A stretch of 64,000 nt of DNA from a virus. A program made the translations under genes and the position numbers. The notes under the pieces are model-generated. The model worked only from the letters and a program-made list of their open reading frames with translations. It was not told where the DNA came from and searched no databases. The stretch covers positions 1 through 64,000 of IMG/VR virus record IMGVR_UViG_3300023174_005299; one strand, 5' to 3'. This document shows positions 1-64,000 of the stretch, one piece after another. Numbering within the stretch: the stretch's first letter is position 1; each line of letters begins with the position of its first letter.

Positions 1-61
1 TTGGTTCAGGCTGTGCTTTTTGCGGTTTTTCTTTTTTTCTTTTAAAGAATTTTTCAAACAT
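1..61 (-). CDS. 5' end of a gene running out of the window, unknown product
   Basis: Only about 20 codons are visible. They start with ATG at 61 and read MFEKFFKRKKEKPQKAQPEP, a lysine-rich amphipathic N-terminus. The ATG shares a base with the stop of the MazG-like gene (TAATG overlap), the same translational coupling seen all along this strand, which is the main reason to call it. No function can be assigned. Confidence 0.55.
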   Translation of the reverse strand, partial: MFEKFFKRKKEKPQKAQPEP

Positions 62-438
62 TATTTTATCCCCTTGCTAACAAATGGCGCCAATTTTGGC
101 GGGTTCCATCCCATGGGCTTTAACACTTTGCCATCTTCACGTTTACGAACTTTGCCGGTTAGTTTATCAATTTTGGCAAAGTTGGTACTCATGACCTCTT
201 TCCATGCGCTTTCGCCATCTGCACCCATGCTGTGTATAGCACCAACAGTGACAACTAGGATATCAATTAAGGCATCAAGACATTCAACTTTGTCTGAGGC
301 AGAATTAGCAACCCACAATTCATCAACTTCTTCCTGTATCAATTTGGTGTACAAATCAAATTGATCTTGGTTGAATTGGTCAACTGTTTGGTCACAGGCC
401 CGCATAAATTTTTCTTGATCACGAAACACATTGGACAT
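61..438 (-). CDS. MazG-like nucleotide pyrophosphohydrolase
   Basis: The 125-residue all-alpha protein carries the MazG/phosphoribosyl-ATP pyrophosphohydrolase metal-binding pattern: EExxE at residues 36-40 and a second acidic helix with E52, D55 and D59. The C-terminal half (GKVRKREDGKVLKPMGWNPP) is the tail usually found in phage MazG-like proteins. The family hydrolyses (d)NTPs to NMP and PPi; in phages a role in nucleotide pools or in lowering ppGpp has been proposed. The start at 438 follows an AAAGGAA ribosome-binding site. The family call is good; the substrate is unknown. Confidence 0.8.
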   Translation of the reverse strand: MSNVFRDQEKFMRACDQTVDQFNQDQFDLYTKLIQEEVDELWVANSASDKVECLDALIDILVVTVGAIHSMGADGESAWKEVMSTNFAKIDKLTGKVRKREDGKVLKPMGWNPPKLAPFVSKGIK

Positions 439-448
439 TGTAATTCCT

Positions 449-661
449 TTAGACGTCTAGGTCCATTTCGCCGGCTTCTTTGACTAGAGCCAGCACTTCT
501 TCTAATGTATTACAAAGAATCTTGGCGTTGACGTATTCGCCTTTTTTGTTGCGACCACCTGCTTCTACCATAAAACCGTTATCGTAACGATTGATGGTAA
601 AATTTTCATTGATCTTTGTCAGCTTGTCGCTGAACTTGGTTACTGATTTTGCTGTCGCCAT
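449..661 (-). CDS. small conserved-type protein, 70 aa, unknown
   Basis: I place the start at ATG 661 (MATAKSVTKF), which follows AAAGGAAATTAAAATG; a longer reading frame upstream lacks a ribosome-binding site and runs into metK. The product is small, lysine-rich and predicted alpha/beta, with no cysteine cluster, signal or membrane segment. It lies between metK and the MazG-like gene in the same operon. I do not recognise a family. Confidence 0.6.
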   Translation of the reverse strand: MATAKSVTKFSDKLTKINENFTINRYDNGFMVEAGGRNKKGEYVNAKILCNTLEEVLALVKEAGEMDLDV

Positions 662-678
662 TTTAATTTCCTTTAAAT

Positions 679-1779
679 TTAAAATAAATCTACTTGTTCC
701 CACGGCAAGTTTTCCTTGCCAAAGTGACCATAGTTGGTTGTTGAGCTGTAGATAGGGCGGAACAAGTTAAATCTTTCGATGATACCTCGAGGAGTTAGAT
801 CAACATTGTCTTGAATCCATTTAGTCAATCTACGTCCTTGTGCGGCATCGGCAGTTTCAACATAGAAACTCATTGGTTGTGCCATACCGATTGCATAACT
901 AATCTGTACGTTTGCCCAAGGTGCTTGGCCACTGGCTACAATATTCTTGGCAAGGTAACGCATCATATAGGCGGCACTACGATCCACTTTAGTAGGATCT
1001 TTGCCACTGAAGGCTCCGCCACCATGAGCACTATAGCCACCGTAAGTATCAACAATAATCTTACGGCCAGTAAGCCCAGTATCGCCATCAGGACCACCAA
1101 TAACAAATCTACCAGTGGGGTTAATAAAGAATTCAGTTTCATTGTCTACGTATTTCTCTGGTAATACTCCACGAATAATATTTTCTACTACCATTCGAAC
1201 TTGTTCAATGCTGGCGCTTTCTGCGTGTTGAGTTGAACACACCACTTTGGCAATACGTCGTGGTGTGCCATCATCATTGTATTCAAATGTGACTTGACTC
1301 TTGGCATCAGGTTCTAACCAGACTACTGTACCTGCTTTGCGAATTTTAGCAAGTTCTTCTACAATACGATGGCTCCAATAAATTGCACTTGGCATATATG
1401 AAGGAGTTTCATTGCAAGCATAACCAAACATCAAACCTTGGTCGCCAGCACCAAATGTGTCAGTACCTAGTGCAATATCGGCACTTTGTCCGTGTAGTAG
1501 GTTAGTAATCTCTACAGTACGCCAATCAAAGCCGGATTGTTCATACCCAACATCTCTAATAACTCTGCGAACAGCACTGTTGATTGCCTCATCGGGAACC
1601 AGTCCCTTAAACTCACCAGCAATAACTACACGATTAGTAGTAACCAATGTTTCACACGCACACCTCAATGCTGGATTCTTTTGCGCCATAAACAAATCTA
1701 AAACAGCATCACTGATGGCATCAGCAACTTTATCAGGATGTCCTTCACTGACACTTTCACTAGTAAACAAATAACTCAT
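679..1779 (-). CDS. metK: S-adenosylmethionine synthase
   Basis: MetK makes S-adenosylmethionine from methionine and ATP. The 366-residue reading from ATG 1779 (ribosome-binding site AAAAGGAAATTA) begins MSYLFTSESVSEGHPDKVAD, with the HPDK ATP-binding motif at 14-17. It also contains GAGDQGLMFGYA, GGPDGDTGLTGRK and GGGAFSGKDPTKVDRS, the methionine- and metal-binding signatures. It is slightly shorter than the bacterial enzyme of about 384 residues and looks intact. Together with ahcY at 18980 it would support the many SAM-consuming enzymes here (three methyltransferases, QueE and other radical SAM proteins). Confidence 0.95.
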   Translation of the reverse strand: MSYLFTSESVSEGHPDKVADAISDAVLDLFMAQKNPALRCACETLVTTNRVVIAGEFKGLVPDEAINSAVRRVIRDVGYEQSGFDWRTVEITNLLHGQSADIALGTDTFGAGDQGLMFGYACNETPSYMPSAIYWSHRIVEELAKIRKAGTVVWLEPDAKSQVTFEYNDDGTPRRIAKVVCSTQHAESASIEQVRMVVENIIRGVLPEKYVDNETEFFINPTGRFVIGGPDGDTGLTGRKIIVDTYGGYSAHGGGAFSGKDPTKVDRSAAYMMRYLAKNIVASGQAPWANVQISYAIGMAQPMSFYVETADAAQGRRLTKWIQDNVDLTPRGIIERFNLFRPIYSSTTNYGHFGKENLPWEQVDLF

Positions 1780-1789
1780 TAATTTCCTT

Positions 1790-2080
1790 TTACCAACACT
1801 CAACGTCGGTGATGTCCATCTTAATTGATTGCTTGGGATCAAACTCAATGGTGACTGTGGGACCAATACCATTGGTGCTTACTTCACTCCACACTATTTG
1901 ATCCACGCTGTCATACATTTCAAAAACTTCTTGCAGTCGTTCAAACTGCTTACGTGTGATTATTATGGAAGTTGGTCGATTGCGCATCTTGATAAATTCC
2001 TCGTATTTTTCTTGTGTGCCCACACTGTAGCCACCGTCGCCTGAGTGGAGATCGGCACCTACTTGAATATTTTGGTTCAT
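1790..2080 (-). CDS. hypothetical protein, 96 aa
   Basis: The start ATG at 2080 overlaps the queE stop in a TGATG junction, so translation is probably coupled to queE. The product is acidic and soluble, with a central helix (ITRKQFERLQEVFEMYDSVD) followed by a beta-rich end. I recognise no family. Its position between queE and metK suggests co-expression with the base-modification genes but does not show a role. Confidence 0.6.
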   Translation of the reverse strand: MNQNIQVGADLHSGDGGYSVGTQEKYEEFIKMRNRPTSIIITRKQFERLQEVFEMYDSVDQIVWSEVSTNGIGPTVTIEFDPKQSIKMDITDVECW

Positions 2081-2964
2081 CAAGTGCCCCAGGCATTGCG
2101 CCAGATGTCAACTTGTAATCTTGGACTGTAGCGATAACCACGACGCATGGCCAGTGTGGCCACCTGTTGTGTATTGAGATTGTACACACCTGGCACTCCG
2201 CCAATGGGCATTAAATACACAGGTCCGCCAAACCCGGCACTGCGAAACTCTTCCACAGCACGATCCACATCACGCAAGTCCTGCTCATTACCCACAACAA
2301 ACTTCAAGTAAGTCATGCCCACGCTTTCATACTCTTTGATGATATTGGGATTGATGGCCTTGTCCCACGACTCGCCGGAACACGGAAGCTTGGGACTGAC
2401 ACTGAATGTCAACCGGTCATAATCTCTACCATGACGAGTAAATTCCTCAAACAAGTACTCACGAACATTGTCATACAAGGGTTGAGTACCATTGGTTTCA
2501 AATGTTAGATTTCGCAGTCCACGATCTCGACACTGTTGAATCATTTCTGGGTACAGTTGTTGATACGCCAAAAACGGTTCACCACCTGTGATCACCAAGT
2601 GTACATCATCAAGTCCATTGACCCCACTCCATTGTTGTCCCGGGATCATGTCATGCATCTTGTTCACAATTTCTTCAACTGTGCCCTGCTCATTGAACTT
2701 TTTAAATTCTGGATAGATACTTGCATAAGTGTCACAGCCCGAAGTCACCAATGGCAATTCTTCAAACTTATTGTACTTGTCAATGTTACGAATGATCTCA
2801 ACGACTTCAGGATTGGGACCGTTGATGACTTCGTCGCGGTCTCGTCCAAATTTCTTGCAACGAAAGTTACAGCCAAAGGTACGAAAGAAAACGCTGGGTA
2901 CTCCGGCCCAACGTCCTTCACCTTGCAAACTATAAAAGATTTCTGTATAGGTAATTTTTTCCAT
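2080..2964 (-). CDS. queE: 7-carboxy-7-deazaguanine synthase (radical SAM)
   Basis: QueE converts 6-carboxy-tetrahydropterin to 7-carboxy-7-deazaguanine, the third step after FolE and QueD (both in this window). The 294 aa show the N-terminal family pattern EIFYSLQGEG (residues 9-17), then C32-x3-C36, then GCDTYAS with C77, and ITGGEP for SAM binding at about 130. In most QueE proteins the third cluster cysteine comes within a few residues; here about 40 residues separate C36 from C77, an insertion. The end (VDIWRNAWGT) resembles the usual QueE terminus. A sigma70-like promoter ends 5 nt before the ATG. Confidence 0.88.
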   Translation of the reverse strand: MEKITYTEIFYSLQGEGRWAGVPSVFFRTFGCNFRCKKFGRDRDEVINGPNPEVVEIIRNIDKYNKFEELPLVTSGCDTYASIYPEFKKFNEQGTVEEIVNKMHDMIPGQQWSGVNGLDDVHLVITGGEPFLAYQQLYPEMIQQCRDRGLRNLTFETNGTQPLYDNVREYLFEEFTRHGRDYDRLTFSVSPKLPCSGESWDKAINPNIIKEYESVGMTYLKFVVGNEQDLRDVDRAVEEFRSAGFGGPVYLMPIGGVPGVYNLNTQQVATLAMRRGYRYSPRLQVDIWRNAWGT

Positions 2965-2969
2965 GTTGT

Positions 2970-2998
2970 ATTATACTATAAAAATAAGATTTATGCTA
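2970..2998 (-). promoter_or_regulatory. sigma70-like promoter of queE
   Basis: On the minus strand TAGCAT and TATAAT are separated by 17 nt. The -10 box is perfect and the -35 is weak. The -10 ends only 5 nt before the queE ATG, so the transcript would start at or next to the start codon. Confidence 0.5.
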
Positions 2999-2999
2999 G

Positions 3000-3776
3000 T
3001 TAAATTTTTCTTGCTTTTACCAAAAGGTGCCATCCTAGATACTCTCTAACAGCTTCCCTCATGACTTCTGGCATGGCAGCAAACCAGGGTTCTAATTCAA
3101 AATGTCCTTGTTTGTATTCAGGCACATTGTACATAAAACAATGATCCTGTCTCACTCGTTCAACGTTGAACAACCCATCTAAGAGTCCAACTATGTCTTC
3201 TTTGGTGTAGGCGTCGGCATATGGACATTCGGCTTGTGCTTCAAATTGGTCTAGACCTTTTTGTATCATGGCATACTTCCAACTGTTCCTTGCATATACC
3301 ATGAATCTAAATTCGCCGTCAACGTCCAAGACTTCATGCAAATTCTTAATATGCTCTCGCATGCCCGGGAAATGATGCAACACACCATAACTGTATACAA
3401 GATCAAATTTTCCTATGTGTGATAACAGATCTTTGTCAGTGACACTGCCTTCGTGAAATTCTCCAGCAAGATCCAACAACTCGAATCGATCTCGACAGAT
3501 TTGAATGCTCTGGGAACTTATGTCTATACCAGTGTAATGTGCGCCATGGCGAGCAAATTGCTCAGCATCAGTGCCAATGCCACATCCAATCTCCAACACA
3601 CGTTTGCCCCTCCACAAATGGAACTTGGCAAAATCCAGCACATGGGGTTCAGCACGATATCTTTTTTCTGTGACTTGTTGAAAATACAATTCAGTACCCA
3701 CAGGCTCGTTGCTGTGGTTGATGTTGCAAGGTTGTCGATTCCAGTAGTCAACTATGTTTTGATCTAATGTTGTCAT
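3000..3776 (-). CDS. class I SAM-dependent methyltransferase
   Basis: A 258-residue Rossmann-fold methyltransferase with motif I VLEIGCGIGTDA (about 60-71), the acidic motif II (GIDISSQSI) and motif IV DLVYSYGVLHHFPG. The layout resembles UbiE/COQ5-type small-molecule methyltransferases; the substrate cannot be read from the sequence. Its start overlaps the stop of the upstream glycosyltransferase (ATGA), so the two are co-translated. It may act on a glycan or on the modified base. Confidence 0.75.
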   Translation of the reverse strand: MTTLDQNIVDYWNRQPCNINHSNEPVGTELYFQQVTEKRYRAEPHVLDFAKFHLWRGKRVLEIGCGIGTDAEQFARHGAHYTGIDISSQSIQICRDRFELLDLAGEFHEGSVTDKDLLSHIGKFDLVYSYGVLHHFPGMREHIKNLHEVLDVDGEFRFMVYARNSWKYAMIQKGLDQFEAQAECPYADAYTKEDIVGLLDGLFNVERVRQDHCFMYNVPEYKQGHFELEPWFAAMPEVMREAVREYLGWHLLVKARKI

Positions 3777-4591
3777 AAAAAGTTTTCTTTGTTTATCCGT
3801 TTAATCTGTTGATTGGGGTCATATTCGGGGCTGACCATTTTTTCCCAGGGATCTTGTGTGCCATTTAAAATATTTGTAAACCAAGAAATGTCTTCGCCTT
3901 GGCTTTTAAGATATTCTGCTATTTTTCGGCAATCACCAAGCCGATGAGTGCGCCAAGATATGAAATTAAAATCCTTGGGATGACCTGGATTACCTTCTAG
4001 CATGGGCCGATTGTTAAAAGTCTCATCGTTGTTGTTGCCAGTCAAATCAAATCTATCATGTGTTACATCAACATCAAGGTTGACAACAATGTCAACCATG
4101 TAACTAATTTGACTAATCCAAGCGTCGGATAACTGGTGAGCACTCAAATATCCAAACAGTTCAAACCATTTGCGTGGGACAATTGGAAAAACAGCATAGG
4201 GGTGGCAATTGTGTGTGGGTATACGCAATGTTCGGAATTTGCCAGTGTGTTCGGTGATTTTTAAATCCCAATCTTTGGTGTGAATAATTGCATCATCATT
4301 CCAAAACATAATCCAATCTCCAGTGGCATGTTTGGCCAATGAATTTACATATTCATTTAGTCTTTCATACCCAACTGGTTCATAGATCAGTGCTGTGAAT
4401 GGCATGCTGTGTTGCTCAATCACAGGTTGAATATTGGTTGAAAAGTACTCAATGCTGTCAGTGTCATCGTTGTCAAACGCCAGCAGTAATTGCACTTTTG
4501 TTATGTCATTGGCTGTGTCAATTAAACTTTTGACACTGGCTTCTAACGAAGCAGTCCTGCCACGAGTGGGTAATAGTACAGAAATATTCAT
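3773..4591 (-). CDS. GT2-like (GT-A fold) glycosyltransferase
   Basis: The 272 aa begin NISVLLPTRGR, the opening strand of family 2 glycosyltransferases. They carry acidic motifs for nucleotide-sugar and metal binding (FDNDDTDS near 40, WNDDAI near 98). No membrane segment is seen. The gene is coupled to the downstream methyltransferase and follows queD. The acceptor is unknown: a virion glycan, host surface or modified DNA are all possible. No clear ribosome-binding site precedes ATG 4591. Confidence 0.65.
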   Translation of the reverse strand: MNISVLLPTRGRTASLEASVKSLIDTANDITKVQLLLAFDNDDTDSIEYFSTNIQPVIEQHSMPFTALIYEPVGYERLNEYVNSLAKHATGDWIMFWNDDAIIHTKDWDLKITEHTGKFRTLRIPTHNCHPYAVFPIVPRKWFELFGYLSAHQLSDAWISQISYMVDIVVNLDVDVTHDRFDLTGNNNDETFNNRPMLEGNPGHPKDFNFISWRTHRLGDCRKIAEYLKSQGEDISWFTNILNGTQDPWEKMVSPEYDPNQQIKRINKENFL

Positions 4592-4602
4592 TTTAATATA
4601 TG

Positions 4603-5088
4603 TTAGATATCAAACTCGCCATCTTCTCTATGACCACTACGGCCTGCCATGTTACTATCAGTCTCACGCACCTCTACTCTACAGCACCATACACGTTTGG
4701 CTTCTTCACTACCGCAGTTGGGTAAAAAGATTGTGTTGATATATTCATATAAGAAATCAGCAAGACCTTCACATCCTGTACGCTCAACTTCTGTGATCTT
4801 TGCCAGCTTTAAACGGCCTAGTTCCAGTAGGTGTTCACGCATGGGATCATCTTGTGCAACTAATAGAGTATGGTCAAACCATTCTTCTAATTTATCTTTG
4901 AGTGGGCGTAAGCCACCGAAGTCAGTTACCCAGTTACGGGCATCTAATGTATCAGCTTCAAACTCAAAGTGAAAACTCATGGCATAGCCATGAATCAAAT
5001 TACAATGACTGTCGGCACGCCATTGACGGTATGCCACAGGACCTGTTTGTCTGTATGTCTTTGTTGAAAAGAACTTTTTATTTGCCAT
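4603..5088 (-). CDS. queD: 6-carboxy-tetrahydropterin synthase (QueD)
   Basis: QueD/PTPS T-fold protein of 161 aa, second step of the deazaguanine pathway (dihydroneopterin triphosphate to 6-carboxy-tetrahydropterin). Visible motifs are H28-x4-H33-G-Y35 (zinc site), WFDHTLL, and the GCEGLADFLY helix holding the conserved glutamate. In the textbook enzyme the zinc site reads H...HGH; here the last ligand is Tyr. I believe HGY variants form a recognised subclade, so this need not mean loss of function. It has its own sigma70 promoter and an AGGAGA ribosome-binding site. Confidence 0.85.
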   Translation of the reverse strand: MANKKFFSTKTYRQTGPVAYRQWRADSHCNLIHGYAMSFHFEFEADTLDARNWVTDFGGLRPLKDKLEEWFDHTLLVAQDDPMREHLLELGRLKLAKITEVERTGCEGLADFLYEYINTIFLPNCGSEEAKRVWCCRVEVRETDSNMAGRSGHREDGEFDI

Positions 5089-5105
5089 GTTTTCTCCTAT
5101 GTTAG

Positions 5106-5134
5106 ATTATAGCATAGGCAGCAGAATTTGTAAA
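5106..5134 (-). promoter_or_regulatory. sigma70 promoter of queD
   Basis: On the minus strand TTTACA, a 17-nt spacer and TATAAT, with an extended -10 (ATGCTATAAT). The predicted start lies about 10 nt before the AGGAGA ribosome-binding site and the ATG at 5088. Confidence 0.7.
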
Positions 5135-5164
5135 GCGGGAGTGATGCCAAAAGACCGCTAATAA

Positions 5165-5821
5165 TTACAAGGTTTTCCAAGTCTCAATTGATATAAACTC
5201 TTTGACCCATGTTTGCTTGTTGTACTCGATATCACTGTACTGACAAGAGCAATGCCATTGAAAATTTTCCCAAGCAATTAAATCTCCCGGGGATTCCCAT
5301 TTTATAGTTTCTCGAACACTAAAGTTTGCTGATTCTTCTTTAAAAGATTCTGAATAGTTAGGCAAAATATCCAGCATATCTGAGTAAAGTGGTTCGTCTA
5401 GATTAGGCGGACTGTTAAAAAAAGCAGTACCCGGGGCGTAGCCTTTCTTCCACCATAGTGGTATCAAGAAAATAAAACCACCGCGATGGCCATTATTGCG
5501 ATGTTCAGTTAACCAACTTGTGTTCCTGACATCTGAGTGAGGTCCAATTGGCGCTGAAAGATATCTTATACTAGAATCATAAATGGTAAAGTCTCCAAAG
5601 TCTTCTTTTAATTTAGAAACTATTTGATGAATTGGACTGTCTAATTTTTCGTAGTGTAAAATTCGATCCCAACATCCTTGATATCCAATTTTTGATTTTT
5701 CCCAGGTATATGGTCCACTGGATGCCAACAAAGAATCATTTATTTTATTATAGTATGATCTAAATTGATCAACAAAATCTACTGTAAGGTAGTTCTTTTT
5801 GTATATAATTTTTTTCTGCAT
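5165..5821 (-). CDS. putative 2OG-Fe(II) oxygenase-like protein
   Basis: The 218 aa contain PHSD (H95, D97), an iron-binding HxD pattern, followed by a core and a late WENFQWH (H190), giving the HxD...H facial triad of 2-oxoglutarate/Fe(II) oxygenases. A conserved arginine for 2OG is not obvious. Such proteins are frequent in T4-like phages of aquatic bacteria, usually with unknown substrate. The gene lies between the HIT gene and queD and has no clear ribosome-binding site. Confidence 0.5.
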   Translation of the reverse strand: MQKKIIYKKNYLTVDFVDQFRSYYNKINDSLLASSGPYTWEKSKIGYQGCWDRILHYEKLDSPIHQIVSKLKEDFGDFTIYDSSIRYLSAPIGPHSDVRNTSWLTEHRNNGHRGGFIFLIPLWWKKGYAPGTAFFNSPPNLDEPLYSDMLDILPNYSESFKEESANFSVRETIKWESPGDLIAWENFQWHCSCQYSDIEYNKQTWVKEFISIETWKTL

Positions 5822-5829
5822 ATTGTTAA

Positions 5830-6222
5830 TTATGCTGGGATTCGATAACTAGTTTTCTTGTAGTTGGCCTGCCCAACTATCACGCCCCGAACCCCACCGA
5901 CTGGGTCTGCACAATCACCGATGCGTCTTGGGATAAGATGCACATGTGGATACATCACTGTTTGACCAGCGGCTTCACCCGAGTTGATGCCCACATTAAA
6001 GGCATCACATTCACCAGCATCCACCATTCGTTGACCTTCAAACAACGCTGACGCCAGGGCTTCTCGAATCACGCTAGGCGTGTTGTATTTGGGTACAAAC
6101 AAAAGATGGCCCTTGGTCACTGGATAACGATCGCTGTATACAACAATGTGGAAATCTTCCCAAACTTTTTGATCCCACGGAGCCACACCTTGCTGTTGTG
6201 CAGTTTCTAGATCCACTATCAT
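5830..6222 (-). CDS. HIT-family nucleotide hydrolase/transferase
   Basis: Histidine-triad family protein of 130 aa starting at ATG 6222; a longer TTG start would overlap folE. Motifs are the substrate loop FNVGINSGEAAGQTV and HVHLIPRR (H93, H95), with Tyr in place of the first triad histidine. The DPVGGVRGVI segment after it is typical of bacterial HIT proteins. Family members cleave dinucleotide polyphosphates or AMP conjugates. It follows folE closely and is probably co-transcribed. Confidence 0.8.
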   Translation of the reverse strand: MIVDLETAQQQGVAPWDQKVWEDFHIVVYSDRYPVTKGHLLFVPKYNTPSVIREALASALFEGQRMVDAGECDAFNVGINSGEAAGQTVMYPHVHLIPRRIGDCADPVGGVRGVIVGQANYKKTSYRIPA

Positions 6223-6223
6223 G

Positions 6224-6907
6224 TCAGTTTCTCTTGCAGTTGTTGACAATGTTCATGAACTCCACACGCACTGATGGATCATTCTTAAAAACACCACCAA
6301 GCTTGCTGGTAACTGTTGAACTACCTACATCTTCGACTCCGCGGCTCTTGACACAATAGTGTTGTGCATCTACCACAACTGCAATATCGTCGGTTTCTAG
6401 AATATACTGTAGAGCATAGTACACTTGTTCGGTCAGGCGTTCTTGAATCTGAGGTCTCTTGCTAAAGTACTCAACCACTCGATTGATCTTTGACAAGCCT
6501 AGTACTTTTTGTTTGGGAATGTAGCCCACTGTGGCCACTCCATCAATGACAACAAAGTGGTGCTCGCAGTTGCTTTGCACGTTGACGTTGCGCTCAACCA
6601 CCATCTCATCGTACTTCATCTTGTTGTCAACTGTGGTACATTTGGGAAATGCTTCGTAGTCTAGTCCCCAAAAGATTTCATTCACATACATCTTGGCCAC
6701 ACGCTTGGGCGTGTCCATCAAGCTGTCATCGCTCAAGTCCAGGCCCAACACTTCCATGATGTGTTTAAAATCACGCTCAATCAAGTCAATCTTGTCTTTG
6801 CGATCAACAGCATGTTGAAATGTGGGAGTTTCTACTCCACACTTGACCAAGTGTTGGTGTACACGTTGACCCAGATCGGGGTCACATTTAGTTTTATTAT
6901 AACTCAT
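6224..6907 (-). CDS. folE: GTP cyclohydrolase I
   Basis: FolE turns GTP into dihydroneopterin triphosphate, the entry step of deazaguanine (and folate) synthesis. The 227 aa include the zinc and active-site motif SNCEHHF (C114-H117), PKQKVLGLSKINRVVEYFS, and HYCVKSRGV (C185) with the STVTS end. ATG 6907 is chosen over an upstream frame because it follows AAGGAAGGAAAAC. The gene has a strong sigma70 promoter and a hairpin in its leader. With queD, queE and dpdA it forms a near-complete route to modified guanine. Confidence 0.95.
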   Translation of the reverse strand: MSYNKTKCDPDLGQRVHQHLVKCGVETPTFQHAVDRKDKIDLIERDFKHIMEVLGLDLSDDSLMDTPKRVAKMYVNEIFWGLDYEAFPKCTTVDNKMKYDEMVVERNVNVQSNCEHHFVVIDGVATVGYIPKQKVLGLSKINRVVEYFSKRPQIQERLTEQVYYALQYILETDDIAVVVDAQHYCVKSRGVEDVGSSTVTSKLGGVFKNDPSVRVEFMNIVNNCKRN

Positions 6908-6943
6908 TTTGTTTTCCTTCCTTACGCGGATTAATTTGAAAAG

Positions 6944-6965
6944 TTTGCTACCTTTGTGTAGCAAA
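6944..6965 (-). promoter_or_regulatory. hairpin in the folE leader
   Basis: A perfect 8-bp inverted repeat (TTTGCTAC / GTAGCAAA) with a 6-nt loop sits in the untranslated leader of folE, between the predicted transcription start near 6972 and the ribosome-binding site. It could be a mRNA structure controlling folE. It does not match the riboswitch consensus sequences I know (preQ1, THF). Confidence 0.4.
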
Positions 6966-6978
6966 AGATATTTAGTAA

Positions 6979-7007
6979 ATTATAGCAGTATCTAAGAGAT
7001 TATGCAA
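6979..7007 (-). promoter_or_regulatory. sigma70 promoter of folE
   Basis: On the minus strand TTGCAT, a 17-nt spacer and TATAAT, with an extended -10 (TGCTATAAT). It overlaps the end of galE and gives a leader of about 65 nt. Confidence 0.75.
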
Positions 7008-7965
7008 GTTTTTTATTATACCAGGCCCAGGCATGAGTGATCATGTCAGCTAATGTGTATTCTGGTTGCCAATTGCCCACTTTGGCAAACAGCGAGCTGT
7101 CAGCACACAACTTTTCTGGGTCTCCAGTCCGACGGTCACCGTACACTACGTTGACATTTTTTCCAGTAATCTTTGATACAGTATCAATTACTTCTTGGTT
7201 ACTGTGCATTTTATTCACACCAAGATTGTAAATGCCACATGGTACAGATGGATCAATGGCAGCCACATGTGCCCGAGCAATATCTGCCACATGCACATAG
7301 TCTCTTAAACAAGTTCCATCAGCAGTGTTATAATCTTTACCATAGCAAGTGAACTCGGTGTTGTCTCTAACGCTTTCAAGCAATTTTGCAATAATGTGTG
7401 AGGCACCAGTTCCTTGTCCATGTCTTGCTTCGGGGTCTGCGCCGGCAGCATTGAAGTACCTAAACGTCACAAAGTCCAAGCCATAAGCTTGTGCATAGCT
7501 TTGTAAAAACCATTCAGTCATTAATTTACTTTGCCCATATGGACTTATCGGTGCAGTAGGGTCGACTTCAAAACAAGGAGTCATTACAGGATCACCATAT
7601 ACTGCGGCACTACTGCTGTAGATAACTCTGGGACGATTTTCAAGGAACAACAATGCATCCAGCATTGCCAAAGTTTTGGCTGTGTTGTTGTGGAAATATT
7701 CTCTGGGATTATCATGACTTGGTCCCACCAAGCTTGTGCCAGCACAATGTACCACTGCTAGCACTTCCTCCGAAGCCAACATCTCCAACGATCTATTGCT
7801 GGCAAAATCAGTTTGTACAAACTGTCCAACATATGTTTGTAGATGCTCAGGCAATGGTAGTAAGTCAATGCCCACTACTCTGTACCCTTGTGAGTGCAAC
7901 TGTATTGCAGTCTGTCCACCAATGTAACCGCTTACTCCGGTCACTATAATAATATTACGATTCAA
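7000..7965 (-). CDS. galE: UDP-glucose 4-epimerase
   Basis: An extended SDR enzyme of 321 aa that interconverts UDP-glucose and UDP-galactose. It shows the NAD-binding GVSGYIGG (G10, G13, G16), the catalytic Ser near 118 and YGQSK (Y143, K147), then RYFNAAGADP, a GalE signature. The start is TTG at 7965 preceded by AGGTGG; no ATG fits because the NAD motif begins at residue 8. It can supply sugar donors for the nearby glycosyltransferases. Confidence 0.9.
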   Translation of the reverse strand: MNRNIIIVTGVSGYIGGQTAIQLHSQGYRVVGIDLLPLPEHLQTYVGQFVQTDFASNRSLEMLASEEVLAVVHCAGTSLVGPSHDNPREYFHNNTAKTLAMLDALLFLENRPRVIYSSSAAVYGDPVMTPCFEVDPTAPISPYGQSKLMTEWFLQSYAQAYGLDFVTFRYFNAAGADPEARHGQGTGASHIIAKLLESVRDNTEFTCYGKDYNTADGTCLRDYVHVADIARAHVAAIDPSVPCGIYNLGVNKMHSNQEVIDTVSKITGKNVNVVYGDRRTGDPEKLCADSSLFAKVGNWQPEYTLADMITHAWAWYNKKLA

Positions 7966-8025
7966 TTTTTACCACCTAACATTTTTAACAAGATTTCACT
8001 ACCAATAAATTTGGTACAACTTTAA

Positions 8026-8583
8026 TCATTTGAAATTTTTACTATACCATACTTTGTGTAATTTATTTACGGCATCAACGTTAAGATTAATTTTTAAAAA
8101 ATAATTAATTCTATTAATAACAGAAGTTATGTCTTCAACAAACCATTCTGAAATAGAAATATTCATAATATTGTCTAGTGATTCATTAAAATAGTGCTGG
8201 TACATAAAAGGTTCATATAAAAATACTTGCTCGCCTTCAAAATAATCGCCGTTTTTAAAATAAACATATCCTAATTGTTTTCTTCTTTTGGATAGTAATT
8301 GGTGATCTTGTGAATTGTCGTTACAGATTATGATAAATTTTTTATTTTTTATATCTCGTATTTGATTTTGATAAGACATAATTTCACCAAAGTGTCCATG
8401 CAATACGTGTGTATTTTCTGGATCAGCCAATGCTGTTTCGATTTGGCTTGCTTGTAAATTTCTTCCTGGAGTTTGATGCACAGTTGGGTTGGTATACTGC
8501 AATTTAGAAATATCACTAACAAGTATATTTTTTAAATGATTACCTCCGGCAGCCGGAGGAAATGGTATTATAATAGTAGTCAC
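8026..8583 (-). CDS. sulfotransferase-like/P-loop-type protein of unknown function
   Basis: The 185-aa product starts at GTG 8583, overlapping the stop of the upstream glycosyltransferase (GTGA). Its N-terminus, IIIPFPPAAGGNHLKNIL, resembles the PAPS-binding loop of the sulfotransferase-like protein at 54422 (LTGPQGSGNHLWSKIF). The rest is AT-rich, lysine/asparagine-rich and unrecognised. The family link rests on this one loop. Confidence 0.4.
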   Translation of the reverse strand: MTTIIIPFPPAAGGNHLKNILVSDISKLQYTNPTVHQTPGRNLQASQIETALADPENTHVLHGHFGEIMSYQNQIRDIKNKKFIIICNDNSQDHQLLSKRRKQLGYVYFKNGDYFEGEQVFLYEPFMYQHYFNESLDNIMNISISEWFVEDITSVINRINYFLKINLNVDAVNKLHKVWYSKNFK

Positions 8584-9782
8584 TGTATAATTTTGTTGAC
8601 TTGATATTTTTCATGTGCGGCATGGTCGCGATAGCGATTGCCTGCGCGATTCCATTCTTCGCCTCGTCCTGTCATAATGTCAATTACACGATCAATGGTG
8701 CCATTATTCCAGTCTGAAATCAATCCCATGTTGTGATGCGGATCACGCAACAAATTTTGCATCTTGTGATAAGCATCATCTATGCTCCAGGGAACGTAGA
8801 GCCTATTGGGGTCATTTGCAAAAGTTTCAGGGAAACTGCGATAAGCAGGATATAGAACGTTGGCTCCAAGCGTGTCTGCTTCACTGACAGTGTTTGATAC
8901 CCAATCTTGGAGAGCACAATTAAACAACACACGAGTATTGTTAAGGTGAGCATAGTATTCGTTCTTGGTTATGTTGTCAAATATTTTGAGTTTGCCTTCT
9001 GCCTCCATGCGCCGAGCACGTTCAACATACTCTGGATTGTTGCTTCGCAAAGGACCACCACTGTATATTGCAAATTCACAAGGCTCGCTGGTAAGTTCGC
9101 CATACATTTCAATCAAGTCCATAAAGAAGCCAGGCTGCTTCTCTTGATCAAATCTTGCGGCAAATCCCACACGACGTGGACGCTGATCAAATGCCTTGAT
9201 GTTCTCTGCACCACCAATGCGTTCTAACACTTCTTCCTTGCCAAATGCTAGGCCACTAATATTGTATATAGGAGCACGCCATCCAGCAATGCGCATATGA
9301 GCAACCATCTCTTCGTTTGTGGCGAGAACTCCATCCACGAACTCATTAACCATTTGTTCGTAGAGTCCCATCCATTTTGCCATACCCCATACATGTACGA
9401 AGTCATCAGGATCAATGGACTGAGCAAGACAGCGCACATACACGCGAGGACGTTGATCAGCAGGAACCTGATCAAGGATGTAGGGTAAACTCTCAATGCC
9501 GGGTTGAAACATGTCTTCAAAGTAGATAACATCTTCACTGGTGACCTCTCCGTTCTTCATCATTTGAACCAAGTTCATCATCTGACTCATGCCAAAGTAA
9601 CTGCGCCCATGTGCATCCAACACTTGACCTACTGAGATAGCTTGACTATTGTCAATGGTAGTTCCAGGAACATACACAACGTCAAGACCTCTACGGTCAA
9701 ACACACGTCGGTTCCACTCTGTTAGTTGTAGTGTGTAGCGGGCTTCGTAGCTTTCCAAGCCCATGTAGTAGAGCTTTTTCAT
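8580..9782 (-). CDS. GT-B fold glycosyltransferase
   Basis: The 400 aa from ATG 9782 overlap the upstream stop as ATGA. The C-terminal half shows the GT4-like pattern: VGFAARFDQEKQPGFF, a hydrophobic sheet, then LFNCALQDWVSNTVSEADTLG where the family E-x7-E motif lies. No membrane segment is seen. The neighbours are galE and the small genes leading to dpdA, so a link to glycosylated DNA or virion sugars is possible but not shown. Confidence 0.7.
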   Translation of the reverse strand: MKKLYYMGLESYEARYTLQLTEWNRRVFDRRGLDVVYVPGTTIDNSQAISVGQVLDAHGRSYFGMSQMMNLVQMMKNGEVTSEDVIYFEDMFQPGIESLPYILDQVPADQRPRVYVRCLAQSIDPDDFVHVWGMAKWMGLYEQMVNEFVDGVLATNEEMVAHMRIAGWRAPIYNISGLAFGKEEVLERIGGAENIKAFDQRPRRVGFAARFDQEKQPGFFMDLIEMYGELTSEPCEFAIYSGGPLRSNNPEYVERARRMEAEGKLKIFDNITKNEYYAHLNNTRVLFNCALQDWVSNTVSEADTLGANVLYPAYRSFPETFANDPNRLYVPWSIDDAYHKMQNLLRDPHHNMGLISDWNNGTIDRVIDIMTGRGEEWNRAGNRYRDHAAHEKYQVNKIIQ

Positions 9783-10009
9783 TGTTGTACTCTTGGACGG
9801 AAAGTAGGTCGAGCGTCCTGGTCCCACATGTCTTTGACATTTTTTCCTTGGGTGTACTTATTAAATTGTTGGAACGCATAACTTTTCCAGTTGTACAACT
9901 CGGCTTCGTTGTACCGATATCCAAATCGTTGACAGAACTCTAAGAAGTTTTCAAGATCTTCAAAGATCTGAGTCACACGGGGATTAGTAGTAAATGTAAT
10001 TTTTCCCAT
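9779..10009 (-). CDS. hypothetical protein, 76 aa
   Basis: A small soluble protein rich in aromatic residues (FLEFCQRFGYRYNEAELYNW). It starts at ATG 10009 after an AGGTAATAAAA sequence and overlaps the downstream glycosyltransferase start. It lies directly after the T-fold protein and dpdA genes. I recognise no family. Confidence 0.6.
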   Translation of the reverse strand: MGKITFTTNPRVTQIFEDLENFLEFCQRFGYRYNEAELYNWKSYAFQQFNKYTQGKNVKDMWDQDARPTFRPRVQQ

Positions 10010-10023
10010 TTTTATTACCTTGA

Positions 10024-10467
10024 TTAAATTTTAATTGATTGAGTAGGGCGGTGAGTGTTGTACTGAATTATGGCACCGTTCTCACCATCTTCGGCGACTT
10101 CAATCCAGACACTACGATCTGGATATCGACTTGCTATTTGTATATATAGGTCATCACTGATCATCTCACAACTTTTATAGTTGAGTTCCAGTATTCCACC
10201 GGCATAGAGATTCTCCAGCCAACGTTTAAACTGGATGAATTCAATATCGCGATCATTATGAAAAACATCGATCCAAACTCGGAAATGAAAGATGTGTCTA
10301 TGAGGCACCCCAAGGAAAGACACATCATATTCATCACCGGTCGCCAATAGTGGATCAGTGGCAGCGGCAGGGTACTTGTGGATTCCTTCTTTGCGGAAGG
10401 TGACCCAGATTTTTCTATCTGCATATTGCTTGCATCTTTCAATTTGTTCTCTTTGTTCTTGATTCAT
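10024..10467 (-). CDS. PTPS/QueD-like T-fold protein near dpdA
   Basis: The 147 aa contain HRHIFHF (H56, H58, H61), a zinc-type histidine cluster before a beta strand, then a helix, a lone Cys in NYKSCEMISDD and a closing strand WIEVAEDGENGA that resembles the end of QueD proteins. The layout suggests a diverged pterin-synthase T-fold. It differs from the queD gene at 4603, so it is probably not a duplicate of that enzyme. It is coupled (ATGA) to the next gene in the dpdA operon, and a role in the deazaguanine pathway is inferred only from this. Confidence 0.5.
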   Translation of the reverse strand: MNQEQREQIERCKQYADRKIWVTFRKEGIHKYPAAATDPLLATGDEYDVSFLGVPHRHIFHFRVWIDVFHNDRDIEFIQFKRWLENLYAGGILELNYKSCEMISDDLYIQIASRYPDRSVWIEVAEDGENGAIIQYNTHRPTQSIKI

Positions 10468-10973
10468 AATTTTGAATCTCCCTTGTAGTCATCCCAAGAA
10501 GTAAAAGTGTCACGGCTCATCAAGCTGTGTAGACTATGGCACCAAACGCCGGGATTGGTGGCGTCAAAGTCTTTGTCATCTATTTTTAACATTGTATTAT
10601 AATTCCATAGCTTTGTATATGGTATGCTTACTCGAATCTGTGGAATAAAGTTGCGATGCTCGCACAAACCACCATCATGAAATTCTTCCACATGGGTGAT
10701 TGGGATATCCAAACTACACAAATAGCCCTTGCTTAAAAAAGGCTGGATCATACTTTCCCAACGTTGCCATTCAAGTGCGCTATCAGGGTGAAAGCTGTGA
10801 TTGGCACCAAAGAAGATATGTTCGATGCCATCTGGATTTTTGCTAAAATGGTATGCAATTTTGTCAACTGGTTGTATGCCAACCACAAACAAAGTAGTTT
10901 TACCAAATGCTGGAGTACGCTCTACTTCGACCCCGGTAAAAAAATCAACATTGTCATGACCTTCTCGATTCAT
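10464..10973 (-). CDS. hypothetical protein coupled to dpdA
   Basis: A 169-aa protein whose ATG shares a base with the dpdA stop (TAATG) and whose stop overlaps the next start (ATGA). It is alpha/beta with many His and Asp residues (HIFFGANHSFHPDS, EEFHDGGLCEHRNF), which could bind metal. I do not recognise it. The tight coupling makes it a candidate accessory factor of DNA modification. Confidence 0.65.
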   Translation of the reverse strand: MNREGHDNVDFFTGVEVERTPAFGKTTLFVVGIQPVDKIAYHFSKNPDGIEHIFFGANHSFHPDSALEWQRWESMIQPFLSKGYLCSLDIPITHVEEFHDGGLCEHRNFIPQIRVSIPYTKLWNYNTMLKIDDKDFDATNPGVWCHSLHSLMSRDTFTSWDDYKGDSKL

Positions 10974-12493
10974 TATACACTATCCTCTAATGCTGTCAGT
11001 AGTTCTGGGTTTAAATCATCTTCGGAATCCAAAGGATTGTCAACGTCAAACAGGTTGTTAAACATGGTATTGGCATTCACTGCTCGCTTACCAGTATAGC
11101 CACGAGTACCAATCACTCGTTCCCATATATTAGCATGATCATCAATAATTTGCAAGCTCTTCTGGCGATCCTTGGCTGCAAACACACGATTAATTACACT
11201 ACGGAAATCATACCAACGATCAGTTGGGTGCAACAGCATATCTGGTCCTTGCCCAGAATCATACACTCGATTTGCACGTTGTACTGCTTCAAGGTGCATC
11301 CAAGCATTGTGTCCCATGAGCAAGGCATAAGAGAAACTGTCCCATGATGTTTTACCTTCCTTGCCAATCTTATTTAGATCACCAGGCTTGTAAATGCAGA
11401 TATCGGATATCTTTAATCTACTGCTTATGGGACTATCTTCAAACTTGTCATGGATTCCATCTTGGCGCACAGCATCTCCAAACAGTCTTGAATCAAGTGA
11501 ATACTTTTTGTCATCCGCAGTGGCACTCATTCTATAACTCCACTTGTCACGATTCTCAGTAACAATTGAATGATAGAGTTGTCCATTTGCTGTGGCCAAG
11601 AATGGACTTGCGCAATCAAAGCTGATGGTAAAATTGGCATTGTGATGATATCGCACAGCACGTTGAATGTCTGTGAGCAACACTGCCCACTCTAATTTAC
11701 TGGTGCCCAAGAAGTGCATCCAATCATGCAGACCTTTTTCCAGCAAACCATCATGCATGAGGTTTACAATTCTCTTTAGCACAAGGTGCACATCACACAT
11801 GTTCTGCCCGCCCATGCCCCACCCATCAAAGGGCCTTTGGTGTTTGGCGGGGTCGCAGTAGTCTTTCATTAGACCGTACCAATGATCAGCTTCACCGTGA
11901 TTTGATCCTTGCAACACATTGAGAATCTTGACATCGCCATGACGATTGTTGATCCAGTATTCGTTGTTGAACTTACTGGCATTCACTGCATCATCATAGC
12001 TGTGAATGCCACAGGCTGCGGCAGCTTCTTTGTTGAGGTATGTCCAAGTTGGAATGTCCATGGTGAGCCCATGGGTGGCAATACCACACTGCCATTCCAA
12101 CACAGCTCGGCGTTTTTTCTCTGCGGCCTTGTCTTTGGGATCTGCCCATTGTCCGGGCCAAACACCTTTGGCAATTTGGAAACCACCCGAGTCACACAGC
12201 AATGTTGTGCCTGGCTCTCGATTCCTGAGCATGTCTTCTTTGGGAACATGTTTGGTAAGGTCCAAGTCAGCATGACCGGCACTGTAAAGACTCCACTTGT
12301 AGGGAAACAAAGCTTTTTGAGAATTCAACCAGTTCAATTGTTCCATGTCTGTTATACCTGCCGGCATTCGAGACTTGGGGATGTATTCATTAGATCGCTG
12401 TTTGCCTATGTAGGTTGCATAGAAACCCGACACTGCTGGTAAAAACAAAGCGTAGTCTAATTGTTTGGCGGTTAAGTTGTCTTGTTCAGTCAT
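10973..12493 (-). CDS. dpdA: DNA guanine transglycosylase (DpdA/TGT superfamily)
   Basis: A 506-aa member of the tRNA-guanine transglycosylase superfamily. Visible TGT landmarks are CDSGGFQ (100-106, substrate Asp), GWGMGGQ (224-230, matching the glycine-rich base-binding motif), HFLGTS (260-265) and SFDCASP (291-297, where TGTs keep the nucleophilic Asp, here D293). It is longer than bacterial TGT (about 375 aa) and lacks the clear C-terminal CxCxxC zinc site. With folE, queD and queE nearby, the best reading is phage DpdA, which exchanges guanine in DNA for a 7-deazaguanine. A role on tRNA is less likely. Confidence 0.82.
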   Translation of the reverse strand: MTEQDNLTAKQLDYALFLPAVSGFYATYIGKQRSNEYIPKSRMPAGITDMEQLNWLNSQKALFPYKWSLYSAGHADLDLTKHVPKEDMLRNREPGTTLLCDSGGFQIAKGVWPGQWADPKDKAAEKKRRAVLEWQCGIATHGLTMDIPTWTYLNKEAAAACGIHSYDDAVNASKFNNEYWINNRHGDVKILNVLQGSNHGEADHWYGLMKDYCDPAKHQRPFDGWGMGGQNMCDVHLVLKRIVNLMHDGLLEKGLHDWMHFLGTSKLEWAVLLTDIQRAVRYHHNANFTISFDCASPFLATANGQLYHSIVTENRDKWSYRMSATADDKKYSLDSRLFGDAVRQDGIHDKFEDSPISSRLKISDICIYKPGDLNKIGKEGKTSWDSFSYALLMGHNAWMHLEAVQRANRVYDSGQGPDMLLHPTDRWYDFRSVINRVFAAKDRQKSLQIIDDHANIWERVIGTRGYTGKRAVNANTMFNNLFDVDNPLDSEDDLNPELLTALEDSV

Positions 12494-12846
12494 TTAATTA
12501 AGTGTTGTGCTAATACCATACAGCTCAGCCATGCCCACATTGTGTTAAATGCAACCAAGGTTGGCAGTAGTTTTTTGTTGCTTGCCCAGATCAGTGTAAG
12601 GCTTGTTAATAATGTAAGCCAATAAAACTGCCATAACGAAACACCAAAAATTAAGCCTGGAATGATAATTAATGCTTTAGCAGTCCAACTAGCCGCCTCA
12701 ACTTTGTTATAAAAGTGGTCCCAGTATTCTTTAGTGAACCACATGTTATAACATTCTCGAATTTTATCCCAGCCTGTTTGATGATAAGTGAATGCTACTA
12801 ATATTAGTGACGCAGTAGTGGCCCATACAATTTGTTCTAGTGTCAT
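12490..12846 (-). CDS. small membrane protein
   Basis: A 118-aa protein with about four hydrophobic segments: near 5-22, 56-74, 77-90 and 95-113. The loop between the first two is charged and aromatic. It overlaps the dpdA start and the DUF2061 stop (ATGA-type), so it is part of the clamp-to-dpdA operon. No family was recognised. It may act with the DUF2061 protein in the inner membrane. Confidence 0.65.
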   Translation of the reverse strand: MTLEQIVWATTASLILVAFTYHQTGWDKIRECYNMWFTKEYWDHFYNKVEAASWTAKALIIIPGLIFGVSLWQFYWLTLLTSLTLIWASNKKLLPTLVAFNTMWAWLSCMVLAQHLIK

Positions 12847-13046
12847 TCTATTTTACCCCACTTAATTTTAAGCCATATTCGTTCATGAATATAGTAATCT
12901 ACACTTAGGAGAATATGCAGTGCTGTGGCAAAACCTGTAGCACTACTGATATCTCCTGTAAACAAATATGTCCATAAGATAGTAAACAACCATGCTGTCA
13001 CACGGTATGTCAACATCCTTACAACTGTTCGTTTTTTAGTTTCCAT
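12843..13046 (-). CDS. DUF2061 family membrane protein
   Basis: A 67-aa protein with two hydrophobic segments and the DUF2061 pattern: a basic start (KKRTVVRMLTYRVTAW), a TG turn and the closing YYIHERIWLKIKWG. The family occurs in bacteria and aquatic phages and has no known function. Its ATG directly abuts the sliding clamp stop, so it is co-translated. Confidence 0.75.
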   Translation of the reverse strand: METKKRTVVRMLTYRVTAWLFTILWTYLFTGDISSATGFATALHILLSVDYYIHERIWLKIKWGKIE

Positions 13047-13777
13047 TACTTGCTCTGTGCTGGCAATGTGTAGGTGTACACAGCAACACCAGAATTCACA
13101 ATAATCTGCATGGCACCCTCATCGCTGATTTTCATAATCTTGTCGCCATCCAGGTCCAGGATACTAATTACTTGTTTGACTGGCCAGCCCCAAGAGTGTT
13201 TCATAGAGCCAGTTATGCCGGATTCAAATACAAAGTCACCGGCATGGGTGCTGTGATCACCAAACGCAAACTTTAAATTGTTGTTGTCAACCCGTACTTT
13301 AAAGTTTGGTTGCTCACTGTTGGCCTGAGCCTGCATTTTTAATTTTGTGATACCACTGAGCTTGGGTTCAAATTCTATGTTCCAGTTAACTGGTCGCATC
13401 TTGGCAGTTTTTAATTGGTCAGACACAATCTCACTGCTCATGAATCTATAATCATTTTGAAAGTCCCCGCCAGCATTAGTAAAATGCAAGCCCACTGGAA
13501 CATCAACATCATTGCGATTTTGTTTAGTCACAGTGATATCAGCATTTTCGCGATACTCTTGAATGTTTAAAAGAATTTTTAATTTATCCAAATTGGGCAT
13601 ACCAAATGTACCCACAAAGTCTGATATTGGTTGCAAGAAGCTTGCTTGCAATACCACAGATTTGTCAGTGGCCAAGCCAGCAATCTCTGTCACTGTGTCA
13701 GTGCCAATGATTTTAACAAGGCCAATACAACCGAGGTCGTGTGTGTGTTCAACTAAGTCTAATAGATTATCTCTCAT
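13046..13777 (-). CDS. DNA polymerase sliding clamp (gp45-like)
   Basis: The 243 aa match the T4-type processivity clamp in length and pattern: an N-terminal LLDLVEHTHDLG helix, GMPNLDKLKILLN and EYRENADITV, the two-domain beta/alpha layout and a short C-terminal strand. It should form a trimeric ring that tethers the polymerase encoded two genes upstream; in T4 the clamp also activates late transcription. A GGAGA ribosome-binding site precedes ATG 13777, with a late-type box 26 nt upstream. Confidence 0.8.
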   Translation of the reverse strand: MRDNLLDLVEHTHDLGCIGLVKIIGTDTVTEIAGLATDKSVVLQASFLQPISDFVGTFGMPNLDKLKILLNIQEYRENADITVTKQNRNDVDVPVGLHFTNAGGDFQNDYRFMSSEIVSDQLKTAKMRPVNWNIEFEPKLSGITKLKMQAQANSEQPNFKVRVDNNNLKFAFGDHSTHAGDFVFESGITGSMKHSWGWPVKQVISILDLDGDKIMKISDEGAMQIIVNSGVAVYTYTLPAQSK

Positions 13778-13802
13778 GTGTTCTCCAAAAAATTTGATGG
13801 TG

Positions 13803-13810
13803 TATTTAGA
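13803..13810 (-). promoter_or_regulatory. late-type promoter box before the sliding clamp
   Basis: The minus strand reads TCTAAATA, close to the T4 late consensus TATAAATA. It lies within a 7-bp inverted repeat (ATTTAGA / TCTAAAT) in the short gap before the clamp gene. Confidence 0.4.
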
Positions 13811-13821
13811 TTAAGTCTAAA

Positions 13822-14802
13822 TTATTTGCTATTATTACTGATTTTCAAGCTCTTGTCAACGATCTTGGCCAAAGCCTGACCGCCACGCAATGTACTCAAT
13901 GTTCCGGGTTTTTTAATCTCCAACCAGGTATTGCTGGCATCCAGATGCCGTTCAATTTCAACTTCGTAATTCAATGATTTAACAACTTTATGGACTTGCT
14001 GGGCAGGTGTGTAACACATGTAACTTCGTTCCACTAGTTCTACTCCGGCAGCGTTTTCACAGTTGTTGAATGTAAATGCAAATATGCCGCCGGGTTTGAG
14101 TTTTTGATACATTTCAGTTAGATACTGAGTCATTACTTCAATAGGTTTGTAATTAAAATAGTTATAGGCCAACACAAATCCAAATTGATGATCGGGAAGT
14201 TGGTGCAATATTGCTTGTGTGCCAGTTTCTTGTGTGCCAACTTCTTGAACCTGGTACATTCTCAATCTTTCCAGGTAATGTTGATTAAATTTGTCCTTGA
14301 TTGGATGAAACAATGCCAAGTCTTGATCAACAAGGTACAACGGATCAAGCCCCACTAGCATGTCAACCCAAGGCTCCAATCCTGGACGTAGAATCATTCC
14401 TGGGTGCCTCCAATCGCTGTATTTTTTTAGTCTCCCTGTGAGGAATTCTTCTGACTTAGATGACAACACCAGGCGCCGGTTGAGTAGGTATTCAACTGAG
14501 TCCTGGCTCTTACCTTCCAGGTATATACGATAACTGTCTTCCAAATATGTTGGTTGCAGTGTACCAACTTCTTTGATTAAATTGGATCTAAGATTTACTA
14601 TACTGTTATCAAATCTTTCAATGGCTTGACGCACCTGAGACAGGTTGAAATCAACTGCCTTGGTAAAGTTAGGATACTGTAGATCGTGTGTAGTGATTAA
14701 ATGATGCAGGGGTTCTAGTTCGCCAAACACAGCCTGACGGGCATTATGTTCCAACATAGAATCAATTAGATTTAGATATCTTACTATTGCACTGAGTTTC
14801 AT
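13822..14802 (-). CDS. methyltransferase-like conserved phage protein
   Basis: A 326-aa protein. The N-terminal 140 residues are helical; the C-terminal half looks like a Rossmann methyltransferase, with DPLYLVDQD, the strand FGFVLAYNYFNY, YQKLKPGGIFAFTFNNC and a following beta hairpin. A clear glycine-rich motif I is not present, so activity is uncertain. It is coupled to the DNA polymerase (ATGA overlap), which suggests a role in replication or DNA modification. Confidence 0.55.
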   Translation of the reverse strand: MKLSAIVRYLNLIDSMLEHNARQAVFGELEPLHHLITTHDLQYPNFTKAVDFNLSQVRQAIERFDNSIVNLRSNLIKEVGTLQPTYLEDSYRIYLEGKSQDSVEYLLNRRLVLSSKSEEFLTGRLKKYSDWRHPGMILRPGLEPWVDMLVGLDPLYLVDQDLALFHPIKDKFNQHYLERLRMYQVQEVGTQETGTQAILHQLPDHQFGFVLAYNYFNYKPIEVMTQYLTEMYQKLKPGGIFAFTFNNCENAAGVELVERSYMCYTPAQQVHKVVKSLNYEVEIERHLDASNTWLEIKKPGTLSTLRGGQALAKIVDKSLKISNNSK

Positions 14803-17459
14803 GAAAATTCAAATAAAGACTGTAAGGTGTTATCGGTATTGGTAGCTGACTCTAGACCCCAACCCAGCACCCCCAATAAATTGTCAACCTTGCCATCGAT
14901 CACAGTGGCTTCCATTTCACTGTCGTCAAATGGTAAATCTTTAAACCACTGTGGCAAATGCAATTCATCAGTGGGATAAGCAATTGATGTCCAACCCAAC
15001 GGGTTTGATTTTAACTTGCAAACAATCACTTTCATGCCATCAACCACCTGCATGCTGTAGTTATCGCTGTTCATGCGCCTTAAATTATTCCAGTTCATTG
15101 CGGCACGAACATGTCCAGGCATGTTGGCTTTGCCTAATCGAGTTTCTTCCGCGCCATACTTGGTCAAATTGTTGACACGTTTGGGTGAACCTTTTTCCCA
15201 ACCTGGGCGTTCTTTAAAGATATATTTGAATTCACGGATCTTTTCAATGATTGCATCTTTGCCGACCCCTTGCAGAACATCATTGAGGATGTCACTGAGA
15301 AATTCTTGAATCACCTTGGGCGTGTCACTGCGCTTCAAATCCAAGCCCATGGCCTTGACCTTGCCAGGCTTGCCTTCAACATCCAGGCGCTTGCCTTCTT
15401 TGTCAATGATCATCACAGCATAACGCTTTTTAGTAATGAACAGGCCTTTGCTGGCAACAATCTCTCGACCACCTTTGATGATGGATCCATTTTCTCTAGG
15501 ACAATGAAATGCTTGCTCCATGAATCCCGGAAAACTGGCATTAACTTGTTCAGCAATTGAATCATACAATTGGATACAAATTTCTTTTGACCACTCCATG
15601 CGACCTTCGTTGACTTCAGACTTGAGCACACCCCAGGCACTGAAATAACAACTATCAGTGTCGCCATAAATTATGGTTTCACCAGTGTGATCATATTTGC
15701 CAGTCACACATTCATTGACATAGGCATCCATGTGCTTGGCAATAGCACGACCTGTGAGTGTGGTACTCTGTCCAATACGCTTGTCAAAGAATCTGCAACC
15801 AGGATTAAGAATAGCGCCATACAGGCTGTTCAAGTTAATCTTCTTAACCAACTGACGTTTGTCCCAGTATTCTTCTTCGGCCTTAGTTGCACAAGCCTTG
15901 AGTTTGGCCTGCATTTCTTTACGTTCTGCATACCAACGTTTGAGCAAGCCTGGAATGATTCCTTCCTTGTCATAGGTGAAGATAGTACCGTTGGCTGACA
16001 GTATCCAAGGATGATTACTGTCAAAAATTATTTTCCAAATCTCTGCGGCACTGTGCACACTTTCATCACCGTCTTGCCAGTCAATGGTGATTTCCGTGCC
16101 ACGTTGTTGTTCCATCACAGCAGTGTATTCTAGGCTACCAAACAAACCCTCCCAGGCAGCCGCAAAACTCATGTTTTGTGACTGTCGGTCATGAATGTAT
16201 TTGTCGGTCATGACCGGTCTGAGTTGTCCAACAATTGTTTCGGGCCCCATGTTAAGAGCACGGATTGCTGACGGGTAGAGCGAGTTAATGTCAATGGAGC
16301 CAATGTATTCGTGAATCCCTTTTTTGGGATAAGCAACATAGGCACCTGCGGCTTGCGTATCATCATCTGTGAGTCTCTGTTGTCGGTTGGGAACTACTAA
16401 ACCACGTTCGTGGGCTTCATTGATAATTGCTTGTTCAGTAACTGCCACAGCACCCATGGTGGTTTGTAACAGCACTGTGTTTTCGTGTGCCAGGGTATTG
16501 GCCAAGTCCAAGAAACGCAGTTTCTTGTCAATGGCAGCTAGTCCATTTACGTCTTGCCGGTTGTACTCGATAAATGTTTTGAAATTTTGATTGTACAATT
16601 GATCAAGTGTGCCTTCAAACTTGGTTTTGCTGCCAAGGTCCTCATACTCAAGGATGGCATCTAAGCTATAACTATGGCGTTCTTCATATGTGTACTTGCG
16701 ATACAGTTGCATGTAGTCAAGATGTACACGCCCAATTAAATCATATGTTTGTTGCTCAGAACCAAATCGTTCAAACATGCGCGGCTTAGGCAGTTGATTT
16801 AGTAGACAAAATCGACGAGTGTCATCTTTGCTAAGGACTCGAATACATCTGTTGATGGTGTAGGGAATATCATAGCCCTCACTGTTCCAGCCACTGACCA
16901 CATCTGCATCTTCAATGAGATTTAAAAATGTGTCAATGAGTTCAGCCTCGGTTTCATACACAAAGGTGTTGGGGAATTCGGCAGCAATTTCCCTAGCAGT
17001 TTCTTGACTCATGTGCCGGGGCGGGACCACCACTGTTACTAATTGATCTAACCAATCCAAATACACTGATATGGCAGTGATGGGGTTGAATGGGTCATCG
17101 GGTCTGCTAAAACCACGCTCGGGATCAAAGTCTACTTCAATGTCAAAAAATGCTGTGTGCAGTTTTGGTCCGTCTTGACCTTTGTAGTTTTCTTCTAGGC
17201 ACCGAAAGATAGGATTGATATCACTCTCATACAATCGCTTGCTGGAGTGCATTTTGACTTCCTTGCGGAACTCTTTGTTGTTGCGTGTGCTGAAACGACT
17301 GACAGGTGTGCCATAGATGCTTTGAAACTTGCCTCTGGCATCGTCATAGTAAAAGATGTAGTTGGCAGGATACTCTCGGTATTGCCTTTCACCATCGCGG
17401 CGTTCCACAATGTGAATGCGATCGTGTTCACGATCAAAAAGTGCGTCAATATAACTCAT
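14799..17459 (-). CDS. family B DNA polymerase (T4 gp43-like)
   Basis: An 886-residue replicative polymerase. Exonuclease motifs: FFDIEVD (D106, E108), WNSEGYDIPY and YNRQDVNGL. Polymerase motifs: DINSLYPSAIR (motif A), KKINLNSLYGA (motif B), YGDTDS (motif C) and KKRY. All catalytic residues look intact. The last residues, SLFEF, resemble the clamp-binding tail of T4-type polymerases. It is preceded by a consensus sigma70 promoter with a palindrome and a structured leader. Confidence 0.96.
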   Translation of the reverse strand: MSYIDALFDREHDRIHIVERRDGERQYREYPANYIFYYDDARGKFQSIYGTPVSRFSTRNNKEFRKEVKMHSSKRLYESDINPIFRCLEENYKGQDGPKLHTAFFDIEVDFDPERGFSRPDDPFNPITAISVYLDWLDQLVTVVVPPRHMSQETAREIAAEFPNTFVYETEAELIDTFLNLIEDADVVSGWNSEGYDIPYTINRCIRVLSKDDTRRFCLLNQLPKPRMFERFGSEQQTYDLIGRVHLDYMQLYRKYTYEERHSYSLDAILEYEDLGSKTKFEGTLDQLYNQNFKTFIEYNRQDVNGLAAIDKKLRFLDLANTLAHENTVLLQTTMGAVAVTEQAIINEAHERGLVVPNRQQRLTDDDTQAAGAYVAYPKKGIHEYIGSIDINSLYPSAIRALNMGPETIVGQLRPVMTDKYIHDRQSQNMSFAAAWEGLFGSLEYTAVMEQQRGTEITIDWQDGDESVHSAAEIWKIIFDSNHPWILSANGTIFTYDKEGIIPGLLKRWYAERKEMQAKLKACATKAEEEYWDKRQLVKKINLNSLYGAILNPGCRFFDKRIGQSTTLTGRAIAKHMDAYVNECVTGKYDHTGETIIYGDTDSCYFSAWGVLKSEVNEGRMEWSKEICIQLYDSIAEQVNASFPGFMEQAFHCPRENGSIIKGGREIVASKGLFITKKRYAVMIIDKEGKRLDVEGKPGKVKAMGLDLKRSDTPKVIQEFLSDILNDVLQGVGKDAIIEKIREFKYIFKERPGWEKGSPKRVNNLTKYGAEETRLGKANMPGHVRAAMNWNNLRRMNSDNYSMQVVDGMKVIVCKLKSNPLGWTSIAYPTDELHLPQWFKDLPFDDSEMEATVIDGKVDNLLGVLGWGLESATNTDNTLQSLFEFS

Positions 17460-17480
17460 AGTCTCCGTTTGTGGCCGGTA

Positions 17481-17512
17481 AGCCGTGATGTGTGCTCGTA
17501 AAGTGAGCGGCT
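17481..17512 (-). promoter_or_regulatory. structured leader of the DNA polymerase gene
   Basis: The roughly 60-nt leader contains a stem AGCCG/CGGCT stacked on CTC/GAG, ending about 20 nt before the ATG. T4 polymerase represses its own translation by binding a leader hairpin, so this is a candidate for the same control. The structure is read by eye only. Confidence 0.35.
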
Positions 17513-17523
17513 CTTGTTGTTAA

Positions 17524-17552
17524 TTATACACAATTTGCTTGACATTGTCAAG
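17524..17552 (-). promoter_or_regulatory. consensus sigma70 promoter of the DNA polymerase gene
   Basis: On the minus strand TTGACA, a 17-nt spacer and TATAAT, both hexamers perfect. It should be read by unmodified host RNA polymerase. Confidence 0.88.
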
Positions 17553-17554
17553 CT
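17538..17554. promoter_or_regulatory. 17-bp palindrome over the polymerase -35 box
   Basis: GCTTGACA and TGTCAAGC form a perfect 8-bp inverted repeat with a single central base, covering the -35 hexamer. This is the form and position of a repressor operator. Confidence 0.5.
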
Positions 17555-17602
17555 CATTTAGTATTTTTATTTGGTTAGTGATTGGTATATAAGCTTGCAT
17601 AC

Positions 17603-18670
17603 TCAAATAATACTGTTAAGAAATTGTAATGAAGATTGATTCTCGGACTCACACACTTTGTAAAAGTTTCCAGATAATATATGATTTTGATTGTGTAAGG
17701 ACGATTTGTGCACACAACTGGTAAGGTCTTTTAAATTGATGTCCTTGAGATCATCAATCAATTGAATAATTTGCTGGAACCTTGACAAATTCCCAGCATC
17801 ATTGTCCCAGTGTCGATTAAATCCGTAGTCAAACTGAAATCCTAGATTTTCTAATATCTTGTATGTATGGTATTGTCCTACTGGAACTAATGCTGTTCCG
17901 GCCACCAAACATTTGAGAGTTTTTTCTGTAATGTATGGCCCTGGGTAGATAAATTCTTTATCGTCGACTATCATATAACTGTAATGAAAGCTTTCGTTAG
18001 AAAAATGTACTACAGTATCGGTGTACCAGGGCTTCCAGGGATTACCGGATGATGTATGCTCGGTCTGTGCGTTTGAAAAATCATCTAAGCGAATTTCTTT
18101 GCCCTGGTATTTTTCTTGGAATTTTGTTGTAAGCTGATCTAAAACAGTATTTCCGGTCAGTTGCCAATTGTGTACGTTTTTATCTTCAATCCAGTTTCCT
18201 AAAATTATCAAACTCTCATCTGCGGCAACTTCAAGTAACTTAGTGGTAATCCAAACTTTACTCTGTGAGACTCGATTACAAACTGTGCTAAATTTATAAT
18301 TTCTCTCATGAGATACTGGATTGCCAAACCACTCAAGCATTAGGTCTGTCTGTACATGCCAATAAAAAAACGGCAGAAAAATCAGTCTTTCGTGGTCTGA
18401 CGGCATAGGTTCGCCGTCATATAAACAAATTATAGTTCCAGTTACTTGTTTAAGTTGTTCCGATAGCCAATCAAGATTGACTGCTTCTATGTGGTATGAC
18501 ACAAAATAAAAATCATAGCCATCTGGCAGACTTACCGTTTGATGCCAAGTAAGACCCAGTGCAAGATATATTTTTGCACTAGACTTAATTTGCTTGAGCC
18601 AGCTATATGCCGGAATGTCTGGCACCTGATCTTTTGGACCATGCCAGAGATTTGGATAAAACATTGGCAT
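17603..18670 (-). CDS. putative glycosyltransferase-like protein
   Basis: A 355-aa protein (349 aa if the second ATG at 18664 is used). Its C-terminal third, YPGPYITEKTLKCLVAGTAL then PVGQYHTYKILENLGF, resembles the donor-binding E-K-T region of fucosyltransferase/exostosin-like GT-B enzymes. The N-terminal part is unrecognised. A -10 box (TATAAT) lies 3 nt before the first ATG and 9 nt before the second, which favours the second ATG on a leaderless message. Confidence 0.5.
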   Translation of the reverse strand: MPMFYPNLWHGPKDQVPDIPAYSWLKQIKSSAKIYLALGLTWHQTVSLPDGYDFYFVSYHIEAVNLDWLSEQLKQVTGTIICLYDGEPMPSDHERLIFLPFFYWHVQTDLMLEWFGNPVSHERNYKFSTVCNRVSQSKVWITTKLLEVAADESLIILGNWIEDKNVHNWQLTGNTVLDQLTTKFQEKYQGKEIRLDDFSNAQTEHTSSGNPWKPWYTDTVVHFSNESFHYSYMIVDDKEFIYPGPYITEKTLKCLVAGTALVPVGQYHTYKILENLGFQFDYGFNRHWDNDAGNLSRFQQIIQLIDDLKDINLKDLTSCVHKSSLHNQNHILSGNFYKVCESENQSSLQFLNSII

Positions 18671-18673
18671 GGT

Positions 18674-18702
18674 ATTATAATGTTTTGCCGACTGTTTCTA
18701 AA
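18674..18702 (-). promoter_or_regulatory. sigma70-like promoter before the 17603-18670 gene
   Basis: On the minus strand TTTAGA, a 17-nt spacer and TATAAT. The -10 box is perfect and the -35 weak. It overlaps the 3' end of the DsbA-like gene. Confidence 0.45.
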
Positions 18703-18935
18703 ATTGTTTCCAGTAACTCATGATCCAGTTTGGCTTTACCAAACTCGGCTTTGTGTGCAACCCTTATTGCTTTTTTAAGCACAGCAGGTTTGATCTCTAA
18801 CTCCTCGGCAATGGCCTTGATGGTGTCATTAAGGCCAGCATTGAGAGTTTCAACTTCGTGCATGACTTGCATACCCTCATTGATGATTTGTGTGAGTTTG
18901 AGTTTTTGCTCACCATTAAAAGTTTTGGTATCCAT
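18675..18935 (-). CDS. DsbA-like small DNA-binding/late-transcription protein
   Basis: An 86-aa, all-helical, charged protein from ATG 18935 (ribosome-binding site CGAGGAC). From memory its pattern (an EQKLKLTQIINEGMQVMHEVE helix, then IKAIAEELEIKPAVLKKAIRVAHK) matches the small proteins annotated as DsbA in T4-like cyanophages, which bind double-stranded DNA and aid late transcription in T4. The family call is moderate. A consensus sigma70 promoter makes it an early gene. Confidence 0.5.
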   Translation of the reverse strand: MDTKTFNGEQKLKLTQIINEGMQVMHEVETLNAGLNDTIKAIAEELEIKPAVLKKAIRVAHKAEFGKAKLDHELLETILETVGKTL

Positions 18936-18954
18936 ATGTCCTCGGTAAAATTCA

Positions 18955-18983
18955 ATTATACTAGCAAGTTTTCTATTTGTCAA
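18955..18983 (-). promoter_or_regulatory. consensus sigma70 promoter of the DsbA-like gene
   Basis: On the minus strand TTGACA, a 17-nt spacer and TATAAT, both perfect. The -35 overlaps the last codons of ahcY. Confidence 0.88.
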
Positions 18984-20260
18984 TACCTATAAGCATCGGG
19001 TTTGTATGGTCCGGCTTGATTGACACTGATATAGTTTGCTTGTTCTTCGGTTAACTCGGTGAGTTCGGCATGACATCTTGCAAGGTGCAGTCTAGCTACC
19101 ATTTCGTCTAAGTGCTTGGGCAATACATAAATCTCACCAATTTCATAATTGTTGGTATTAGTGTAAAGTTCAATCTGTGCCAACACTTGGTTGGTAAAAC
19201 TGTTGCTCATCACAAAGCTGGGGTGACCTGTGCCGCAACCCAAATTCACCAAGCGGCCTTTGGCCAACATGATAATGCGCTTGCCGTCGGGGAACACAAC
19301 GTGGTCCACCTGGGGCTTGATTTCTTCCCACACTAAGTCGCCTAAACTTGCAACATCAATCTCATTGTCAAAGTGTCCGATGTTGCACACAATGGCATTG
19401 TTTTTCATACGGCTCATGTGATCAAAGTTGATGACATTCACATTGCCGGTGGCTGTGACAAATATGTCAGCTTTGTCGGCAGCATAGTCCATGGTGACAA
19501 CTCGATATCCCTCCATAGCAGCCTGTAGTGCGCAAATAGGATCAATTTCTGTAACCCAGACTTGTGCGCTGAGTGCACGTAATGCTTGTGCACTGCCCTT
19601 ACCTACATCTCCATAGCCAGCCACCACAGCAATCTTGCCAGCAATCATTACATCAGTGGCACGTTTGATACCATCTACTAGACTTTCACGGCAACCATAC
19701 AAGTTGTCAAACTTGCTTTTGGTCACACTGTCGTTGACATTGAACACACGGAACGGCAAATTGTTGGCCAGTTGTTTTTCTTTTAGTCGATAGATACCTG
19801 TGGTGGTTTCTTCACTGACCCCTAGGATACCCGGCACAAGATCGGGAAAGTGTGTTTGAATACGATCAGTTAAATCATGTCCATCATCTAACACCATGTT
19901 GGGTTCCCAACCAATCAAGGTTTGATCAATGCACCACCAATACTCTTCTTCAGTCTCACCTTTCCAGGCAAACACCGGAACTCCCAAGTCAGCCAATGCG
20001 GCAGCGGCATGATCTTGTGTGCTAAAAATATTGCAACTTGACCAGCGCACTTCGGCACCTAGATCTATCAATGTTTTGACCAACACAGCAGTTTGAATAG
20101 TCATGTGTAGACTACCCACAATTCGTGCGCCGGCCAAGGGCTTTTGATCACGGAACTGTTCTCTAACTGCAATCAGTCCCGGCATTTCGGTTTCAGCGAT
20201 GGCAATTTCTTTGTGTCCCCAGCTGGCTAGGGCAATATCGGCAATTTTAAAATTATTCAT
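18980..20260 (-). CDS. ahcY: S-adenosylhomocysteine hydrolase
   Basis: AhcY splits S-adenosylhomocysteine into adenosine and homocysteine and so relieves product inhibition of methyltransferases. The 426 aa contain [23 protein letters not shown], the NAD-binding [23 protein letters not shown] and the C-terminal KPDAYRY. ATG 20260 fits the conserved N-terminus ([12 protein letters not shown]); a GTG at 20287 would add nine residues. No good ribosome-binding site is visible, and the leader is highly structured. Confidence 0.94.
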
Positions 20261-20290
20261 GTTTGTAATATAGTTGTTAATGCTCACTTC

Positions 20291-20372
20291 AGACTACAAA
20301 GGTAGCGAGTCTTTTTCGTCTAGGCAGCAGCCGCCCACACACTCGGTAACGAGTACCGGTCCTAAGGTGTGT
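20291..20372 (-). promoter_or_regulatory. structured leader upstream of ahcY
   Basis: On the minus strand a two-part hairpin comes first (outer ACACAC/GTGTGT at 20367-20372 and 20337-20342, inner CGGTA/TACCG), then a GC-rich stretch GGGCGGCTGCTGCC, then a second hairpin AGACT/AGTCT (20308-20312 with 20291-20295). A 10-nt sequence ACTCG(T/C)TACC occurs in both hairpins. It could be a regulatory RNA for the SAM cycle. It does not match the SAH riboswitch consensus I know. Confidence 0.35.
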
Positions 20373-20616
20373 TCTTTTTAAGTGTGTAATACACTTTAAT
20401 TTGATTTATCATTTCTTTGAGCACGGTGTCAGATTCTGACGCACGTCTAATTTCACCCCAAAGTTTATCTTCTCGAATCTGGTCAACAAGACTTTTGGCC
20501 CGAGTATTCTGTCCAATCATTATGCGTTCAGACTTACCAAGTTCTCTAGCGTATACTGTGTCACCACCGTCGGGACTTTCGTAGATGTAAGTAGCACCTG
20601 GTTTAAGTTTACCCAT
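20362..20616 (-). CDS. hypothetical protein, 84 aa
   Basis: It starts at ATG 20616 with a TGATG overlap with the radical SAM gene. The product begins with a beta hairpin (LKPGATYIYESPDGGDTVYAREL), has a basic middle and ends in a helix. The GATYIYE...YARE pattern recalls small proteins common in T4-like cyanophages, but the function is unknown. Its 3' end overlaps the structured leader of ahcY. Confidence 0.6.
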   Translation of the reverse strand: MGKLKPGATYIYESPDGGDTVYARELGKSERIMIGQNTRAKSLVDQIREDKLWGEIRRASESDTVLKEMINQIKVYYTLKKNTP

Positions 20617-21713
20617 CAATTTGTTAGGTAGTCCACAGCATAGTCTTGATCCACAAGACTTTTATGACACTTTTGTTCACACTCTACCCAAGCACAGCTT
20701 TGATCATCGAAGCTGTTGAATAAGTGCGACCAAGCATCATCATTTAACACATCCTCTAGACTGCGATGGTGTAGATTTATACTGTCCTTGAATTTGTTTT
20801 GAAAATTATCTTTGAAATGAATGGTTTTGCGATCATTGCCCATCTCTCGATAAGTGTAGCTGGTCCAACTGCAGGGATGCAATAACCCATCAGCACTGAC
20901 ATAGATGGCACGATTTCCAATTTCACACAATGGTGTGATAAATGTGTTGTGTTTGTTTTTGACCTGCTCAAATCTCTGCTGTGTTTCAGCCATGAATTGT
21001 TGATTCAACTGTTGCCGTCCTGACAAGTTGATCAACCGACGTTCGTATCTATGACTTTTGCTGATCCATTCTGCTCTAGGTTCAAGCTCATCGTGGTCGC
21101 CATTGTATCGCTCGCCATACTTGCTGCCAAACTTGGTGCTCAATGTCAACTGCAACCCATCACATCCAATGGATCTAGCCTGTTGTTCAATGTTGGCAAG
21201 ATGATCTTGATTGAATTGAAAAACAATTGTGGCCCAGTAAACAAAGGCCTTGCTGTGTTGGCACATGATATTCATGCCGGACATGATGCTGTCCCAGTCG
21301 CTGTTGACTCTGTATAAATTGTTGCTGGCTTGATCATAGCCATCTACACTGAAATTCACAGTGTCATACTCGTTGCTGATTTTTGCAAAGTCGTGCCACC
21401 AAGAGTCCTTTTTGTAACTGCCATTGGTGATGGTGTACAAGTGTATGCGATCATTGTGTGTTTTGATGTAATCAACAATGTCTAGATATTGACTGGCATA
21501 GATGGGGTCACCAATGTCACCGCACATAGTAATGCGTTGCACTTCGTTTTTCAACAGATCTGGACTCAGCACCTTTTTAAAGAAATTCAAATCAAGTTCT
21601 TTGTTTAATTTAAAAACAGGCTCTTCGTCATTTCTAGGACATCGTGGGCACTTCAGGGTGCATTTACCACTTACTTCAAAGTGCCAATGATATAACTGCC
21701 AGGGATATTTCAT
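20616..21713 (-). CDS. radical SAM protein with SPASM-like C-terminus
   Basis: The 365-aa product has C18-x3-C22-x2-C25 (CTLKCPRCPR) for the 4Fe-4S cluster and SAM. A second cysteine-rich region comes late (PLCEIGNRAIYVSADGLLHPC, then CAWVECEQKC), as in SPASM/twitch enzymes that carry auxiliary clusters. Such enzymes modify peptides, sugars or nucleotides; the substrate is not evident. Start and stop both overlap neighbours (SDR upstream, the 84-aa gene downstream), forming a three-gene operon. Confidence 0.8.
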   Translation of the reverse strand: MKYPWQLYHWHFEVSGKCTLKCPRCPRNDEEPVFKLNKELDLNFFKKVLSPDLLKNEVQRITMCGDIGDPIYASQYLDIVDYIKTHNDRIHLYTITNGSYKKDSWWHDFAKISNEYDTVNFSVDGYDQASNNLYRVNSDWDSIMSGMNIMCQHSKAFVYWATIVFQFNQDHLANIEQQARSIGCDGLQLTLSTKFGSKYGERYNGDHDELEPRAEWISKSHRYERRLINLSGRQQLNQQFMAETQQRFEQVKNKHNTFITPLCEIGNRAIYVSADGLLHPCSWTSYTYREMGNDRKTIHFKDNFQNKFKDSINLHHRSLEDVLNDDAWSHLFNSFDDQSCAWVECEQKCHKSLVDQDYAVDYLTN

Positions 21714-22330
21714 TTTTCTAATCTAATGTGTTTTAGCAAGTGCTGTTGATCACCCAATGCAGTTCTCACTGGTGCCACCAAGTCTTCGGGCACCATGTAA
21801 TTTTGTCCAGCATACCAGGCATCAATCTCTGAGTGCGGCACTGTGCCGTTGTGTCGATTGTATCTAAGATTGGTTTTGCATAGACCGGGTTGTATGTAAG
21901 TGAGTCCAATCTCGGGAGGTAGTTCACGCTGTATGCCTTGGCAGAAAGTTTCAAGTCCAGTTTTGGACACTGTGTAGGGAATTTTACCCGGCCATACATA
22001 GTCGGTGGAGGTGCTACCAATCACAACGATCTTGCCCCAGTTGGGAGGCCGTTGAGCAAGATAGAATTTTACCAAGTGCATGTTGGCAATCAAATTCACT
22101 TGTATGTTGTATTGCCAGTCATCGTCGGGCATGTCAACAAATGGTTGGTTTCCACTGCGGTCAGCCCCGGCACACAACACAAGTGCATCAAAGTCATTTA
22201 ACAATGCCAAGAAAGGTTTGGATAGATCTAGTTCACTGCGAGGTAGTGCAACTACATCATGGTCTTTTTGTAAATCTTTATTAATTGCTTGTCCGATACC
22301 ACTCGAACCACCGGTCAAAAATACTCGCAA
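21710..22330 (-). CDS. short-chain dehydrogenase/reductase
   Basis: A classical SDR of 206 aa: TGGSSGIG (6-13) for NAD(P), LCAGAD for the NAG region, then GSTSTD and YTVSK (Ser-Tyr-Lys triad). The start codon is TTG at 22330, preceded by AAGGA seven nt upstream, and no ATG fits the conserved first strand (RVFLTGGSSGIG). The substrate is unknown; it may work with the coupled radical SAM enzyme. Confidence 0.85.
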   Translation of the reverse strand: MRVFLTGGSSGIGQAINKDLQKDHDVVALPRSELDLSKPFLALLNDFDALVLCAGADRSGNQPFVDMPDDDWQYNIQVNLIANMHLVKFYLAQRPPNWGKIVVIGSTSTDYVWPGKIPYTVSKTGLETFCQGIQRELPPEIGLTYIQPGLCKTNLRYNRHNGTVPHSEIDAWYAGQNYMVPEDLVAPVRTALGDQQHLLKHIRLEK

Positions 22331-22376
22331 AATGTGTCCTTAAAATTTTAGTGTACTATCAAGTAGACTATAATTT

Positions 22377-22406
22377 ATTATACAACCATTGTACAGCCAA
22401 TGTCAA
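22377..22406 (-). promoter_or_regulatory. sigma70 promoter of the SDR/radical SAM operon
   Basis: On the minus strand TTGACA and TATAAT, both perfect, with an 18-nt spacer. It lies in the gap after the large modular protein gene and gives a leader of about 40 nt. Confidence 0.8.
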
Positions 22407-22420
22407 GCTATTTTAAAGCT

Positions 22421-24724
22421 TTATTGCCAGACGCCGCCTTTGTTTTTGTACCAGATTTTAGCCCATCGATTGGCATCTTCAACAAGATGTTGATCAAACC
22501 TACTTGATGCTGCCACCTGTGCCTGTTCCCACAATAATAAATTTGAAGGTTTCAATTGGTTCTCAGTGATGCTTTCATTGGGCACACAGTTGCGTACTTG
22601 TCCGCCATTCTTACCTTTTTTAGTGCCCTCGGCGTGCTTGCCTGGCCAACAACGTGTGTAACCATTGGCGTCTTTTTGACCTTTTTTGATCTCATTGATA
22701 TTGCCATGTGTTTGACACATGCCACAGTCTTCACACACCATTTCCATCTCTGTGCTTTCATTGTGTTTCTTCTTACCTGCACAGTGAGCACGTTGGCTAA
22801 ACCCTTTAGGGTGAGAGCAGTTGATTGAATTTTTATACTTTTGGCTCCAGGCTTCGTTTAGTTCTAATTCACTGTGCGGGAAGGCAATATATGTGTCACC
22901 GTTGACATCGCCTGGACGAATTAAAAATACCCCTGCATCATCATCACCAGATTCATCTTGACCAATTTCCCAACCCATTGAAGCCAATGTTCGTTGTGCT
23001 TTGGCCATTTGTTGCTCTGTGCCCAACCACCATTGTGAGGCCAACTGCTTTAGAATATGTTCTTCATCGGGCTCACGGTCATCACCACCAGGTGGTGCAA
23101 ATTCACTTAATTCTTTTTTTTTAGCAATGGCAGCTTCTTCTACAGCCTTTTTAAACCCCTTGCCTGGTACCCAACCTGCAATGGGCTTGCACTTGCAACT
23201 ATCTCCGGGACATTTGCAGTTTTTCATACCACATTGCATACAGCGTTTTTCTGTGCTTTCGGCTACGCCCTGTTGTGGATCGTTGGGGTTGGTGGTCAAT
23301 ACAAACTCTTTGCCTTTGTTGAACAGTTTAGCCTGCATTGTTAATGCGGCTTTGTTTGCGGCAGCCTTGCCACGGTACGAGTAGGGATTGCCTTGTTTGT
23401 CTCTAATGAGTTTGCCATTGAGACGAATATACCAAGTCTGGGTGTCACGATCTAAGTCATGTCGCTCATCATCTCTTGCGCCACGTGCAAACCCTGTGGT
23501 ATTGGCATGATATTTTTGGCCTGCTTCGCCTAGACCTTGCTCCATTTGTCCCAATGTTTGTTCAACTTGGCGTACCCACCCGCTGACATCACTGCTTCCA
23601 ATTTCTTCTACGTCGCCCACAAAGTCGGCAACTTCATCAATGGCATTTAAAACTTTTTCAGGACCGTACTTGCTCAATAAGTCAACTCGTTGGCTCATGA
23701 TGCGACGTGTGATAGCACCGGCCACTGGACTGTGTTCTTCACCTTCTGCCACACCTTGTTCTTTATCAGTGTCAATCAACGTAAAGTTTTGCATACGCAT
23801 TTTTGCTTGTTGTTTTAATTGTTGCCATTCTTGTTGCTTTGCGGCTTTTTGTTCTGGAGACATAGCGGCATACTCTCTACCACTAATGCGAACCTCGACC
23901 TTTTCTGGGTTGGAGCCTTCTGCCACGCTTTCTTTTTTAGCAGCCAGCTCAGCTCTTTTCTTCATTAATAATGCCAAGCCTGAATTAGGAGCAGGTTCTT
24001 TATTACCATCCTCTGCCACACCTTGCTGGCTATACTTGTCAATCGCTTGGCCAAGCCATAACCTATAAAAACCAGGGCGTTCATTATATGCGCTAGTGCC
24101 GAGTACAGTTATTAATGCGGCTATAGCATCATTTTCTGTTGGGCCTTTCATTTTGGCTGCTATTTTATCAACAAGTGGATCAAATCGTGGTGTATCTTCT
24201 GCCATACCTTGTGTCTGACTCAATGCTTGTTTCTGACGCAATGCATCACGAGCCATTACTGTGTTTTCACGCGAGTTGTCGGGACCAAACCCATGTAATC
24301 TATTGCCGGCAGCAACGCCTGCACCTGTGGCCTTGCTGACATCTTTTGGTGTTGAGGAATAGCCACTTGTTGGGTTTGCACTCCACGCATCCATCTTATC
24401 GTATGCTCTGTTTTGAACTGCACCCAGTGCCGCTCTACCTGCCGGAGTGTTTCCAATTTCACTTAATTGTTCTTCCGCTATACCTTGTTGATCTTTTTGT
24501 AACCATCCGTAAACACTTACTAGGTCACTGGGAAAGTCTGCGTCGTAGTTGAACACAGACATGGCTCTTTTATTACCCAGTGCTGTTACTGCCAAGGGCC
24601 AGGCCGCATCTAGTATTTGATTTTCATCATGGATGTTGGGATTGGCATCAAACACTTGTTTTGCCAGGTCTTCGGCATAGTTGCCGCCACTGTTTGTGTT
24701 TTCAAATAGTTGATTGAGATTCAT
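22421..24724 (-). CDS. modular polyprotein with repeated (G/S)-x-A-E cleavage-like sites
   Basis: A 767-aa mosaic without a recognisable single enzyme. Tetrapeptides ending AE recur at GIAE84, GMAE176, GVAE238, SVAE269, GVAE327 and GVAE489, usually after Gln or Glu and followed by an acidic or small residue. Between them lie unrelated modules: helical bundles, a basic Lys/Gln-rich piece (290-312), a cysteine cluster CMQCGMKNCKCPGDSCKC (495-512), and modules with NCSHPKGFSQRAHC and CEDCGMC. The TAATG overlap couples it to the upstream 183-aa gene. I infer a packaged precursor cut by the prohead protease; no function is established. Confidence 0.7.
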   Translation of the reverse strand: MNLNQLFENTNSGGNYAEDLAKQVFDANPNIHDENQILDAAWPLAVTALGNKRAMSVFNYDADFPSDLVSVYGWLQKDQQGIAEEQLSEIGNTPAGRAALGAVQNRAYDKMDAWSANPTSGYSSTPKDVSKATGAGVAAGNRLHGFGPDNSRENTVMARDALRQKQALSQTQGMAEDTPRFDPLVDKIAAKMKGPTENDAIAALITVLGTSAYNERPGFYRLWLGQAIDKYSQQGVAEDGNKEPAPNSGLALLMKKRAELAAKKESVAEGSNPEKVEVRISGREYAAMSPEQKAAKQQEWQQLKQQAKMRMQNFTLIDTDKEQGVAEGEEHSPVAGAITRRIMSQRVDLLSKYGPEKVLNAIDEVADFVGDVEEIGSSDVSGWVRQVEQTLGQMEQGLGEAGQKYHANTTGFARGARDDERHDLDRDTQTWYIRLNGKLIRDKQGNPYSYRGKAAANKAALTMQAKLFNKGKEFVLTTNPNDPQQGVAESTEKRCMQCGMKNCKCPGDSCKCKPIAGWVPGKGFKKAVEEAAIAKKKELSEFAPPGGDDREPDEEHILKQLASQWWLGTEQQMAKAQRTLASMGWEIGQDESGDDDAGVFLIRPGDVNGDTYIAFPHSELELNEAWSQKYKNSINCSHPKGFSQRAHCAGKKKHNESTEMEMVCEDCGMCQTHGNINEIKKGQKDANGYTRCWPGKHAEGTKKGKNGGQVRNCVPNESITENQLKPSNLLLWEQAQVAASSRFDQHLVEDANRWAKIWYKNKGGVWQ

Positions 24725-25275
24725 TATTTTTCTTCCAAGTAGTCCGCATTGCCTTCGGCCATTTTGCGTCGATTACAGTACATTTCACAAGCCATGACTG
24801 CATGTTCTAAATTTTTAAATTTTGCTGAGTGTGGTCGGTTTTTAATAGATACACGGAACCCATCATCTTCGTTGCCGTGAATCTTGATTTCGTGGCCATC
24901 ATCTGTGGTGATTGTTTTCACAGCAGAACCAAGCATGTCATCCTGCATTTGTTTATTTGATTGTAGTCCAGTGTCATGATTGATTGCACTGGCAACATCC
25001 TGCAAATAGTCGCCCAAGCGTTTTTTGACATTGCTCACAACATCTTCACTGGCCATGGATTCTTCCACACTTTCACCGCCTACAAAATATTTCTTGGCAG
25101 GATGTGCAGGGTCTGTTTTATCTTTTAAAACAGAAATAGAATTTGGTTTAAACAATGCTGGCATCTGCGGCACAGATTTTTGTTGTTTGTTTAGTCCATG
25201 CTTGACATTGGTGGGGGTGACATCACCTTCATTAATGGCATCAATGCGAGAAAGAATTTTTCTAATGTCACTCAT
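24724..25275 (-). CDS. unknown protein of the cargo operon, 183 aa
   Basis: The N-terminus, MSDIRKILSRIDAINEGDV, is a short helix followed by an (I/L)-x-E-type site, which recalls a cleavable targeting leader. The middle contains ESVEES, and the last residues read MAEGNADYLEEK. A compact alpha/beta region (KTITTDDGHEIKIHGNEDDGFRVSI) precedes a Cys-containing helix. It lies between the Dps-like and 767-aa genes with overlapping codons on both sides. Family unknown. Confidence 0.6.
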   Translation of the reverse strand: MSDIRKILSRIDAINEGDVTPTNVKHGLNKQQKSVPQMPALFKPNSISVLKDKTDPAHPAKKYFVGGESVEESMASEDVVSNVKKRLGDYLQDVASAINHDTGLQSNKQMQDDMLGSAVKTITTDDGHEIKIHGNEDDGFRVSIKNRPHSAKFKNLEHAVMACEMYCNRRKMAEGNADYLEEK

Positions 25276-25712
25276 GCTCGATTATCTTTCAGGAAACTAC
25301 GCAACATCCAACCATGCTTGCCATGTGCATCAAGACGCTCGGCCACAAAGTTGGCAATGCCTTGATTGTTTTCTTGCTCAGCTGATGCAAAGCATTGATT
25401 TAACAAATCAATCATGGTGCTGTTGTTGTCAAGTAACTCTTCGATCATCAAACGAGCACGTGGAATCTTTGTTTGTCCTTGGATAACTGATAACTCTAAA
25501 AAACGCTCAAAACTGCCGGGACTGTACTCGTCTAATGTGCGAATGTATTCAGCAATTTTATCAACAACACCATACACCTCACTGTAAAAATCCCCAAAGA
25601 ATTCATGCATTTGAGCAAAGTCTGGACCTTCCACATTCCAGTGAAAGTTTTGTGCTTTGATACTCAGGGCATATTGGGTAGCAAGTAGGGTCTTTAAATC
25701 ATCAGCGAGCAT
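25272..25712 (-). CDS. Dps/ferritin-like protein
   Basis: The 146 aa from ATG 25712 (ribosome-binding site AAAGGA) resemble the Dps family: LATQYALSIKAQNFHWNVEGPDF with the ferroxidase His, then HEFFGDFYSEVYGVVDKIAEYIRTLD supplying the Asp/Glu ligands. Dps proteins form 12-mers that store iron, quench peroxide and coat DNA. Its place inside the cargo operon makes packaging or protection of injected DNA worth considering, though it lacks the MRA tag. Confidence 0.75.
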   Translation of the reverse strand: MLADDLKTLLATQYALSIKAQNFHWNVEGPDFAQMHEFFGDFYSEVYGVVDKIAEYIRTLDEYSPGSFERFLELSVIQGQTKIPRARLMIEELLDNNSTMIDLLNQCFASAEQENNQGIANFVAERLDAHGKHGWMLRSFLKDNRA

Positions 25713-25866
25713 TCTTTTTTCCTTTAGGCCATGCATTTACATAGCTATTTTTATATTTAGTTTTATTGGGTAATCCTGGTCGCGTAATTACCTCGCCCAT
25801 GGGCATGGACACTGTGGCAATTCCACCGCTGACTGTGTTTTCTCTGACAAATTCTCGTGCTCGCAT
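25702..25866 (-). CDS. tagged small protein MRAREF, 54 aa
   Basis: A short gene with ATG 25866 sharing a base with the upstream stop (TAATG). The product begins MRAREFVRENTVSGGIATV, continues MPMGEVITRPG and ends in a basic tail rich in Lys, Asn and Tyr (KTKYKNSYVNAWPKGKKNAR). The first residues match the tag of four other genes here (26161, 26364, 27194, 28077), the strongest argument that this frame is real. It may be little more than the tag plus a DNA-binding tail. Confidence 0.7.
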   Translation of the reverse strand: MRAREFVRENTVSGGIATVSMPMGEVITRPGLPNKTKYKNSYVNAWPKGKKNAR

Positions 25867-26153
25867 TATTCAATCACCAAAACATTGTTTTCTTCCCAGT
25901 GTGCATCGCCATGTTCAACTGCATGGCAGTCAATGGTGATTTGTGATGCACAAGGAGCAATGGATTCAACTTCAAGTTGATATCTTCCAGGAACTGCTTC
26001 TATTTGTAATATTTGTTTTAGATAATAATTGGAGTCCCAGCGCCAACTGCGTTCGGTGAATAATTCACCGTTGAGATACACACGATAAACTGGGGGTATC
26101 CCCTCCCAGTTACATTCTAAATCAAACACAGCTAGAACAAATTTTTTATCCAC
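25866..26153 (-). CDS. hypothetical protein, 95 aa, probable beta-sandwich
   Basis: It starts at GTG 26153; there is no internal ATG. The product is almost all beta (FVLAVFDLECNWEGIPPVYRVYLNGE, then GRYQLEVESIAPC), resembling a small Ig-like or jelly-roll domain. There is no ribosome-binding site, and a GCTAAATA box lies 4 nt upstream. It is embedded among the tagged cargo genes but lacks the tag. Unknown function. Confidence 0.55.
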   Translation of the reverse strand: MDKKFVLAVFDLECNWEGIPPVYRVYLNGELFTERSWRWDSNYYLKQILQIEAVPGRYQLEVESIAPCASQITIDCHAVEHGDAHWEENNVLVIE

Positions 26154-26160
26154 TAGATAT

Positions 26161-26367
26161 TTAGCGGAGTTTAATTTCTTTGGGTTGCCCTACTAGTACA
26201 TTGCGATCGTTGTATTGTGCCCGGATAATTCGACGAGCCATTTCAGCATTACGGGCCTGCACAGTGGTGTCTATGATGTTGGTGTATCCCGGCTGTTTTA
26301 GTTTTATTTTTACAGCAAAGGTTTTTAGGCCTGTTTTTTTAGGATTTAAAAAATCTTGTGCTTTCAT
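26161..26367 (-). CDS. tagged small basic protein MKAQDF, 68 aa
   Basis: ATG 26367 overlaps the upstream stop (ATGA), which makes it preferable to a longer frame. The product begins MKAQDFLNPKKTG, matching the shared tag, and continues as a small basic alpha/beta domain (FAVKIKLKQPGY, then ARNAEMARRIIRAQYNDRNV). Such a fold could bind nucleic acid. The family is unknown. Confidence 0.65.
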   Translation of the reverse strand: MKAQDFLNPKKTGLKTFAVKIKLKQPGYTNIIDTTVQARNAEMARRIIRAQYNDRNVLVGQPKEIKLR

Positions 26368-27197
26368 TTTTTCTTGCCCGATTTCATATTGGCGCACCAG
26401 TGATACATCCGAGCCCGTTCGCCTGATGCGTTTTTAGCACGAGCACGTAGATCAGTTACTGACCCATCACAACTGGCACCTGCACGTTTCACACGTCCAG
26501 GACGACTCTTGCCCTTGACCTTGCCATCTGCAAAGTTTTCTTTCATGATCCATGTATCTGGTACTTGTTTATACCGGTCTACCCACATGTCATGCAACTT
26601 CTGACCACTGATGCTGTGAGTTTTTGCAATACGTGTCATTATCTTGTCAATTGTGTCATACACTTGATCATTGCTGGCAGACTGTAATCGTTGTTTGCGA
26701 GCCGTCAATGCCGCTCGTAGTTCTTCCACAGCTTGATTATCTTTGCTGTGGTCCATGTTTTCCGCCACAGTGGATTCCGCGGCAGTACCGATCAAATGCT
26801 TTGCATCGCCTGCCTTGTTCCAGGCCGCCCACATTGCTTGGCCTTGACTTGTTTGATTGTAACTGGGTCGAATATCATTGCCTAACATTTTGGCATACGC
26901 ATACATTGTGGATGCCACACCTTTGTTTCTATATGCTGGGTCAACCTCAGTGCCGCCGCTTTCTAAGTAATCCGCGGATGGATCTCTCTTCCCTCCTGGA
27001 GATCTTACAATTATTTCAAACAGGATATGACCTATTTCCCTATCGCTATCATAGGCCTTAACTGACAATAATGGCTCACCCATAAACATTTCAACTGATG
27101 CTTTGTAAGTATAATCACCAATCTTTTGTGTGTGTCTGAATCTTCGATTAAGAATATCTGTGTTTATTGTTTCAGTAACAAACTCTTGTGCTCTCAT
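26364..27197 (-). CDS. tagged GNAT-like protein with basic C-terminal module
   Basis: The 277 aa start MRAQEFVTETI. Residues about 30-130 look like a GNAT acetyltransferase (YKASVEMFMGEPLL, then EVDPAYRNKGVASTMYAYA with the R-x-x-G-x-A acetyl-CoA loop). STVAEN near 143 is a cleavage-like site. The C-terminal 60 residues are strongly basic (GKVKGKSRPGRVKRAGASC) and end HWCANMKSGKKK, probably a DNA-binding module. Paralogous in layout to the next gene. It overlaps both neighbours. Confidence 0.65.
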   Translation of the reverse strand: MRAQEFVTETINTDILNRRFRHTQKIGDYTYKASVEMFMGEPLLSVKAYDSDREIGHILFEIIVRSPGGKRDPSADYLESGGTEVDPAYRNKGVASTMYAYAKMLGNDIRPSYNQTSQGQAMWAAWNKAGDAKHLIGTAAESTVAENMDHSKDNQAVEELRAALTARKQRLQSASNDQVYDTIDKIMTRIAKTHSISGQKLHDMWVDRYKQVPDTWIMKENFADGKVKGKSRPGRVKRAGASCDGSVTDLRARAKNASGERARMYHWCANMKSGKKK

Positions 27198-28075
27198 GCT
27201 AGTCCAATCTTGCCAGGTGCCATTGGTCCGTCTTTGATTCTTTCACCGCCATCAAAGTAACGTATTTCAATGGGCATGTCCTGCCAGTTTAATCTGTAGG
27301 CAGCCATGATACGATGATTGCCTTCGTTGACCCATGCTTCACCATTGTAGGCCACCATGATATAGGGCAGGTATTCCTGATCGGGATTACTGCCCATGGG
27401 CGGCAACTTGCCTGTGCGTTCCATGTAATCCATCAACCACTTTAAGTCATCTCGACGCACATTGGTTTGTTCGTTGCGCATGCCGGGAAGAGAAGCCAAT
27501 CTCATTACACGCACTCTAGGTGGAGTTCCAACAACACCGGCAGTAGTGCTACCCATATAAGGAACACCGTAGCTGTTGCGGCCTTTGCTTTGAGCATAGT
27601 CTATTTTATCTTGTAACCATTCTTCGTTGGGTACATCTACACTTAACTTGCCTTCTGTTACTGTTTGCTCTTTGATTCGTGGATTTAGGGTTTTTATGTG
27701 TGTAGCATCGCCTTGTTTTTCCCACTTATTCCACATGGCCTGGCCATCATCTGTTTGATTGGTAGAAGGTGATATGTTGGCACCCAGCATACGCATCACA
27801 GCATACATGTTTGCGGCAATACCTTGTCCCTGCCACTCTGGCTCTACATGAGTGCTTAGACTTTCCAATCCCGGACGAGTTTTGTGCTTCCAAAATCCTG
27901 CTTGAGCAATCACTTCGTTGTTTTTGTCAGTCACAGTGACCACCGGGCCAAATCCTTGATCATTTGTTACTTCGTACATGACGCCATTGATTTCCTGACG
28001 GAACTCAAACCCCGGTTGCATCACATCCTGGTTGAATTTTTCTTTGTATTCGCGTAAAAACTCTTGTGCTCTCAT
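27194..28075 (-). CDS. tagged GNAT-like / ParB-like protein
   Basis: The 293 aa start MRAQEFLREYKE. A GNAT-like domain (VEPEWQGQGIAANMYAVM) parallels that of the preceding gene, including the same following segment (ISPSTNQTDDGQAMWNKW versus IRPSYNQTSQGQAMWAAW). After TVTEG near 155 comes a second domain with YLPYIMVAYNGEAWVNEGNHR, the ParB/sulfiredoxin-like pattern used for nucleotide binding or DNA cleavage. The two domains on either side of a TVTE site fit the processed-cargo model. Confidence 0.65.
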   Translation of the reverse strand: MRAQEFLREYKEKFNQDVMQPGFEFRQEINGVMYEVTNDQGFGPVVTVTDKNNEVIAQAGFWKHKTRPGLESLSTHVEPEWQGQGIAANMYAVMRMLGANISPSTNQTDDGQAMWNKWEKQGDATHIKTLNPRIKEQTVTEGKLSVDVPNEEWLQDKIDYAQSKGRNSYGVPYMGSTTAGVVGTPPRVRVMRLASLPGMRNEQTNVRRDDLKWLMDYMERTGKLPPMGSNPDQEYLPYIMVAYNGEAWVNEGNHRIMAAYRLNWQDMPIEIRYFDGGERIKDGPMAPGKIGLA

Positions 28076-28076
28076 A

Positions 28077-29612
28077 TTAGTGGAACATTAAGTAACTGTC
28101 GATCACATCCTTGCGATTGGCTGCACGATCTCCGGCACCGGGCTGTACAATAACATTCCACTTGGGTGCAGGACCCACCGGTGTTGCCAGCATTTGATCG
28201 TAGGTGATAATTGACTTGGGATCAACCTGATATTGCTGTGCAAGACGTTGTTTAAATGTGTCAAGTGCTTCAGGACTGGCAAACTGTGTGCGGCCCTTGG
28301 CGTCTTTGATCAAACTGTTGCCGTTACGTGCAATCAAATCAAAAAACATGTTCTTGGGAACTGTAACACCTTGCTTGACTGTGGCTCCAGGATTTTGTTG
28401 TTTATAGAATTCCACTTTCTTTTCTTCGCCACGTTTACTACCTGATGAGAAGTTCATTGTAAAGTTTGCAGGTGACGCACCTGTGGCAACATCGCCCATC
28501 TTGGTGTAGGCATAGAATTGTACATCAGGATTGGATTTAGCAACATCATAAGCAAGATCCAAGTATTCCTTACTGAAGAAGTCACCAGCATCGTGCCAAC
28601 GCACAACTAGTTGAATACCAGCTTTGTCTGCTTTGGCTTTAATTGTTTTAATCTCTTGATTGACTCTGGCACTGTAACCTTCGGGATCATTCACCAAGAA
28701 ATTTAGTGCTTGCGCCGCTGACATAGAGCTAGCAGGGAACATGACATAGCCACCCTTACGTGCATAGCAGAATAATTGGCAAGCACCAGCACCAGGACAT
28801 GTAGTAATTTCCACAAAGTCACCGGTGTCTTCATCTACAACAATGCCACTCAGCGCCGGCAATGTCAAGTCATAAATGATTTCACCTTCAGTCTTGCTCT
28901 TTTCCATTTTGGCATTGGTACCAAGTATAGCTCGTGGGCGTGTAGTAATTTGACTAGCTAAGTCGTCTAAGTCCCACTCGGTGTTGTTATCGTCTTTGGT
29001 GATGGCTTTGATGTTGCTGCCGTGAATAATTGGGGCAAACTTATCACGCTTGGTCTTTGTACCGGTCTTGATACGATTAGCATAGCCCTGCAATTCATCA
29101 CGTGGTATTGTGCGTTGTGGTGCGTTGAGTTTGATTGCTTCCGCCACACCTTGCTCTTTTTTAACAACAAACGATATTTGTTTGTTTCCAGTGTTGGGAT
29201 CTGTGTATACGCTCTTGAACACTCTACCGCCATGTTGTTTGGCATGAGCAAATGCTTCTTGTTTGTTGTCAAATCTGTTAGTAGGTGGCTTGATCATTGG
29301 GCTGGCTTCTTCGCCTATGCCACGAACAGCACGATCTAATCGCCATCTTTGTTGCGGTCCCAGCAAATGATTGTCTTCGGGTTTGGGACTATGGCCACCG
29401 TAACGACTTGGGTCAGCATGATGTCTTATACCTGTGGCAGTTTTTTCCACCGACCCTAGGTTAACTGGGGAATTATCTGGCGGAGAATTTGGTCCACGAC
29501 GACCACTGTTGGCGTTGCCAGCTTCTTCAACACCTTGATCTTGAATGTTCAATACCTTGACTGGAAATCCACCCAGGGTTGTTTCTTTTAATATAAAATC
29601 GTGAGCTCTCAT
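28077..29612 (-). CDS. tagged gp88-like domain protein
   Basis: The 511 aa start MRAHDFILKETT. The first 160 residues are low-complexity and carry GVEE (about 27-30) and GVAE158 sites. The rest matches, from memory, the phage 'gene product 88' domain: TTCPGAGACQLFCYARKGGY with four clustered cysteines/aromatics, then VRWHDAGDFFSKEYLDLA and FYAYTK. The biochemical activity of that domain is unknown to me. The ATG overlaps the stop of the 1087-aa gene. Confidence 0.65.
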   Translation of the reverse strand: MRAHDFILKETTLGGFPVKVLNIQDQGVEEAGNANSGRRGPNSPPDNSPVNLGSVEKTATGIRHHADPSRYGGHSPKPEDNHLLGPQQRWRLDRAVRGIGEEASPMIKPPTNRFDNKQEAFAHAKQHGGRVFKSVYTDPNTGNKQISFVVKKEQGVAEAIKLNAPQRTIPRDELQGYANRIKTGTKTKRDKFAPIIHGSNIKAITKDDNNTEWDLDDLASQITTRPRAILGTNAKMEKSKTEGEIIYDLTLPALSGIVVDEDTGDFVEITTCPGAGACQLFCYARKGGYVMFPASSMSAAQALNFLVNDPEGYSARVNQEIKTIKAKADKAGIQLVVRWHDAGDFFSKEYLDLAYDVAKSNPDVQFYAYTKMGDVATGASPANFTMNFSSGSKRGEEKKVEFYKQQNPGATVKQGVTVPKNMFFDLIARNGNSLIKDAKGRTQFASPEALDTFKQRLAQQYQVDPKSIITYDQMLATPVGPAPKWNVIVQPGAGDRAANRKDVIDSYLMFH

Positions 29613-32600
29613 TTTGCTTTGATCTCTTTCAGTTGGTTTTGTAGTTTGGTCATCAATAACGGTGGGCTGCCATTATCATCAATTGCCCAACCCAATTTCT
29701 TGGCTTGTCGCTGTGTTTCGCCAGGCTTGATATCAACTGTTAGGCCTGACACATAACGTGGATCGTGCGCCAGTTTGCTGTCAACAGGAATAAAACCGGT
29801 GGCTTCTTTTAACTGAACTGTTTTGGCACGGGCCGCCAGTTTTTCTGGCAAGGTAAATTCTGAATCAGGAGCAACACACACTGTGTCGACGCATTGATTG
29901 AGAACTTCGGTGGGCAAATCAATATAACTCAATGCACCACCATAGGCTTCTTGGAATGGCAAAGCAATGCCCACCAGGGAGTTGGTGAACGTTGGATTCT
30001 GTCCCACTTCACCAGGGCGATTCCCCCTCCAAAGACGAGTCTGACCTGATGCAACTGCCGGTAATTGACTTTGAATTTTGTTTGCTTGAGCAACTAGACT
30101 GCGAATTCGCGGTGTGTTTGCATAGTCATGCCCGTCATGAGTTATTTTGCCTTCTTGCTGTTCGTTTGATCTGACATACACTTTTTGCGGCAGTTGTTTG
30201 TTGTCGTTATTATATTTTGCCGGCTCACTGGATTTTTCTTTGTCAAAATACTTTCGCATCTCTGCTGAACTTGTCTTGGATTTTCTTTCACCGGGGGCCT
30301 TGGGCTTTGTTAAAAATCCAATTACACCTTCATCTGCAATATCTTCCGCTATTGGTTTTATTCTACTCAATTCGTACATGACTTTGTTGCCGGTTTCTGC
30401 ACGGAACGCACGGAAGCCCAAAGCCCTTGCATAACGCTGAACCAAACTGTCATACAGTCTTGCCCTGGTCATTGCTTTCCTTTGATCCTCATCTGGTTTA
30501 ACTTCTTTTGAGGCTGAGAAATATATTTTATTGGGCTTGTATTTTCCTTTTGCACCAGGCACCCTGTCAGAAATAAATGTTTGAACAGCACTTAGCACAG
30601 TGGCAAATACACGCTGTTGATCACCCTCACCTGTCTTTTCTTGACTGTTGTTTCTAAAGAACTCAACACTCCAGGCTTCCTCTTTTGTCTCTTGTTTAAA
30701 TCCCTTGTTAAACATAATGCTTAGAAAAGTTCCGTCATCTAATCGTGCTATTGCGTCTACATCACCGTGGTCACCCTTTTCCCACCGAAGTATTTTATAG
30801 GGTTGGTCCAATGATTCATTTATAGATTCATCAAATCGCCAATTACCAGTAAAAAATGGATCATTAATGACTATCTCGCCATCACTGCCAAGCATAAAAT
30901 TACCGCCATGCAAATCAAGTCTGTATCCCTTTCGGTCAGCAAGCTTATCCAGTTGCTCAATGGTGTTGGCCAACAACAGAAATTGTTGCCGCCCACCAAC
31001 CAATGACATTAGTTTTCCTGTTTCTTGATCTCCGTGGCGTCTTAGGAATTTATTAACTCCACGGTCTGCACCATTGGACTGTATCAAACTTGCCAGTTGC
31101 CCTAGCCTGGAACCAACCAGTATCAACCCAGACTTGCTAAGATCAAACATTCTTTCACAGTTGATCTGCAGATATCGTTTACCTTCAAAGTCAAAAGGTT
31201 CCCAGCCGCCAAACTGTGGCAAAAATGGATTGTTAGGCTTTGCCATGCAGTAATCGGCAAAGTCTTTGAAACTTTGTTGTCCTTGGGATAACTTACCGCC
31301 TGGACCGTAACCGAATATTTTGAGAACAGTTCCGTCGGGTGCTAGATAGGCATCTTGGTCCTGACCTTTGCCCAAAAATGCGTAGCCTTTTTTTACAAGA
31401 ATTGGTTGAATGTTTTTGCTGATCTGAGCTTCGTCTATGCTTTGTTTATCTTCGTCAGTGGTTGATTCGGGCACCGCTTGCCCTTGGCGACGACGCAGAT
31501 CATCTTTCATGCGCTGTAATAATTCTTCGCGAGCACCGGCAGCACCCATGTGCTTGATGGTCTGCGATGCACGCCCTATGGTTTGTATGTCCTTGACTGT
31601 TTGTCCAACACCACTGGTGGTGGCGCAACCAGGTGTGCCAGCTATGCATGCTGCCGCGGCCACGGCTGCTAGTTGGTCTTTGACAGATTCTTCCAATGGA
31701 ATATCTTTAAAAAATTCTGGGTACTGATCCACCCAATGACGCATGATACGGCCTGCCATGGCATTGGCCTCATCTTCGTGGGGTGATCCTGTTTCGCCTG
31801 CATCTACAGGCATGGTGGCCAGTTCATCCTGACGAGCATGCGTGAGTTCGTGTGCTAGAGTACGCAGTATGTCCAAAGGATGTCGGTTACTTACTGCCAG
31901 GGTCACTGAATATGTGTCAGTGTCAAACTGACCAAACGTGCCGTGTCTACGTGTCCACTCAGGATCTTTTTTTATTATAATTTTTGGGGCTTGTTCAATA
32001 CCAAGATATTCCATACAACTGTTTATGAATGGTTGCAGTATTTCTTTAATGTCACGGGGTTGTTGAGCTTCGGCTATGCTTTCGCTGACACCACCGTCAT
32101 CGCCACTACCACCGTCAAGCATGTTCAATGGACCAAAGCTGCCATACACAAATTTGGGTTTTTTGCGTTCTTTGAGACTTAGACTTTGGCTTTTGGCTGC
32201 TTGGCGTGCGGCTGTTAATCGATCCAATGTGCCGTTGTTTCTCAGCACTTTGAATGCTAGATTCTCGGGACTGAATTCACCAGTGTCTGCCAAACCAGCT
32301 TTGCGCATGTCTTTGATTTTGTCAGCAACTTGATCCATGCTGTCAAGGTCGCCACTTGCAATAGCCGAGTCAACTCGGTGTCCTAGATCTTCATACTTGC
32401 TCTTGACACTGATGTCATTGATGCTGGGTTGACTACGTTTGGGTACGCTCAACCATTTGTTGTCGCGAATTGAATATATGCCTTGACTGACATGCGGCTG
32501 TTTGCTGTCTTGCACATACAACTCAATGTCATAAGGGCCAATTTTAAAATTGTACTCATCATTGTATTGATACTTCTTGGCATTGAACAGTTCTTGATAT

Positions 32601-32872
32601 ACAGGATCATCGGGAATGTCTACAACTAGGTGTAGGTCAATGTCGCTGTGTGGGGTATATGTGTAGGCAGCATTGCTGCCGCTCAGTGTTATATCTTTGA
32701 GTGCCAGGTCATCTACACCCAGAAATTCTCGAAAATCATCTGCAATTTTCAGCAGATGATCTCGAACATCCAGGCGTAAATGTTGGTTAGACCCCCATAG
32801 TCGAGGGTTTAACTCTTGGTTAAATTTAATTGCGTCACTGAGACGAAATGATTCTAGTTCGTTGATGTCCAT
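29609..32872 (-). CDS. giant multi-enzyme cargo protein (NTase, metallopeptidase-like, kinase-like, ADP-ribosyltransferase-like)
   Basis: The 1087 aa read as a string of domains. Residues 1-230: nucleotidyltransferase fold with GSN (65-67) and DxD (D77, D79). After SIAE268: a metallopeptidase-like domain with HELTH (341-345). After IDE481: a kinase-like domain with LDLHGGN (652-658) and IND (669-671). Then an unassigned module (690-840), and a C-terminal part with RLWRGNRP, TFTNS and DSEFTLP (946-1009), the R-S-E order of ADP-ribosyltransferases such as T4 Alt. Assignments are by motif only. Confidence 0.65.
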   Translation of the reverse strand: MDINELESFRLSDAIKFNQELNPRLWGSNQHLRLDVRDHLLKIADDFREFLGVDDLALKDITLSGSNAAYTYTPHSDIDLHLVVDIPDDPVYQELFNAKKYQYNDEYNFKIGPYDIELYVQDSKQPHVSQGIYSIRDNKWLSVPKRSQPSINDISVKSKYEDLGHRVDSAIASGDLDSMDQVADKIKDMRKAGLADTGEFSPENLAFKVLRNNGTLDRLTAARQAAKSQSLSLKERKKPKFVYGSFGPLNMLDGGSGDDGGVSESIAEAQQPRDIKEILQPFINSCMEYLGIEQAPKIIIKKDPEWTRRHGTFGQFDTDTYSVTLAVSNRHPLDILRTLAHELTHARQDELATMPVDAGETGSPHEDEANAMAGRIMRHWVDQYPEFFKDIPLEESVKDQLAAVAAAACIAGTPGCATTSGVGQTVKDIQTIGRASQTIKHMGAAGAREELLQRMKDDLRRRQGQAVPESTTDEDKQSIDEAQISKNIQPILVKKGYAFLGKGQDQDAYLAPDGTVLKIFGYGPGGKLSQGQQSFKDFADYCMAKPNNPFLPQFGGWEPFDFEGKRYLQINCERMFDLSKSGLILVGSRLGQLASLIQSNGADRGVNKFLRRHGDQETGKLMSLVGGRQQFLLLANTIEQLDKLADRKGYRLDLHGGNFMLGSDGEIVINDPFFTGNWRFDESINESLDQPYKILRWEKGDHGDVDAIARLDDGTFLSIMFNKGFKQETKEEAWSVEFFRNNSQEKTGEGDQQRVFATVLSAVQTFISDRVPGAKGKYKPNKIYFSASKEVKPDEDQRKAMTRARLYDSLVQRYARALGFRAFRAETGNKVMYELSRIKPIAEDIADEGVIGFLTKPKAPGERKSKTSSAEMRKYFDKEKSSEPAKYNNDNKQLPQKVYVRSNEQQEGKITHDGHDYANTPRIRSLVAQANKIQSQLPAVASGQTRLWRGNRPGEVGQNPTFTNSLVGIALPFQEAYGGALSYIDLPTEVLNQCVDTVCVAPDSEFTLPEKLAARAKTVQLKEATGFIPVDSKLAHDPRYVSGLTVDIKPGETQRQAKKLGWAIDDNGSPPLLMTKLQNQLKEIKAK

Positions 32873-32892
32873 ACGAACTATATTTACCGCAA

Positions 32893-33765
32893 TTATTTTT
32901 TCTTAGTAGATGTCTTGGGTTTGGCTTTTTTAGCTGGTTCGTCGCTAGCCAGTACCACTGGTTCATTGCTGGCCAACACCACTGGTTCTTGAACTGGTGT
33001 TGCAGGCGTTTGTGTCTTTTGTAAATTGGCGTCCATGGCTTGGAATGCACGATACAAGGGTTCTTGTGCCTGGAAGTCAAACACATAGCTGCCGGTGTGC
33101 TTGAGCAACACACGTTTGTCCACCCAGATTTTGCCACCGATGTCACGCCAGTTTTCACAGAACGTCCAGTCTTCACTGTAGTAGCGATTTTCACGCACAG
33201 CAGTGTCATAGTAAGTGCGCAAATGCTGGTCCAGTTCCTTGGGCAAGCCAATGTCATTGTTGAATGGCTTGACTGCGGGGTGGGCATTGAGTTTTTCAAA
33301 CACATCGCGCTTGACCAACATAAAGCCGGTACCAGTCTTTGATACTTCTTGTAAGCCATCTTCGCCTTCTTCGGCGCCGTCAAACCCATTAACTACCCAC
33401 TTAACTGGCAAGGTCTTCATGGGATACAATCCACCAATCACATCAACTTGGCGATTCAACATCACCAGCAGATGCCAAGGTTCCCAGCCAATGTCAGCAT
33501 CGATGAACATCAAATGCGTTGAATCAGGATTGGCCAAAAACTTAGCCACTAGGGTATTACGTGCACGACTGATCAAACTTTCATTGGTCATGGTTTCCAT
33601 GGTCCAGTCAATGCCTAGTTGTCGGCATGTGTTGGCCCATTTGATGTAGCTCATGAATGTTGATTCAGTTAACATGCCACCATAACAGGGCATGCAGATG
33701 TGTACGCGAGTAGTGCGTAAGTAGTCGACGTTGACTTGAATTTGTTGTTGCTGTTGTTCGGACAT
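32893..33765 (-). CDS. glycosyltransferase-like protein with basic tail
   Basis: The 290 aa resemble GT-A (Anp1/GT2-like) transferases: VHICMPCYGG at the first strand, ARNTLVAKFL, then MFIDADIGWEP with the DxD metal motif (about 89-91) and a later EDWTFCENWRDIGG. The tail repeats EPVVLAS twice and ends in Lys-rich KKAKPKTSTKKK. A GAGGAAAC ribosome-binding site precedes ATG 33765. The target may be a virion protein or cell-surface glycan. Confidence 0.65.
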   Translation of the reverse strand: MSEQQQQQIQVNVDYLRTTRVHICMPCYGGMLTESTFMSYIKWANTCRQLGIDWTMETMTNESLISRARNTLVAKFLANPDSTHLMFIDADIGWEPWHLLVMLNRQVDVIGGLYPMKTLPVKWVVNGFDGAEEGEDGLQEVSKTGTGFMLVKRDVFEKLNAHPAVKPFNNDIGLPKELDQHLRTYYDTAVRENRYYSEDWTFCENWRDIGGKIWVDKRVLLKHTGSYVFDFQAQEPLYRAFQAMDANLQKTQTPATPVQEPVVLASNEPVVLASDEPAKKAKPKTSTKKK

Positions 33766-33824
33766 TGTTTCCTCGTAAAAAAATTGTGCAAATATTTAAC
33801 AAGGTCGCCAACCAGCGGTGATTT

Positions 33825-33962
33825 TTATGTGGGTATTTTGAGTCCAAGTCCGATTATTGGAGCATGGCGCACTGGGCGCGGTGTCATTTTTGTGAGTGGA
33901 GACCCGTGCTGTTGAGTCTTGGGCGCTCGTGTAGTGGATTGAGGTTTATTGGCTGGTTTCAT
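33825..33962 (-). CDS. possible small basic ORF, 45 aa
   Basis: This frame overlaps the end of the nucleotidyltransferase gene and fills the 180-nt gap after it. The product would be Pro/Lys/Arg/Thr-rich and end PIIGLGLKIPT. There is no ribosome-binding site and no family, so it may be chance. The rest of the gap holds only the GTTAAATA box (33793-33800) and the next ribosome-binding site. Confidence 0.2.
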   Translation of the reverse strand: MKPANKPQSTTRAPKTQQHGSPLTKMTPRPVRHAPIIGLGLKIPT

Positions 33963-34980
33963 CGATGTAATCGTTGTTCTCGCCAATGTCAATCTCACGG
34001 CCCCGGGCCACTGGGCGTCGCCCTTGTTTTTGTCTAAAATCTTCAAGTCTAGCCAAGGCCTGCAATTTGCTCTGCATTGCGCCGGCCTTGTACAATACAT
34101 GTTCAGCACCGCGATAATTGCCAGATTTTAACATCCCGATTATTTCTGCAAATTGTTTGGCCAGACTGGATTTCAATGTATCTTCAGTCCAAGTGCCAAG
34201 TCCGCCTGTGGGACGAATTAATTCGCCTTGATCAGGATCATTGACTAGTGTAGCCTCATCAACTGGTGATTGTTTCCTGACAATGTCGGCCATGGCCTTT
34301 TTGTTGAGATTTTTAGTTTCTGCTGGCGCTTGTTTGCTGTCAGTGCCCATGCCGTTGTCCATGAGCTTGACTGTGACGTCTGTGAGTCTTGGATTATTGG
34401 CTGTGGCTGGGTACATGATGTTAACCAACTGTGCTTTGGTAGCATCATCATAGTTGGCCCACTTGGCACGAATTTCACTGCCTGATGTCATGCCATTGAA
34501 TTCATGCACAGGCAGGTACTTCAAATAACCGTGTTGACTCATTGGGGCAAGGCCATTGCGCTTGTAGTACTGCAACCAATCACTCACAGGTTGCCCTTTT
34601 CTAGCACCGCGAGTGACCAAGGGCAACTGCCCAGTTTTGGGATCTACTTCAGCCGGGAATGGTCCTTCGGGATCGGGTCCGTTTTTGGCATTCTTTTGAC
34701 TCTTGACAAATATTAACTGTGTATCATTGTCGGGATAGTGGCTGGTGATTTCGTCGGGTTTAAACGGACTCTTAACTTGTATGAATCTATGTGGTGGCAC
34801 ACCGGCCAGTTGTGCTAGTTTTTTCTTGATAGCAAAAGGAAACGGTCGTTCACTGCGATCATCAGTGGCTGCAATATAAACATCAGCTGAAGGAAATGCT
34901 TCGACTGCTTTGTCATACAAAGCCTTGTGTCCTGCATGGAACGGGTGAAAACCACCGGGAATTATAACCAATTTTTTCAT
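33946..34980 (-). CDS. cytidylyltransferase-fold (NMNAT/PPAT-like) protein with extension
   Basis: The 344 aa begin KKLVIIPGGFHPFHAGHKAL, the HxGH nucleotide-binding motif of the cytidylyltransferase superfamily (residues 9-18). SGSEIRAKW near 190 stands where the ISSTxIR motif lies. The last 120 residues are helical, contain SPVDEA and end DETSQ, similar to modules of the cargo proteins. Nicotinamide-nucleotide adenylyltransferase is one possible activity, which would feed NAD to an ADP-ribosyltransferase, but the substrate is not readable. A CATAAATA box lies 6 nt before the ATG. Confidence 0.7.
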   Translation of the reverse strand: MKKLVIIPGGFHPFHAGHKALYDKAVEAFPSADVYIAATDDRSERPFPFAIKKKLAQLAGVPPHRFIQVKSPFKPDEITSHYPDNDTQLIFVKSQKNAKNGPDPEGPFPAEVDPKTGQLPLVTRGARKGQPVSDWLQYYKRNGLAPMSQHGYLKYLPVHEFNGMTSGSEIRAKWANYDDATKAQLVNIMYPATANNPRLTDVTVKLMDNGMGTDSKQAPAETKNLNKKAMADIVRKQSPVDEATLVNDPDQGELIRPTGGLGTWTEDTLKSSLAKQFAEIIGMLKSGNYRGAEHVLYKAGAMQSKLQALARLEDFRQKQGRRPVARGREIDIGENNDYIDETSQ

Positions 34981-34986
34981 ATTGAT

Positions 34987-34994
34987 TATTTATG
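34987..34994 (-). promoter_or_regulatory. late-type promoter box before the nucleotidyltransferase gene
   Basis: The minus strand reads CATAAATA, one base from the T4 late consensus, and ends 6 nt before ATG 34980. No ribosome-binding site is present, so the message may be leaderless. Confidence 0.5.
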
Positions 34995-34995
34995 T

Positions 34996-35427
34996 TTAGA
35001 TGTTTTCTAGGAACCAAATATAAACTGGGCTAGAGAATTTAAACTCTACTTTACCATTACAGCCCATGATACCGTATAATTTATCTTCTATGATGTCTGC
35101 ATTTTCATCGTTGAAACTGTGATGATATGTGTTTAATTTGTAAAAAAGTTGAGTTGATTCCACACCTTCAAGGAAAATATCAAAGATTTCAATGACATGA
35201 TCTTCGACAATTACCCCGGCATCATCAACCACAGTGTGTTCACATGTTTTGCCACTTAGGAAAAATTCCACGACGTGATCTTGGTCATTTTCATCATCAA
35301 AACAGTGCTTGAAAGTGCGTTCGGCAGTGACTGCATCGGAGAATATCTCCTTGCCATCAAACACAAACTTAAAGTGCAGATCAGGGCTACAAGCCCTGAC
35401 AGTGAACGTAAACTCTGATTGGGTCAT
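34996..35427 (-). CDS. hypothetical beta-rich protein, 143 aa
   Basis: An acidic, aromatic protein of alternating strands (FTFTVRACSPDLHFKFVFDG, then VEFKFSSPVYIWFLENI) with several His and Asp residues. It looks like a small virion or structural beta protein. It follows a 122-aa gene with virion-like composition in the same operon. No family recognised. Confidence 0.6.
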   Translation of the reverse strand: MTQSEFTFTVRACSPDLHFKFVFDGKEIFSDAVTAERTFKHCFDDENDQDHVVEFFLSGKTCEHTVVDDAGVIVEDHVIEIFDIFLEGVESTQLFYKLNTYHHSFNDENADIIEDKLYGIMGCNGKVEFKFSSPVYIWFLENI

Positions 35428-35430
35428 TGA

Positions 35431-35799
35431 TTAATATGAAAGCATGACTTTGGTAATTGTGCCAGTTTGGAAATCTTCAACTCTGGCACGTAGCCATGTA
35501 AAATTTCCTGTGACGTTTGCGCTAAAATTGTCAGTGGTGGTAGTTGTAGTGCTATCAAAATCATAGACTTGAAACCAATCTGCCTCCACAGCCGGGGTAC
35601 TTTCTAAAGTGGCTTGTATGCGTATTCTACCTTCAAAACTCAGTAGAAAAAATGCAATAGTCTGCAGTCCCCCGTAGGCACCATAGTAGTTTGCTGCCTT
35701 TTGATCTTCGCCACTAAAGTCTTGACTAGACCCATCATAGTTGCCCGAAGGGGTTCCATAAGTGGTGGTTGGCAGCAGTTGTACTGTGGTGGTTTTCAT
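35431..35799 (-). CDS. hypothetical Thr/Ser-rich virion-like protein, 122 aa
   Basis: A beta-rich protein with a Thr run (TTTTTT near 86) and composition typical of phage fibre or decoration proteins (LLPTTTYGTPSGNYDGSSQDF). Its ATG overlaps the stop of the 54-aa upstream gene (TGATG). No family can be named. Confidence 0.6.
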   Translation of the reverse strand: MKTTTVQLLPTTTYGTPSGNYDGSSQDFSGEDQKAANYYGAYGGLQTIAFFLLSFEGRIRIQATLESTPAVEADWFQVYDFDSTTTTTTDNFSANVTGNFTWLRARVEDFQTGTITKVMLSY

Positions 35800-35963
35800 C
35801 AGGCTTTGTCCGCTTCAACAACAACGCCTGCGCCTGCTAGCTCTTCGGCCACGCTTTGCAGAGCCGCAATGACATCAGCAGTGGCAATCTCGCCACCTGC
35901 ATCACTGTCTTTGACCAATTTTGATAGTTTGATCACAACTATTTCTTCGTGTATTTTTGCCAT
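35799..35963 (-). CDS. small helical protein, 54 aa
   Basis: It starts at ATG 35963 and reads MAKIHEEIVVIKLSKLVKDS, ending in an acidic helix with QSVAEELAGAG and VVVEADKA. It is flanked by overlaps and preceded 7 nt upstream by an ACTAAATA late-type box. It may be a subunit or assembly factor for the neighbouring virion-like proteins. The family is unknown. Confidence 0.65.
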   Translation of the reverse strand: MAKIHEEIVVIKLSKLVKDSDAGGEIATADVIAALQSVAEELAGAGVVVEADKA

Positions 35964-35969
35964 AGTAAA

Positions 35970-36656
35970 TTATTTAGTTAAGACTTGAATTGTTTTTCTA
36001 ATTAATCCTGGGGTAATTAATTCCAACATTTGAGATATTGCATCATTGTTGTGATCAAAATAGTAGTGACGTGCCACTAGATTATAGTGCCTTACACCAG
36101 CACTACTGAGCCAGGATTTGAAACTGGGACCTAGATTGATCCCTTGTTGACTTGTCAGGTACGCTGCCAAGGACTTTTTGGCTTCTTGAGAAATCAAACG
36201 TTCTTTAAAGTATGTTCGCCGAGTGTATTCACCAGTACCACGCACTGAATCAAAAGGTCTGTCAATTAACGCTTCGTGTACCACCTTGACATTGAAATCT
36301 TGAGCTGTTAGTTTGTCGACTTGTGTGATATCATTGGTGTAAACATAACACCAGTTTCTTGTGGTGGAAAATTTAAAATCTCCAGCTTGATTTTTGATCA
36401 AAGAATACAACCTGCACAATCTTTGTTCTCGATTAGCAAGAGTGAGTTCGTCATTTTGATAAGGTCTTGGAATCGCCCAAGACCCACCATAGTTGATATC
36501 CGGCTGCCAGCCCAGGCGTTTGGAAATAGTGTCAGGCGCAGTATCAACGTCATTGGAGAACAACCCACGCAACACACTGCATCTAGGTTCATTGATTGAA
36601 ATACTGTATTTGTATTTGTTAAAAAACAATCGATCTGTTGATTTTTTCTTATGCAT
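35970..36656 (-). CDS. conserved-type phage protein of unknown function, 228 aa
   Basis: ATG 36656 (MHKKKSTDRLFFNKY) overlaps the last codons of the clpA-like gene, which favours it over the longer frame. The product is basic and rich in Arg and Tyr, with no signal or membrane segment. Long, mixed alpha/beta, with NWCYVYTNDITQVDKL in the middle and VARHYYFDHNNDAI near the end. I recognise no domain. Confidence 0.6.
   Translation of the reverse strand: MHKKKSTDRLFFNKYKYSISINEPRCSVLRGLFSNDVDTAPDTISKRLGWQPDINYGGSWAIPRPYQNDELTLANREQRLCRLYSLIKNQAGDFKFSTTRNWCYVYTNDITQVDKLTAQDFNVKVVHEALIDRPFDSVRGTGEYTRRTYFKERLISQEAKKSLAAYLTSQQGINLGPSFKSWLSSAGVRHYNLVARHYYFDHNNDAISQMLELITPGLIRKTIQVLTK
35971..35978 (-). 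promoter_or_regulatory. late-type promoter box before the 54-aa gene
   Basis: The minus strand reads ACTAAATA, ending 7 nt before ATG 35963; no Shine-Dalgarno sequence lies between. Confidence 0.4.
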
Positions 36657-38934
36657 CGGGATCAAGTTTTTCAAAAATAATGTAGCCATCTTTATTAACC
36701 TTGGGCAATTGAGGATCTAACACCGGCACAATATCAAACACCAATTGGTCATTGTCTAATCCAAGATTGATTGTGCAATCTTGCAGTCTATCAAACAAGA
36801 TTTTCTTTGACAGCGGAACTCGAATCAGTTCATCAATTTTTCTATTCAAGGGTCTTGCACCCATCTTGCTGTCATATCCTTTGTCGGCCAAATGTTCAAT
36901 CACAGACTCTGTGAGGTTTAGTTTTATGTTCTTGTCCACTAAACTTTGCTTGAGCACATCCACAAATTTTATTACAATCTTTTTAATTGCCAACTGATCA
37001 AGCTTTTTAAATTTGCAAATCAAATCAATTCGATTGCGCATTTCTGGTTTAAAAAAGTCCTTGACTGCGGCATCTTCACTGCCGGTTTTTTCCAGGGACT
37101 GTGAAAAACCAATGTTGTTGTTTTCGTTGTCTCTGGCACCAAGATTTGATGTCAGGATGATGATGGTGTTTTTACAATCCACAGTTTTGCCACTGCTGGA
37201 TGTGATCCTACCTTCATCCAGCATCTGCAACAAGATGTTTGAAACATCGGGGTGAGCTTTTTCAATTTCATCAAATAATAAAATAGCATAGGGGTTTTTG
37301 CTGAGATCTGAAATCAGTTTACCACCACTTAAATTGCCATCTTCAAATCCCACGTAGCCAGGAGGAGCACCAATCAAAGTACTCACTGTGTGTTTTTCCT
37401 GATACTCGCTCATGTCATAGCGCAACAATGGCATGCTTAGATTCTCTGCCAACAGTTTGGCCAACTCAGTTTTACCAGTTCCGGTGGGTCCCAGGAACAA
37501 GAAACTGCTCATTGGCTTTTGTGTGTTGCCCAAGCCTGCATAGTTGACATACACACGTTCCAGCACATTGTTTACCACTTCGTCTTGTCCATAGAGTCGT
37601 TGCTTGATATTGCTTTCAAGTTCTATGATTTTTGTGCTATCTTTGTTTTCTAGTTTGTCCATGGGCACACCGGCAACTCGACTCAACTGCTGTAAAATCA
37701 TGCCGCGATTCACAGTGACATTGCCCAGGTCTTTGACACGTTCCCGGCTACAGGCAGCATCCAGCAAGTCAATGCTCTTGTCAGGATTCTTTTTGTCATG
37801 AATATATCGTGCACTGAGTTCCACAGCCGCTGTGATTGCATCAGTGTCAATGAGCACATTGTGGAATTGCTCAAGTCTTGGACTCAATCCAATAAGAATC
37901 TGTTCTGTGGTATTTGCATCGGGCTCGTCTACTGCCAGTCTATGAAAGCGGCGCATCAAGGCACGATCCTTCTCAAAGCTTTCGTAGTATTCTTCCCAAG
38001 TGGTTGATGCCACAACTTTGAGGTTGCCTTTGGTGATGGCAGGTTTGATCATGTTGGCAAAGTCCAAGGAACTTGACCCCGAGCTACCAGCACCTTTCAT
38101 GGTGTGTGCTTCGTCGATGAATAACACACACTTCTTGTTGCTTTCGAGAGCCTGAATAACCATTTTTAATTTTTCTTCAAACTCACCGCGGTACTTGCTG
38201 CCTGCCAACAATGAACCAATCTCCAGGCTCCATACTTCATGATCCTTGAGAAAGTTTGGTACTTTGCCATCAGTGATTGACTTGGCAAGGCCTTCAATCA
38301 AGGCTGTTTTGCCCACGCCAGGGTCGCCTACCAACAACACGTTGGCCTTGAAGCGACGAGCTAATGCAGTGATCATTTCTTGAATATCAGTTTCTCTACC
38401 AATCACTGGCTCAAGACGATCTTCTCGTGCCAACTGTGTAAGGTTGACACAGTACTCTTCAAGAATCTCTGTGGCTTGTTGATGGTTGATTTTTGCATCA
38501 TTGTGATTGTAGTTTTGTTCCCAAAACTTTGCAAATTCTTGTTTGTTGACACCGTATTTGAGCAAGAAATAATGTGCATGACTATTGCTTTCGCTCATGA
38601 TGCTGAGATACAAGTCAAGTGTTGTGATGGTTCTGCGTCCGGTAAACAACACCTGAGTCAATGCTCGATTAAAAACTCTTTCCAGCGCATTTGTTTTCTT
38701 TGTGTTCCTGCCCGCTGCCTTGTTTTCGATGCTGGTCAGACTGTCAAGATACGCACCAAGTTCCTTGCCCATCAGTTCAATGTCAATGCCAAATTTGATC
38801 AACACTCGTTGAAACGGAGTGTGTAGTAGTAAACTGGCCAACAAATGTTCAGTGGTCACATATTCATGTGATCGCTCTCTGGCAATCTTTATAGCGTTCT
38901 CAATGATTTGTTCAATTTCTGGATTGTTTTGCAT
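36649..38934 (-). CDS. clpA: ClpA-type AAA+ unfoldase
   Basis: A 761-aa HSP100 protein with the ATG at 38934 after AAGGAGC. Domains: Clp N-domain (NAIKIARERSHEYVTTEHLL), first AAA+ with GDPGVGKT (203-210) and FIDEAHTM, second AAA+ with GPTGTGKT (482-489) and LFDEIEKAHPDV. There is no ClpB middle coiled coil, and length and layout fit ClpA (about 758 aa). An IGF loop near residue 595 is the ClpP-docking motif, so it may redirect host ClpP or act in virion assembly. No clpP gene is present in the window. Confidence 0.9.
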   Translation of the reverse strand: MQNNPEIEQIIENAIKIARERSHEYVTTEHLLASLLLHTPFQRVLIKFGIDIELMGKELGAYLDSLTSIENKAAGRNTKKTNALERVFNRALTQVLFTGRRTITTLDLYLSIMSESNSHAHYFLLKYGVNKQEFAKFWEQNYNHNDAKINHQQATEILEEYCVNLTQLAREDRLEPVIGRETDIQEMITALARRFKANVLLVGDPGVGKTALIEGLAKSITDGKVPNFLKDHEVWSLEIGSLLAGSKYRGEFEEKLKMVIQALESNKKCVLFIDEAHTMKGAGSSGSSSLDFANMIKPAITKGNLKVVASTTWEEYYESFEKDRALMRRFHRLAVDEPDANTTEQILIGLSPRLEQFHNVLIDTDAITAAVELSARYIHDKKNPDKSIDLLDAACSRERVKDLGNVTVNRGMILQQLSRVAGVPMDKLENKDSTKIIELESNIKQRLYGQDEVVNNVLERVYVNYAGLGNTQKPMSSFLFLGPTGTGKTELAKLLAENLSMPLLRYDMSEYQEKHTVSTLIGAPPGYVGFEDGNLSGGKLISDLSKNPYAILLFDEIEKAHPDVSNILLQMLDEGRITSSSGKTVDCKNTIIILTSNLGARDNENNNIGFSQSLEKTGSEDAAVKDFFKPEMRNRIDLICKFKKLDQLAIKKIVIKFVDVLKQSLVDKNIKLNLTESVIEHLADKGYDSKMGARPLNRKIDELIRVPLSKKILFDRLQDCTINLGLDNDQLVFDIVPVLDPQLPKVNKDGYIIFEKLDPDA

Positions 38935-38986
38935 TTTGCTCCTTGTGCTTGTCATGTATAGTAACATGATTAATTGAATGCCACAA

Positions 38987-38994
38987 TATTTATT
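38987..38994 (-). promoter_or_regulatory. late-type promoter box before the clpA-like gene
   Basis: The minus strand reads AATAAATA at the end of the dnaJ-like gene, 52 nt before ATG 38934. Confidence 0.35.
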
Positions 38995-39769
38995 GGCTAT
39001 TCCAGTGCCGAATTTGTTCTATTTGTTCAGGTGTTAGGTCAGTGGGTAATTTGGCATTGAGTTCTACCATGAGGTCGCCACGTTGGCTGGTTCCTTTTCT
39101 AGGAAATCCATGCCCTCTAATACGCAAAGTGGCACCAGGTTGTGTTTTGGGAGGCACACTAACCACCACTTGATTTTTGTGAATAGTATCAACTGTGATT
39201 TCTTGTCCCAGTATCAATGCCCAAATGCTGATATCAAACTTTCTAATAGAGTTGGCACCTTCTCGACGCCATGTCAAATCTGGATGTATCCTAAAAGTTA
39301 TCACAAGGTCCATGCCATTGGGGCCAACCCTGGCATATCTAACAGTGTCACCATCTTCAATGCCAGGGGGTATTTGTATTTCAACATTGATTTGTCCTTG
39401 ATGGGTGCCCACAGCAATCAGTCTGGGTCCACCGGACGCAACATCTTCCATGTGAATCCACAAATTTAATCTAGCCGATCGATGTTGTGCATTTGGGTCC
39501 ATGCCGGGCCTGGCATTGAACATGTCAAATATGCTGTCAAAGCTAAATGGGTTGCCGCCGCCCATGTTGACTCTCATGCCTGGATTGTCGTACTGCTGTC
39601 GTTTGCCCGGATCACTCAGTGTGTCATATGCTATTTGTATTTCTTGAAACTTTTGTGTATCGCCACCTTTGTCGGGATGATGTTGACTGGCCAGCCGGCG
39701 GTAAGCACGTTTAATTTCGTCGGCAGTGGCTGTGCGGGTTACTCCCAATGTGGCATAGTGATCTGTCAT
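38990..39769 (-). CDS. DnaJ/CbpA-type Hsp40 co-chaperone
   Basis: The 259 aa have a J domain with the HPD motif (31-33, QHHPDKGGD), then a short Gly/Phe stretch and the two C-terminal beta substrate-binding domains (IPPGIEDGDTVRYARVG, RIRGHGFPRKG). There is no CxxCxGxG zinc domain, so it is type II, like CbpA. It would recruit host DnaK. Placed next to the ClpA-like unfoldase, it suggests a phage-encoded protein quality-control or assembly module. Confidence 0.9.
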   Translation of the reverse strand: MTDHYATLGVTRTATADEIKRAYRRLASQHHPDKGGDTQKFQEIQIAYDTLSDPGKRQQYDNPGMRVNMGGGNPFSFDSIFDMFNARPGMDPNAQHRSARLNLWIHMEDVASGGPRLIAVGTHQGQINVEIQIPPGIEDGDTVRYARVGPNGMDLVITFRIHPDLTWRREGANSIRKFDISIWALILGQEITVDTIHKNQVVVSVPPKTQPGATLRIRGHGFPRKGTSQRGDLMVELNAKLPTDLTPEQIEQIRHWNSQ

Positions 39770-39789
39770 TGCATGTAATTATGTGTCAG

Positions 39790-40089
39790 TTATGACCACC
39801 TCAATAAGAACGCAGTAGCGTCTTGGGGGTCTTTGAATAACCACTGCCCTTTTAACAACTTGTAATCACCTTGAGCGTTTAAGTGTACCCATTCTGCTGT
39901 TTGACTATACCAGTCATTGAAACTGCCAGACATCATTCCGTTAGGTGGAAAAGCAGGATTGATTTTAGTTTCGGTCCAACCTTCATCTTTAAGTACATCA
40001 ATCATAATTGTGTCCAGTATCTCTTTGTCTATTTTTTTGGCAATTTCGTCAGCCAAAGTCTGGGCTATTTTGTTTTCTAAATCACTCAT
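39790..40089 (-). CDS. hypothetical protein, 99 aa
   Basis: A two-part small protein: a helical, acidic N-terminus (ENKIAQTLADEIAKKIDKEILDTI) and a C-terminal alpha/beta piece (WVHLNAQGDYKLLKGQWLFKDPQDATAFLLRW) that resembles small T4-like phage proteins with an aromatic closing segment. It overlaps the 126-aa gene by eight bases. Unknown function. Confidence 0.6.
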   Translation of the reverse strand: MSDLENKIAQTLADEIAKKIDKEILDTIMIDVLKDEGWTETKINPAFPPNGMMSGSFNDWYSQTAEWVHLNAQGDYKLLKGQWLFKDPQDATAFLLRWS

Positions 40090-40462
40090 GGTACCATGAC
40101 ATTCCGTTGCTGAGTCTGGCCCAAACTAACAGTTTTTCCATGTGTGCTTTGAACTTTTCAGCCTGATAAATGTCAGTAAATCTTACCCCGGGTATGGTAT
40201 ATTCTGCCAGCCGCTTGGCCATGTGTTCACGTCCGTGCTCTTCTAGCCATAGTATATTTGAAATGTGCATGGTGCGCCAGTCATTGTCTCTGCCCCGTTC
40301 GTACAAACCAATCATGGCTTCATCTACACCCACAACATCAAACATGATCTCCAGCAACTTTAGTACTTTGCCAGGATTGTTGACCACATTGCGTTCAAAC
40401 CCGGGCCAGGTCACACTGTATGTTCCATTGGGTAAATTGTTAATAATAAATCTATCAGTCAT
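40082..40462 (-). CDS. hypothetical protein, 126 aa
   Basis: A soluble alpha/beta protein (FIINNLPNGTYSVTWPGFERN, then a helix with EEHGREHMAKRLAEYTIPG). It is expressed from its own sigma70 promoter, which overlaps a terminator-like hairpin, so it may be switched separately from the secreted protein gene upstream. No domain recognised. Confidence 0.6.
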   Translation of the reverse strand: MTDRFIINNLPNGTYSVTWPGFERNVVNNPGKVLKLLEIMFDVVGVDEAMIGLYERGRDNDWRTMHISNILWLEEHGREHMAKRLAEYTIPGVRFTDIYQAEKFKAHMEKLLVWARLSNGMSWYHE

Positions 40463-40466
40463 GAAA

Positions 40467-40495
40467 AAGTCCTGTACAACAATTATACAGGACTT
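40467..40495 (-). terminator. terminator-like hairpin overlapping a promoter
   Basis: A perfect 10-bp inverted repeat (AAGTCCTGTA / TACAGGACTT) with a 9-nt loop is followed on the minus strand by a T run. This fits a rho-independent terminator for the secreted-protein gene at 40512. The -10 box of the next promoter lies inside it. Confidence 0.6.
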
Positions 40496-40510
40496 GTTGA
40501 GTTAAGTCAA
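40482..40510 (-). promoter_or_regulatory. sigma70 promoter before the 126-aa gene
   Basis: On the minus strand TTGACT, a 17-nt spacer and TATAAT. The -10 lies in the arm and loop of the 40467-40495 inverted repeat, which could also be an operator. Confidence 0.65.
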
Positions 40511-40511
40511 G

Positions 40512-40730
40512 TTATTTCTTTTCAGGAATAGCTGTGCCTTCGTGCTTTTTGTGCTTTTTCATTTCTTTGCAGTCCTGTTTGGGTTTACCCGTTTTGGCGT
40601 CCAAGACAGGCTTGCCATCCTTGCCTTGTACGTCAATACAGACTCGTACAGTTTCTTTTTTTGGCTCTTCAGCCAACACTGGCTGTGCCAATGTCAAACA
40701 TAGTCCTGCTACAAATATAACGTTTTTCAT
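40512..40730 (-). CDS. small secreted (periplasmic) protein
   Basis: The 72 aa begin with a clear Sec signal peptide (MKNVIFVAGLCLTLAQPVLA, cleavage after Ala). The mature part is short and very charged (Lys/Asp/Glu) with two cysteines (VCIDVQGKDGKPVLDAKTG, then QDCKEMKKHKKHEG). A good ribosome-binding site (AAGGAAATTAAA) precedes the ATG. It may act in the host periplasm; no family recognised. Confidence 0.65.
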   Translation of the reverse strand: MKNVIFVAGLCLTLAQPVLAEEPKKETVRVCIDVQGKDGKPVLDAKTGKPKQDCKEMKKHKKHEGTAIPEKK

Positions 40731-40740
40731 TTTAATTTCC

Positions 40741-41340
40741 TTAAATTAATGGATCGTCTTGTTGGGGCACAACCTTCTTGCCGCCCCAACCAGTTGTTAC
40801 CGTTGCTGGCCCAAAGCCATTAGACGCTGACGCTCCAAATCCTGAATTGCCACCAAAGCCTGTTGCCGGTGGTACTGCTCCAAATCCGGGTGCTGAGCTT
40901 CCAAATCCGCCGCCAACTGGTGTTGTGCCCCAGGACTGAGTAACTGTGGTTGCTGTTGGTGCACCAAACGCACCGGCTCCGGGCTGTTGTACTGCGCCCG
41001 GCGGTTGATATGTTGTACCGACATTTGATGGTAAGTTGATTCCGCCATTGTTAGCCCCTCCTAGTTTTTCTTGTGTACGACCATAAGCCGCAATACCCAG
41101 CACAGCACCCATGGCAATGTGGTACAGGCCCGCACCTTGAAGAGTAATAGGTTGCCACTGTACATTGACTTGACCCTTTGACACACTTTGTAACACGCTC
41201 CATAACACTGGAAATATCACAAAGTCTGCGATACAGGTTAACATGTAACTCCAGCCCATCATGGGTCGCCATTTACTGTTCATCCAGTCTTCTTTTTTCT
41301 TTTCACTTTCACTCATCTTGTTGTAGGTTTTTTCGGTCAC
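40741..41340 (-). CDS. holin-like membrane protein with Gly-rich tail
   Basis: The 199 aa start at GTG 41340, supported by AGGAG seven nt upstream. The N-terminal half has two or three hydrophobic helices (WSYMLTCIADFVIFPVLW; LQGAGLYHIAMGAVLGIAAYG) and matches from memory the phage holin group often named 'holin of 3TMs'. The second half is Gly/Phe/Ser/Pro-rich and probably disordered. It would make the inner-membrane hole for the endolysin at 50867, though the two genes are about 10 kb apart. Confidence 0.65.
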   Translation of the reverse strand: MTEKTYNKMSESEKKKEDWMNSKWRPMMGWSYMLTCIADFVIFPVLWSVLQSVSKGQVNVQWQPITLQGAGLYHIAMGAVLGIAAYGRTQEKLGGANNGGINLPSNVGTTYQPPGAVQQPGAGAFGAPTATTVTQSWGTTPVGGGFGSSAPGFGAVPPATGFGGNSGFGASASNGFGPATVTTGWGGKKVVPQQDDPLI

Positions 41341-41365
41341 AATTTACTCCTAGGTTGCTTCAAAA

Positions 41366-41373
41366 TATTTAGC
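41366..41373 (-). promoter_or_regulatory. late-type promoter box facing the holin gene
   Basis: The minus strand reads GCTAAATA, 25 nt before GTG 41340, in the divergent gap 41341-41480. Confidence 0.45.
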
Positions 41374-41429
41374 TTTTATACATCAAACACCTTTTGGCAA
41401 ACTCTGCAGTTTATTTTTGGCAAAAACCA

Positions 41430-41437
41430 CCTAAATA
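41430..41437 (+). promoter_or_regulatory. late-type promoter box facing the Asn-rich gene
   Basis: The plus strand reads CCTAAATA, 43 nt before ATG 41481, in the same divergent gap. Confidence 0.45.
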
Positions 41438-41480
41438 TACACAAGAAATAGAATAAAAATTCTATCAAGGAGCTAGAAAA

Positions 41481-42767
41481 ATGAAAAAAATAATTGCATC
41501 TACGATTGTGTACGTTACACTGTTGTCTGGGGCTGTACAAGCACAAACTACAACAACATCAAGCTCGTCCGGTGGCACAACCACAGGTACAAGTACATTA
41601 ATTAATCAAGGTACCTATGACTCCAAGAGCCTAGTGGACACCAACAGCACCAGCAACAGCACCAGCACAGTTACTTCAAACAGCAATACTAATAGCACAA
41701 GTAACAGCAATAGTACTAGTGCTATCAACAGTACCAGCAACAATACCAACAACAACAATAGTACCAGCACCAGTGTGAATACTAACAATAACATTCAAAG
41801 TGGAACTGTCACTAACAATAACAACAATGTCAACAGTGGAACAATGACGTATAATAACAATAACGTCAACAGTGGCACAATGACCTATAATAACAATAAT
41901 GCAAGCACAAGTACCGCTACAAATAACAATAACAATGTTAATACCGGCACAATGACATACAATAACAACAATGTCAGTTCTAGTACTAGCAATAATGTTA
42001 ACACAAATAACAACATTAATACTGGTACAATGACATACAATAACAACAATGTCAATACTAGTACAAGCACTGCTACTAACAATAATAACAATGTTAATAC
42101 TGGTACAATGACATATAATAACAATAATGTCAATGCAAGTACCGCTACCAACAATAACAACAATGTTAATACAAGTACTGCTACTAATAATAATGTTAAT
42201 ACCGGAGATATGACTAATCGTAATATTAATACTTCTACAAGCGCAAGTACTTCAGTTAATAACAATGTTAATCAAAATAACTCAGTTAATACAAATATTC
42301 AGCAAGGTGAATTGACCAACAAAAATATTAATACAACTGAAATAACACAACGAATTATTCAACCTCCTCCAACTGCTGTTGCACCCGCTATGTTGAGTGG
42401 TGGCAATGCCGATTTATGTAGCACCGGAAGTAGTGGCAGTGTTCAAACACAAGTATTTGGTGTAAGTTCAGGTGGCACTATCCGTGATATGAATTGTGAA
42501 CGACTAAAGTTATCTAAGACGCTATATGATATGGGTATGAAAGTAGCCGCAGTAGCTACAATGTGTCAAGACCGTCGTGTGTTTGATGCTATGATAGCCG
42601 CAGGCACACCTTGCCCATACGAAGGCAAGATTGGTGAGCAAGCTAAAGCAAGTTGGGAAGCTAATCCAGATCGTATTCCAAAGATGGATGAGGAAAAGAT
42701 AGATGACACTTATAAGAAAGTTGGCATTGGGGCTGTTCTTGGTCTTATTGTCAACAAAATATTCTAA
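41481..42767 (+). CDS. secreted Asn/Thr-rich repeat protein
   Basis: The 428 aa start with a Sec signal peptide (MKKIIASTIVYVTLLSGAVQA) after an AAGGAG site. Residues 25-290 are built from Asn, Ser and Thr, including five copies of GTMTYNNNN and many NNNNVN steps, the kind of regular pattern that folds as a beta-solenoid or amyloid-like fibre. The C-terminal 130 residues form a conserved-looking domain with cysteines (ADLCSTGSSG, NCERLKLSKTLYDMGMKVAAVATMCQD, AGTPCPYEG). Probably exported to the periplasm or cell surface. Its function is unknown. Confidence 0.75.
   Translation: MKKIIASTIVYVTLLSGAVQAQTTTTSSSSGGTTTGTSTLINQGTYDSKSLVDTNSTSNSTSTVTSNSNTNSTSNSNSTSAINSTSNNTNNNNSTSTSVNTNNNIQSGTVTNNNNNVNSGTMTYNNNNVNSGTMTYNNNNASTSTATNNNNNVNTGTMTYNNNNVSSSTSNNVNTNNNINTGTMTYNNNNVNTSTSTATNNNNNVNTGTMTYNNNNVNASTATNNNNNVNTSTATNNNVNTGDMTNRNINTSTSASTSVNNNVNQNNSVNTNIQQGELTNKNINTTEITQRIIQPPPTAVAPAMLSGGNADLCSTGSSGSVQTQVFGVSSGGTIRDMNCERLKLSKTLYDMGMKVAAVATMCQDRRVFDAMIAAGTPCPYEGKIGEQAKASWEANPDRIPKMDEEKIDDTYKKVGIGAVLGLIVNKIF
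41640..42330 (+). repeat. imperfect repeats encoding Asn-rich units
   Basis: AAC/AAT-rich imperfect repeats, including five copies of the GTMTYNNNN unit near 41837, 41874, 41946, 42024 and 42102. Copies differ mainly at third codon positions, so the protein rather than the DNA repeat is being kept. Confidence 0.8.
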
Positions 42768-44535
42768 TAGTCAAGATATATCTACTACCGGTAACCTGAC
42801 TAACTTTACTAATCAGGCTACTGGTACTACCTCTACCTGGCAAAATGCCGGTACGATCGGTCAGCAGTTAACTTGCTGGGAAGCCGGAGGTCCAGGTTAT
42901 TGTGGTCCATTACCTAGAGTTGCAGCCTGGGGTTCAGGTAGTAATGTCATTAACTTCTCTTATGGACTAACAGACTTAAATCAAGTAGTCAATATTAAAA
43001 ACGCATTGCCTAATAGTGGCACAGGATTACAAGTTAACGGATTTAACTTTAGCTTCCAAGCTAAAAACGGTAACGGTTGGGACAATGGAATGACCGACAC
43101 GCTTAGTGCCTATGTAAACATTTATAATAACACAAACTCAAAAGTATTAGAGAGTTATAATTGGAATCTATCTTATAATACATATGGATGGAGAAACTTT
43201 AATCTTGGCAAAGACTTTACGACTCCATATACTGTACCTGATTTAGGTAATGCTCAGTATGGTTTTGTTGGAAAGGATAACAACTTTTGGGTAGGCCCAT
43301 ATGGTCCAGAAATAACTGCTGTGAATTTTAATTTAAAATACAGTGTTGATCCTTGTGCTAACAATCCATTATATTCTACTAGCTGTAGAGGATACAACGA
43401 TGCACTTGCAAAACTAAACCCTGTAGTAGTTACAGCAGAAGATGCACCTCCGCCGCCACCTGATGGTTCACCACCTCCGCCGCCACCTGGCTCAGAGCCT
43501 CCACCAGGCAGTCCGCCCCCACCAGGACCGGGTCCCGGTCCAGGTAATAATCCAAATGGTCCACCTCCCCCAGGTAGCCAACCACAAGGAGGAGGAGGGC
43601 AACAACCTAAGCCTGGTGAAACTAAAACAGCAAGTGATAGTAAAGCTGGGCCTAGTTTAGGATCAGTATTAAGCATGATTAGTAGTAATCAAGCTAGAAT
43701 TGGCAATGAAGCAAAGTCTGTGGTTCAAGCCGCAGAATCGGCTGCTGCCAAAGATGCATTGCAAGCACAAGAACAAGCAGAGACCGTTGCTGCCTCGGCA
43801 GTTAGTCAAAGTACCACAACTACTACAACAGCCAGTAGCACAACAACCAGTTCAACACAATCACAGAGTTCTAGTGGTCCATTTAGTAGTGCTACACAAA
43901 CAAATGTAGGTAAGGTTGAAGTACTAAAATCAAATACCTCATCACAATCAACAGATATAGCTTCATCAGTTGCTACATTTACTGTTGAAGTATTAAAGCC
44001 TGCAACTCAGTCAACACTCACAAGTGATAATACATTAACTACTATAGTGGCAACGGTTAATAATAGTTATGTTCAACCTTCTATTGAGAACATAACAAGT
44101 TTACAGAGTATTAATACAACAAGCGAAACATCTCGCTACGAACTGTTTGCATTGCGTTCTACAATTAATTCAAGTGTTGAAGTAGAAACTCCACAGCTAG
44201 AAGGTATTAAAATTGGAACACGTTCTGTAATAAATGATGCAATCGAAGAACGTACTATTTTACAAAACACAACTACACAAGAACAAAAAACAGACGCAGT
44301 AAACAAGAATGTGCAACCAAATGAATTGGCGGGTAAAGTAGATATTGCGTCAATGGCGACACAACCTACAGGATATCAAGCATATTCAGTAATGATGCCT
44401 GACGTAGCATTCTATGCACCAAAAGAAATATACAAAAATCAAGTCAATGTTGATAATATCAGATTGTTAAGAGGTCTAGGTAGCGATAGACTACACCAAG
44501 AGATGGTGAATCAACAATACCGAATCAAAAATTAA
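42703..44535 (+). CDS. secreted protein with Pro-rich region
   Basis: The 610 aa start with a signal peptide (MTLIRKLALGLFLVLLS) encoded in another frame over the last 65 bases of the preceding gene. Residues about 25-210 form a beta-rich extracellular-type domain (NVINFSYGLTDLNQVVNIKN, TMTDTLSAYVNIYNN-like strands). Then comes a run of Pro/Gly (APPPPPDGSPPPPPPG and on, about 248-300), a Ser/Thr/Gln-rich linker and a helical end. It is probably exported with its partner. No enzyme motif was seen. Confidence 0.7.
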   Translation: MTLIRKLALGLFLVLLSTKYSNSQDISTTGNLTNFTNQATGTTSTWQNAGTIGQQLTCWEAGGPGYCGPLPRVAAWGSGSNVINFSYGLTDLNQVVNIKNALPNSGTGLQVNGFNFSFQAKNGNGWDNGMTDTLSAYVNIYNNTNSKVLESYNWNLSYNTYGWRNFNLGKDFTTPYTVPDLGNAQYGFVGKDNNFWVGPYGPEITAVNFNLKYSVDPCANNPLYSTSCRGYNDALAKLNPVVVTAEDAPPPPPDGSPPPPPPGSEPPPGSPPPPGPGPGPGNNPNGPPPPGSQPQGGGGQQPKPGETKTASDSKAGPSLGSVLSMISSNQARIGNEAKSVVQAAESAAAKDALQAQEQAETVAASAVSQSTTTTTTASSTTTSSTQSQSSSGPFSSATQTNVGKVEVLKSNTSSQSTDIASSVATFTVEVLKPATQSTLTSDNTLTTIVATVNNSYVQPSIENITSLQSINTTSETSRYELFALRSTINSSVEVETPQLEGIKIGTRSVINDAIEERTILQNTTTQEQKTDAVNKNVQPNELAGKVDIASMATQPTGYQAYSVMMPDVAFYAPKEIYKNQVNVDNIRLLRGLGSDRLHQEMVNQQYRIKN

Positions 44536-44536
44536 C

Positions 44537-44758
44537 ATGGACTACATTGCTTATTTTGTGCTAGGGCTTGGTATTGGAATGGCGTTCTATTATATATTTT
44601 ACAGCGATAATTCACAAGCTGTGTTAGAACGCATGCGGCATGACCTTGCTGTACGTAAAGAATGGTTTAGAATGTTGGCTGACCAAAAAATAAAAAACCC
44701 AAAATGGCCAGCAGGTTGGGAAGAAAAATTAGGAGAAAAAAATGACAGAAGAAATTAA
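44537..44758 (+). CDS. small membrane protein, 73 aa
   Basis: One N-terminal hydrophobic helix (YIAYFVLGLGIGMAFYYIFY) is followed by a basic, Trp-rich cytoplasmic part (KEWFRMLADQKIKNPKWPAGW). It lies one base after the Pro-rich gene and overlaps the next gene by 17 bases. It is likely an inner-membrane partner of the exported pair. Confidence 0.65.
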   Translation: MDYIAYFVLGLGIGMAFYYIFYSDNSQAVLERMRHDLAVRKEWFRMLADQKIKNPKWPAGWEEKLGEKNDRRN

Positions 44759-45350
44759 AAACGTAAATGCCAAAGTTGATGAACTTGAAGCAGCCGCAAA
44801 AAAGTATGCCAGTAAAGATACTGTTATCAGTATTGGTGGCTATGAATTTACACCCGCTAAACTAATGGTGGCATTTACCATTGTAAGTAGTATCTTAGGT
44901 GGACTTTATGGCACATTTGAAGTGTACAAAGACTACGTGGGCATGAAGAAAAAGATTGCAGAATATAGTGCGCCTGATTTAACCGAGTTTGATAAACGAA
45001 TATCTATACTTGATCAAAAAATTAAAAAAGCCGAAGATTCTGTTGCCGAGGCAAATGGATACACACGTGATATTAAAAATGACCTAAAGAGTGATCTACG
45101 TAGGAACGAAAGTGTCACTGAACAAGTTGAGCGTAGCGTCAAAACTGCACAGCGCGAAACTGAAAGTGAAATGCGCCAAGCAAGAAAAGATGTGCGCGAC
45201 GACTTAGACAAAGCACGCTCAGAGGTCAATGCTATCCGTAAAGAAATGGCCGATGCTCGCAGAGAAATATCTAGAGAAGTTGAAGTGTTAAAGAAAGAAG
45301 TTGATGGTAAAATACAAAAAGCCATTGACAATCCATTGGCCAACAAATGA
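44742..45350 (+). CDS. membrane-anchored coiled-coil protein
   Basis: The 202 aa have one transmembrane helix near 54-72 (LMVAFTIVSSILGGLYGTF) and then a coiled coil of about 120 residues with heptad-like charged repeats (RRNESVTEQVERSVKTAQRE, RKEMADARREISREVEVLKK). It may span or scaffold across the periplasm or cytoplasm like a spanin or anchor. An AGGAGA site precedes ATG 44742. Confidence 0.65.
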   Translation: MTEEIKNVNAKVDELEAAAKKYASKDTVISIGGYEFTPAKLMVAFTIVSSILGGLYGTFEVYKDYVGMKKKIAEYSAPDLTEFDKRISILDQKIKKAEDSVAEANGYTRDIKNDLKSDLRRNESVTEQVERSVKTAQRETESEMRQARKDVRDDLDKARSEVNAIRKEMADARREISREVEVLKKEVDGKIQKAIDNPLANK

Positions 45351-46051
45351 CTGAAATAATTTACACCCTGATAGTCACACACATCACTATAGTATGTGTC
45401 ACGTTATTCTTGCATCGTGGACAAGCACATCGTGGAATAGAATTTCATCCCGTGCTTGCACACTTTATGCGGGCTTGGCTGTGGCTTACCACCGGCATGG
45501 TTACTCGGCAATGGGTGGCTATTCATCGCAAGCATCACAGACACACCGAATCTGAAGGTGACCCTCATAGTCCACACATTTACGGACTTTGGCGTGTGTT
45601 ATTCAAGGGTGCAGGATTGTATCATAGTGCCAGTAAAGATCAAGAAATGGTTCAACAGTATGGCGCTGGTACTCCTGATGATTGGATTGAACAAAATTTA
45701 TACACTAGATATAGCCGACTGGGCATTGTGCTTATGTTGATAATAAACCTGCTGATATTTGGCTTACCCGGTTTATTAATTTGGGGGATACAAATGATTT
45801 GGATTCCATTCTGGGCCGCAGGTATTATTAATGGTGTTGGACATTGGTGGGGGTATCGTAATGGTGAAACTCGAGATCACAGCAGAAACATTGTTCCTTG
45901 GGATATCATTGTTGGTGGCGAATGCCTGCATAATAACCATCATTTGGATCCTGCTAACCCTCGACTAAGCCGTCGTTGGTTTGAGTTTGATGCGGGCTGG
46001 ATGTGGCTGACTGTGTTTAGAATGTGTAGACTGGCTAAACTAAGAGCGTGA
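45347..46051 (+). CDS. membrane fatty-acid desaturase
   Basis: The 234 aa carry the three histidine boxes of acyl-CoA/acyl-lipid desaturases: HRGQAH (23-28), HRKHH (60-64) and HNNHH (about 200). Hydrophobic helices lie before and between them (LGIVLMLIINLLIFGLPGLLIWG). It is shorter than the usual bacterial enzyme (about 300 aa), mainly at the N-terminus, but all boxes are intact. It would change membrane lipid saturation during infection. Its ATG overlaps the coiled-coil gene stop; its end overlaps the racemase gene end. Confidence 0.85.
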   Translation: MTEIIYTLIVTHITIVCVTLFLHRGQAHRGIEFHPVLAHFMRAWLWLTTGMVTRQWVAIHRKHHRHTESEGDPHSPHIYGLWRVLFKGAGLYHSASKDQEMVQQYGAGTPDDWIEQNLYTRYSRLGIVLMLIINLLIFGLPGLLIWGIQMIWIPFWAAGIINGVGHWWGYRNGETRDHSRNIVPWDIIVGGECLHNNHHLDPANPRLSRRWFEFDAGWMWLTVFRMCRLAKLRA

Positions 46052-46729
46052 TTGTTTGAGAACAGCTTGCACCAGGCTGTCTATGCTGTTGACAATGGGT
46101 GTGTTTTCTTCTTGCGTGATTCTAATAGCCAAGGGTAGTTCTGTGCAACCCAACACAATGGCCTTTGCACCACGATCTATTAGGCTGTGAATCACTTTCA
46201 TCAACAGTAATTGAGACTCCATAATCTTATCTGCTTTGATCAAGTCAATTGCAGGTTGCACAAAAAAATCCATTTCTGCACGGTCTGGAACTATACATTT
46301 CCAGCCCTGTCGTTCCAGGCGGGATTGATAAATCCCATATTCAATTGTGCCTTGTGTGCCCATGATGCCAATGGTGGCATTCTCAAGTTGCAACGCACGT
46401 AATTCGTCAGCAATGCTGTCCACTATGTGAGTGATAGGCACGCCCATTTTGATCATGTCATCATACCAGAAGTGTGCAGAGTTGCAGGGAATAACAATAT
46501 GGTCGCAGCCTACTGTTTTTAATGCCTGTATACCTTGCAGTAACCACAGCAATGGTCGATTATCACCGTTACGCATACTGGTACTGCGGTCTGGGATTCT
46601 TGGTTCGTTCCACAACACAAAAGGTATGTGTTCCTGATCGCAAGTGGCCGGAGTTTGTTGAATTAATCTAGACACAAACTCCGCACTGGCCGCTGGGCCC
46701 ATTCCGCCAAGTATGCCCAGCTTTTTCAT
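46040..46729 (-). CDS. aspartate/glutamate racemase
   Basis: The 229 aa show the aspartate racemase family pattern: LGILGGMGPAASAEF at the start, catalytic C82 in IPCNSAH and C195 in LGCTELPL. These enzymes interconvert L- and D-Asp or Glu without a cofactor. It is the last gene of an operon with an amino-acid binding protein and a symporter, so it may handle the imported amino acid or cell-wall precursors. It overlaps the upstream gene as ATGA. Confidence 0.85.
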   Translation of the reverse strand: MKKLGILGGMGPAASAEFVSRLIQQTPATCDQEHIPFVLWNEPRIPDRSTSMRNGDNRPLLWLLQGIQALKTVGCDHIVIPCNSAHFWYDDMIKMGVPITHIVDSIADELRALQLENATIGIMGTQGTIEYGIYQSRLERQGWKCIVPDRAEMDFFVQPAIDLIKADKIMESQLLLMKVIHSLIDRGAKAIVLGCTELPLAIRITQEENTPIVNSIDSLVQAVLKQSRS

Positions 46730-47331
46730 TTTTTATTGAATAACAAACTGGAAGCAATGCCCATTGCGGTCTGCATCTCTTCTACGTTGTCTGGCGGTTC
46801 TTTCCAGCCCACACTAATCTGTCCTATAAACACACCAGGTTCAGCAGGTACACTGATACGGCACATGTAGTTCACACCATAGTCTCGGTACACAAATCCA
46901 ATGAGACTCTGAGGTTTCAAGTATGGACTGCAGGGAATCTTGCCTGACATTAGGCCAATCACATCATTGTTGTTATTGTAATCTTTGGAAAATAGTCCAA
47001 CTTGCAGACCATCGTGATTCTTATCTCTCCCAGCGCCGCGTGTGATCAAATAAACAACTCGACGAGTATTAATTAATGTGTTTACTTCTAGAATGGCAAT
47101 CATTTCTGCGTTGGTATTCTTCAACAGAAAGTTTGCGGCTTCTTCGTACTTGCCATTCATCTTGGGCAAGGCTTGTTGGGCACGATAAGTTGCCAGGAAG
47201 GCGTCTTTTTCAGTGTAAACAATCCAGCCGCCAAACCCTAGTATGCAAAGTAACACAACCGCAAACAAGCGGAATGGACTTGACCCAATCCATTCCAATA
47301 GTGTTAATAACGTGGCTTTAAGTTGTTCCAC
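46726..47331 (-). CDS. membrane-anchored periplasmic-domain protein
   Basis: The 201 aa start at GTG 47331 and overlap the symporter stop by 14 bases. One transmembrane helix (FRLFAVVLLCILGFGGWIVY) is followed by an external alpha/beta domain with two cysteines (IPCSPYL, YMCRISV) and RGAGRDKNHDGLQVGLF. The layout recalls GAF/PAS-like sensor domains. No family is assigned. It sits between transporter and racemase genes. Confidence 0.6.
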   Translation of the reverse strand: MEQLKATLLTLLEWIGSSPFRLFAVVLLCILGFGGWIVYTEKDAFLATYRAQQALPKMNGKYEEAANFLLKNTNAEMIAILEVNTLINTRRVVYLITRGAGRDKNHDGLQVGLFSKDYNNNNDVIGLMSGKIPCSPYLKPQSLIGFVYRDYGVNYMCRISVPAEPGVFIGQISVGWKEPPDNVEEMQTAMGIASSLLFNKK

Positions 47332-48595
47332 CAGTAGCTACCTCTTTGTCACACACAAATGCTGTGACCGCTACGTTACCGTGTACATGACTTGCTGTGC
47401 GAATCATATCCATTAATGGATCAACTGCAATTAACAATACTAACACAGCTTCACTTGGCAGTTTCAACAAGTCACAAACAACTGCTACAGTAGCAACTGT
47501 TAAGATACCTGTTGTGCCTGCACTTGCCAAGCCTGCTAATATACTGCCAAACAATACAACTAACAATCCAGTAACGCCTAATGGAGCATCATAGATGTTG
47601 GCAATAAACACTGTGGCAATAGCATAATATACAATACTACCAATGCGGTTAACTGTGAAACTCAGTGGAACAGTTAGTTCAACTCCGCCCTTGTCAAAGT
47701 GTAATTTGTGTAGGGCTTCTTGTGCATAAGGGATACATGCTAGACTGCTACGTGAACTAACTGCTACAATCAGCGTTTCTTTAGTTTCACGAATCACGGT
47801 CATTAAACTCAATCCGCTACGTGCCCAAATCACAGCAGTACCTGCGGCTACAACTAATAATCCACCAATAAACTGCTGGAACACAAAGTCAAACATGGTC
47901 ATAAAAATGCCAACACCAACTTTGCCCACTTGACTACTGATCATGGCCAACAATGCTATCGGCAAGAAGTAGTTTAGGAATTTAAAAATACTAATACTTG
48001 CTTGCTGTATGCTTTTTAGAACTTCAACCAACATACGTTGACCTTCTGTTTTCAAGTGCCCAAGTGCAACACCAAATATCAAACAGAATATAACAATCTT
48101 CAAACTCTCACCATTGTTTAAGGTATTGAAGATGTTTTCTGGAATAAACTTCTCTGCCATTTTACCAGCATTAACCGGGGCGGCAGTTGGCATTGGTTCG
48201 TGTAGTGTGATGTTCAAGTCAGTGCCACTGTCCTTGTCATTGACCAGGACGCCAAGCTGTGTTTTCTTCTCAGGTGTCATTTCTGTACCTGTTACAAGCA
48301 CAGTGCCCACACCAATCACAGAGGCCAGGAACATGCTGCTCACAAATCCAATGATAATTTTGCGAATCAATGTTTGACTACCTTCTTTTTGTAGCAAGCC
48401 AATGATGCCCACCAGGATAGTAGCCAACAAGAATGGCAACACAACTACCTTGAGCAAGCTGATGTAGATACTACCAATGCTGTCAAGACCTATACTAAAG
48501 TCTGGCGCATACACACCGGCTAGAATACCCACAATGATTGAACCAAGTATGGTCCACGGGCTTGTTAAAAATGTTTTTAAATGTGTGGTTGTCAT
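47318..48595 (-). CDS. dicarboxylate/amino acid:cation symporter (DAACS family)
   Basis: A 425-aa membrane protein with the GltP/DctA fold. Family hallmarks are the re-entrant loop serines (AVSSRSSLACIPYA), TVNRIGS in place of the sodium-site NMDGT, and the substrate-binding helix with VDPLMDMIRTASHVHGNVAV. It would import C4-dicarboxylates, glutamate or aspartate with protons or sodium. It is translated with an AAGGACC site directly after the binding-protein gene. A full-length host-type transporter is unusual in a phage. Confidence 0.88.
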   Translation of the reverse strand: MTTTHLKTFLTSPWTILGSIIVGILAGVYAPDFSIGLDSIGSIYISLLKVVVLPFLLATILVGIIGLLQKEGSQTLIRKIIIGFVSSMFLASVIGVGTVLVTGTEMTPEKKTQLGVLVNDKDSGTDLNITLHEPMPTAAPVNAGKMAEKFIPENIFNTLNNGESLKIVIFCLIFGVALGHLKTEGQRMLVEVLKSIQQASISIFKFLNYFLPIALLAMISSQVGKVGVGIFMTMFDFVFQQFIGGLLVVAAGTAVIWARSGLSLMTVIRETKETLIVAVSSRSSLACIPYAQEALHKLHFDKGGVELTVPLSFTVNRIGSIVYYAIATVFIANIYDAPLGVTGLLVVLFGSILAGLASAGTTGILTVATVAVVCDLLKLPSEAVLVLLIAVDPLMDMIRTASHVHGNVAVTAFVCDKEVATGGTT

Positions 48596-48604
48596 GCTAG
48601 GTCC

Positions 48605-49423
48605 TTATTTCTTTTCAGCTTTGTATCTGTCCATTAACTTTCGAGTGTCAATGTTGTTGTATTCATTTTTAATAACGTAATTAACAATGCTGAGTAATTG
48701 CGTTGCTTTTGGATTTACAGCAATAGCAATGTTATCTACGCTGTCACTGATTGTAATACTCTTAGTAGTAATTGCCGCATCTGGCTTTTCAAAAGCAATT
48801 TTCTTAATTTCAAATTCATCACGGTAAGCGGCAGCAATGTCGCCACGTGTGACTTTGTCAATGATCACATCCCATTTTTCTTCAGGTTGGAATATGGCGT
48901 TAGGGAAGTTGACACGAGCAAATGTATCATAACTTGAGTTCTTGATAAAACTAATCTTGCCATTGAAATTTCTAATGACTTGATAGACTTCACGACCCTG
49001 GCTGTTTTGACTTAGCCATAGTCTATTGATAACTAAACTCTGTCTTAGTTTAATATAAGGTTCGCTGAACCTAACAACTTGTAAACGTGGACCAGTTACG
49101 GATAGTTTACTAACTGCTATGTCTGCTCGTCCGTCTCTAACTTGTTCTACAACTTCGGCAAAACTTTCGGCATCGCGCCTGAATTGCACCGGAACTCCGA
49201 GCATGACTCCAATACGTCGAGCAATCTCAACGTCAAGACCATGTATTGTATCCTCATCTCCACTGAAGAAGGGAGGATTATCTTTTTTGGTCATTGCTAC
49301 AACAAGCACGTTGGCTTTCTTGATTGCGGCAATGTCGGTGGGTAGTGGTACTGTTGATGTTGGCATTTGTGCCGAAGCAACAGACGCCAGCAATAGCAAT
49401 ACAGAGGTGAATAGTTTTTTCAT
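48605..49423 (-). CDS. amino-acid ABC-type periplasmic binding protein (SBP_bac_3)
   Basis: The 272 aa from ATG 49423 start with a signal peptide (MKKLFTSVLLLLASVASAQ). The mature part has the family pattern GLDVEIARRIGVMLGV, EVVEQVRDGRADIAVSKLSVT and VRFSEPYI, and two alpha/beta lobes. No permease or ATPase gene accompanies it, so it either feeds host transporters or has been adapted. It heads the racemase/symporter operon. Confidence 0.88.
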   Translation of the reverse strand: MKKLFTSVLLLLASVASAQMPTSTVPLPTDIAAIKKANVLVVAMTKKDNPPFFSGDEDTIHGLDVEIARRIGVMLGVPVQFRRDAESFAEVVEQVRDGRADIAVSKLSVTGPRLQVVRFSEPYIKLRQSLVINRLWLSQNSQGREVYQVIRNFNGKISFIKNSSYDTFARVNFPNAIFQPEEKWDVIIDKVTRGDIAAAYRDEFEIKKIAFEKPDAAITTKSITISDSVDNIAIAVNPKATQLLSIVNYVIKNEYNNIDTRKLMDRYKAEKK

Positions 49424-49440
49424 TGAATGTAATCCATAAT

Positions 49441-49459
49441 ATGGGTAGTAAATACCCAT
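49441..49459 (-). promoter_or_regulatory. hairpin in the leader of the binding-protein gene
   Basis: A 7-bp inverted repeat (ATGGGTA / TACCCAT) with a short loop lies between the late-type box and ATG 49423. It could stabilise the message. It contains an in-frame upstream ATG. Confidence 0.35.
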
Positions 49460-49461
49460 TC

Positions 49462-49469
49462 TATTTATA
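49462..49469 (-). promoter_or_regulatory. late promoter box, exact TATAAATA
   Basis: The minus strand reads TATAAATA, identical to the T4 late consensus, 38 nt before ATG 49423 in the divergent gap 49424-49549. Confidence 0.6.
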
Positions 49470-49524
49470 AAAAATTTCTATGTATCTGTTTGATTTAATA
49501 GAGTTATTTCCCAAACAACCAGTT

Positions 49525-49532
49525 AATAAATA
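49525..49532 (+). promoter_or_regulatory. late-type promoter box before the DUF4337 gene
   Basis: The plus strand reads AATAAATA, 17 nt before ATG 49550; an AAAGGAG site lies between. Confidence 0.5.
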
Positions 49533-49549
49533 AATCAAAGGAGCACATT

Positions 49550-50098
49550 ATGGCAGAACAAAAAACAGAACAAAAACCCTTGTCACGCAGTGAGCGTGAG
49601 GCACAGATCAAAGACAAAGCAGGCTGGGTAATCACAGTGATTGCTTGTTTGTTAGCAGCCACAACCTATATCAGCAACAATTTCAGTAGCAAGGCAATGA
49701 CCAACTTGATCAAGGCCAATGACACTTACAGCTTCTATCAAGCCAAAAGTATCAAACAAAGCATTGCCGAAGGACAGTTGGAAGATGCCAAGGATCCCAA
49801 GCGCCGAGCAGAATTAGAAGCAAAAATTGCCAGATACGAAAGCGATCCAGTTAAAGGTGAAGGCAAGCGTGAATTACTGGCCCGAGCCCGGGAACTAGAA
49901 GCCGAACGTGATGAAGCCAAGCTTCACTCTCCGTGGCTTACCTTTGCTGGTATGGCCCTGCAGTTTGCCATTGTACTATTAAGTGCTAGTATATTGGCAG
50001 TGAGCACAAAGATGTTCAAATGGAGCATTGCTGTGAGTGCGTTTGGTGCTGTGCTATTAAGCCAGGGTATCTGGCTGTGGTTACCGCTGTCTCTGTAA
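49550..50098 (+). CDS. DUF4337 family membrane protein
   Basis: The 182 aa contain a transmembrane helix near 27-44 (GWVITVIACLLAATTYISNN), the family pattern IKANDTYSFYQAKSIKQSIAE, a charged helical middle and two C-terminal hydrophobic helices. The family is found in bacteria and has no known function. The gene converges with the o-spanin gene with no space between their ends. Confidence 0.75.
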   Translation: MAEQKTEQKPLSRSEREAQIKDKAGWVITVIACLLAATTYISNNFSSKAMTNLIKANDTYSFYQAKSIKQSIAEGQLEDAKDPKRRAELEAKIARYESDPVKGEGKRELLARARELEAERDEAKLHSPWLTFAGMALQFAIVLLSASILAVSTKMFKWSIAVSAFGAVLLSQGIWLWLPLSL

Positions 50099-50389
50099 TT
50101 ACTCTACTGATTTTTCAAAAATAATTTTTTGAACTTGATACCACTCCTGCCAAGCGTCGGCTTTGATGGCGCACTCGTAGTACGTGGTATAGTTTATTGT
50201 AATCACATGACTTACATCACTGAGTTTGACACTGTCCGGCAGTTTTTCTAAATTTGGACAGCGTGTCATGGCTGCCTTGCCTGGCGGCTCAGGGAACTTC
50301 ATTGCCACTGGCACAGCAGTGGCACAGCCGCTGATAATCACTGCTATAGTGAGCAAAAGAACAAAAGTTATGATTGTGGGGATTCTCAT
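50099..50389 (-). CDS. o-spanin-like outer-membrane lipoprotein (Rz1 type)
   Basis: The 96 aa begin with a lipoprotein signal peptide ending in the lipobox IISGCATA. The mature part is Pro-containing and small (AVPVAMKFPEPPG, later TYYECAIKADAWQEW). It lies right after the i-spanin-like gene with an ATGA overlap, and after the endolysin gene. By position and form it is the outer-membrane half of a spanin pair that breaches the outer membrane in the last step of lysis. Confidence 0.75.
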   Translation of the reverse strand: MRIPTIITFVLLLTIAVIISGCATAVPVAMKFPEPPGKAAMTRCPNLEKLPDSVKLSDVSHVITINYTTYYECAIKADAWQEWYQVQKIIFEKSVE

Positions 50390-50862
50390 TTTGGGGGAGC
50401 CTCTGCCGCACGATTGTGTGCAATTATAAATTCCTGGGGGATTTCACAAACGCCACCAGGTGCAAACTTGACATCATATTTGACCACTTCACGGTCAACA
50501 TATTTGATAATGTCATCACCACGTGTGCGTACAAGTTCTATTCGCTTGACAACTTTTTCAACAATTTTGACATTTTCTTCTTTGCTTCGTTGTTCAGCCG
50601 CAATAACTCGGGCCTCGGCTTCGGCTACACGTTCGCGCCACTGCATTTCTGTGCTGTAGCCGCCTTTAAGGTAGACTCCCAGCAAAAATACTGCCACGCT
50701 GGCTGCCTGTAACAATCGATAGTAACCGGCTAGAGCCGGGAACCACATCAGCAATCTATTAATGACAAATAGTGTGACGATGGTACTTATTAAACCCACA
50801 ACCAAGATGCTGTTGATCACAAATTCTAAGAAACCTGCTGGCAAGAAATGTAAGATCCACAC
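50386..50862 (-). CDS. i-spanin-like inner-membrane protein (Rz type)
   Basis: The 158 aa start at GTG 50862, with AGGAG upstream. Three N-terminal hydrophobic segments (up to about residue 66) are followed by a periplasmic-type coiled coil (QWRERVAEAEARVIAAEQRS, VKIVEKVVKRIELVR) and a short tail with one cysteine. Classical Rz has one anchor helix; three is unusual. Position between the endolysin and the lipoprotein gene supports the spanin call. Confidence 0.7.
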   Translation of the reverse strand: MWILHFLPAGFLEFVINSILVVGLISTIVTLFVINRLLMWFPALAGYYRLLQAASVAVFLLGVYLKGGYSTEMQWRERVAEAEARVIAAEQRSKEENVKIVEKVVKRIELVRTRGDDIIKYVDREVVKYDVKFAPGGVCEIPQEFIIAHNRAAEAPPK

Positions 50863-50866
50863 CAGA

Positions 50867-51499
50867 TTATGCTCCTAGCACATGCAATGCATGGTTGTAG
50901 TGCTTGATGCGGTCTTCTAGGCCAATGGTACCACCATTGATGCGTTTGGTTGCAGTTAGCACATCGCCCTTGTCGGCCCACTGATTCAAATTATTGGTTT
51001 CCCAAAACCAGCAAGCACTTTGCACAGCACCTTCAAACGTGGCCAGGTAGTCAGCACACTCTTCCACTGGTATGCCAAGGCTGCCAGCAAACAGGGTGTA
51101 GTTGTTTTTGCCAGTGAGTTGGATCAAGCCGCGACCGCAGTAGCGATAACCATCACCACTGTCTTCGGGGCCATTGCCCATTCGATTGGCATAGATTCTA
51201 TTGGCAATGGCTTCTTGTTTGTTTGGCAAGGCACAATAGCGTGTGGCTGTGGGCAAGTCAAAGTACTTTTTAAACAACGCTACCAGACTGGCTGGACGAT
51301 AGTTCAAATTTTCTTTGATGGCTCTAAATCCGCCACTTTCGTGCGCACACTGTGCAATAAACATGGCTACTCTAGCCGGTGTGTTTATTTCATATTCAGG
51401 TAATATTTCAGCAATGGCTTCGTACCAGTGATCAATGTAGGGATTGCCTGGCACCATCTCTGCTAATTTTTGTTGTGTAAATTCAAATTCAAAACTCAT
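50867..51499 (-). CDS. GH19 chitinase-like endolysin
   Basis: The 210 aa contain FIAQCAHESGGF with the catalytic glutamate E54, then GRGLIQLTGKNNY (about 122-134) and SACWFWETNNLN, as in family 19 glycosidase endolysins that cut peptidoglycan. There is no signal peptide, so export depends on a holin (40741). It is the first gene of the endolysin/i-spanin/o-spanin operon and has a late-type box 17 nt before its ATG. Confidence 0.9.
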   Translation of the reverse strand: MSFEFEFTQQKLAEMVPGNPYIDHWYEAIAEILPEYEINTPARVAMFIAQCAHESGGFRAIKENLNYRPASLVALFKKYFDLPTATRYCALPNKQEAIANRIYANRMGNGPEDSGDGYRYCGRGLIQLTGKNNYTLFAGSLGIPVEECADYLATFEGAVQSACWFWETNNLNQWADKGDVLTATKRINGGTIGLEDRIKHYNHALHVLGA

Positions 51500-51516
51500 A
51501 GTAGGCCCTTTTGTTA

Positions 51517-51524
51517 TATTTAGT
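51517..51524 (-). promoter_or_regulatory. late-type promoter box before the endolysin operon
   Basis: The minus strand reads ACTAAATA, ending 17 nt before ATG 51499, in the divergent gap 51500-51620. A 25-codon frame on the minus strand (51520-51597) ends in this box and is probably chance. Confidence 0.5.
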
Positions 51525-51606
51525 GATCAGAGAGCCAGGATGTGGTTGACCAGGTCTTGACTTGATCACGGGTAATTGAATTCATTTTAGTGTCCATTTA
51601 CGTCAC

Positions 51607-51614
51607 AATAAATA
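51607..51614 (+). promoter_or_regulatory. late-type promoter box before the 399-aa gene
   Basis: The plus strand reads AATAAATA, ending 6 nt before ATG 51621. There is no Shine-Dalgarno sequence, so the message may be leaderless. Confidence 0.5.
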
Positions 51615-51620
51615 TCTAAT

Positions 51621-52820
51621 ATGAACGTTCTAATACTTACTCCAGATGCAGTGGGAAGTACTCTTTTACAGAGACTGACCACCGTCTACATGCAGTTTCA
51701 TCAATATGACAAGCCTGTAATTAACTTACATGAACTAACCAATGGATTGTCCAAGTACTACAGCAGTGATTTCAATCGAGAAGTCCTGGGGAAAAAAGCT
51801 GACAAATGGGGCTATCATCAGAGTCTTCAGGAAGTTGTTGAATTACTGGAAAGTGTTGATCATTACAAAACATCTAGATTGGCTCAGTATCACATACGAA
51901 GAAGAAACGATTCCATGGCAGATCAGATCCCGTTTTACAATTATCTCAATGAAAACTTTTTTGTAATTGCCTGCCGAAGAAAAAATGTGTTTGAACATGT
52001 GCTGAGCTGGTCTCTCAACAAAATTACAAAAAAATTAAATGTGTACTCAGGTGAAGAAAAATTAGACACGTTTATTGACATGTATGCTCAACCCATAGAA
52101 ATCAATACTGAGGCCTTGGTTAAAAGTATATACGAATACAAGGATTATCTTGATTGGTCCAACAACTATTTCAGCGTGGGATCTTATTTTGAATATGACC
52201 ATGACATGGAAAACATCGAATCCTACATTTTAAATTTGCCGATGTTTGCCGCACAAAAAGAAAAAATTTCCTGGAAGAAAACTTTTGGCATAGAATTTAA
52301 TGACTGGAACCGTTGCCACTATCTAAGCAGTGATGTTGGGTCGTTGGCGCTGGACCACAAAGAAAGATTTAATTTGTTGTTGGCAGCGCCGGAATCAAAG
52401 TCACGTGATTTGCAGGTTGTCAACAGAAATTTTCTGGATCTATTGCCCAATGATCACAAGACATTTTTAAAAGACAATCTCAAATCATTTGTGGATGCCA
52501 AACAGAGTGTGAATCGCATGGTTGAACTTGGTATCATGGTCAGCACTATTCCCATCAAGAAACAAACACTGAGAGAAAAAATGCATATTGTTAAAAATCT
52601 CGACGAGTGCATAGATGCCTACAACATGTTCATTAAGCACAATCCCGGTGTGGGTGATCTCGTCAACAGAGAAGAACTCATGGAAGCTGCCAATGCAGAA
52701 CGAACACGCTGGCTACCAAGAATTAGTCAAGACGCAACAACGGCACAATCTGATTCACAAAACTTTGACTTGTTATTAAGTCAAAATGATGCGCATCACG
52801 GGCATAATCCAATTGCTTGA
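51621..52820 (+). CDS. sulfotransferase-like phage protein
   Basis: The 399 aa begin VLILTPDAVGSTLLQRLT, a loop like the PAPS-binding start of sulfotransferases, with VIACRRKNVFEHVLSW near 115 as the candidate 3'-phosphate motif (R-x-x-x-x...S). The long C-terminal part is helical and unrecognised. The last 98 bases overlap the oppositely directed SGNH gene. The sulfotransferase assignment is moderate. Confidence 0.5.
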   Translation: MNVLILTPDAVGSTLLQRLTTVYMQFHQYDKPVINLHELTNGLSKYYSSDFNREVLGKKADKWGYHQSLQEVVELLESVDHYKTSRLAQYHIRRRNDSMADQIPFYNYLNENFFVIACRRKNVFEHVLSWSLNKITKKLNVYSGEEKLDTFIDMYAQPIEINTEALVKSIYEYKDYLDWSNNYFSVGSYFEYDHDMENIESYILNLPMFAAQKEKISWKKTFGIEFNDWNRCHYLSSDVGSLALDHKERFNLLLAAPESKSRDLQVVNRNFLDLLPNDHKTFLKDNLKSFVDAKQSVNRMVELGIMVSTIPIKKQTLREKMHIVKNLDECIDAYNMFIKHNPGVGDLVNREELMEAANAERTRWLPRISQDATTAQSDSQNFDLLLSQNDAHHGHNPIA

Positions 52821-53634
52821 TTTCACCAAGATAGTTTTTTGTAGATATTTTTTTTATTTGTTCAAGATAAAATACATCAAATGCAATATCGTCGTAGATT
52901 TTAAAAACAGTTTTAAGTTCATCAATGATGGTACCATCCAAAGATAGTAGTTGATCCATGGTCATGGGGGGATCAGAGGGCCAATTTGCACCTTTAATAT
53001 TATCCCAGGTAGTTTTTAAATGTCTTTCTCTACTACGTTGTTTGGTATAATTCCCAGCTAATCCGGACGCATGTGGGATAATACCGTGAATCACATTAGT
53101 AGAGTTGGCCTGGGCTATTACGTTGGTTGCGCACTCTACAAAGTTTAAAAAATCATCCTGATCTGTGGCATCTTCGGCGTTAAAAAATCTACGTACTTCG
53201 TCGGGATACTCATCTGCCCCTTCGCGGTTCTCTTCGCGGCGATGAAAATAACTCCAAAGAATAACAATATTTTTAGGGGCCACTGTTTGTATTAATTCAA
53301 TGGCTTTCCTTGCCATCCACATGTTGCTGGCACCATCCATACTGACATTGATAGTTCGTCTGTTGATTTTTGATTCTAGCACTTTTGACCAGGCATGGTT
53401 TATAGGAGCACCTAGTCCCACAGTGAAACTGTCTCCAATGCACCAAACCGCATCTTGCAATCCTGAATCAGGCCATTCAGAGTCTCTAAATCCTCGACTA
53501 TTGTAATTATAGCTGACACTGTGCGGATAGTTTTTGAAATGATCTACATCTTTGGTAGCTTCTAAAGAATCAATACCGGTCTGGTCCCACGCTTGATTAG
53601 CCCTGGACCTAAGATAAAATTTTGGTAGTATCAT
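52723..53634 (-). CDS. SGNH/GDSL-type hydrolase
   Basis: The 303 aa show CIGDSFTVGLG (GDS at 67-69, nucleophile Ser), a GxND-like region and DAHHFD near 283 as the catalytic Asp-x-x-His. Such esterases remove acyl groups from sugars or lipids. Here it may deacylate a surface glycan or trim virion-bound sugars. It overlaps the APS-kinase-like gene as ATGA and, at its end, the convergent 399-aa gene. Confidence 0.75.
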   Translation of the reverse strand: MILPKFYLRSRANQAWDQTGIDSLEATKDVDHFKNYPHSVSYNYNSRGFRDSEWPDSGLQDAVWCIGDSFTVGLGAPINHAWSKVLESKINRRTINVSMDGASNMWMARKAIELIQTVAPKNIVILWSYFHRREENREGADEYPDEVRRFFNAEDATDQDDFLNFVECATNVIAQANSTNVIHGIIPHASGLAGNYTKQRSRERHLKTTWDNIKGANWPSDPPMTMDQLLSLDGTIIDELKTVFKIYDDIAFDVFYLEQIKKISTKNYLGEIKQLDYARDAHHFDLITSQSFVNQIVPLLRLD

Positions 53635-54425
53635 TTAAGTCCAAGTTCTTTTCTTATTTTTGTTGCGCTAATACTGTGAATAGCATCATCAAATGTTTCC
53701 TGTTCAATTTTGTAGCCCACATCTCGACCATAGGTGATGTTGACAATGTTGGGAACAACTTGAATTTCGTATTGTCCTTGATACAGCATGTCTAGGTCAC
53801 GTTGAATAAATGATTTTACTTTGTCAATTTCAAATGGGTTGCTGCCTTGCCAACCCTGACAGTCGCGAATTTGAATAACAACTTGACCAGTTTTGGCAAT
53901 GGCACGTTCAAACAAGGCACGGTGTCCAGCATGCCATGGCTGCCAACGACCCAACATCTGCACAGTTTCTTTTTGCCAATCAAATACGGGTCTGCGTCTG
54001 TTGTCTAAAATATGTGCGGCAACAAACTCGCCCCACTTTTCTGCTTGTTGTTCTGTGATGCGGAAATCGTAGACCTCGGGTGCAATAAATGCTTTGTTTG
54101 TATCGTCGTAGCGACCTTTGTCAATGGTATCAACCCACACAGTCCAATCTGCTTTGAAATTGTTGCGCATCTCAACCAAGGGTGCAACAAAGTCACAGAT
54201 GACATAATCACAATCTGTCATAGCATCTGCTAGTTCACGCATACGCAGGCTTTGGCGGATCCGACCAGCTTCGCTAAAGTCCCAGTCATTGTACTTCTTA
54301 CGCACATCGTCGGCATTGAGCCAACCCACACGTTTTTTGTCAGCTTGTAGGTGATCTACAATGTGCTGTGCTAGATAGGTTTTGCCTGCTCCGGGCAGGC
54401 CCATGATTAAAATTCGTTGTGTCAT
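53631..54425 (-). CDS. APS-kinase-like / nucleotidyltransferase fusion
   Basis: The 264 aa from ATG 54425 (AAGGAG seven nt upstream) join two domains. The first is a P-loop kinase: GLPGAGKT (9-16), LNADDVRKKY and CDFVAPLVEMR, the pattern of adenylylsulfate kinase, although the DGD motif is changed. The second is a cytidylyltransferase fold: GRWQPWHAGHRAL (HAGH 165-168) and ISATKIRKEL. The kinase could make PAPS for the sulfotransferase-like neighbours. The second domain's substrate is unknown. Confidence 0.7.
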   Translation of the reverse strand: MTQRILIMGLPGAGKTYLAQHIVDHLQADKKRVGWLNADDVRKKYNDWDFSEAGRIRQSLRMRELADAMTDCDYVICDFVAPLVEMRNNFKADWTVWVDTIDKGRYDDTNKAFIAPEVYDFRITEQQAEKWGEFVAAHILDNRRRPVFDWQKETVQMLGRWQPWHAGHRALFERAIAKTGQVVIQIRDCQGWQGSNPFEIDKVKSFIQRDLDMLYQGQYEIQVVPNIVNITYGRDVGYKIEQETFDDAIHSISATKIRKELGLK

Positions 54426-55051
54426 TTCCATCTCCTTGAAGTGTGTCGTGCTAGATCATCTGTGGGATGATGATCTACGGGTTTGAAATATTTACTGTTA
54501 GTATCATCTGTCAAAATATTTGCCAGCTGGGTGCTGGAGTAATCCACAGGGAATTCTAACTGTTGTGCTATTTGTTGTAGATAAAGATTGCCATAAAGAT
54601 GCAGTAATTCATAACTTAAAAACACTGGTGCCCAAGTACGTAACCGCTTGTATTCTTTTAATGCAATATCATATGTGGGCTCACCACGCACACGACGTTC
54701 TTGATAGGTTAATATGTTACGGTCACGACCTATAATGGCAATCTTTACCTGTATGCCCAGCCCCATGGCAGTGGCAGCAAAACGCACAATGTTGGGCACA
54801 GTGCGCTCACCGTTGAGCATGTAGGGAGTGCTGATACTGGTAACATAGTGATCACACTGACTCCAGTCAAACTCTTGTAAAAGATCAGGATTTTCCCAAC
54901 AGGCTGCAAAAGGTTCTTGATCATGCCCTATCCAGTATTCGTGTAACAGCGCATGCCAGGCATATACATCGGGATGTAAGGCAAAGATCTTGCTCCATAA
55001 ATGATTACCTGACCCTTGAGGCCCAGTTAATATTAAAAGAGTTTTTGTCAT
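54422..55051 (-). CDS. sulfotransferase-like P-loop protein
   Basis: The 209 aa begin LLILTGPQGSGNHLWSKIFA, a P-loop-like phosphosulfate-binding motif, with VKIAIIGRDRNILTYQERR near 105 as candidate second motif. The rest is helical. It is coupled to the APS-kinase-like gene (ATGA), which is the strongest support for a sulfotransferase rather than an NTPase. Confidence 0.6.
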   Translation of the reverse strand: MTKTLLILTGPQGSGNHLWSKIFALHPDVYAWHALLHEYWIGHDQEPFAACWENPDLLQEFDWSQCDHYVTSISTPYMLNGERTVPNIVRFAATAMGLGIQVKIAIIGRDRNILTYQERRVRGEPTYDIALKEYKRLRTWAPVFLSYELLHLYGNLYLQQIAQQLEFPVDYSSTQLANILTDDTNSKYFKPVDHHPTDDLARHTSRRWK

Positions 55052-55053
55052 GG

Positions 55054-55278
55054 TTAATCTTTATCTGTGACAATGACAGCAACTTGCTCAACCCAGACCA
55101 TTCTGCCCCGACAAGCAATGTTCCACTTTGTTTCGCCATGCTCGTGTGTGCACTCTGTGTAAGTTTCTCCAATGATGCGAACATCTGTTGCCAAATGTTC
55201 TACACCATTTTCAAAAATGCGCCATACCAGCGGGCTACCGTTGTGCTTAGTATTAAATCTAACGTGGTACTTGTTCAT
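55054..55278 (-). CDS. hypothetical protein, 74 aa
   Basis: A small all-beta protein (KYHVRFNTKHNGSPLVWRIF, then WNIACRGRMVWVEQVAVIV) with His and Cys residues. It is coupled by an overlapping ATG to the oxygenase gene upstream. Similar small proteins occur in T4-like phages, but no function is known to me. Confidence 0.6.
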   Translation of the reverse strand: MNKYHVRFNTKHNGSPLVWRIFENGVEHLATDVRIIGETYTECTHEHGETKWNIACRGRMVWVEQVAVIVTDKD

Positions 55279-55940
55279 CTGGGCATGTTGGCCAAATAGT
55301 TTTGTGTGCGATCAGTTATGACGCCTGTGAGCTGTAGCGTCACTCGTGGATGGTGGCCTGCATTGGCTGTGCTGTGTGGCATGTTGGCCCAGTCAAATGT
55401 TGAAACATCTCCGGCACGCCATTGATTCCAGTGGTGGTTGCCGTATTCCCAGAACTGTCCAGGTTGCCAATCAGTTAGTTGTACAAAGATACGCATTACA
55501 CGACTGGGATCTTCGGGATTCCATTTCTGTAGTTTGTCCATGTGTAGATTCCACACTTCACCCGGGCGTTGTACATGAATGCGTTCCATGCAGTCTGCCA
55601 GTCCAAATTGTGCACTGACTCGTTTTAATGATTCGGGCATGTTCCAATTTAAATGAGTGATTGTCATTTTGGGGTCAGCACCCACACGCTCTAGATCATA
55701 TTCTTCTGCCACTAAATCTTCACGTGGAGGCAGCACACCCTCACCTTTGTAACCACGTGTTTCCCAGGTTGCTGGCTTGGAATTGGCAACAATGTCTGCT
55801 ATGTCTGCCGACCAAGTGGGTTCAATGTGTCCTAGATGTGCAATCACATCTTCAAAACGATCTTTTTTCTTGGGATCAAAATGGTATGTGCTGGTGCTTT
55901 TAGTAAAATCCCAACTGCTTTTAAATTCGTCTGTTATCAT
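55275..55940 (-). CDS. 2OG-Fe(II) oxygenase
   Basis: The 221 aa contain LHMDK (H133, D135), VMRIFVQLTDWQPGQFWEYG, PHSTANAG (H189) and R199, the complete HxD...H...R set of iron/2-oxoglutarate oxygenases, closest in feel to aspartyl/asparaginyl hydroxylases. The target could be protein, glycan or nucleic acid. It overlaps both neighbouring genes (ATGA), in line with the sulfotransferase-like cluster. Confidence 0.7.
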   Translation of the reverse strand: MITDEFKSSWDFTKSTSTYHFDPKKKDRFEDVIAHLGHIEPTWSADIADIVANSKPATWETRGYKGEGVLPPREDLVAEEYDLERVGADPKMTITHLNWNMPESLKRVSAQFGLADCMERIHVQRPGEVWNLHMDKLQKWNPEDPSRVMRIFVQLTDWQPGQFWEYGNHHWNQWRAGDVSTFDWANMPHSTANAGHHPRVTLQLTGVITDRTQNYLANMPR

Positions 55941-56566
55941 ATTACTTTTACCCTTATGTCGTTTACTGCGTATTCTTGTGTGTACTCTGGGGGAGGTGCA
56001 TCTATGCCCAAGGCCGCAGCCAGTCGTAGATTGTTGTCCATTACAGGCTGATCATTGTACTTCCACCATGCGGCCAATATGTCTCGATTCTGGCTGCGAA
56101 TGATCTGTGCCATGTTCTTTAAGTCTCGAAAGTACTCATGATAGTCAGGATACGTTATATCAAAATGCCCACATTTTACCCACCAGCCCAGGCATGCGTC
56201 ATCATTTCGATGCACAATTACAATGGGTGTTTCAGGGAATAGTTCGCGCAAATAGTCAATGTGATTTGAGAACACATGACTTTTGATAATACGCACACCC
56301 TTGGATTCTTTAAATTGAAATGGCTCAGCAAATATTTCTTCTAGTTGCTGCCGATTCAATGTGGTCAAATCTTCAGGCAAGGGTGATGCCATGCCCGGGT
56401 CAAAGTAAGCACCCAGGTGCATGAGTTCCATTTTTCCCGATGCGTCATGATAATAGGTCCATTCATCTCTATAGTCTGACCGATCAATGTCGGGACTATA
56501 GTAGATGTTTTTGACTACACTGCTCCATTTACTGCCTGGAGCACCGGCTACAAAGATATATTTCAT
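55937..56566 (-). CDS. sulfotransferase-like protein
   Basis: The 209 aa begin YIFVAGAPGSKWSSVVKNIY, a PAPS-binding-type loop, followed by KGVRIIKSHVFSNHIDYL and TPIVIVHRNDDACLGWW, which correspond to the usual 'K(S/T)H' substrate segment and the R...S 3'-phosphate motif. This is the best sulfotransferase candidate of the group. The acceptor is unknown. Confidence 0.65.
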   Translation of the reverse strand: MKYIFVAGAPGSKWSSVVKNIYYSPDIDRSDYRDEWTYYHDASGKMELMHLGAYFDPGMASPLPEDLTTLNRQQLEEIFAEPFQFKESKGVRIIKSHVFSNHIDYLRELFPETPIVIVHRNDDACLGWWVKCGHFDITYPDYHEYFRDLKNMAQIIRSQNRDILAAWWKYNDQPVMDNNLRLAAALGIDAPPPEYTQEYAVNDIRVKVI

Positions 56567-57549
56567 TCTTTACTTAAATCAATTTTCTCTAGTACGGGTA
56601 AAAAGGTGGTTCTCAAGCTGTCCATTTGCTTTCGAAGCCCAGCTGGAGTTAACTCATCTTCTACATAAAACACCACATTAAGGTCACGCCATTCTGCATA
56701 CTCTTTGCTTTTAATTGCAGTACTAAATGTCTTTTGATACCAGTCCACAATCTCGGGTGCAGTACCTTTGGGCAATTGAATACTCCAGGCAGCATACACA
56801 TTTATACCTGGTGCTACATCACGCAACAAAGGTACTGAGGGGAATTGTGGCATACGTTGTGTGCCTGTGAATCCAATGGCCTTGACCTTGCCTGCTTCTA
56901 CTAGAGGGCGTGCCACAGCAATGGGCATGACACCAAATTCTGTTCCTCCCAGTTTGGGATCAAATGATGCCACACTCATCACAGCGGGCTGTGGGCCGTT
57001 GAATTTAATGGGCTTGACTTGATCTCTGTTGCCATTACCACGTTCCATTAAAAATTCAAATGCAGTACGATGTGCACCGCCACCTACTCCAATATTAATG
57101 GGCTTTGTAGTAGTTGAAATTAACCGTACAAAGTCCTGCGGTGTGTTAACTGCACTACTGGGATGTGCCACCAATACCAATGGGCTTTTGCCCATGGTTA
57201 ACACATCAATGAAATCATCATATCGAAATTTCTTTACTGACTTTTCCCAGATGTCATTTGTGACATATGTGCTCATGTGGCTGGGCAAGTTAATTGTGTG
57301 GCCGTCGGGTGCTTCAGTTTTAAAATGATTTTGTGCGATTACGCTGTCTGCACCTGGACGATTTTCAACTACGTATACAAACTTGGGGTGACTTGTTTTT
57401 TGTACAATCTCGGCTAATTTTCTAAATGCAATTTCGTTGCCGGCTCCGGGCGTGTTGCCTACAATCACAGTGACTGGCTTTGTGGGCTGCCACTGGGCGT
57501 GGACTAAGGTGCTTGCGGTAACAAGCAATAGTGCTAATAAACGTTTCAT
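56563..57549 (-). CDS. Bug/TctC-type tripartite tricarboxylate receptor
   Basis: The 328 aa start with a signal peptide (MKRLLALLLVTASTLVHAQ). The mature part has the family pattern: PVTVIVGNTPGAGNE at the ligand loop, ENRPGADSVIAQNHF, SVASFDPKLGGTEFGVMP and IGFTGTQRMPQFPSVP. Bug proteins bind carboxylates in the periplasm and are greatly expanded in Burkholderiales. The membrane subunits TctA/B are absent here. An AAGGAAAC site precedes ATG 57549. Confidence 0.88.
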   Translation of the reverse strand: MKRLLALLLVTASTLVHAQWQPTKPVTVIVGNTPGAGNEIAFRKLAEIVQKTSHPKFVYVVENRPGADSVIAQNHFKTEAPDGHTINLPSHMSTYVTNDIWEKSVKKFRYDDFIDVLTMGKSPLVLVAHPSSAVNTPQDFVRLISTTTKPINIGVGGGAHRTAFEFLMERGNGNRDQVKPIKFNGPQPAVMSVASFDPKLGGTEFGVMPIAVARPLVEAGKVKAIGFTGTQRMPQFPSVPLLRDVAPGINVYAAWSIQLPKGTAPEIVDWYQKTFSTAIKSKEYAEWRDLNVVFYVEDELTPAGLRKQMDSLRTTFLPVLEKIDLSKE

Positions 57550-58106
57550 TTTGTTTCCTTAAAAAGTAAGTTTTCTATTTCGTCTGGAAGCCATGGCCTA
57601 TCCATGCGTTCGGGATGCCAGACCACCCCTGCCAGTGTACCATCAATCCAGGACTCAACATGTCCATCTTGATCCGTACACAGCACAGTACCTGTGGGGT
57701 GCAATTGTTGAATAGCCAGGTTGTGAAAGCTATTGACCATTACTTCTTCCCCAAAGTACATCACCAGGTGCAGTGTTTCAGAGTGGTCACCAACAGCAGC
57801 CACCACACTACCTCCCAATAAATCTGTTAACATAAATGCACCGTGACATACACCAATCACAGGTTTGTTCAGGAACATCATTTGTTTTGCAAGTTTAATT
57901 TCTGTTATTCTGCGTAAAGAACTATCATCACCACCGGTGATAACAAACGCATCTAAAGATTTGGCAATTATTTTAAAATCCTGCCCAGGATCATTTCTTA
58001 TAGGGCAGAGCGTATGTTGTTTAAAATATGAATACCATCCATGTTCAAGTGCATCATACGCTCTTCCTTGATGCCATAGGATTCGTTGACTTAATCCTAT
58101 GTGCAA
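57546..58106 (-). CDS. class I glutamine amidotransferase-like protein
   Basis: The 186 aa show the Cys-His-Glu triad of class I amidotransferases: C87 in GVCHGAFML, H164 and E166 in WHPER. The start MHIGLSQRILWH is the usual opening of the peptidase C26/PuuD-like branch, which uses TTG 58106 here because no ATG fits. It may hydrolyse gamma-glutamyl compounds or aminate a sugar or base; it is not a QueC/Gat-QueC domain. Confidence 0.75.
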   Translation of the reverse strand: MHIGLSQRILWHQGRAYDALEHGWYSYFKQHTLCPIRNDPGQDFKIIAKSLDAFVITGGDDSSLRRITEIKLAKQMMFLNKPVIGVCHGAFMLTDLLGGSVVAAVGDHSETLHLVMYFGEEVMVNSFHNLAIQQLHPTGTVLCTDQDGHVESWIDGTLAGVVWHPERMDRPWLPDEIENLLFKETK

Positions 58107-58107
58107 A

Positions 58108-58806
58108 TTACCAACCGTATGCGTCAGCTACTAGTTCACGGCCTGAATTGGCTGCAACTGTGTTTTTGCATGAAATTTCATACAAGTCACGACGCATGGC
58201 TTTTACCAAACTTTCGATACGCTCTTGCTCTTCGGCTGTGCCTACAAACTTCTCTAATGCTCTAGCACCGATCTTTGCGTGAAAACCTTCATCGCGGGCA
58301 ATTTTAGCATAAGCACCAGAGATGAATGTATCATCAATGCAACGTGCCATTTCGTCCCACACAGCTTCTGCACGGCCTTCGGCGACCAACTGATAAGCAG
58401 CCAAGGCAGCAGGATCAGTCTCAGCACTGTACTTGGCCAGCAATCCAGCACCTTTGGCAGTGGGCTTGGCGGCTTCTGCGGCAATGGCAGCGTTGACATC
58501 AACTGGGCTACCTTGAATGTGCTCAATGACTTCTTTGACTAAACGGAAGTGAATTGCTTCGTCATGTGCTTGTTGCGTTAACAATTGCAATTCAACTGGA
58601 TCTGCATCAGCTGGCATGTCAGCAATGGCACGGCTGATTTCAACCATGTTCATACGCTCGTTGACCATGCGACCAATAAAGTGCTCTACCAATTCTTCTT
58701 GAGCAGGTTTTGAATCAAAGTAAGCCTTGACATTGTGTTGGCTGGCTTTGAAAAGGGCTTGGTTGTCCTGAACCAATTTTTCTACAAACTGTTTTCCTGT
58801 AAGCAT
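58108..58806 (-). CDS. ferritin-like di-iron protein
   Basis: A 232-aa, nearly all-helical protein. Metal-type motifs are QQAHDEAIHFRLVKEV and ARDEGFHAKIGAR, with acidic residues in the preceding helices, fitting a four-helix ferritin-like di-iron site. Function may be oxidation, oxygen or peroxide handling. It has a good AAGGAGA site. A GGTAAATA sequence lies 71 nt upstream in the divergent gap 58807-58902. Confidence 0.6.
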   Translation of the reverse strand: MLTGKQFVEKLVQDNQALFKASQHNVKAYFDSKPAQEELVEHFIGRMVNERMNMVEISRAIADMPADADPVELQLLTQQAHDEAIHFRLVKEVIEHIQGSPVDVNAAIAAEAAKPTAKGAGLLAKYSAETDPAALAAYQLVAEGRAEAVWDEMARCIDDTFISGAYAKIARDEGFHAKIGARALEKFVGTAEEQERIESLVKAMRRDLYEISCKNTVAANSGRELVADAYGW

Positions 58807-58902
58807 GTTGTCTCCTTAGATATATACTTAATCAAAAAACAAGAGACTGCAAAATTTTTTGCTATTTCTTGTAAAATTATTTACCTTTTTAAAAAAATTT
58901 AT

Positions 58903-59637
58903 ATGAACACCAAAATTTTTAATCTAATCCACGAAAATTTGCTTCGTGCGTTTAATTTACCCAAGTATGAAAATATTTGTGACAACATTGGACCGCATAC
59001 AATTGTGGACACGTTGCCCTGGACTCCAGCACGTTATCGCAAGTTCAAAGATGCGGTAGAAGCAGAATTGCAATTGCCTTGCGATTATGTAGGTACATTA
59101 CGCGGCATTGTAGACGATCTATCTGAACGCTACATCCTGCGTTTCTTTAGTGAGATTTGGAAGCCCAGAACCGGCGATTATGAACACACCGGATGGGAGT
59201 TGGCTGAAGAAATTAACAAGTTAAATCCTGAAAAGGTGCTAGATGTTGGCTGCGGGTATCATCCGTTTAAAGGGCGTATCAACAACCTAATTGGTATTGA
59301 TCCCTATAACAACTGTGCCGACTACGAAGTAGATATCCTAGACTACAAAGTCAAACCTGAGAGTCACGATGTCATCATGGCCTTGGGTTCAATAAACTTC
59401 AATGATCGTGCGGAAATCGAAGCACGTTTTGCACACTGTGTGAATTTACTGAAACCGGGCGGTCGATTCTATTTGCGAGCCAATCCTGGTATCACACACA
59501 AGACAGGTCCTTATGTTGAAATCTTTCCTTGGACGTTTGAAGTGGTAAATGATTTTGCAGAAACCTACAATTTACACCTAGACACATTTAAAAAAGATGC
59601 CAACGATAGACTGTATTTTGTCTACACCAAGTTGTAA
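58903..59637 (+). CDS. SAM-dependent methyltransferase
   Basis: The 244 aa from ATG 58903 (MNTKIFNLIHENLLRAF) have motif I KVLDVGCG (111-118), LIGIDPYNN as motif II, then ALGSINFND and LKPGGRFYLRAN. The upstream frame extension lacks homology. The substrate is unknown. No Shine-Dalgarno sequence precedes the ATG. It converges with and overlaps by 16 bases the SGNH-like gene. Confidence 0.7.
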   Translation: MNTKIFNLIHENLLRAFNLPKYENICDNIGPHTIVDTLPWTPARYRKFKDAVEAELQLPCDYVGTLRGIVDDLSERYILRFFSEIWKPRTGDYEHTGWELAEEINKLNPEKVLDVGCGYHPFKGRINNLIGIDPYNNCADYEVDILDYKVKPESHDVIMALGSINFNDRAEIEARFAHCVNLLKPGGRFYLRANPGITHKTGPYVEIFPWTFEVVNDFAETYNLHLDTFKKDANDRLYFVYTKL

Positions 59638-60305
59638 TTGTTAAGTGCAGATTGTACGTGCGGCCAAAGATACTCACTGGCCGCTTGGTGTGCATGTTCC
59701 AAGGGATGCAATGTTTTGCTGATGTCAAAATTGTTGTCCTGGCTCCAGTGCAAAAAGTTCTTTCCATCAAAATCTGTTATGTAAGGACGCACTTGATTCT
59801 GCAGTTCTATGATGCTTGATGGCACATGCCAGTTTTGATCAAATATCAGTGAAGAATCCATGCAGGTCATCACAAACGGACACTTCTTTTCTTTGAGTAT
59901 GTCTATGGCCACTTTGATGTTGATCAAGGTTGTGAACTTGTCCCTAAACTCGCTGTGAAAATTTTTGTAATATGTCTTGGCTTCCGGGGAATCTGTAATT
60001 GGACAAATAGTGGTGTAATCCTTGGTGGTGCTACTGGTATCCAGGTCACCATAGTCGAATCGAGCACTGTAAGACCAACCAATCAAGAACAACGATTGTT
60101 CGTTGCTGGCAGCGTCCCTGAGTATGCAATCTAAAATTTGTAGATTTCCAGCTCCGCCCTTGGCTCGACACACATAGGGTTGCTGTAGTTTTGCAGCCGT
60201 CAATGCTGGCCATGTAAAATTGCTGGGAGTATAAGAGCCGTTGCGGCCTTCGTCAGCTAAATCTGTGCCAAAGATAAAGCTACATCCATAACTTCGTGTA
60301 ATCAT
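59622..60305 (-). CDS. SGNH-like hydrolase family protein
   Basis: The 227 aa begin SYGCSFIFGTDLADEGRNG, a GCS-type version of the GDS nucleophile block, followed by CRAKGGAGNLQ and a late TLHPLEHAHQ, where the Asp/His part usually lies. This pattern resembles phage proteins grouped near DUF6071/SGNH families. It follows the conserved 60320 gene. Activity is uncertain. Confidence 0.55.
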   Translation of the reverse strand: MITRSYGCSFIFGTDLADEGRNGSYTPSNFTWPALTAAKLQQPYVCRAKGGAGNLQILDCILRDAASNEQSLFLIGWSYSARFDYGDLDTSSTTKDYTTICPITDSPEAKTYYKNFHSEFRDKFTTLINIKVAIDILKEKKCPFVMTCMDSSLIFDQNWHVPSSIIELQNQVRPYITDFDGKNFLHWSQDNNFDISKTLHPLEHAHQAASEYLWPHVQSALNNYNLV

Positions 60306-60319
60306 AGTATATAAAAAAA

Positions 60320-60874
60320 TTATATACCAGCGATGTTCTGTAGTTGTCGAATATCTGGTTGGCGGTCAAAAATCTGCACTGGTTGTATACCAGCAGCCAC
60401 TCGCATCTCATTGAGACCTTGTTCTTTTTCTTGACGATATAGGTGCGGACTCAATGGAACCAAACGATCAAATTCTTCACGACTGAAGGGATAATCTTTG
60501 TCATTGTAATGCATGGTCCAATCCTTGGGCTCAAACTCAGTTAGAGTGGATAAATCTTCGAGTAGCTGTGCAACCCATTCTCCGGCATTGCTTCTGCGAC
60601 GCATTTCAATGTACACCAAATAACGCCCGGGCTTGATTTCTCCGGGACTTTGATCAGCATCCATGACAAAATCATAGCCTTTTTCAAACCAAGATGCCAG
60701 ATCACGAGCAGCCTGTTTGCTACGAACAAAGAAACTGATGACAATGATTTCATCATCATCACCCATTTTGCTGGCAAACTCATCTATGTGAACAGTGGGC
60801 TTTAACATGCCCTCCATGTCTTTGTATTCAAGAGCTTCAAATAGATGGAGCGATTGGTTGTTGAGGTTGTGCAT
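60320..60874 (-). CDS. conserved-type phage protein, 184 aa
   Basis: The start ATG 60874 (MHNLNNQSLHLFEALEYK) follows AGGACAACCAA and lies inside the end of the upstream gene; an in-frame ATG at 60922 is the alternative. The product is alpha/beta (IIVISFFVRSKQAARDLASW, GRYLVYIEMRRRSNAGEWV) and looks like a well-kept family of T4-like aquatic phages, with no known function. Confidence 0.6.
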   Translation of the reverse strand: MHNLNNQSLHLFEALEYKDMEGMLKPTVHIDEFASKMGDDDEIIVISFFVRSKQAARDLASWFEKGYDFVMDADQSPGEIKPGRYLVYIEMRRRSNAGEWVAQLLEDLSTLTEFEPKDWTMHYNDKDYPFSREEFDRLVPLSPHLYRQEKEQGLNEMRVAAGIQPVQIFDRQPDIRQLQNIAGI

Positions 60875-61439
60875 TTGGTTGTCCTGGTGCCAGCTCAGTC
60901 TGTTGTGCTTGTGCTGGCGCATTTTTAAATTCTTCTTGATCTATGTCTTTTTCGTAGGCCTGATCCAAGTCTTCAAGATCAATGGATTCGTCTTCTAGAT
61001 CAATACTGCCGGTCCTGATGTCAGTCATCAAGCTCTTGGGCATGGTGATCTCCACCAGCCAGACTGGACGCTTGATCAATCTTGCCTTGTGTGTGCCCGG
61101 AAGATAATCATCAGGATCTTCGACTTTGATTGGAATACTTATTTCGGTTTTTTTGAACTTGACTTCGCAGTCAAACGGCAATAATCTGCGACCGCCGCGG
61201 GGGTCAGGCATCAATGATGCTGGGTACATGAACGTACAACTGACCTTGTATCTGCCAATCACTGGTCCTGACACCAGCTCGCCAAGACTCCAGTTTTTAA
61301 AGGCATATAGATCCAATTCATCTAACACACGCTCAAAGTCCAAAAGGCTGAGAATACTGCCATCGCTCATGTACAGTTTTTTGATATTGTCAGCTACTAG
61401 CCAGTAGTCTGTGTGATTGCGGAAAATGTCCTTGTCCAT
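60837..61439 (-). CDS. conserved-type phage protein, 200 aa
   Basis: The first 150 residues form an alpha/beta domain (LSLLDFERVLDELDLYAFKNW, FDCEVKFKKTEISIPIKV, RPVWLVEITMP). The tail is acidic, then Gln/Pro-rich (EFKNAPAQAQQTELAPGQP) and overlaps the start of the next gene. The ATG is preceded by a perfect TATAAATA box at 5 nt and no ribosome-binding site. Unknown function. Confidence 0.65.
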   Translation of the reverse strand: MDKDIFRNHTDYWLVADNIKKLYMSDGSILSLLDFERVLDELDLYAFKNWSLGELVSGPVIGRYKVSCTFMYPASLMPDPRGGRRLLPFDCEVKFKKTEISIPIKVEDPDDYLPGTHKARLIKRPVWLVEITMPKSLMTDIRTGSIDLEDESIDLEDLDQAYEKDIDQEEFKNAPAQAQQTELAPGQPNAQPQQPIAPSI

Positions 61440-61457
61440 GCAAGTATTTATACTTGC
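61440..61457. promoter_or_regulatory. 18-bp palindrome containing an exact late box
   Basis: GCAAGTA and TACTTGC form a perfect 7-bp inverted repeat with TTTA in the centre. The minus strand reads TATAAATA at 61445-61452, ending 5 nt before ATG 61439. It is both a candidate late promoter and a candidate operator. Confidence 0.6.
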
Positions 61458-61553
61458 TGTAGGCTTTTGTTGTATAACAAGATTTCAGAGTTAGAATAAT
61501 ACTTAGTCGATATTAATTAGATATAACACACACGAAAACTGGCACAACAACAC

Positions 61554-61561
61554 TCTAAATA
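61554..61561 (+). promoter_or_regulatory. late-type promoter box before phoH
   Basis: The plus strand reads TCTAAATA, 20 nt before ATG 61582, with AAAGGT between as ribosome-binding site. It shares the divergent gap 61440-61581 with the minus-strand box. Confidence 0.45.
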
Positions 61562-61581
61562 CTTGTGCAAAGGTAGCCACT

Positions 61582-62349
61582 ATGACTAAAGGAGAAATAG
61601 ATTTGAGTCGAGCAAGAGGAACCAAGGCGCAACAACGTCGTTTGTTACACCAACAAATGGAAGTCGAAAATACAATCAACTTCAAACTAGCTTCAAAACA
61701 ACAATCAAAGCGTATTGAATTAAAACCAAAATCGCTGGCACAAGAAAAGCTAATACTAAGTCTAACAGACCCCAACACATATGTAACTGTGGCTGTGGGT
61801 CCAGCGGGCACCGGAAAAAGTTATCTAGCAATGCTGGCAGCTTTGAAGGCCTTTAAATCAGGAGAATGCCAAAAAATAATTCTCACACGTCCAGCAGTGG
61901 GTGTGGAAGATGAAAAACATGGATTTTTACCCGGGGACTTAAACAAGAAAATGGAACCTTGGACTCGTCCATTACTTGACATAATGAAGGAATTTTACCA
62001 TCCCAAAGATGTCATGAAAATGATCGAAGATGAAGTCATTGAGATTTCGCCCTTGGCATTCATGCGTGGTCGAACATTTAAAAATGCCTGGATTGTGGCA
62101 GATGAAATGCAGAATGCCACGCCTAACCAAGTCAAGATGTTGTTGACCCGCATTGGGGAAAACAGCAAGATCATTGTCACTGGTGACGTTGAACAAACGG
62201 ACAAAAACACCAGCAACAATGGGTTACTAGATCTCTGCGCCAAACTCAAGGCTTCAAAGTTTGCTGGCCTAGAAGTGTGCGAGCTAGGAGTGCGCGATGT
62301 CCAGCGCCATCCAATTATAAGTTCAGTACTTCAGCTATACAGCCAATGA
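61582..62349 (+). CDS. phoH: PhoH-like ATPase
   Basis: The 255 aa carry Walker A GPAGTGKS (73-80), ILTRPAVGVED, a Walker B-like VADEMQNA (about 172-179) and IVTGDVEQTD, the standard PhoH pattern. PhoH-like proteins are very common in aquatic phages; RNA-related or phosphate-stress roles have been suggested without firm proof. It converges with the HAD phosphatase gene one base away. Confidence 0.92.
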   Translation: MTKGEIDLSRARGTKAQQRRLLHQQMEVENTINFKLASKQQSKRIELKPKSLAQEKLILSLTDPNTYVTVAVGPAGTGKSYLAMLAALKAFKSGECQKIILTRPAVGVEDEKHGFLPGDLNKKMEPWTRPLLDIMKEFYHPKDVMKMIEDEVIEISPLAFMRGRTFKNAWIVADEMQNATPNQVKMLLTRIGENSKIIVTGDVEQTDKNTSNNGLLDLCAKLKASKFAGLEVCELGVRDVQRHPIISSVLQLYSQ

Positions 62350-62350
62350 C

Positions 62351-62944
62351 CTAAGATTGACCCACAATGATTTCGTAAATCTCTCGCCAGTTTTTTACAC
62401 GAGGAACTTGTGGGTCTTCATAGTCCATGTTATGACCATGCTCCATGAGCAATGGTTTTAGTCCCACTGCTAACCCAGACTGACAGTTTGCAATCTTGTC
62501 TTCAATCCACCAAAGCCCAGTGTCGGTGTAAGGGGCCAAGGCCTCATCTTTGTCTGCTCCAGTGTCCAGGAATATGAATTTATCAAATGCTGTTTTGCCA
62601 AACAATTTGTTGAGATTCATTCTACGCAGTTCTTGTGCATTTTCATCTTTGCTGAGTGATGTGATGGCATGAAACACATACCCATGTTCCTCGTGCAAGC
62701 GTTTAATGTAGTACATGGCATCACGCAAGGGCGGTAAAAAGCCAATTGATGCTGACTCATTGAAAATTTTAATTAGTTTTTTGCCTTGGCTGCTGTCAAT
62801 ACCATATTTTTTACCAATATCATACTTGAGCTCACCGCCGGGCACTTTGTTAAAGCCGTGTTGCTGTAAATAGACGTTGAATGCATATTCCCAGTCCAGG
62901 CAAACACCATCAATGTCAGTTAGTATTACTTTGTTTTGCTTCAT
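62351..62944 (-). CDS. HAD-superfamily phosphatase
   Basis: The 197 aa start KVILTDIDGVCLDW with the DxD nucleophile (D10, D12), have TSL as motif II and end with WIEDKIANCQSGLAVGLKPLLM, where the motif IV acids and a nucleotidase-like loop lie. Related phage proteins are often annotated as 5'-nucleotidase or polynucleotide-kinase-type phosphatase. It overlaps the 99-aa gene by 29 bases. Confidence 0.75.
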   Translation of the reverse strand: MKQNKVILTDIDGVCLDWEYAFNVYLQQHGFNKVPGGELKYDIGKKYGIDSSQGKKLIKIFNESASIGFLPPLRDAMYYIKRLHEEHGYVFHAITSLSKDENAQELRRMNLNKLFGKTAFDKFIFLDTGADKDEALAPYTDTGLWWIEDKIANCQSGLAVGLKPLLMEHGHNMDYEDPQVPRVKNWREIYEIIVGQS

Positions 62945-63215
62945 TTATTTTTTTCAAGTTGTCAATGATTGATAATTTAGATTCAATACCGTCAATGATT
63001 TTAGAATAGTGTTGGTAGTAAAAATCTCTAATTCGCTGCCATTCTTTTGGTACCTGAGTACCGGCCAAACTACATTGTAGCACAGATTGGGTTTTAAAGT
63101 CAAGAATGACGTTGGCCATTTGATAGTGTCTGGGTTTTAAACTTTTTTCCAAGGTCACTTGCTCATCCATTTTGCCATCTGGTTTGCGCACATAAGTGAT
63201 TACAAAATATCTCAT
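62916..63215 (-). CDS. hypothetical protein, 99 aa
   Basis: The first half is beta-rich (RYFVITYVRKPDGKMDEQVTL, YQMANVILDFKTQSVLQCSL) and the second a long helix ending QSNTN. It overlaps the radical SAM gene upstream (ATGA) and the HAD gene downstream. It is similar in style to small conserved proteins of T4-like aquatic phages. Unknown function. Confidence 0.65.
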   Translation of the reverse strand: MRYFVITYVRKPDGKMDEQVTLEKSLKPRHYQMANVILDFKTQSVLQCSLAGTQVPKEWQRIRDFYYQHYSKIIDGIESKLSIIDNLKKINEAKQSNTN

Positions 63216-64000
63216 GTTAATTCAATTCCTAAAAAATCTTTGTGTTTTAAATTTCTACGCTGGTCAATGTCATTGATGTATTTGGCCAGAATATCTGGCT
63301 GTCCAGTCTTGGCCAACAATGTCAATACTGTGTCCACTCGTGATTTAAAAATTACATCCTTGGTGTAGAACTTGCTGTTTTTCAATGTGTCCCATTTGGA
63401 TTCCATTAGTTTTTTCACTGATGTTGGCAAATTTTCCACCTGTAGTTCCGGGGGATTTACTAATATATCCAAGTCCCAGTGATCTGCATAATGTTCTATA
63501 CTCACTAACTCAGGTATGCCCATGATCGATACTGCATCAACCACAGTGTTGAACATGATGGTGCAATTAATTGATTTGGCCCACTCTAAATTACGAATAA
63601 ATTTATTCCATTTTAACGGCCAGCGATGATATTCATTCACAGCACCATATGCGTCAACACTGACTGTGAGTGTGAGTTTTTTGATTTTTGCCAGCGTTTG
63701 TTCAAGTTCGTCGGTGACCGAAGTCAAGTTGGTGTTGATCACAACTTCAGGCTGTGTTTCCAATTCACTAACTGCCTTTAACACATCAATGAATGACTCA
63801 ATGATCAATGGTTCACCACCGGCCATGTAGATCTTCTTAGATTTTAGTATGTCACTAAGTGACCATGGGGGAGTGTGTTTTGCAACAGTGACTTCTAGTT
63901 CTTTGGCCCAAAGGCTGCTGTGCCTGGGTCCACATCCAATACAGGCTAGATTGCATTTGTTGTCATACCGCAGATCATAAAACCAAATTTGATCCGGGCT
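63212..64000 (-). CDS. radical SAM protein, 5' end outside the window
   Basis: The frame stays open to the window edge. It reads LRYDNKCNLACIGCG near the edge, giving the C-x3-C-x2-C cluster site, then YMAGGEPL, the GGE SAM-binding motif, and INTNLTSVTD and LTVSVDAYG further in. This is the twitch/SPASM-type layout also seen at 20616. The visible part is about 262 residues; an ATG at 63826 is internal and not the start. The substrate is unknown. Confidence 0.8.
   Translation of the reverse strand, partial: SPDQIWFYDLRYDNKCNLACIGCGPRHSSLWAKELEVTVAKHTPPWSLSDILKSKKIYMAGGEPLIIESFIDVLKAVSELETQPEVVINTNLTSVTDELEQTLAKIKKLTLTVSVDAYGAVNEYHRWPLKWNKFIRNLEWAKSINCTIMFNTVVDAVSIMGIPELVSIEHYADHWDLDILVNPPELQVENLPTSVKKLMESKWDTLKNSKFYTKDVIFKSRVDTVLTLLAKTGQPDILAKYINDIDQRRNLKHKDFLGIELT

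Follow-up and report, generated by a model that had tools for sequence, protein, structure and literature searches.

Internal head proteins and polyvalent proteins of phages

The internal proteins IPI, IPII and IPIII of phage T4 are small, separate proteins of the phage head. The ipII and ipIII products start MKTYQEFIAE/A (the slash marks a cut or candidate cut here and below), and the 10-residue sequence of IPIII, which gp21 cleaves off, targets proteins to the prohead (PMC10229621). In the giant phage SPN3US, sites of the prohead protease were determined by mass spectrometry, with Ser preferred at P1', and in injected head proteins of the SPN3US/phiKZ type it is mainly N-terminal propeptides that are removed (PMC10052503). 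A separate idea is that of the polyvalent proteins (Iyer, Aravind and colleagues 2017), in which many domains lie in one chain that was proposed to enter the cell along with phage or plasmid DNA by injection; for one of these, P1 DdrB, processing by its own peptidase domain was proposed (PMC5512222).

The locus described here lies in a stretch of 64,000 nucleotides from a virus ("the window"; positions 1 to 64,000 of IMG/VR record IMGVR_UViG_3300023174_005299) and would join these two ideas, the targeted and protease-trimmed internal head proteins of T4 and the large polyvalent proteins. Its 1087-amino acid product, P0001, is best accounted for as a polyprotein of internal head proteins that is packaged, cut by an S77 prohead protease at x-x-Glu sites and injected, a reading to which a probability of roughly three in four is assigned. 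As in T4, starts of the type QEF[IV]xE/ are found, here on window neighbors and on stand-alone versions of the modules, and an S77 protease is encoded in the closest relative; P0001 itself, unlike the T4 proteins, chains enzyme-like modules behind a start (MDINELESF, or MDINE/LESF) that is not of the QEF type. Injection and cleavage by a prohead protease would be in common with the SPN3US/phiKZ-type head proteins, for which Ser is preferred at P1', whereas the candidate sites in P0001 separate enzyme modules. With polyvalent proteins P0001 has in common a long chain in which domains of five kinds (nucleotidyltransferase, peptidase, kinase, GNAT-like and ART-like) are shuffled; it differs in its x-x-Glu borders, in the separate versions with T4-type targeting, and in that a Pfam scan found no LPD-type domain (Large Polyvalent protein-associated Domain) in it, whereas LPD39 and LPD1 are carried by L057 and L064, the two proteins with its ART-like module that were scanned. 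Not every polyvalent protein has an LPD domain; because P0001 has none, it is classed only as working like polyvalent proteins.

An initial annotation of the window had proposed an injected multi-enzyme precursor as a new version of a T4 strategy. The architecture and the protease-like sites hold, as does the strategy by comparison (T4-type group, gp21-type protease, capsid-targeting neighbors); the many-domain injected chain is already known from polyvalent proteins. The protease punctuation appears to be new, and so does its pairing with capsid targeting of the T4 type; no description of capsid-targeted, prohead-protease-punctuated chains of polyvalent type was found in the open-access literature. 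If the reading is right, x-x-Glu sites would provide a sequence rule for cargo lists of jumbo phages, each unit between two sites being an injected protein, and many unnamed phage proteins would become testable candidates for host takeover or counter-defence.

The P0001 gene and its relatives

P0001 is read from an ATG on the minus strand (32872..29609), and the plus strand across the same span is rich in stops; the initial annotation had given these coordinates correctly, the coding strand being minus. All of the motifs that it listed were found in the translation (GSN/SDIDLH at 65-81, HELTH at 341, LDLHGGN at 652, IND at 669, RLWRG at 946, TFTNS at 961, DSEFTLP at 1003), and, judged by their invariance across aligned relatives, the motifs exceed chance. 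The layout of the protein is as follows.

29609..32872, minus strand: entire ORF, 1087 aa; proposed head-packaged polyprotein, 39 relatives in IMG/VR
32168..32833, minus strand: module 1 (aa 14-235), Pol-beta-type nucleotidyltransferase; phrog_36119, E=1e-43
32069..32089, minus strand: linker with candidate cut sites VSE/S (264) and SIAE/A (268); pLDDT <50 at 249-271
31703..32059, minus strand: module 2 (aa 272-390), zincin-like metallopeptidase, HELTH 341-345 and E366; from conservation and model
31613..31696, minus strand: candidate cut site PLEE/S (395), then signal-peptide-like SVKDQLAAVAAAACIAGTPGCAT (aa 396-418); same arrangement in relatives
30830..31429, minus strand: module 3 (aa 482-681), protein-kinase-like, T7 gp0.7-type, behind SIDE/A (481); phrog_15752, E=3e-5
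30344..30814, minus strand: module 4 (aa 687-843), GNAT-like alpha/beta, between SINE/S (686) and PIAE/D (843); phrog_16075 / phrog_6387
29810..30160, minus strand: module 5 (aa 905-1021), ART-like, with invariant R946, R949, T963 and E1005, ending at QLKE/A (1023); from conservation and fold
29612..29803, minus strand: C-terminal 64-aa tail (aa 1024-1087), ATGFIP...DIKPGETQRQAKK; kept in most relatives directly behind E/

The source record is a fragment of 72,511 bases from a virus known from metagenomes only, a giant freshwater virus of bacteria in the T4-type jumbo phage group. Among the 39 related loci in IMG/VR, the closest relative of P0001 (L001; 91% identity in the best segment, 79% over the alignment) is on a contig of 352,754 bases whose major capsid protein shares 62-66% identity with its counterparts in jumbo phages, among them Pseudomonas phage PA5oct, Vibrio phage 2.275.O and Sinorhizobium phage Phosso. 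Two units, the nucleotidyltransferase and the peptidase, are retained in the relatives, as is the short tail; the part downstream varies: their ORFs reach about 2560 aa and hold amidoligase, deaminase, lipase-like, ParB-like and GNAT modules in varying order. On this comparison of sequences, P0001 is a modular precursor.

Searching PDB sequences with P0001 yielded nothing above noise. At pTM 0.33 the full-length model is a weak one; it was folded on an alignment (A4) that put the C-terminal tails of most relatives on module 4, producing noise there; an alignment including ART and kinase fragments (A3) placed these fragments wrongly, on the N-terminus, and was left out of the folding. Foldseek searches with the full-length model and with the ART-like module returned no match with E<0.001.

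Enzyme-like modules

The four enzyme-like domains proposed in the initial annotation are all present, and a fifth, GNAT-like unit (684-843) and the signal-like segment (396-418) had been missed. Its nucleotidyltransferase call is upheld by the PHROG match of module 1, by the GS and SDID motifs, which are invariant in 19 aligned relatives, and by fold, the best Foldseek matches being AAD(9), AadA and HI0073; PF01909 is matched weakly, below the cut-off in P0001 and above it in a relative (L005). The metallopeptidase call is likewise borne out, with HExxH and the downstream E366 invariant in 19 aligned relatives and the module modeled with high confidence (pLDDT mostly 85-96). This peptidase is also found as a gene of its own, at 5507-5881 of L055 with the start MKIVEILVE/G..., and gp332 of the cultured cyanophage B23 is a stand-alone homologue starting MNYKQFLRE/STEKQ....

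The kinase reading of module 3 agrees with its PHROG match, which extends over 200 aa to the T7 gp0.7 kinase, and with the K, D, N and D residues invariant in three copies (P0001 and divergent copies in L055 and L078, from other phages); the kinase part of the full-length model was built on essentially two sequences. In T7 the gp0.7 kinase is expressed early and as a protein of its own, whereas module 3 is internal to a chain. For module 4, Foldseek with the full-length model lists GNAT structures among its matches; the part of the query that they cover is not shown in the output, and we infer that it is module 4.

The ART-like module

Module 5, of about 120 aa, occurs in 17 loci at 51-62% identity, and full-length copies lie mostly within proteins of 1600-2900 aa in otherwise unrelated phages. 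It is missing in the closest relative, which has VVE/STGYIP instead, and in L055 it is inserted exactly between LKE/N and VKE/N in a homologue of the window gene at 26364-27197. Residues R946, W948-E955 (WRGNRPGE), F962-T963 and E1005-F1006 are invariant in 11 aligned copies. The initial annotation had made its reading depend on catalytic residues being kept in homologues, and R946, R949, T963 and E1005 are indeed kept in all 11; its R-S-E arrangement has to be replaced by R-T-E, with S965 (the S of TFTNS) being S or D across copies and T963, two residues earlier, invariant.

Even at E=10, this module matched nothing in Pfam and nothing convincingly in PHROG, and a profile search against PDB sequences gave only noise. 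Its AlphaFold (AF2) model has pLDDT 85 and pTM 0.76, and 49 of the 50 best PDB matches in Foldseek belong to the ART superfamily (KptA/Tpt1, SAIP, PARPs), at weak values (best E=0.045). Over all Foldseek searches with the module, the best E values were 0.022-0.045 with TM about 0.37-0.41, and the second viral match is annotated as an ADP-ribosyltransferase. The fold comparison proposed in the initial annotation thus points to the superfamily, weakly, and not to Alt: Alt/VIP2 structures are absent from the 50 best PDB matches listed, and BLASTP of P0001 against T4 Alt gave a best E of 0.14, in an unrelated segment. The designation "Alt-like" was therefore rejected, there being no sequence similarity to T4 Alt, an invariant Thr rather than Ser, and fold matches to KptA, SAIP and PARPs. 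T4 Alt is an injected, head-packaged ADP-ribosyltransferase, and module 5 would resemble it in this respect if read correctly, although it is much smaller. Taking the conserved residues and the predicted fold together, module 5 probably belongs to the ART superfamily, with an R-T-E triad, and is not a relative of Alt, and that it is a real ADP-ribosyltransferase is plausible.

Module 5 might instead be some other small alpha/beta domain in which the R...T...E pattern is coincidental, an interpretation that concerns this module alone and is compatible with the polyprotein account. The absence of convincing Pfam and PHROG matches, the Foldseek values and a length below that of typical ARTs would fit such a domain, whereas the ART-superfamily membership of 49 of the 50 best PDB matches, the annotated viral match and the invariance of R, T and E in 11 copies do not, and it is considered unlikely.

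Candidate cut sites at module borders

Candidate sites were defined by the pattern [ILVMF]-x-E/ followed by a small residue. Nine linker sites of the form hydrophobic-x-E/[SAD] are present in P0001 (264, 268, 395, 469, 481, 682, 686, 843 and 1023), all at pLDDT <50, of which site 1023 counts for less because region 878-1051 had no useful alignment in the full-length model; a tenth match, FQE/A (975), lies inside the ART-like module and was not counted as a border. Among them are the IAE/IDE-like sites picked out by the initial annotation (SIAE/A at 268, SIDE/A at 481 and PIAE/D at 843).

The position of such sites was evaluated by comparing stand-alone and fused versions of modules. Genes with starts like capsid-targeting sequences were collected, the peptide was removed up to its Glu, and the remaining module was sought inside other proteins. 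In 58 distinct stand-alone/fused pairs, which represent about eight module families and so are not independent events, the fused module is directly preceded by Glu in 41 and by the full hydrophobic-x-Glu in 37, against a background per position of 7.1% and 2.2%, respectively. Similarly, x-x-Glu was found near 291 of 534 homology or module starts, compared with 143 +/- 10 for random positions. Module 4 illustrates the correspondence: P0001 has SINE/SLDQPYKILRWEKGD at this border, and a separate gene in L003, encoding a 95%-identical stand-alone copy, has MRSQEFITE/SLDHPYKILRWEKGD. By such alignments, module borders coincide with hydrophobic-x-Glu sites to the residue.

Capsid-targeting starts and the prohead protease

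Genes adjacent to that of P0001, in the same direction, have starts resembling capsid-targeting sequences (CTS) or carry sites of the same type.

28077..29612, minus strand: next gene, GP88-domain protein, start MRAHDFILKE/ (T4 CTS-like); PF17338, 1e-32
27194..28075, minus strand: GNAT-like gene, start MRAQEFLRE/, second module behind TVTE/GKLSVDVP; by sequence comparison
26364..27197, minus strand: GNAT-like gene, start MRAQEFVTE/, modules behind STVAE/NMDHSK and MKE/NFADG; by sequence comparison
22421..24724, minus strand: 767-aa protein with repeated GVAE-type sites, WSQKYK module behind LELNE/; by sequence comparison

The N-terminal region of the GP88-domain protein is fused to the polyprotein in L004, and the second module of gene 27194..28075 stands alone behind MRAQEFITE/ in L001. 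A DNA pattern search for capsid-targeting starts located four in the window's record, at 26350-29612, and four clustered beside the polyprotein gene of a relative. Apart from short cyanophage modules, the window neighbors have no close matches in cultured phages. The gene at 26161-26397 probably starts at the ATG at 26367 (MKAQDFLNPKK, of capsid-targeting type) and not at the GTG at 26397. A correspondence between a cytidylyltransferase neighbor and the cyanophage virion protein T4-GC190 (PMC3037559) was considered and dropped, the matches in phages being weak and none being in marine cyanophages.

Six of 12 related records encode an S77 (gp21-type) prohead protease; one of the six is the contig of 352 kb that carries the closest relative, where the protease (L049, 6563-7189; E=4.5e-27) adjoins portal, scaffold and capsid genes; the portal and scaffold names are from position and T4 gene order, whereas the protease was checked by profile and the capsid by similarity search. 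The gene was not found in the window's own record of 72.5 kb, which is a fragment. The N-termini of the capsid precursors of five contigs have YLKE/NAS in common, a site of the same type as those at the module borders, and we infer that it is the cut site of the capsid precursor.

Signal-like segments behind candidate sites

At site 395, P0001 reads PLEE/SVKDQLAAVAAAACIAGTPGC; the context of the Cys is not a canonical lipobox, whereas that of the equivalent in L003 (SLVGC) is. Chains of the relatives hold Tat-like and Sec-like segments deep inside, and internal Tat-like segments (SRRGFLKG or SRRNFVRG with a hydrophobic run) lie right behind x-x-Glu in L003 (10077-11285), L013 (2843-4411), L026 (10731-13394), L032 (4974-8531) and L033 (3958-5010). 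Eleven signal-like segments were detected in the protein set with no reference to cut sites, representing perhaps five independent module types. The nearest upstream hydrophobic-x-Glu ends two to three residues before the signal motif in 10 of these and eight residues before it in the other; the background chance of finding hydrophobic-x-Glu within six residues is 11.5%. It is tentatively suggested, as a possibility at less than even odds, that the head protease also uncovers hidden export signals, such that cutting would make Tat- or Sec-like segments into true N-termini and host export would then carry the injected proteins to the periplasm or membrane. No description of hidden export signals of this kind was found in the open-access literature, and, if real, they would give phages a new way of delivering proteins to the periplasm as infection begins.

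Proposed processing of P0001 and alternatives

Comparison of sequences provides the modules and their conservation, the coincidence of borders with x-x-Glu, the stand-alone versions behind targeting N-termini and the protease of the closest relative; the cutting, packaging, injection, catalytic activities and targets proposed for the P0001 units are extrapolated from these. P0001 would be made together with the structural proteins and drawn into the prohead core, where the S77 protease would cut it at [ILVMF]-x-E/ sites followed by small residues. The freed units (nucleotidyltransferase, metallopeptidase, signal-bearing segment, kinase, GNAT-like and ART-like) would remain in the head, enter the next host with the DNA and may modify host macromolecules early in infection.

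P0001 could also be a classical polyvalent protein, either left uncut, like the N4 virion RNA polymerase, or cut by its own metallopeptidase, with x-x-Glu marking only flexible linkers. Each of the five catalytic classes given for polyvalent proteins is represented in the chain, among them a zincin peptidase of the kind for which autoprocessing was suggested (PMC5512222), and relatives of its ART-like module are in proteins with LPD domains. Flexible linkers would not explain, however, why borders match hydrophobic-x-Glu to the residue, or why capsid-targeting peptides end in this motif too and the presumed site of the capsid precursor looks like it; the peptidase, moreover, also stands alone with a targeting-like start of its own, which argues that it is one cargo among others. 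This alternative is held to be improbable. Less probable still, and given little weight, is that P0001 is a multifunctional enzyme expressed in the infected cell and never packaged. Capsid-targeting-like starts, both on the adjacent co-directional genes and on the stand-alone modules, speak against it, even though homologues of the nucleotidyltransferase are ordinary genes in cyanophages and in Maribacter and Lak phages, and no T4-type late promoter TATAAATA was found upstream of the P0001 gene (the two matches in the window are at chance level).

Other genes of the window and of related phages

A Dps/ferritin-like gene (PF00210; window 25272-25736) lies within the capsid-targeted cluster, as it does in L055, and its product may be packaged with DNA. 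In the cyanophage S-SM2 (L081, 2683-5234), proteins adjoining the terminase genes have modules in common with the freshwater cluster (KYKKSIDCSNPKGFSQKAHC, VKSRYSVWPSAYASGALVKCRKVGAKNWG), and one marine cyanophage protein at this locus starts MKTLKQFLKE/, which suggests that the module pool extends to cultured phages. Elsewhere in the window, aspartate-racemase-like, dicarboxylate/glutamate symporter-like and periplasmic binding-protein-like genes, recognized by reading the sequences, are side by side at 46040-49459 and, together with a TctC-like gene at 56563-57549, form an unusual set for uptake of amino acids or organic acids. Finally, a 428-aa protein encoded at 41481-42767 has a signal-like start and long Asn-rich repeat runs (NNNNVNTGTMTYNNNN).
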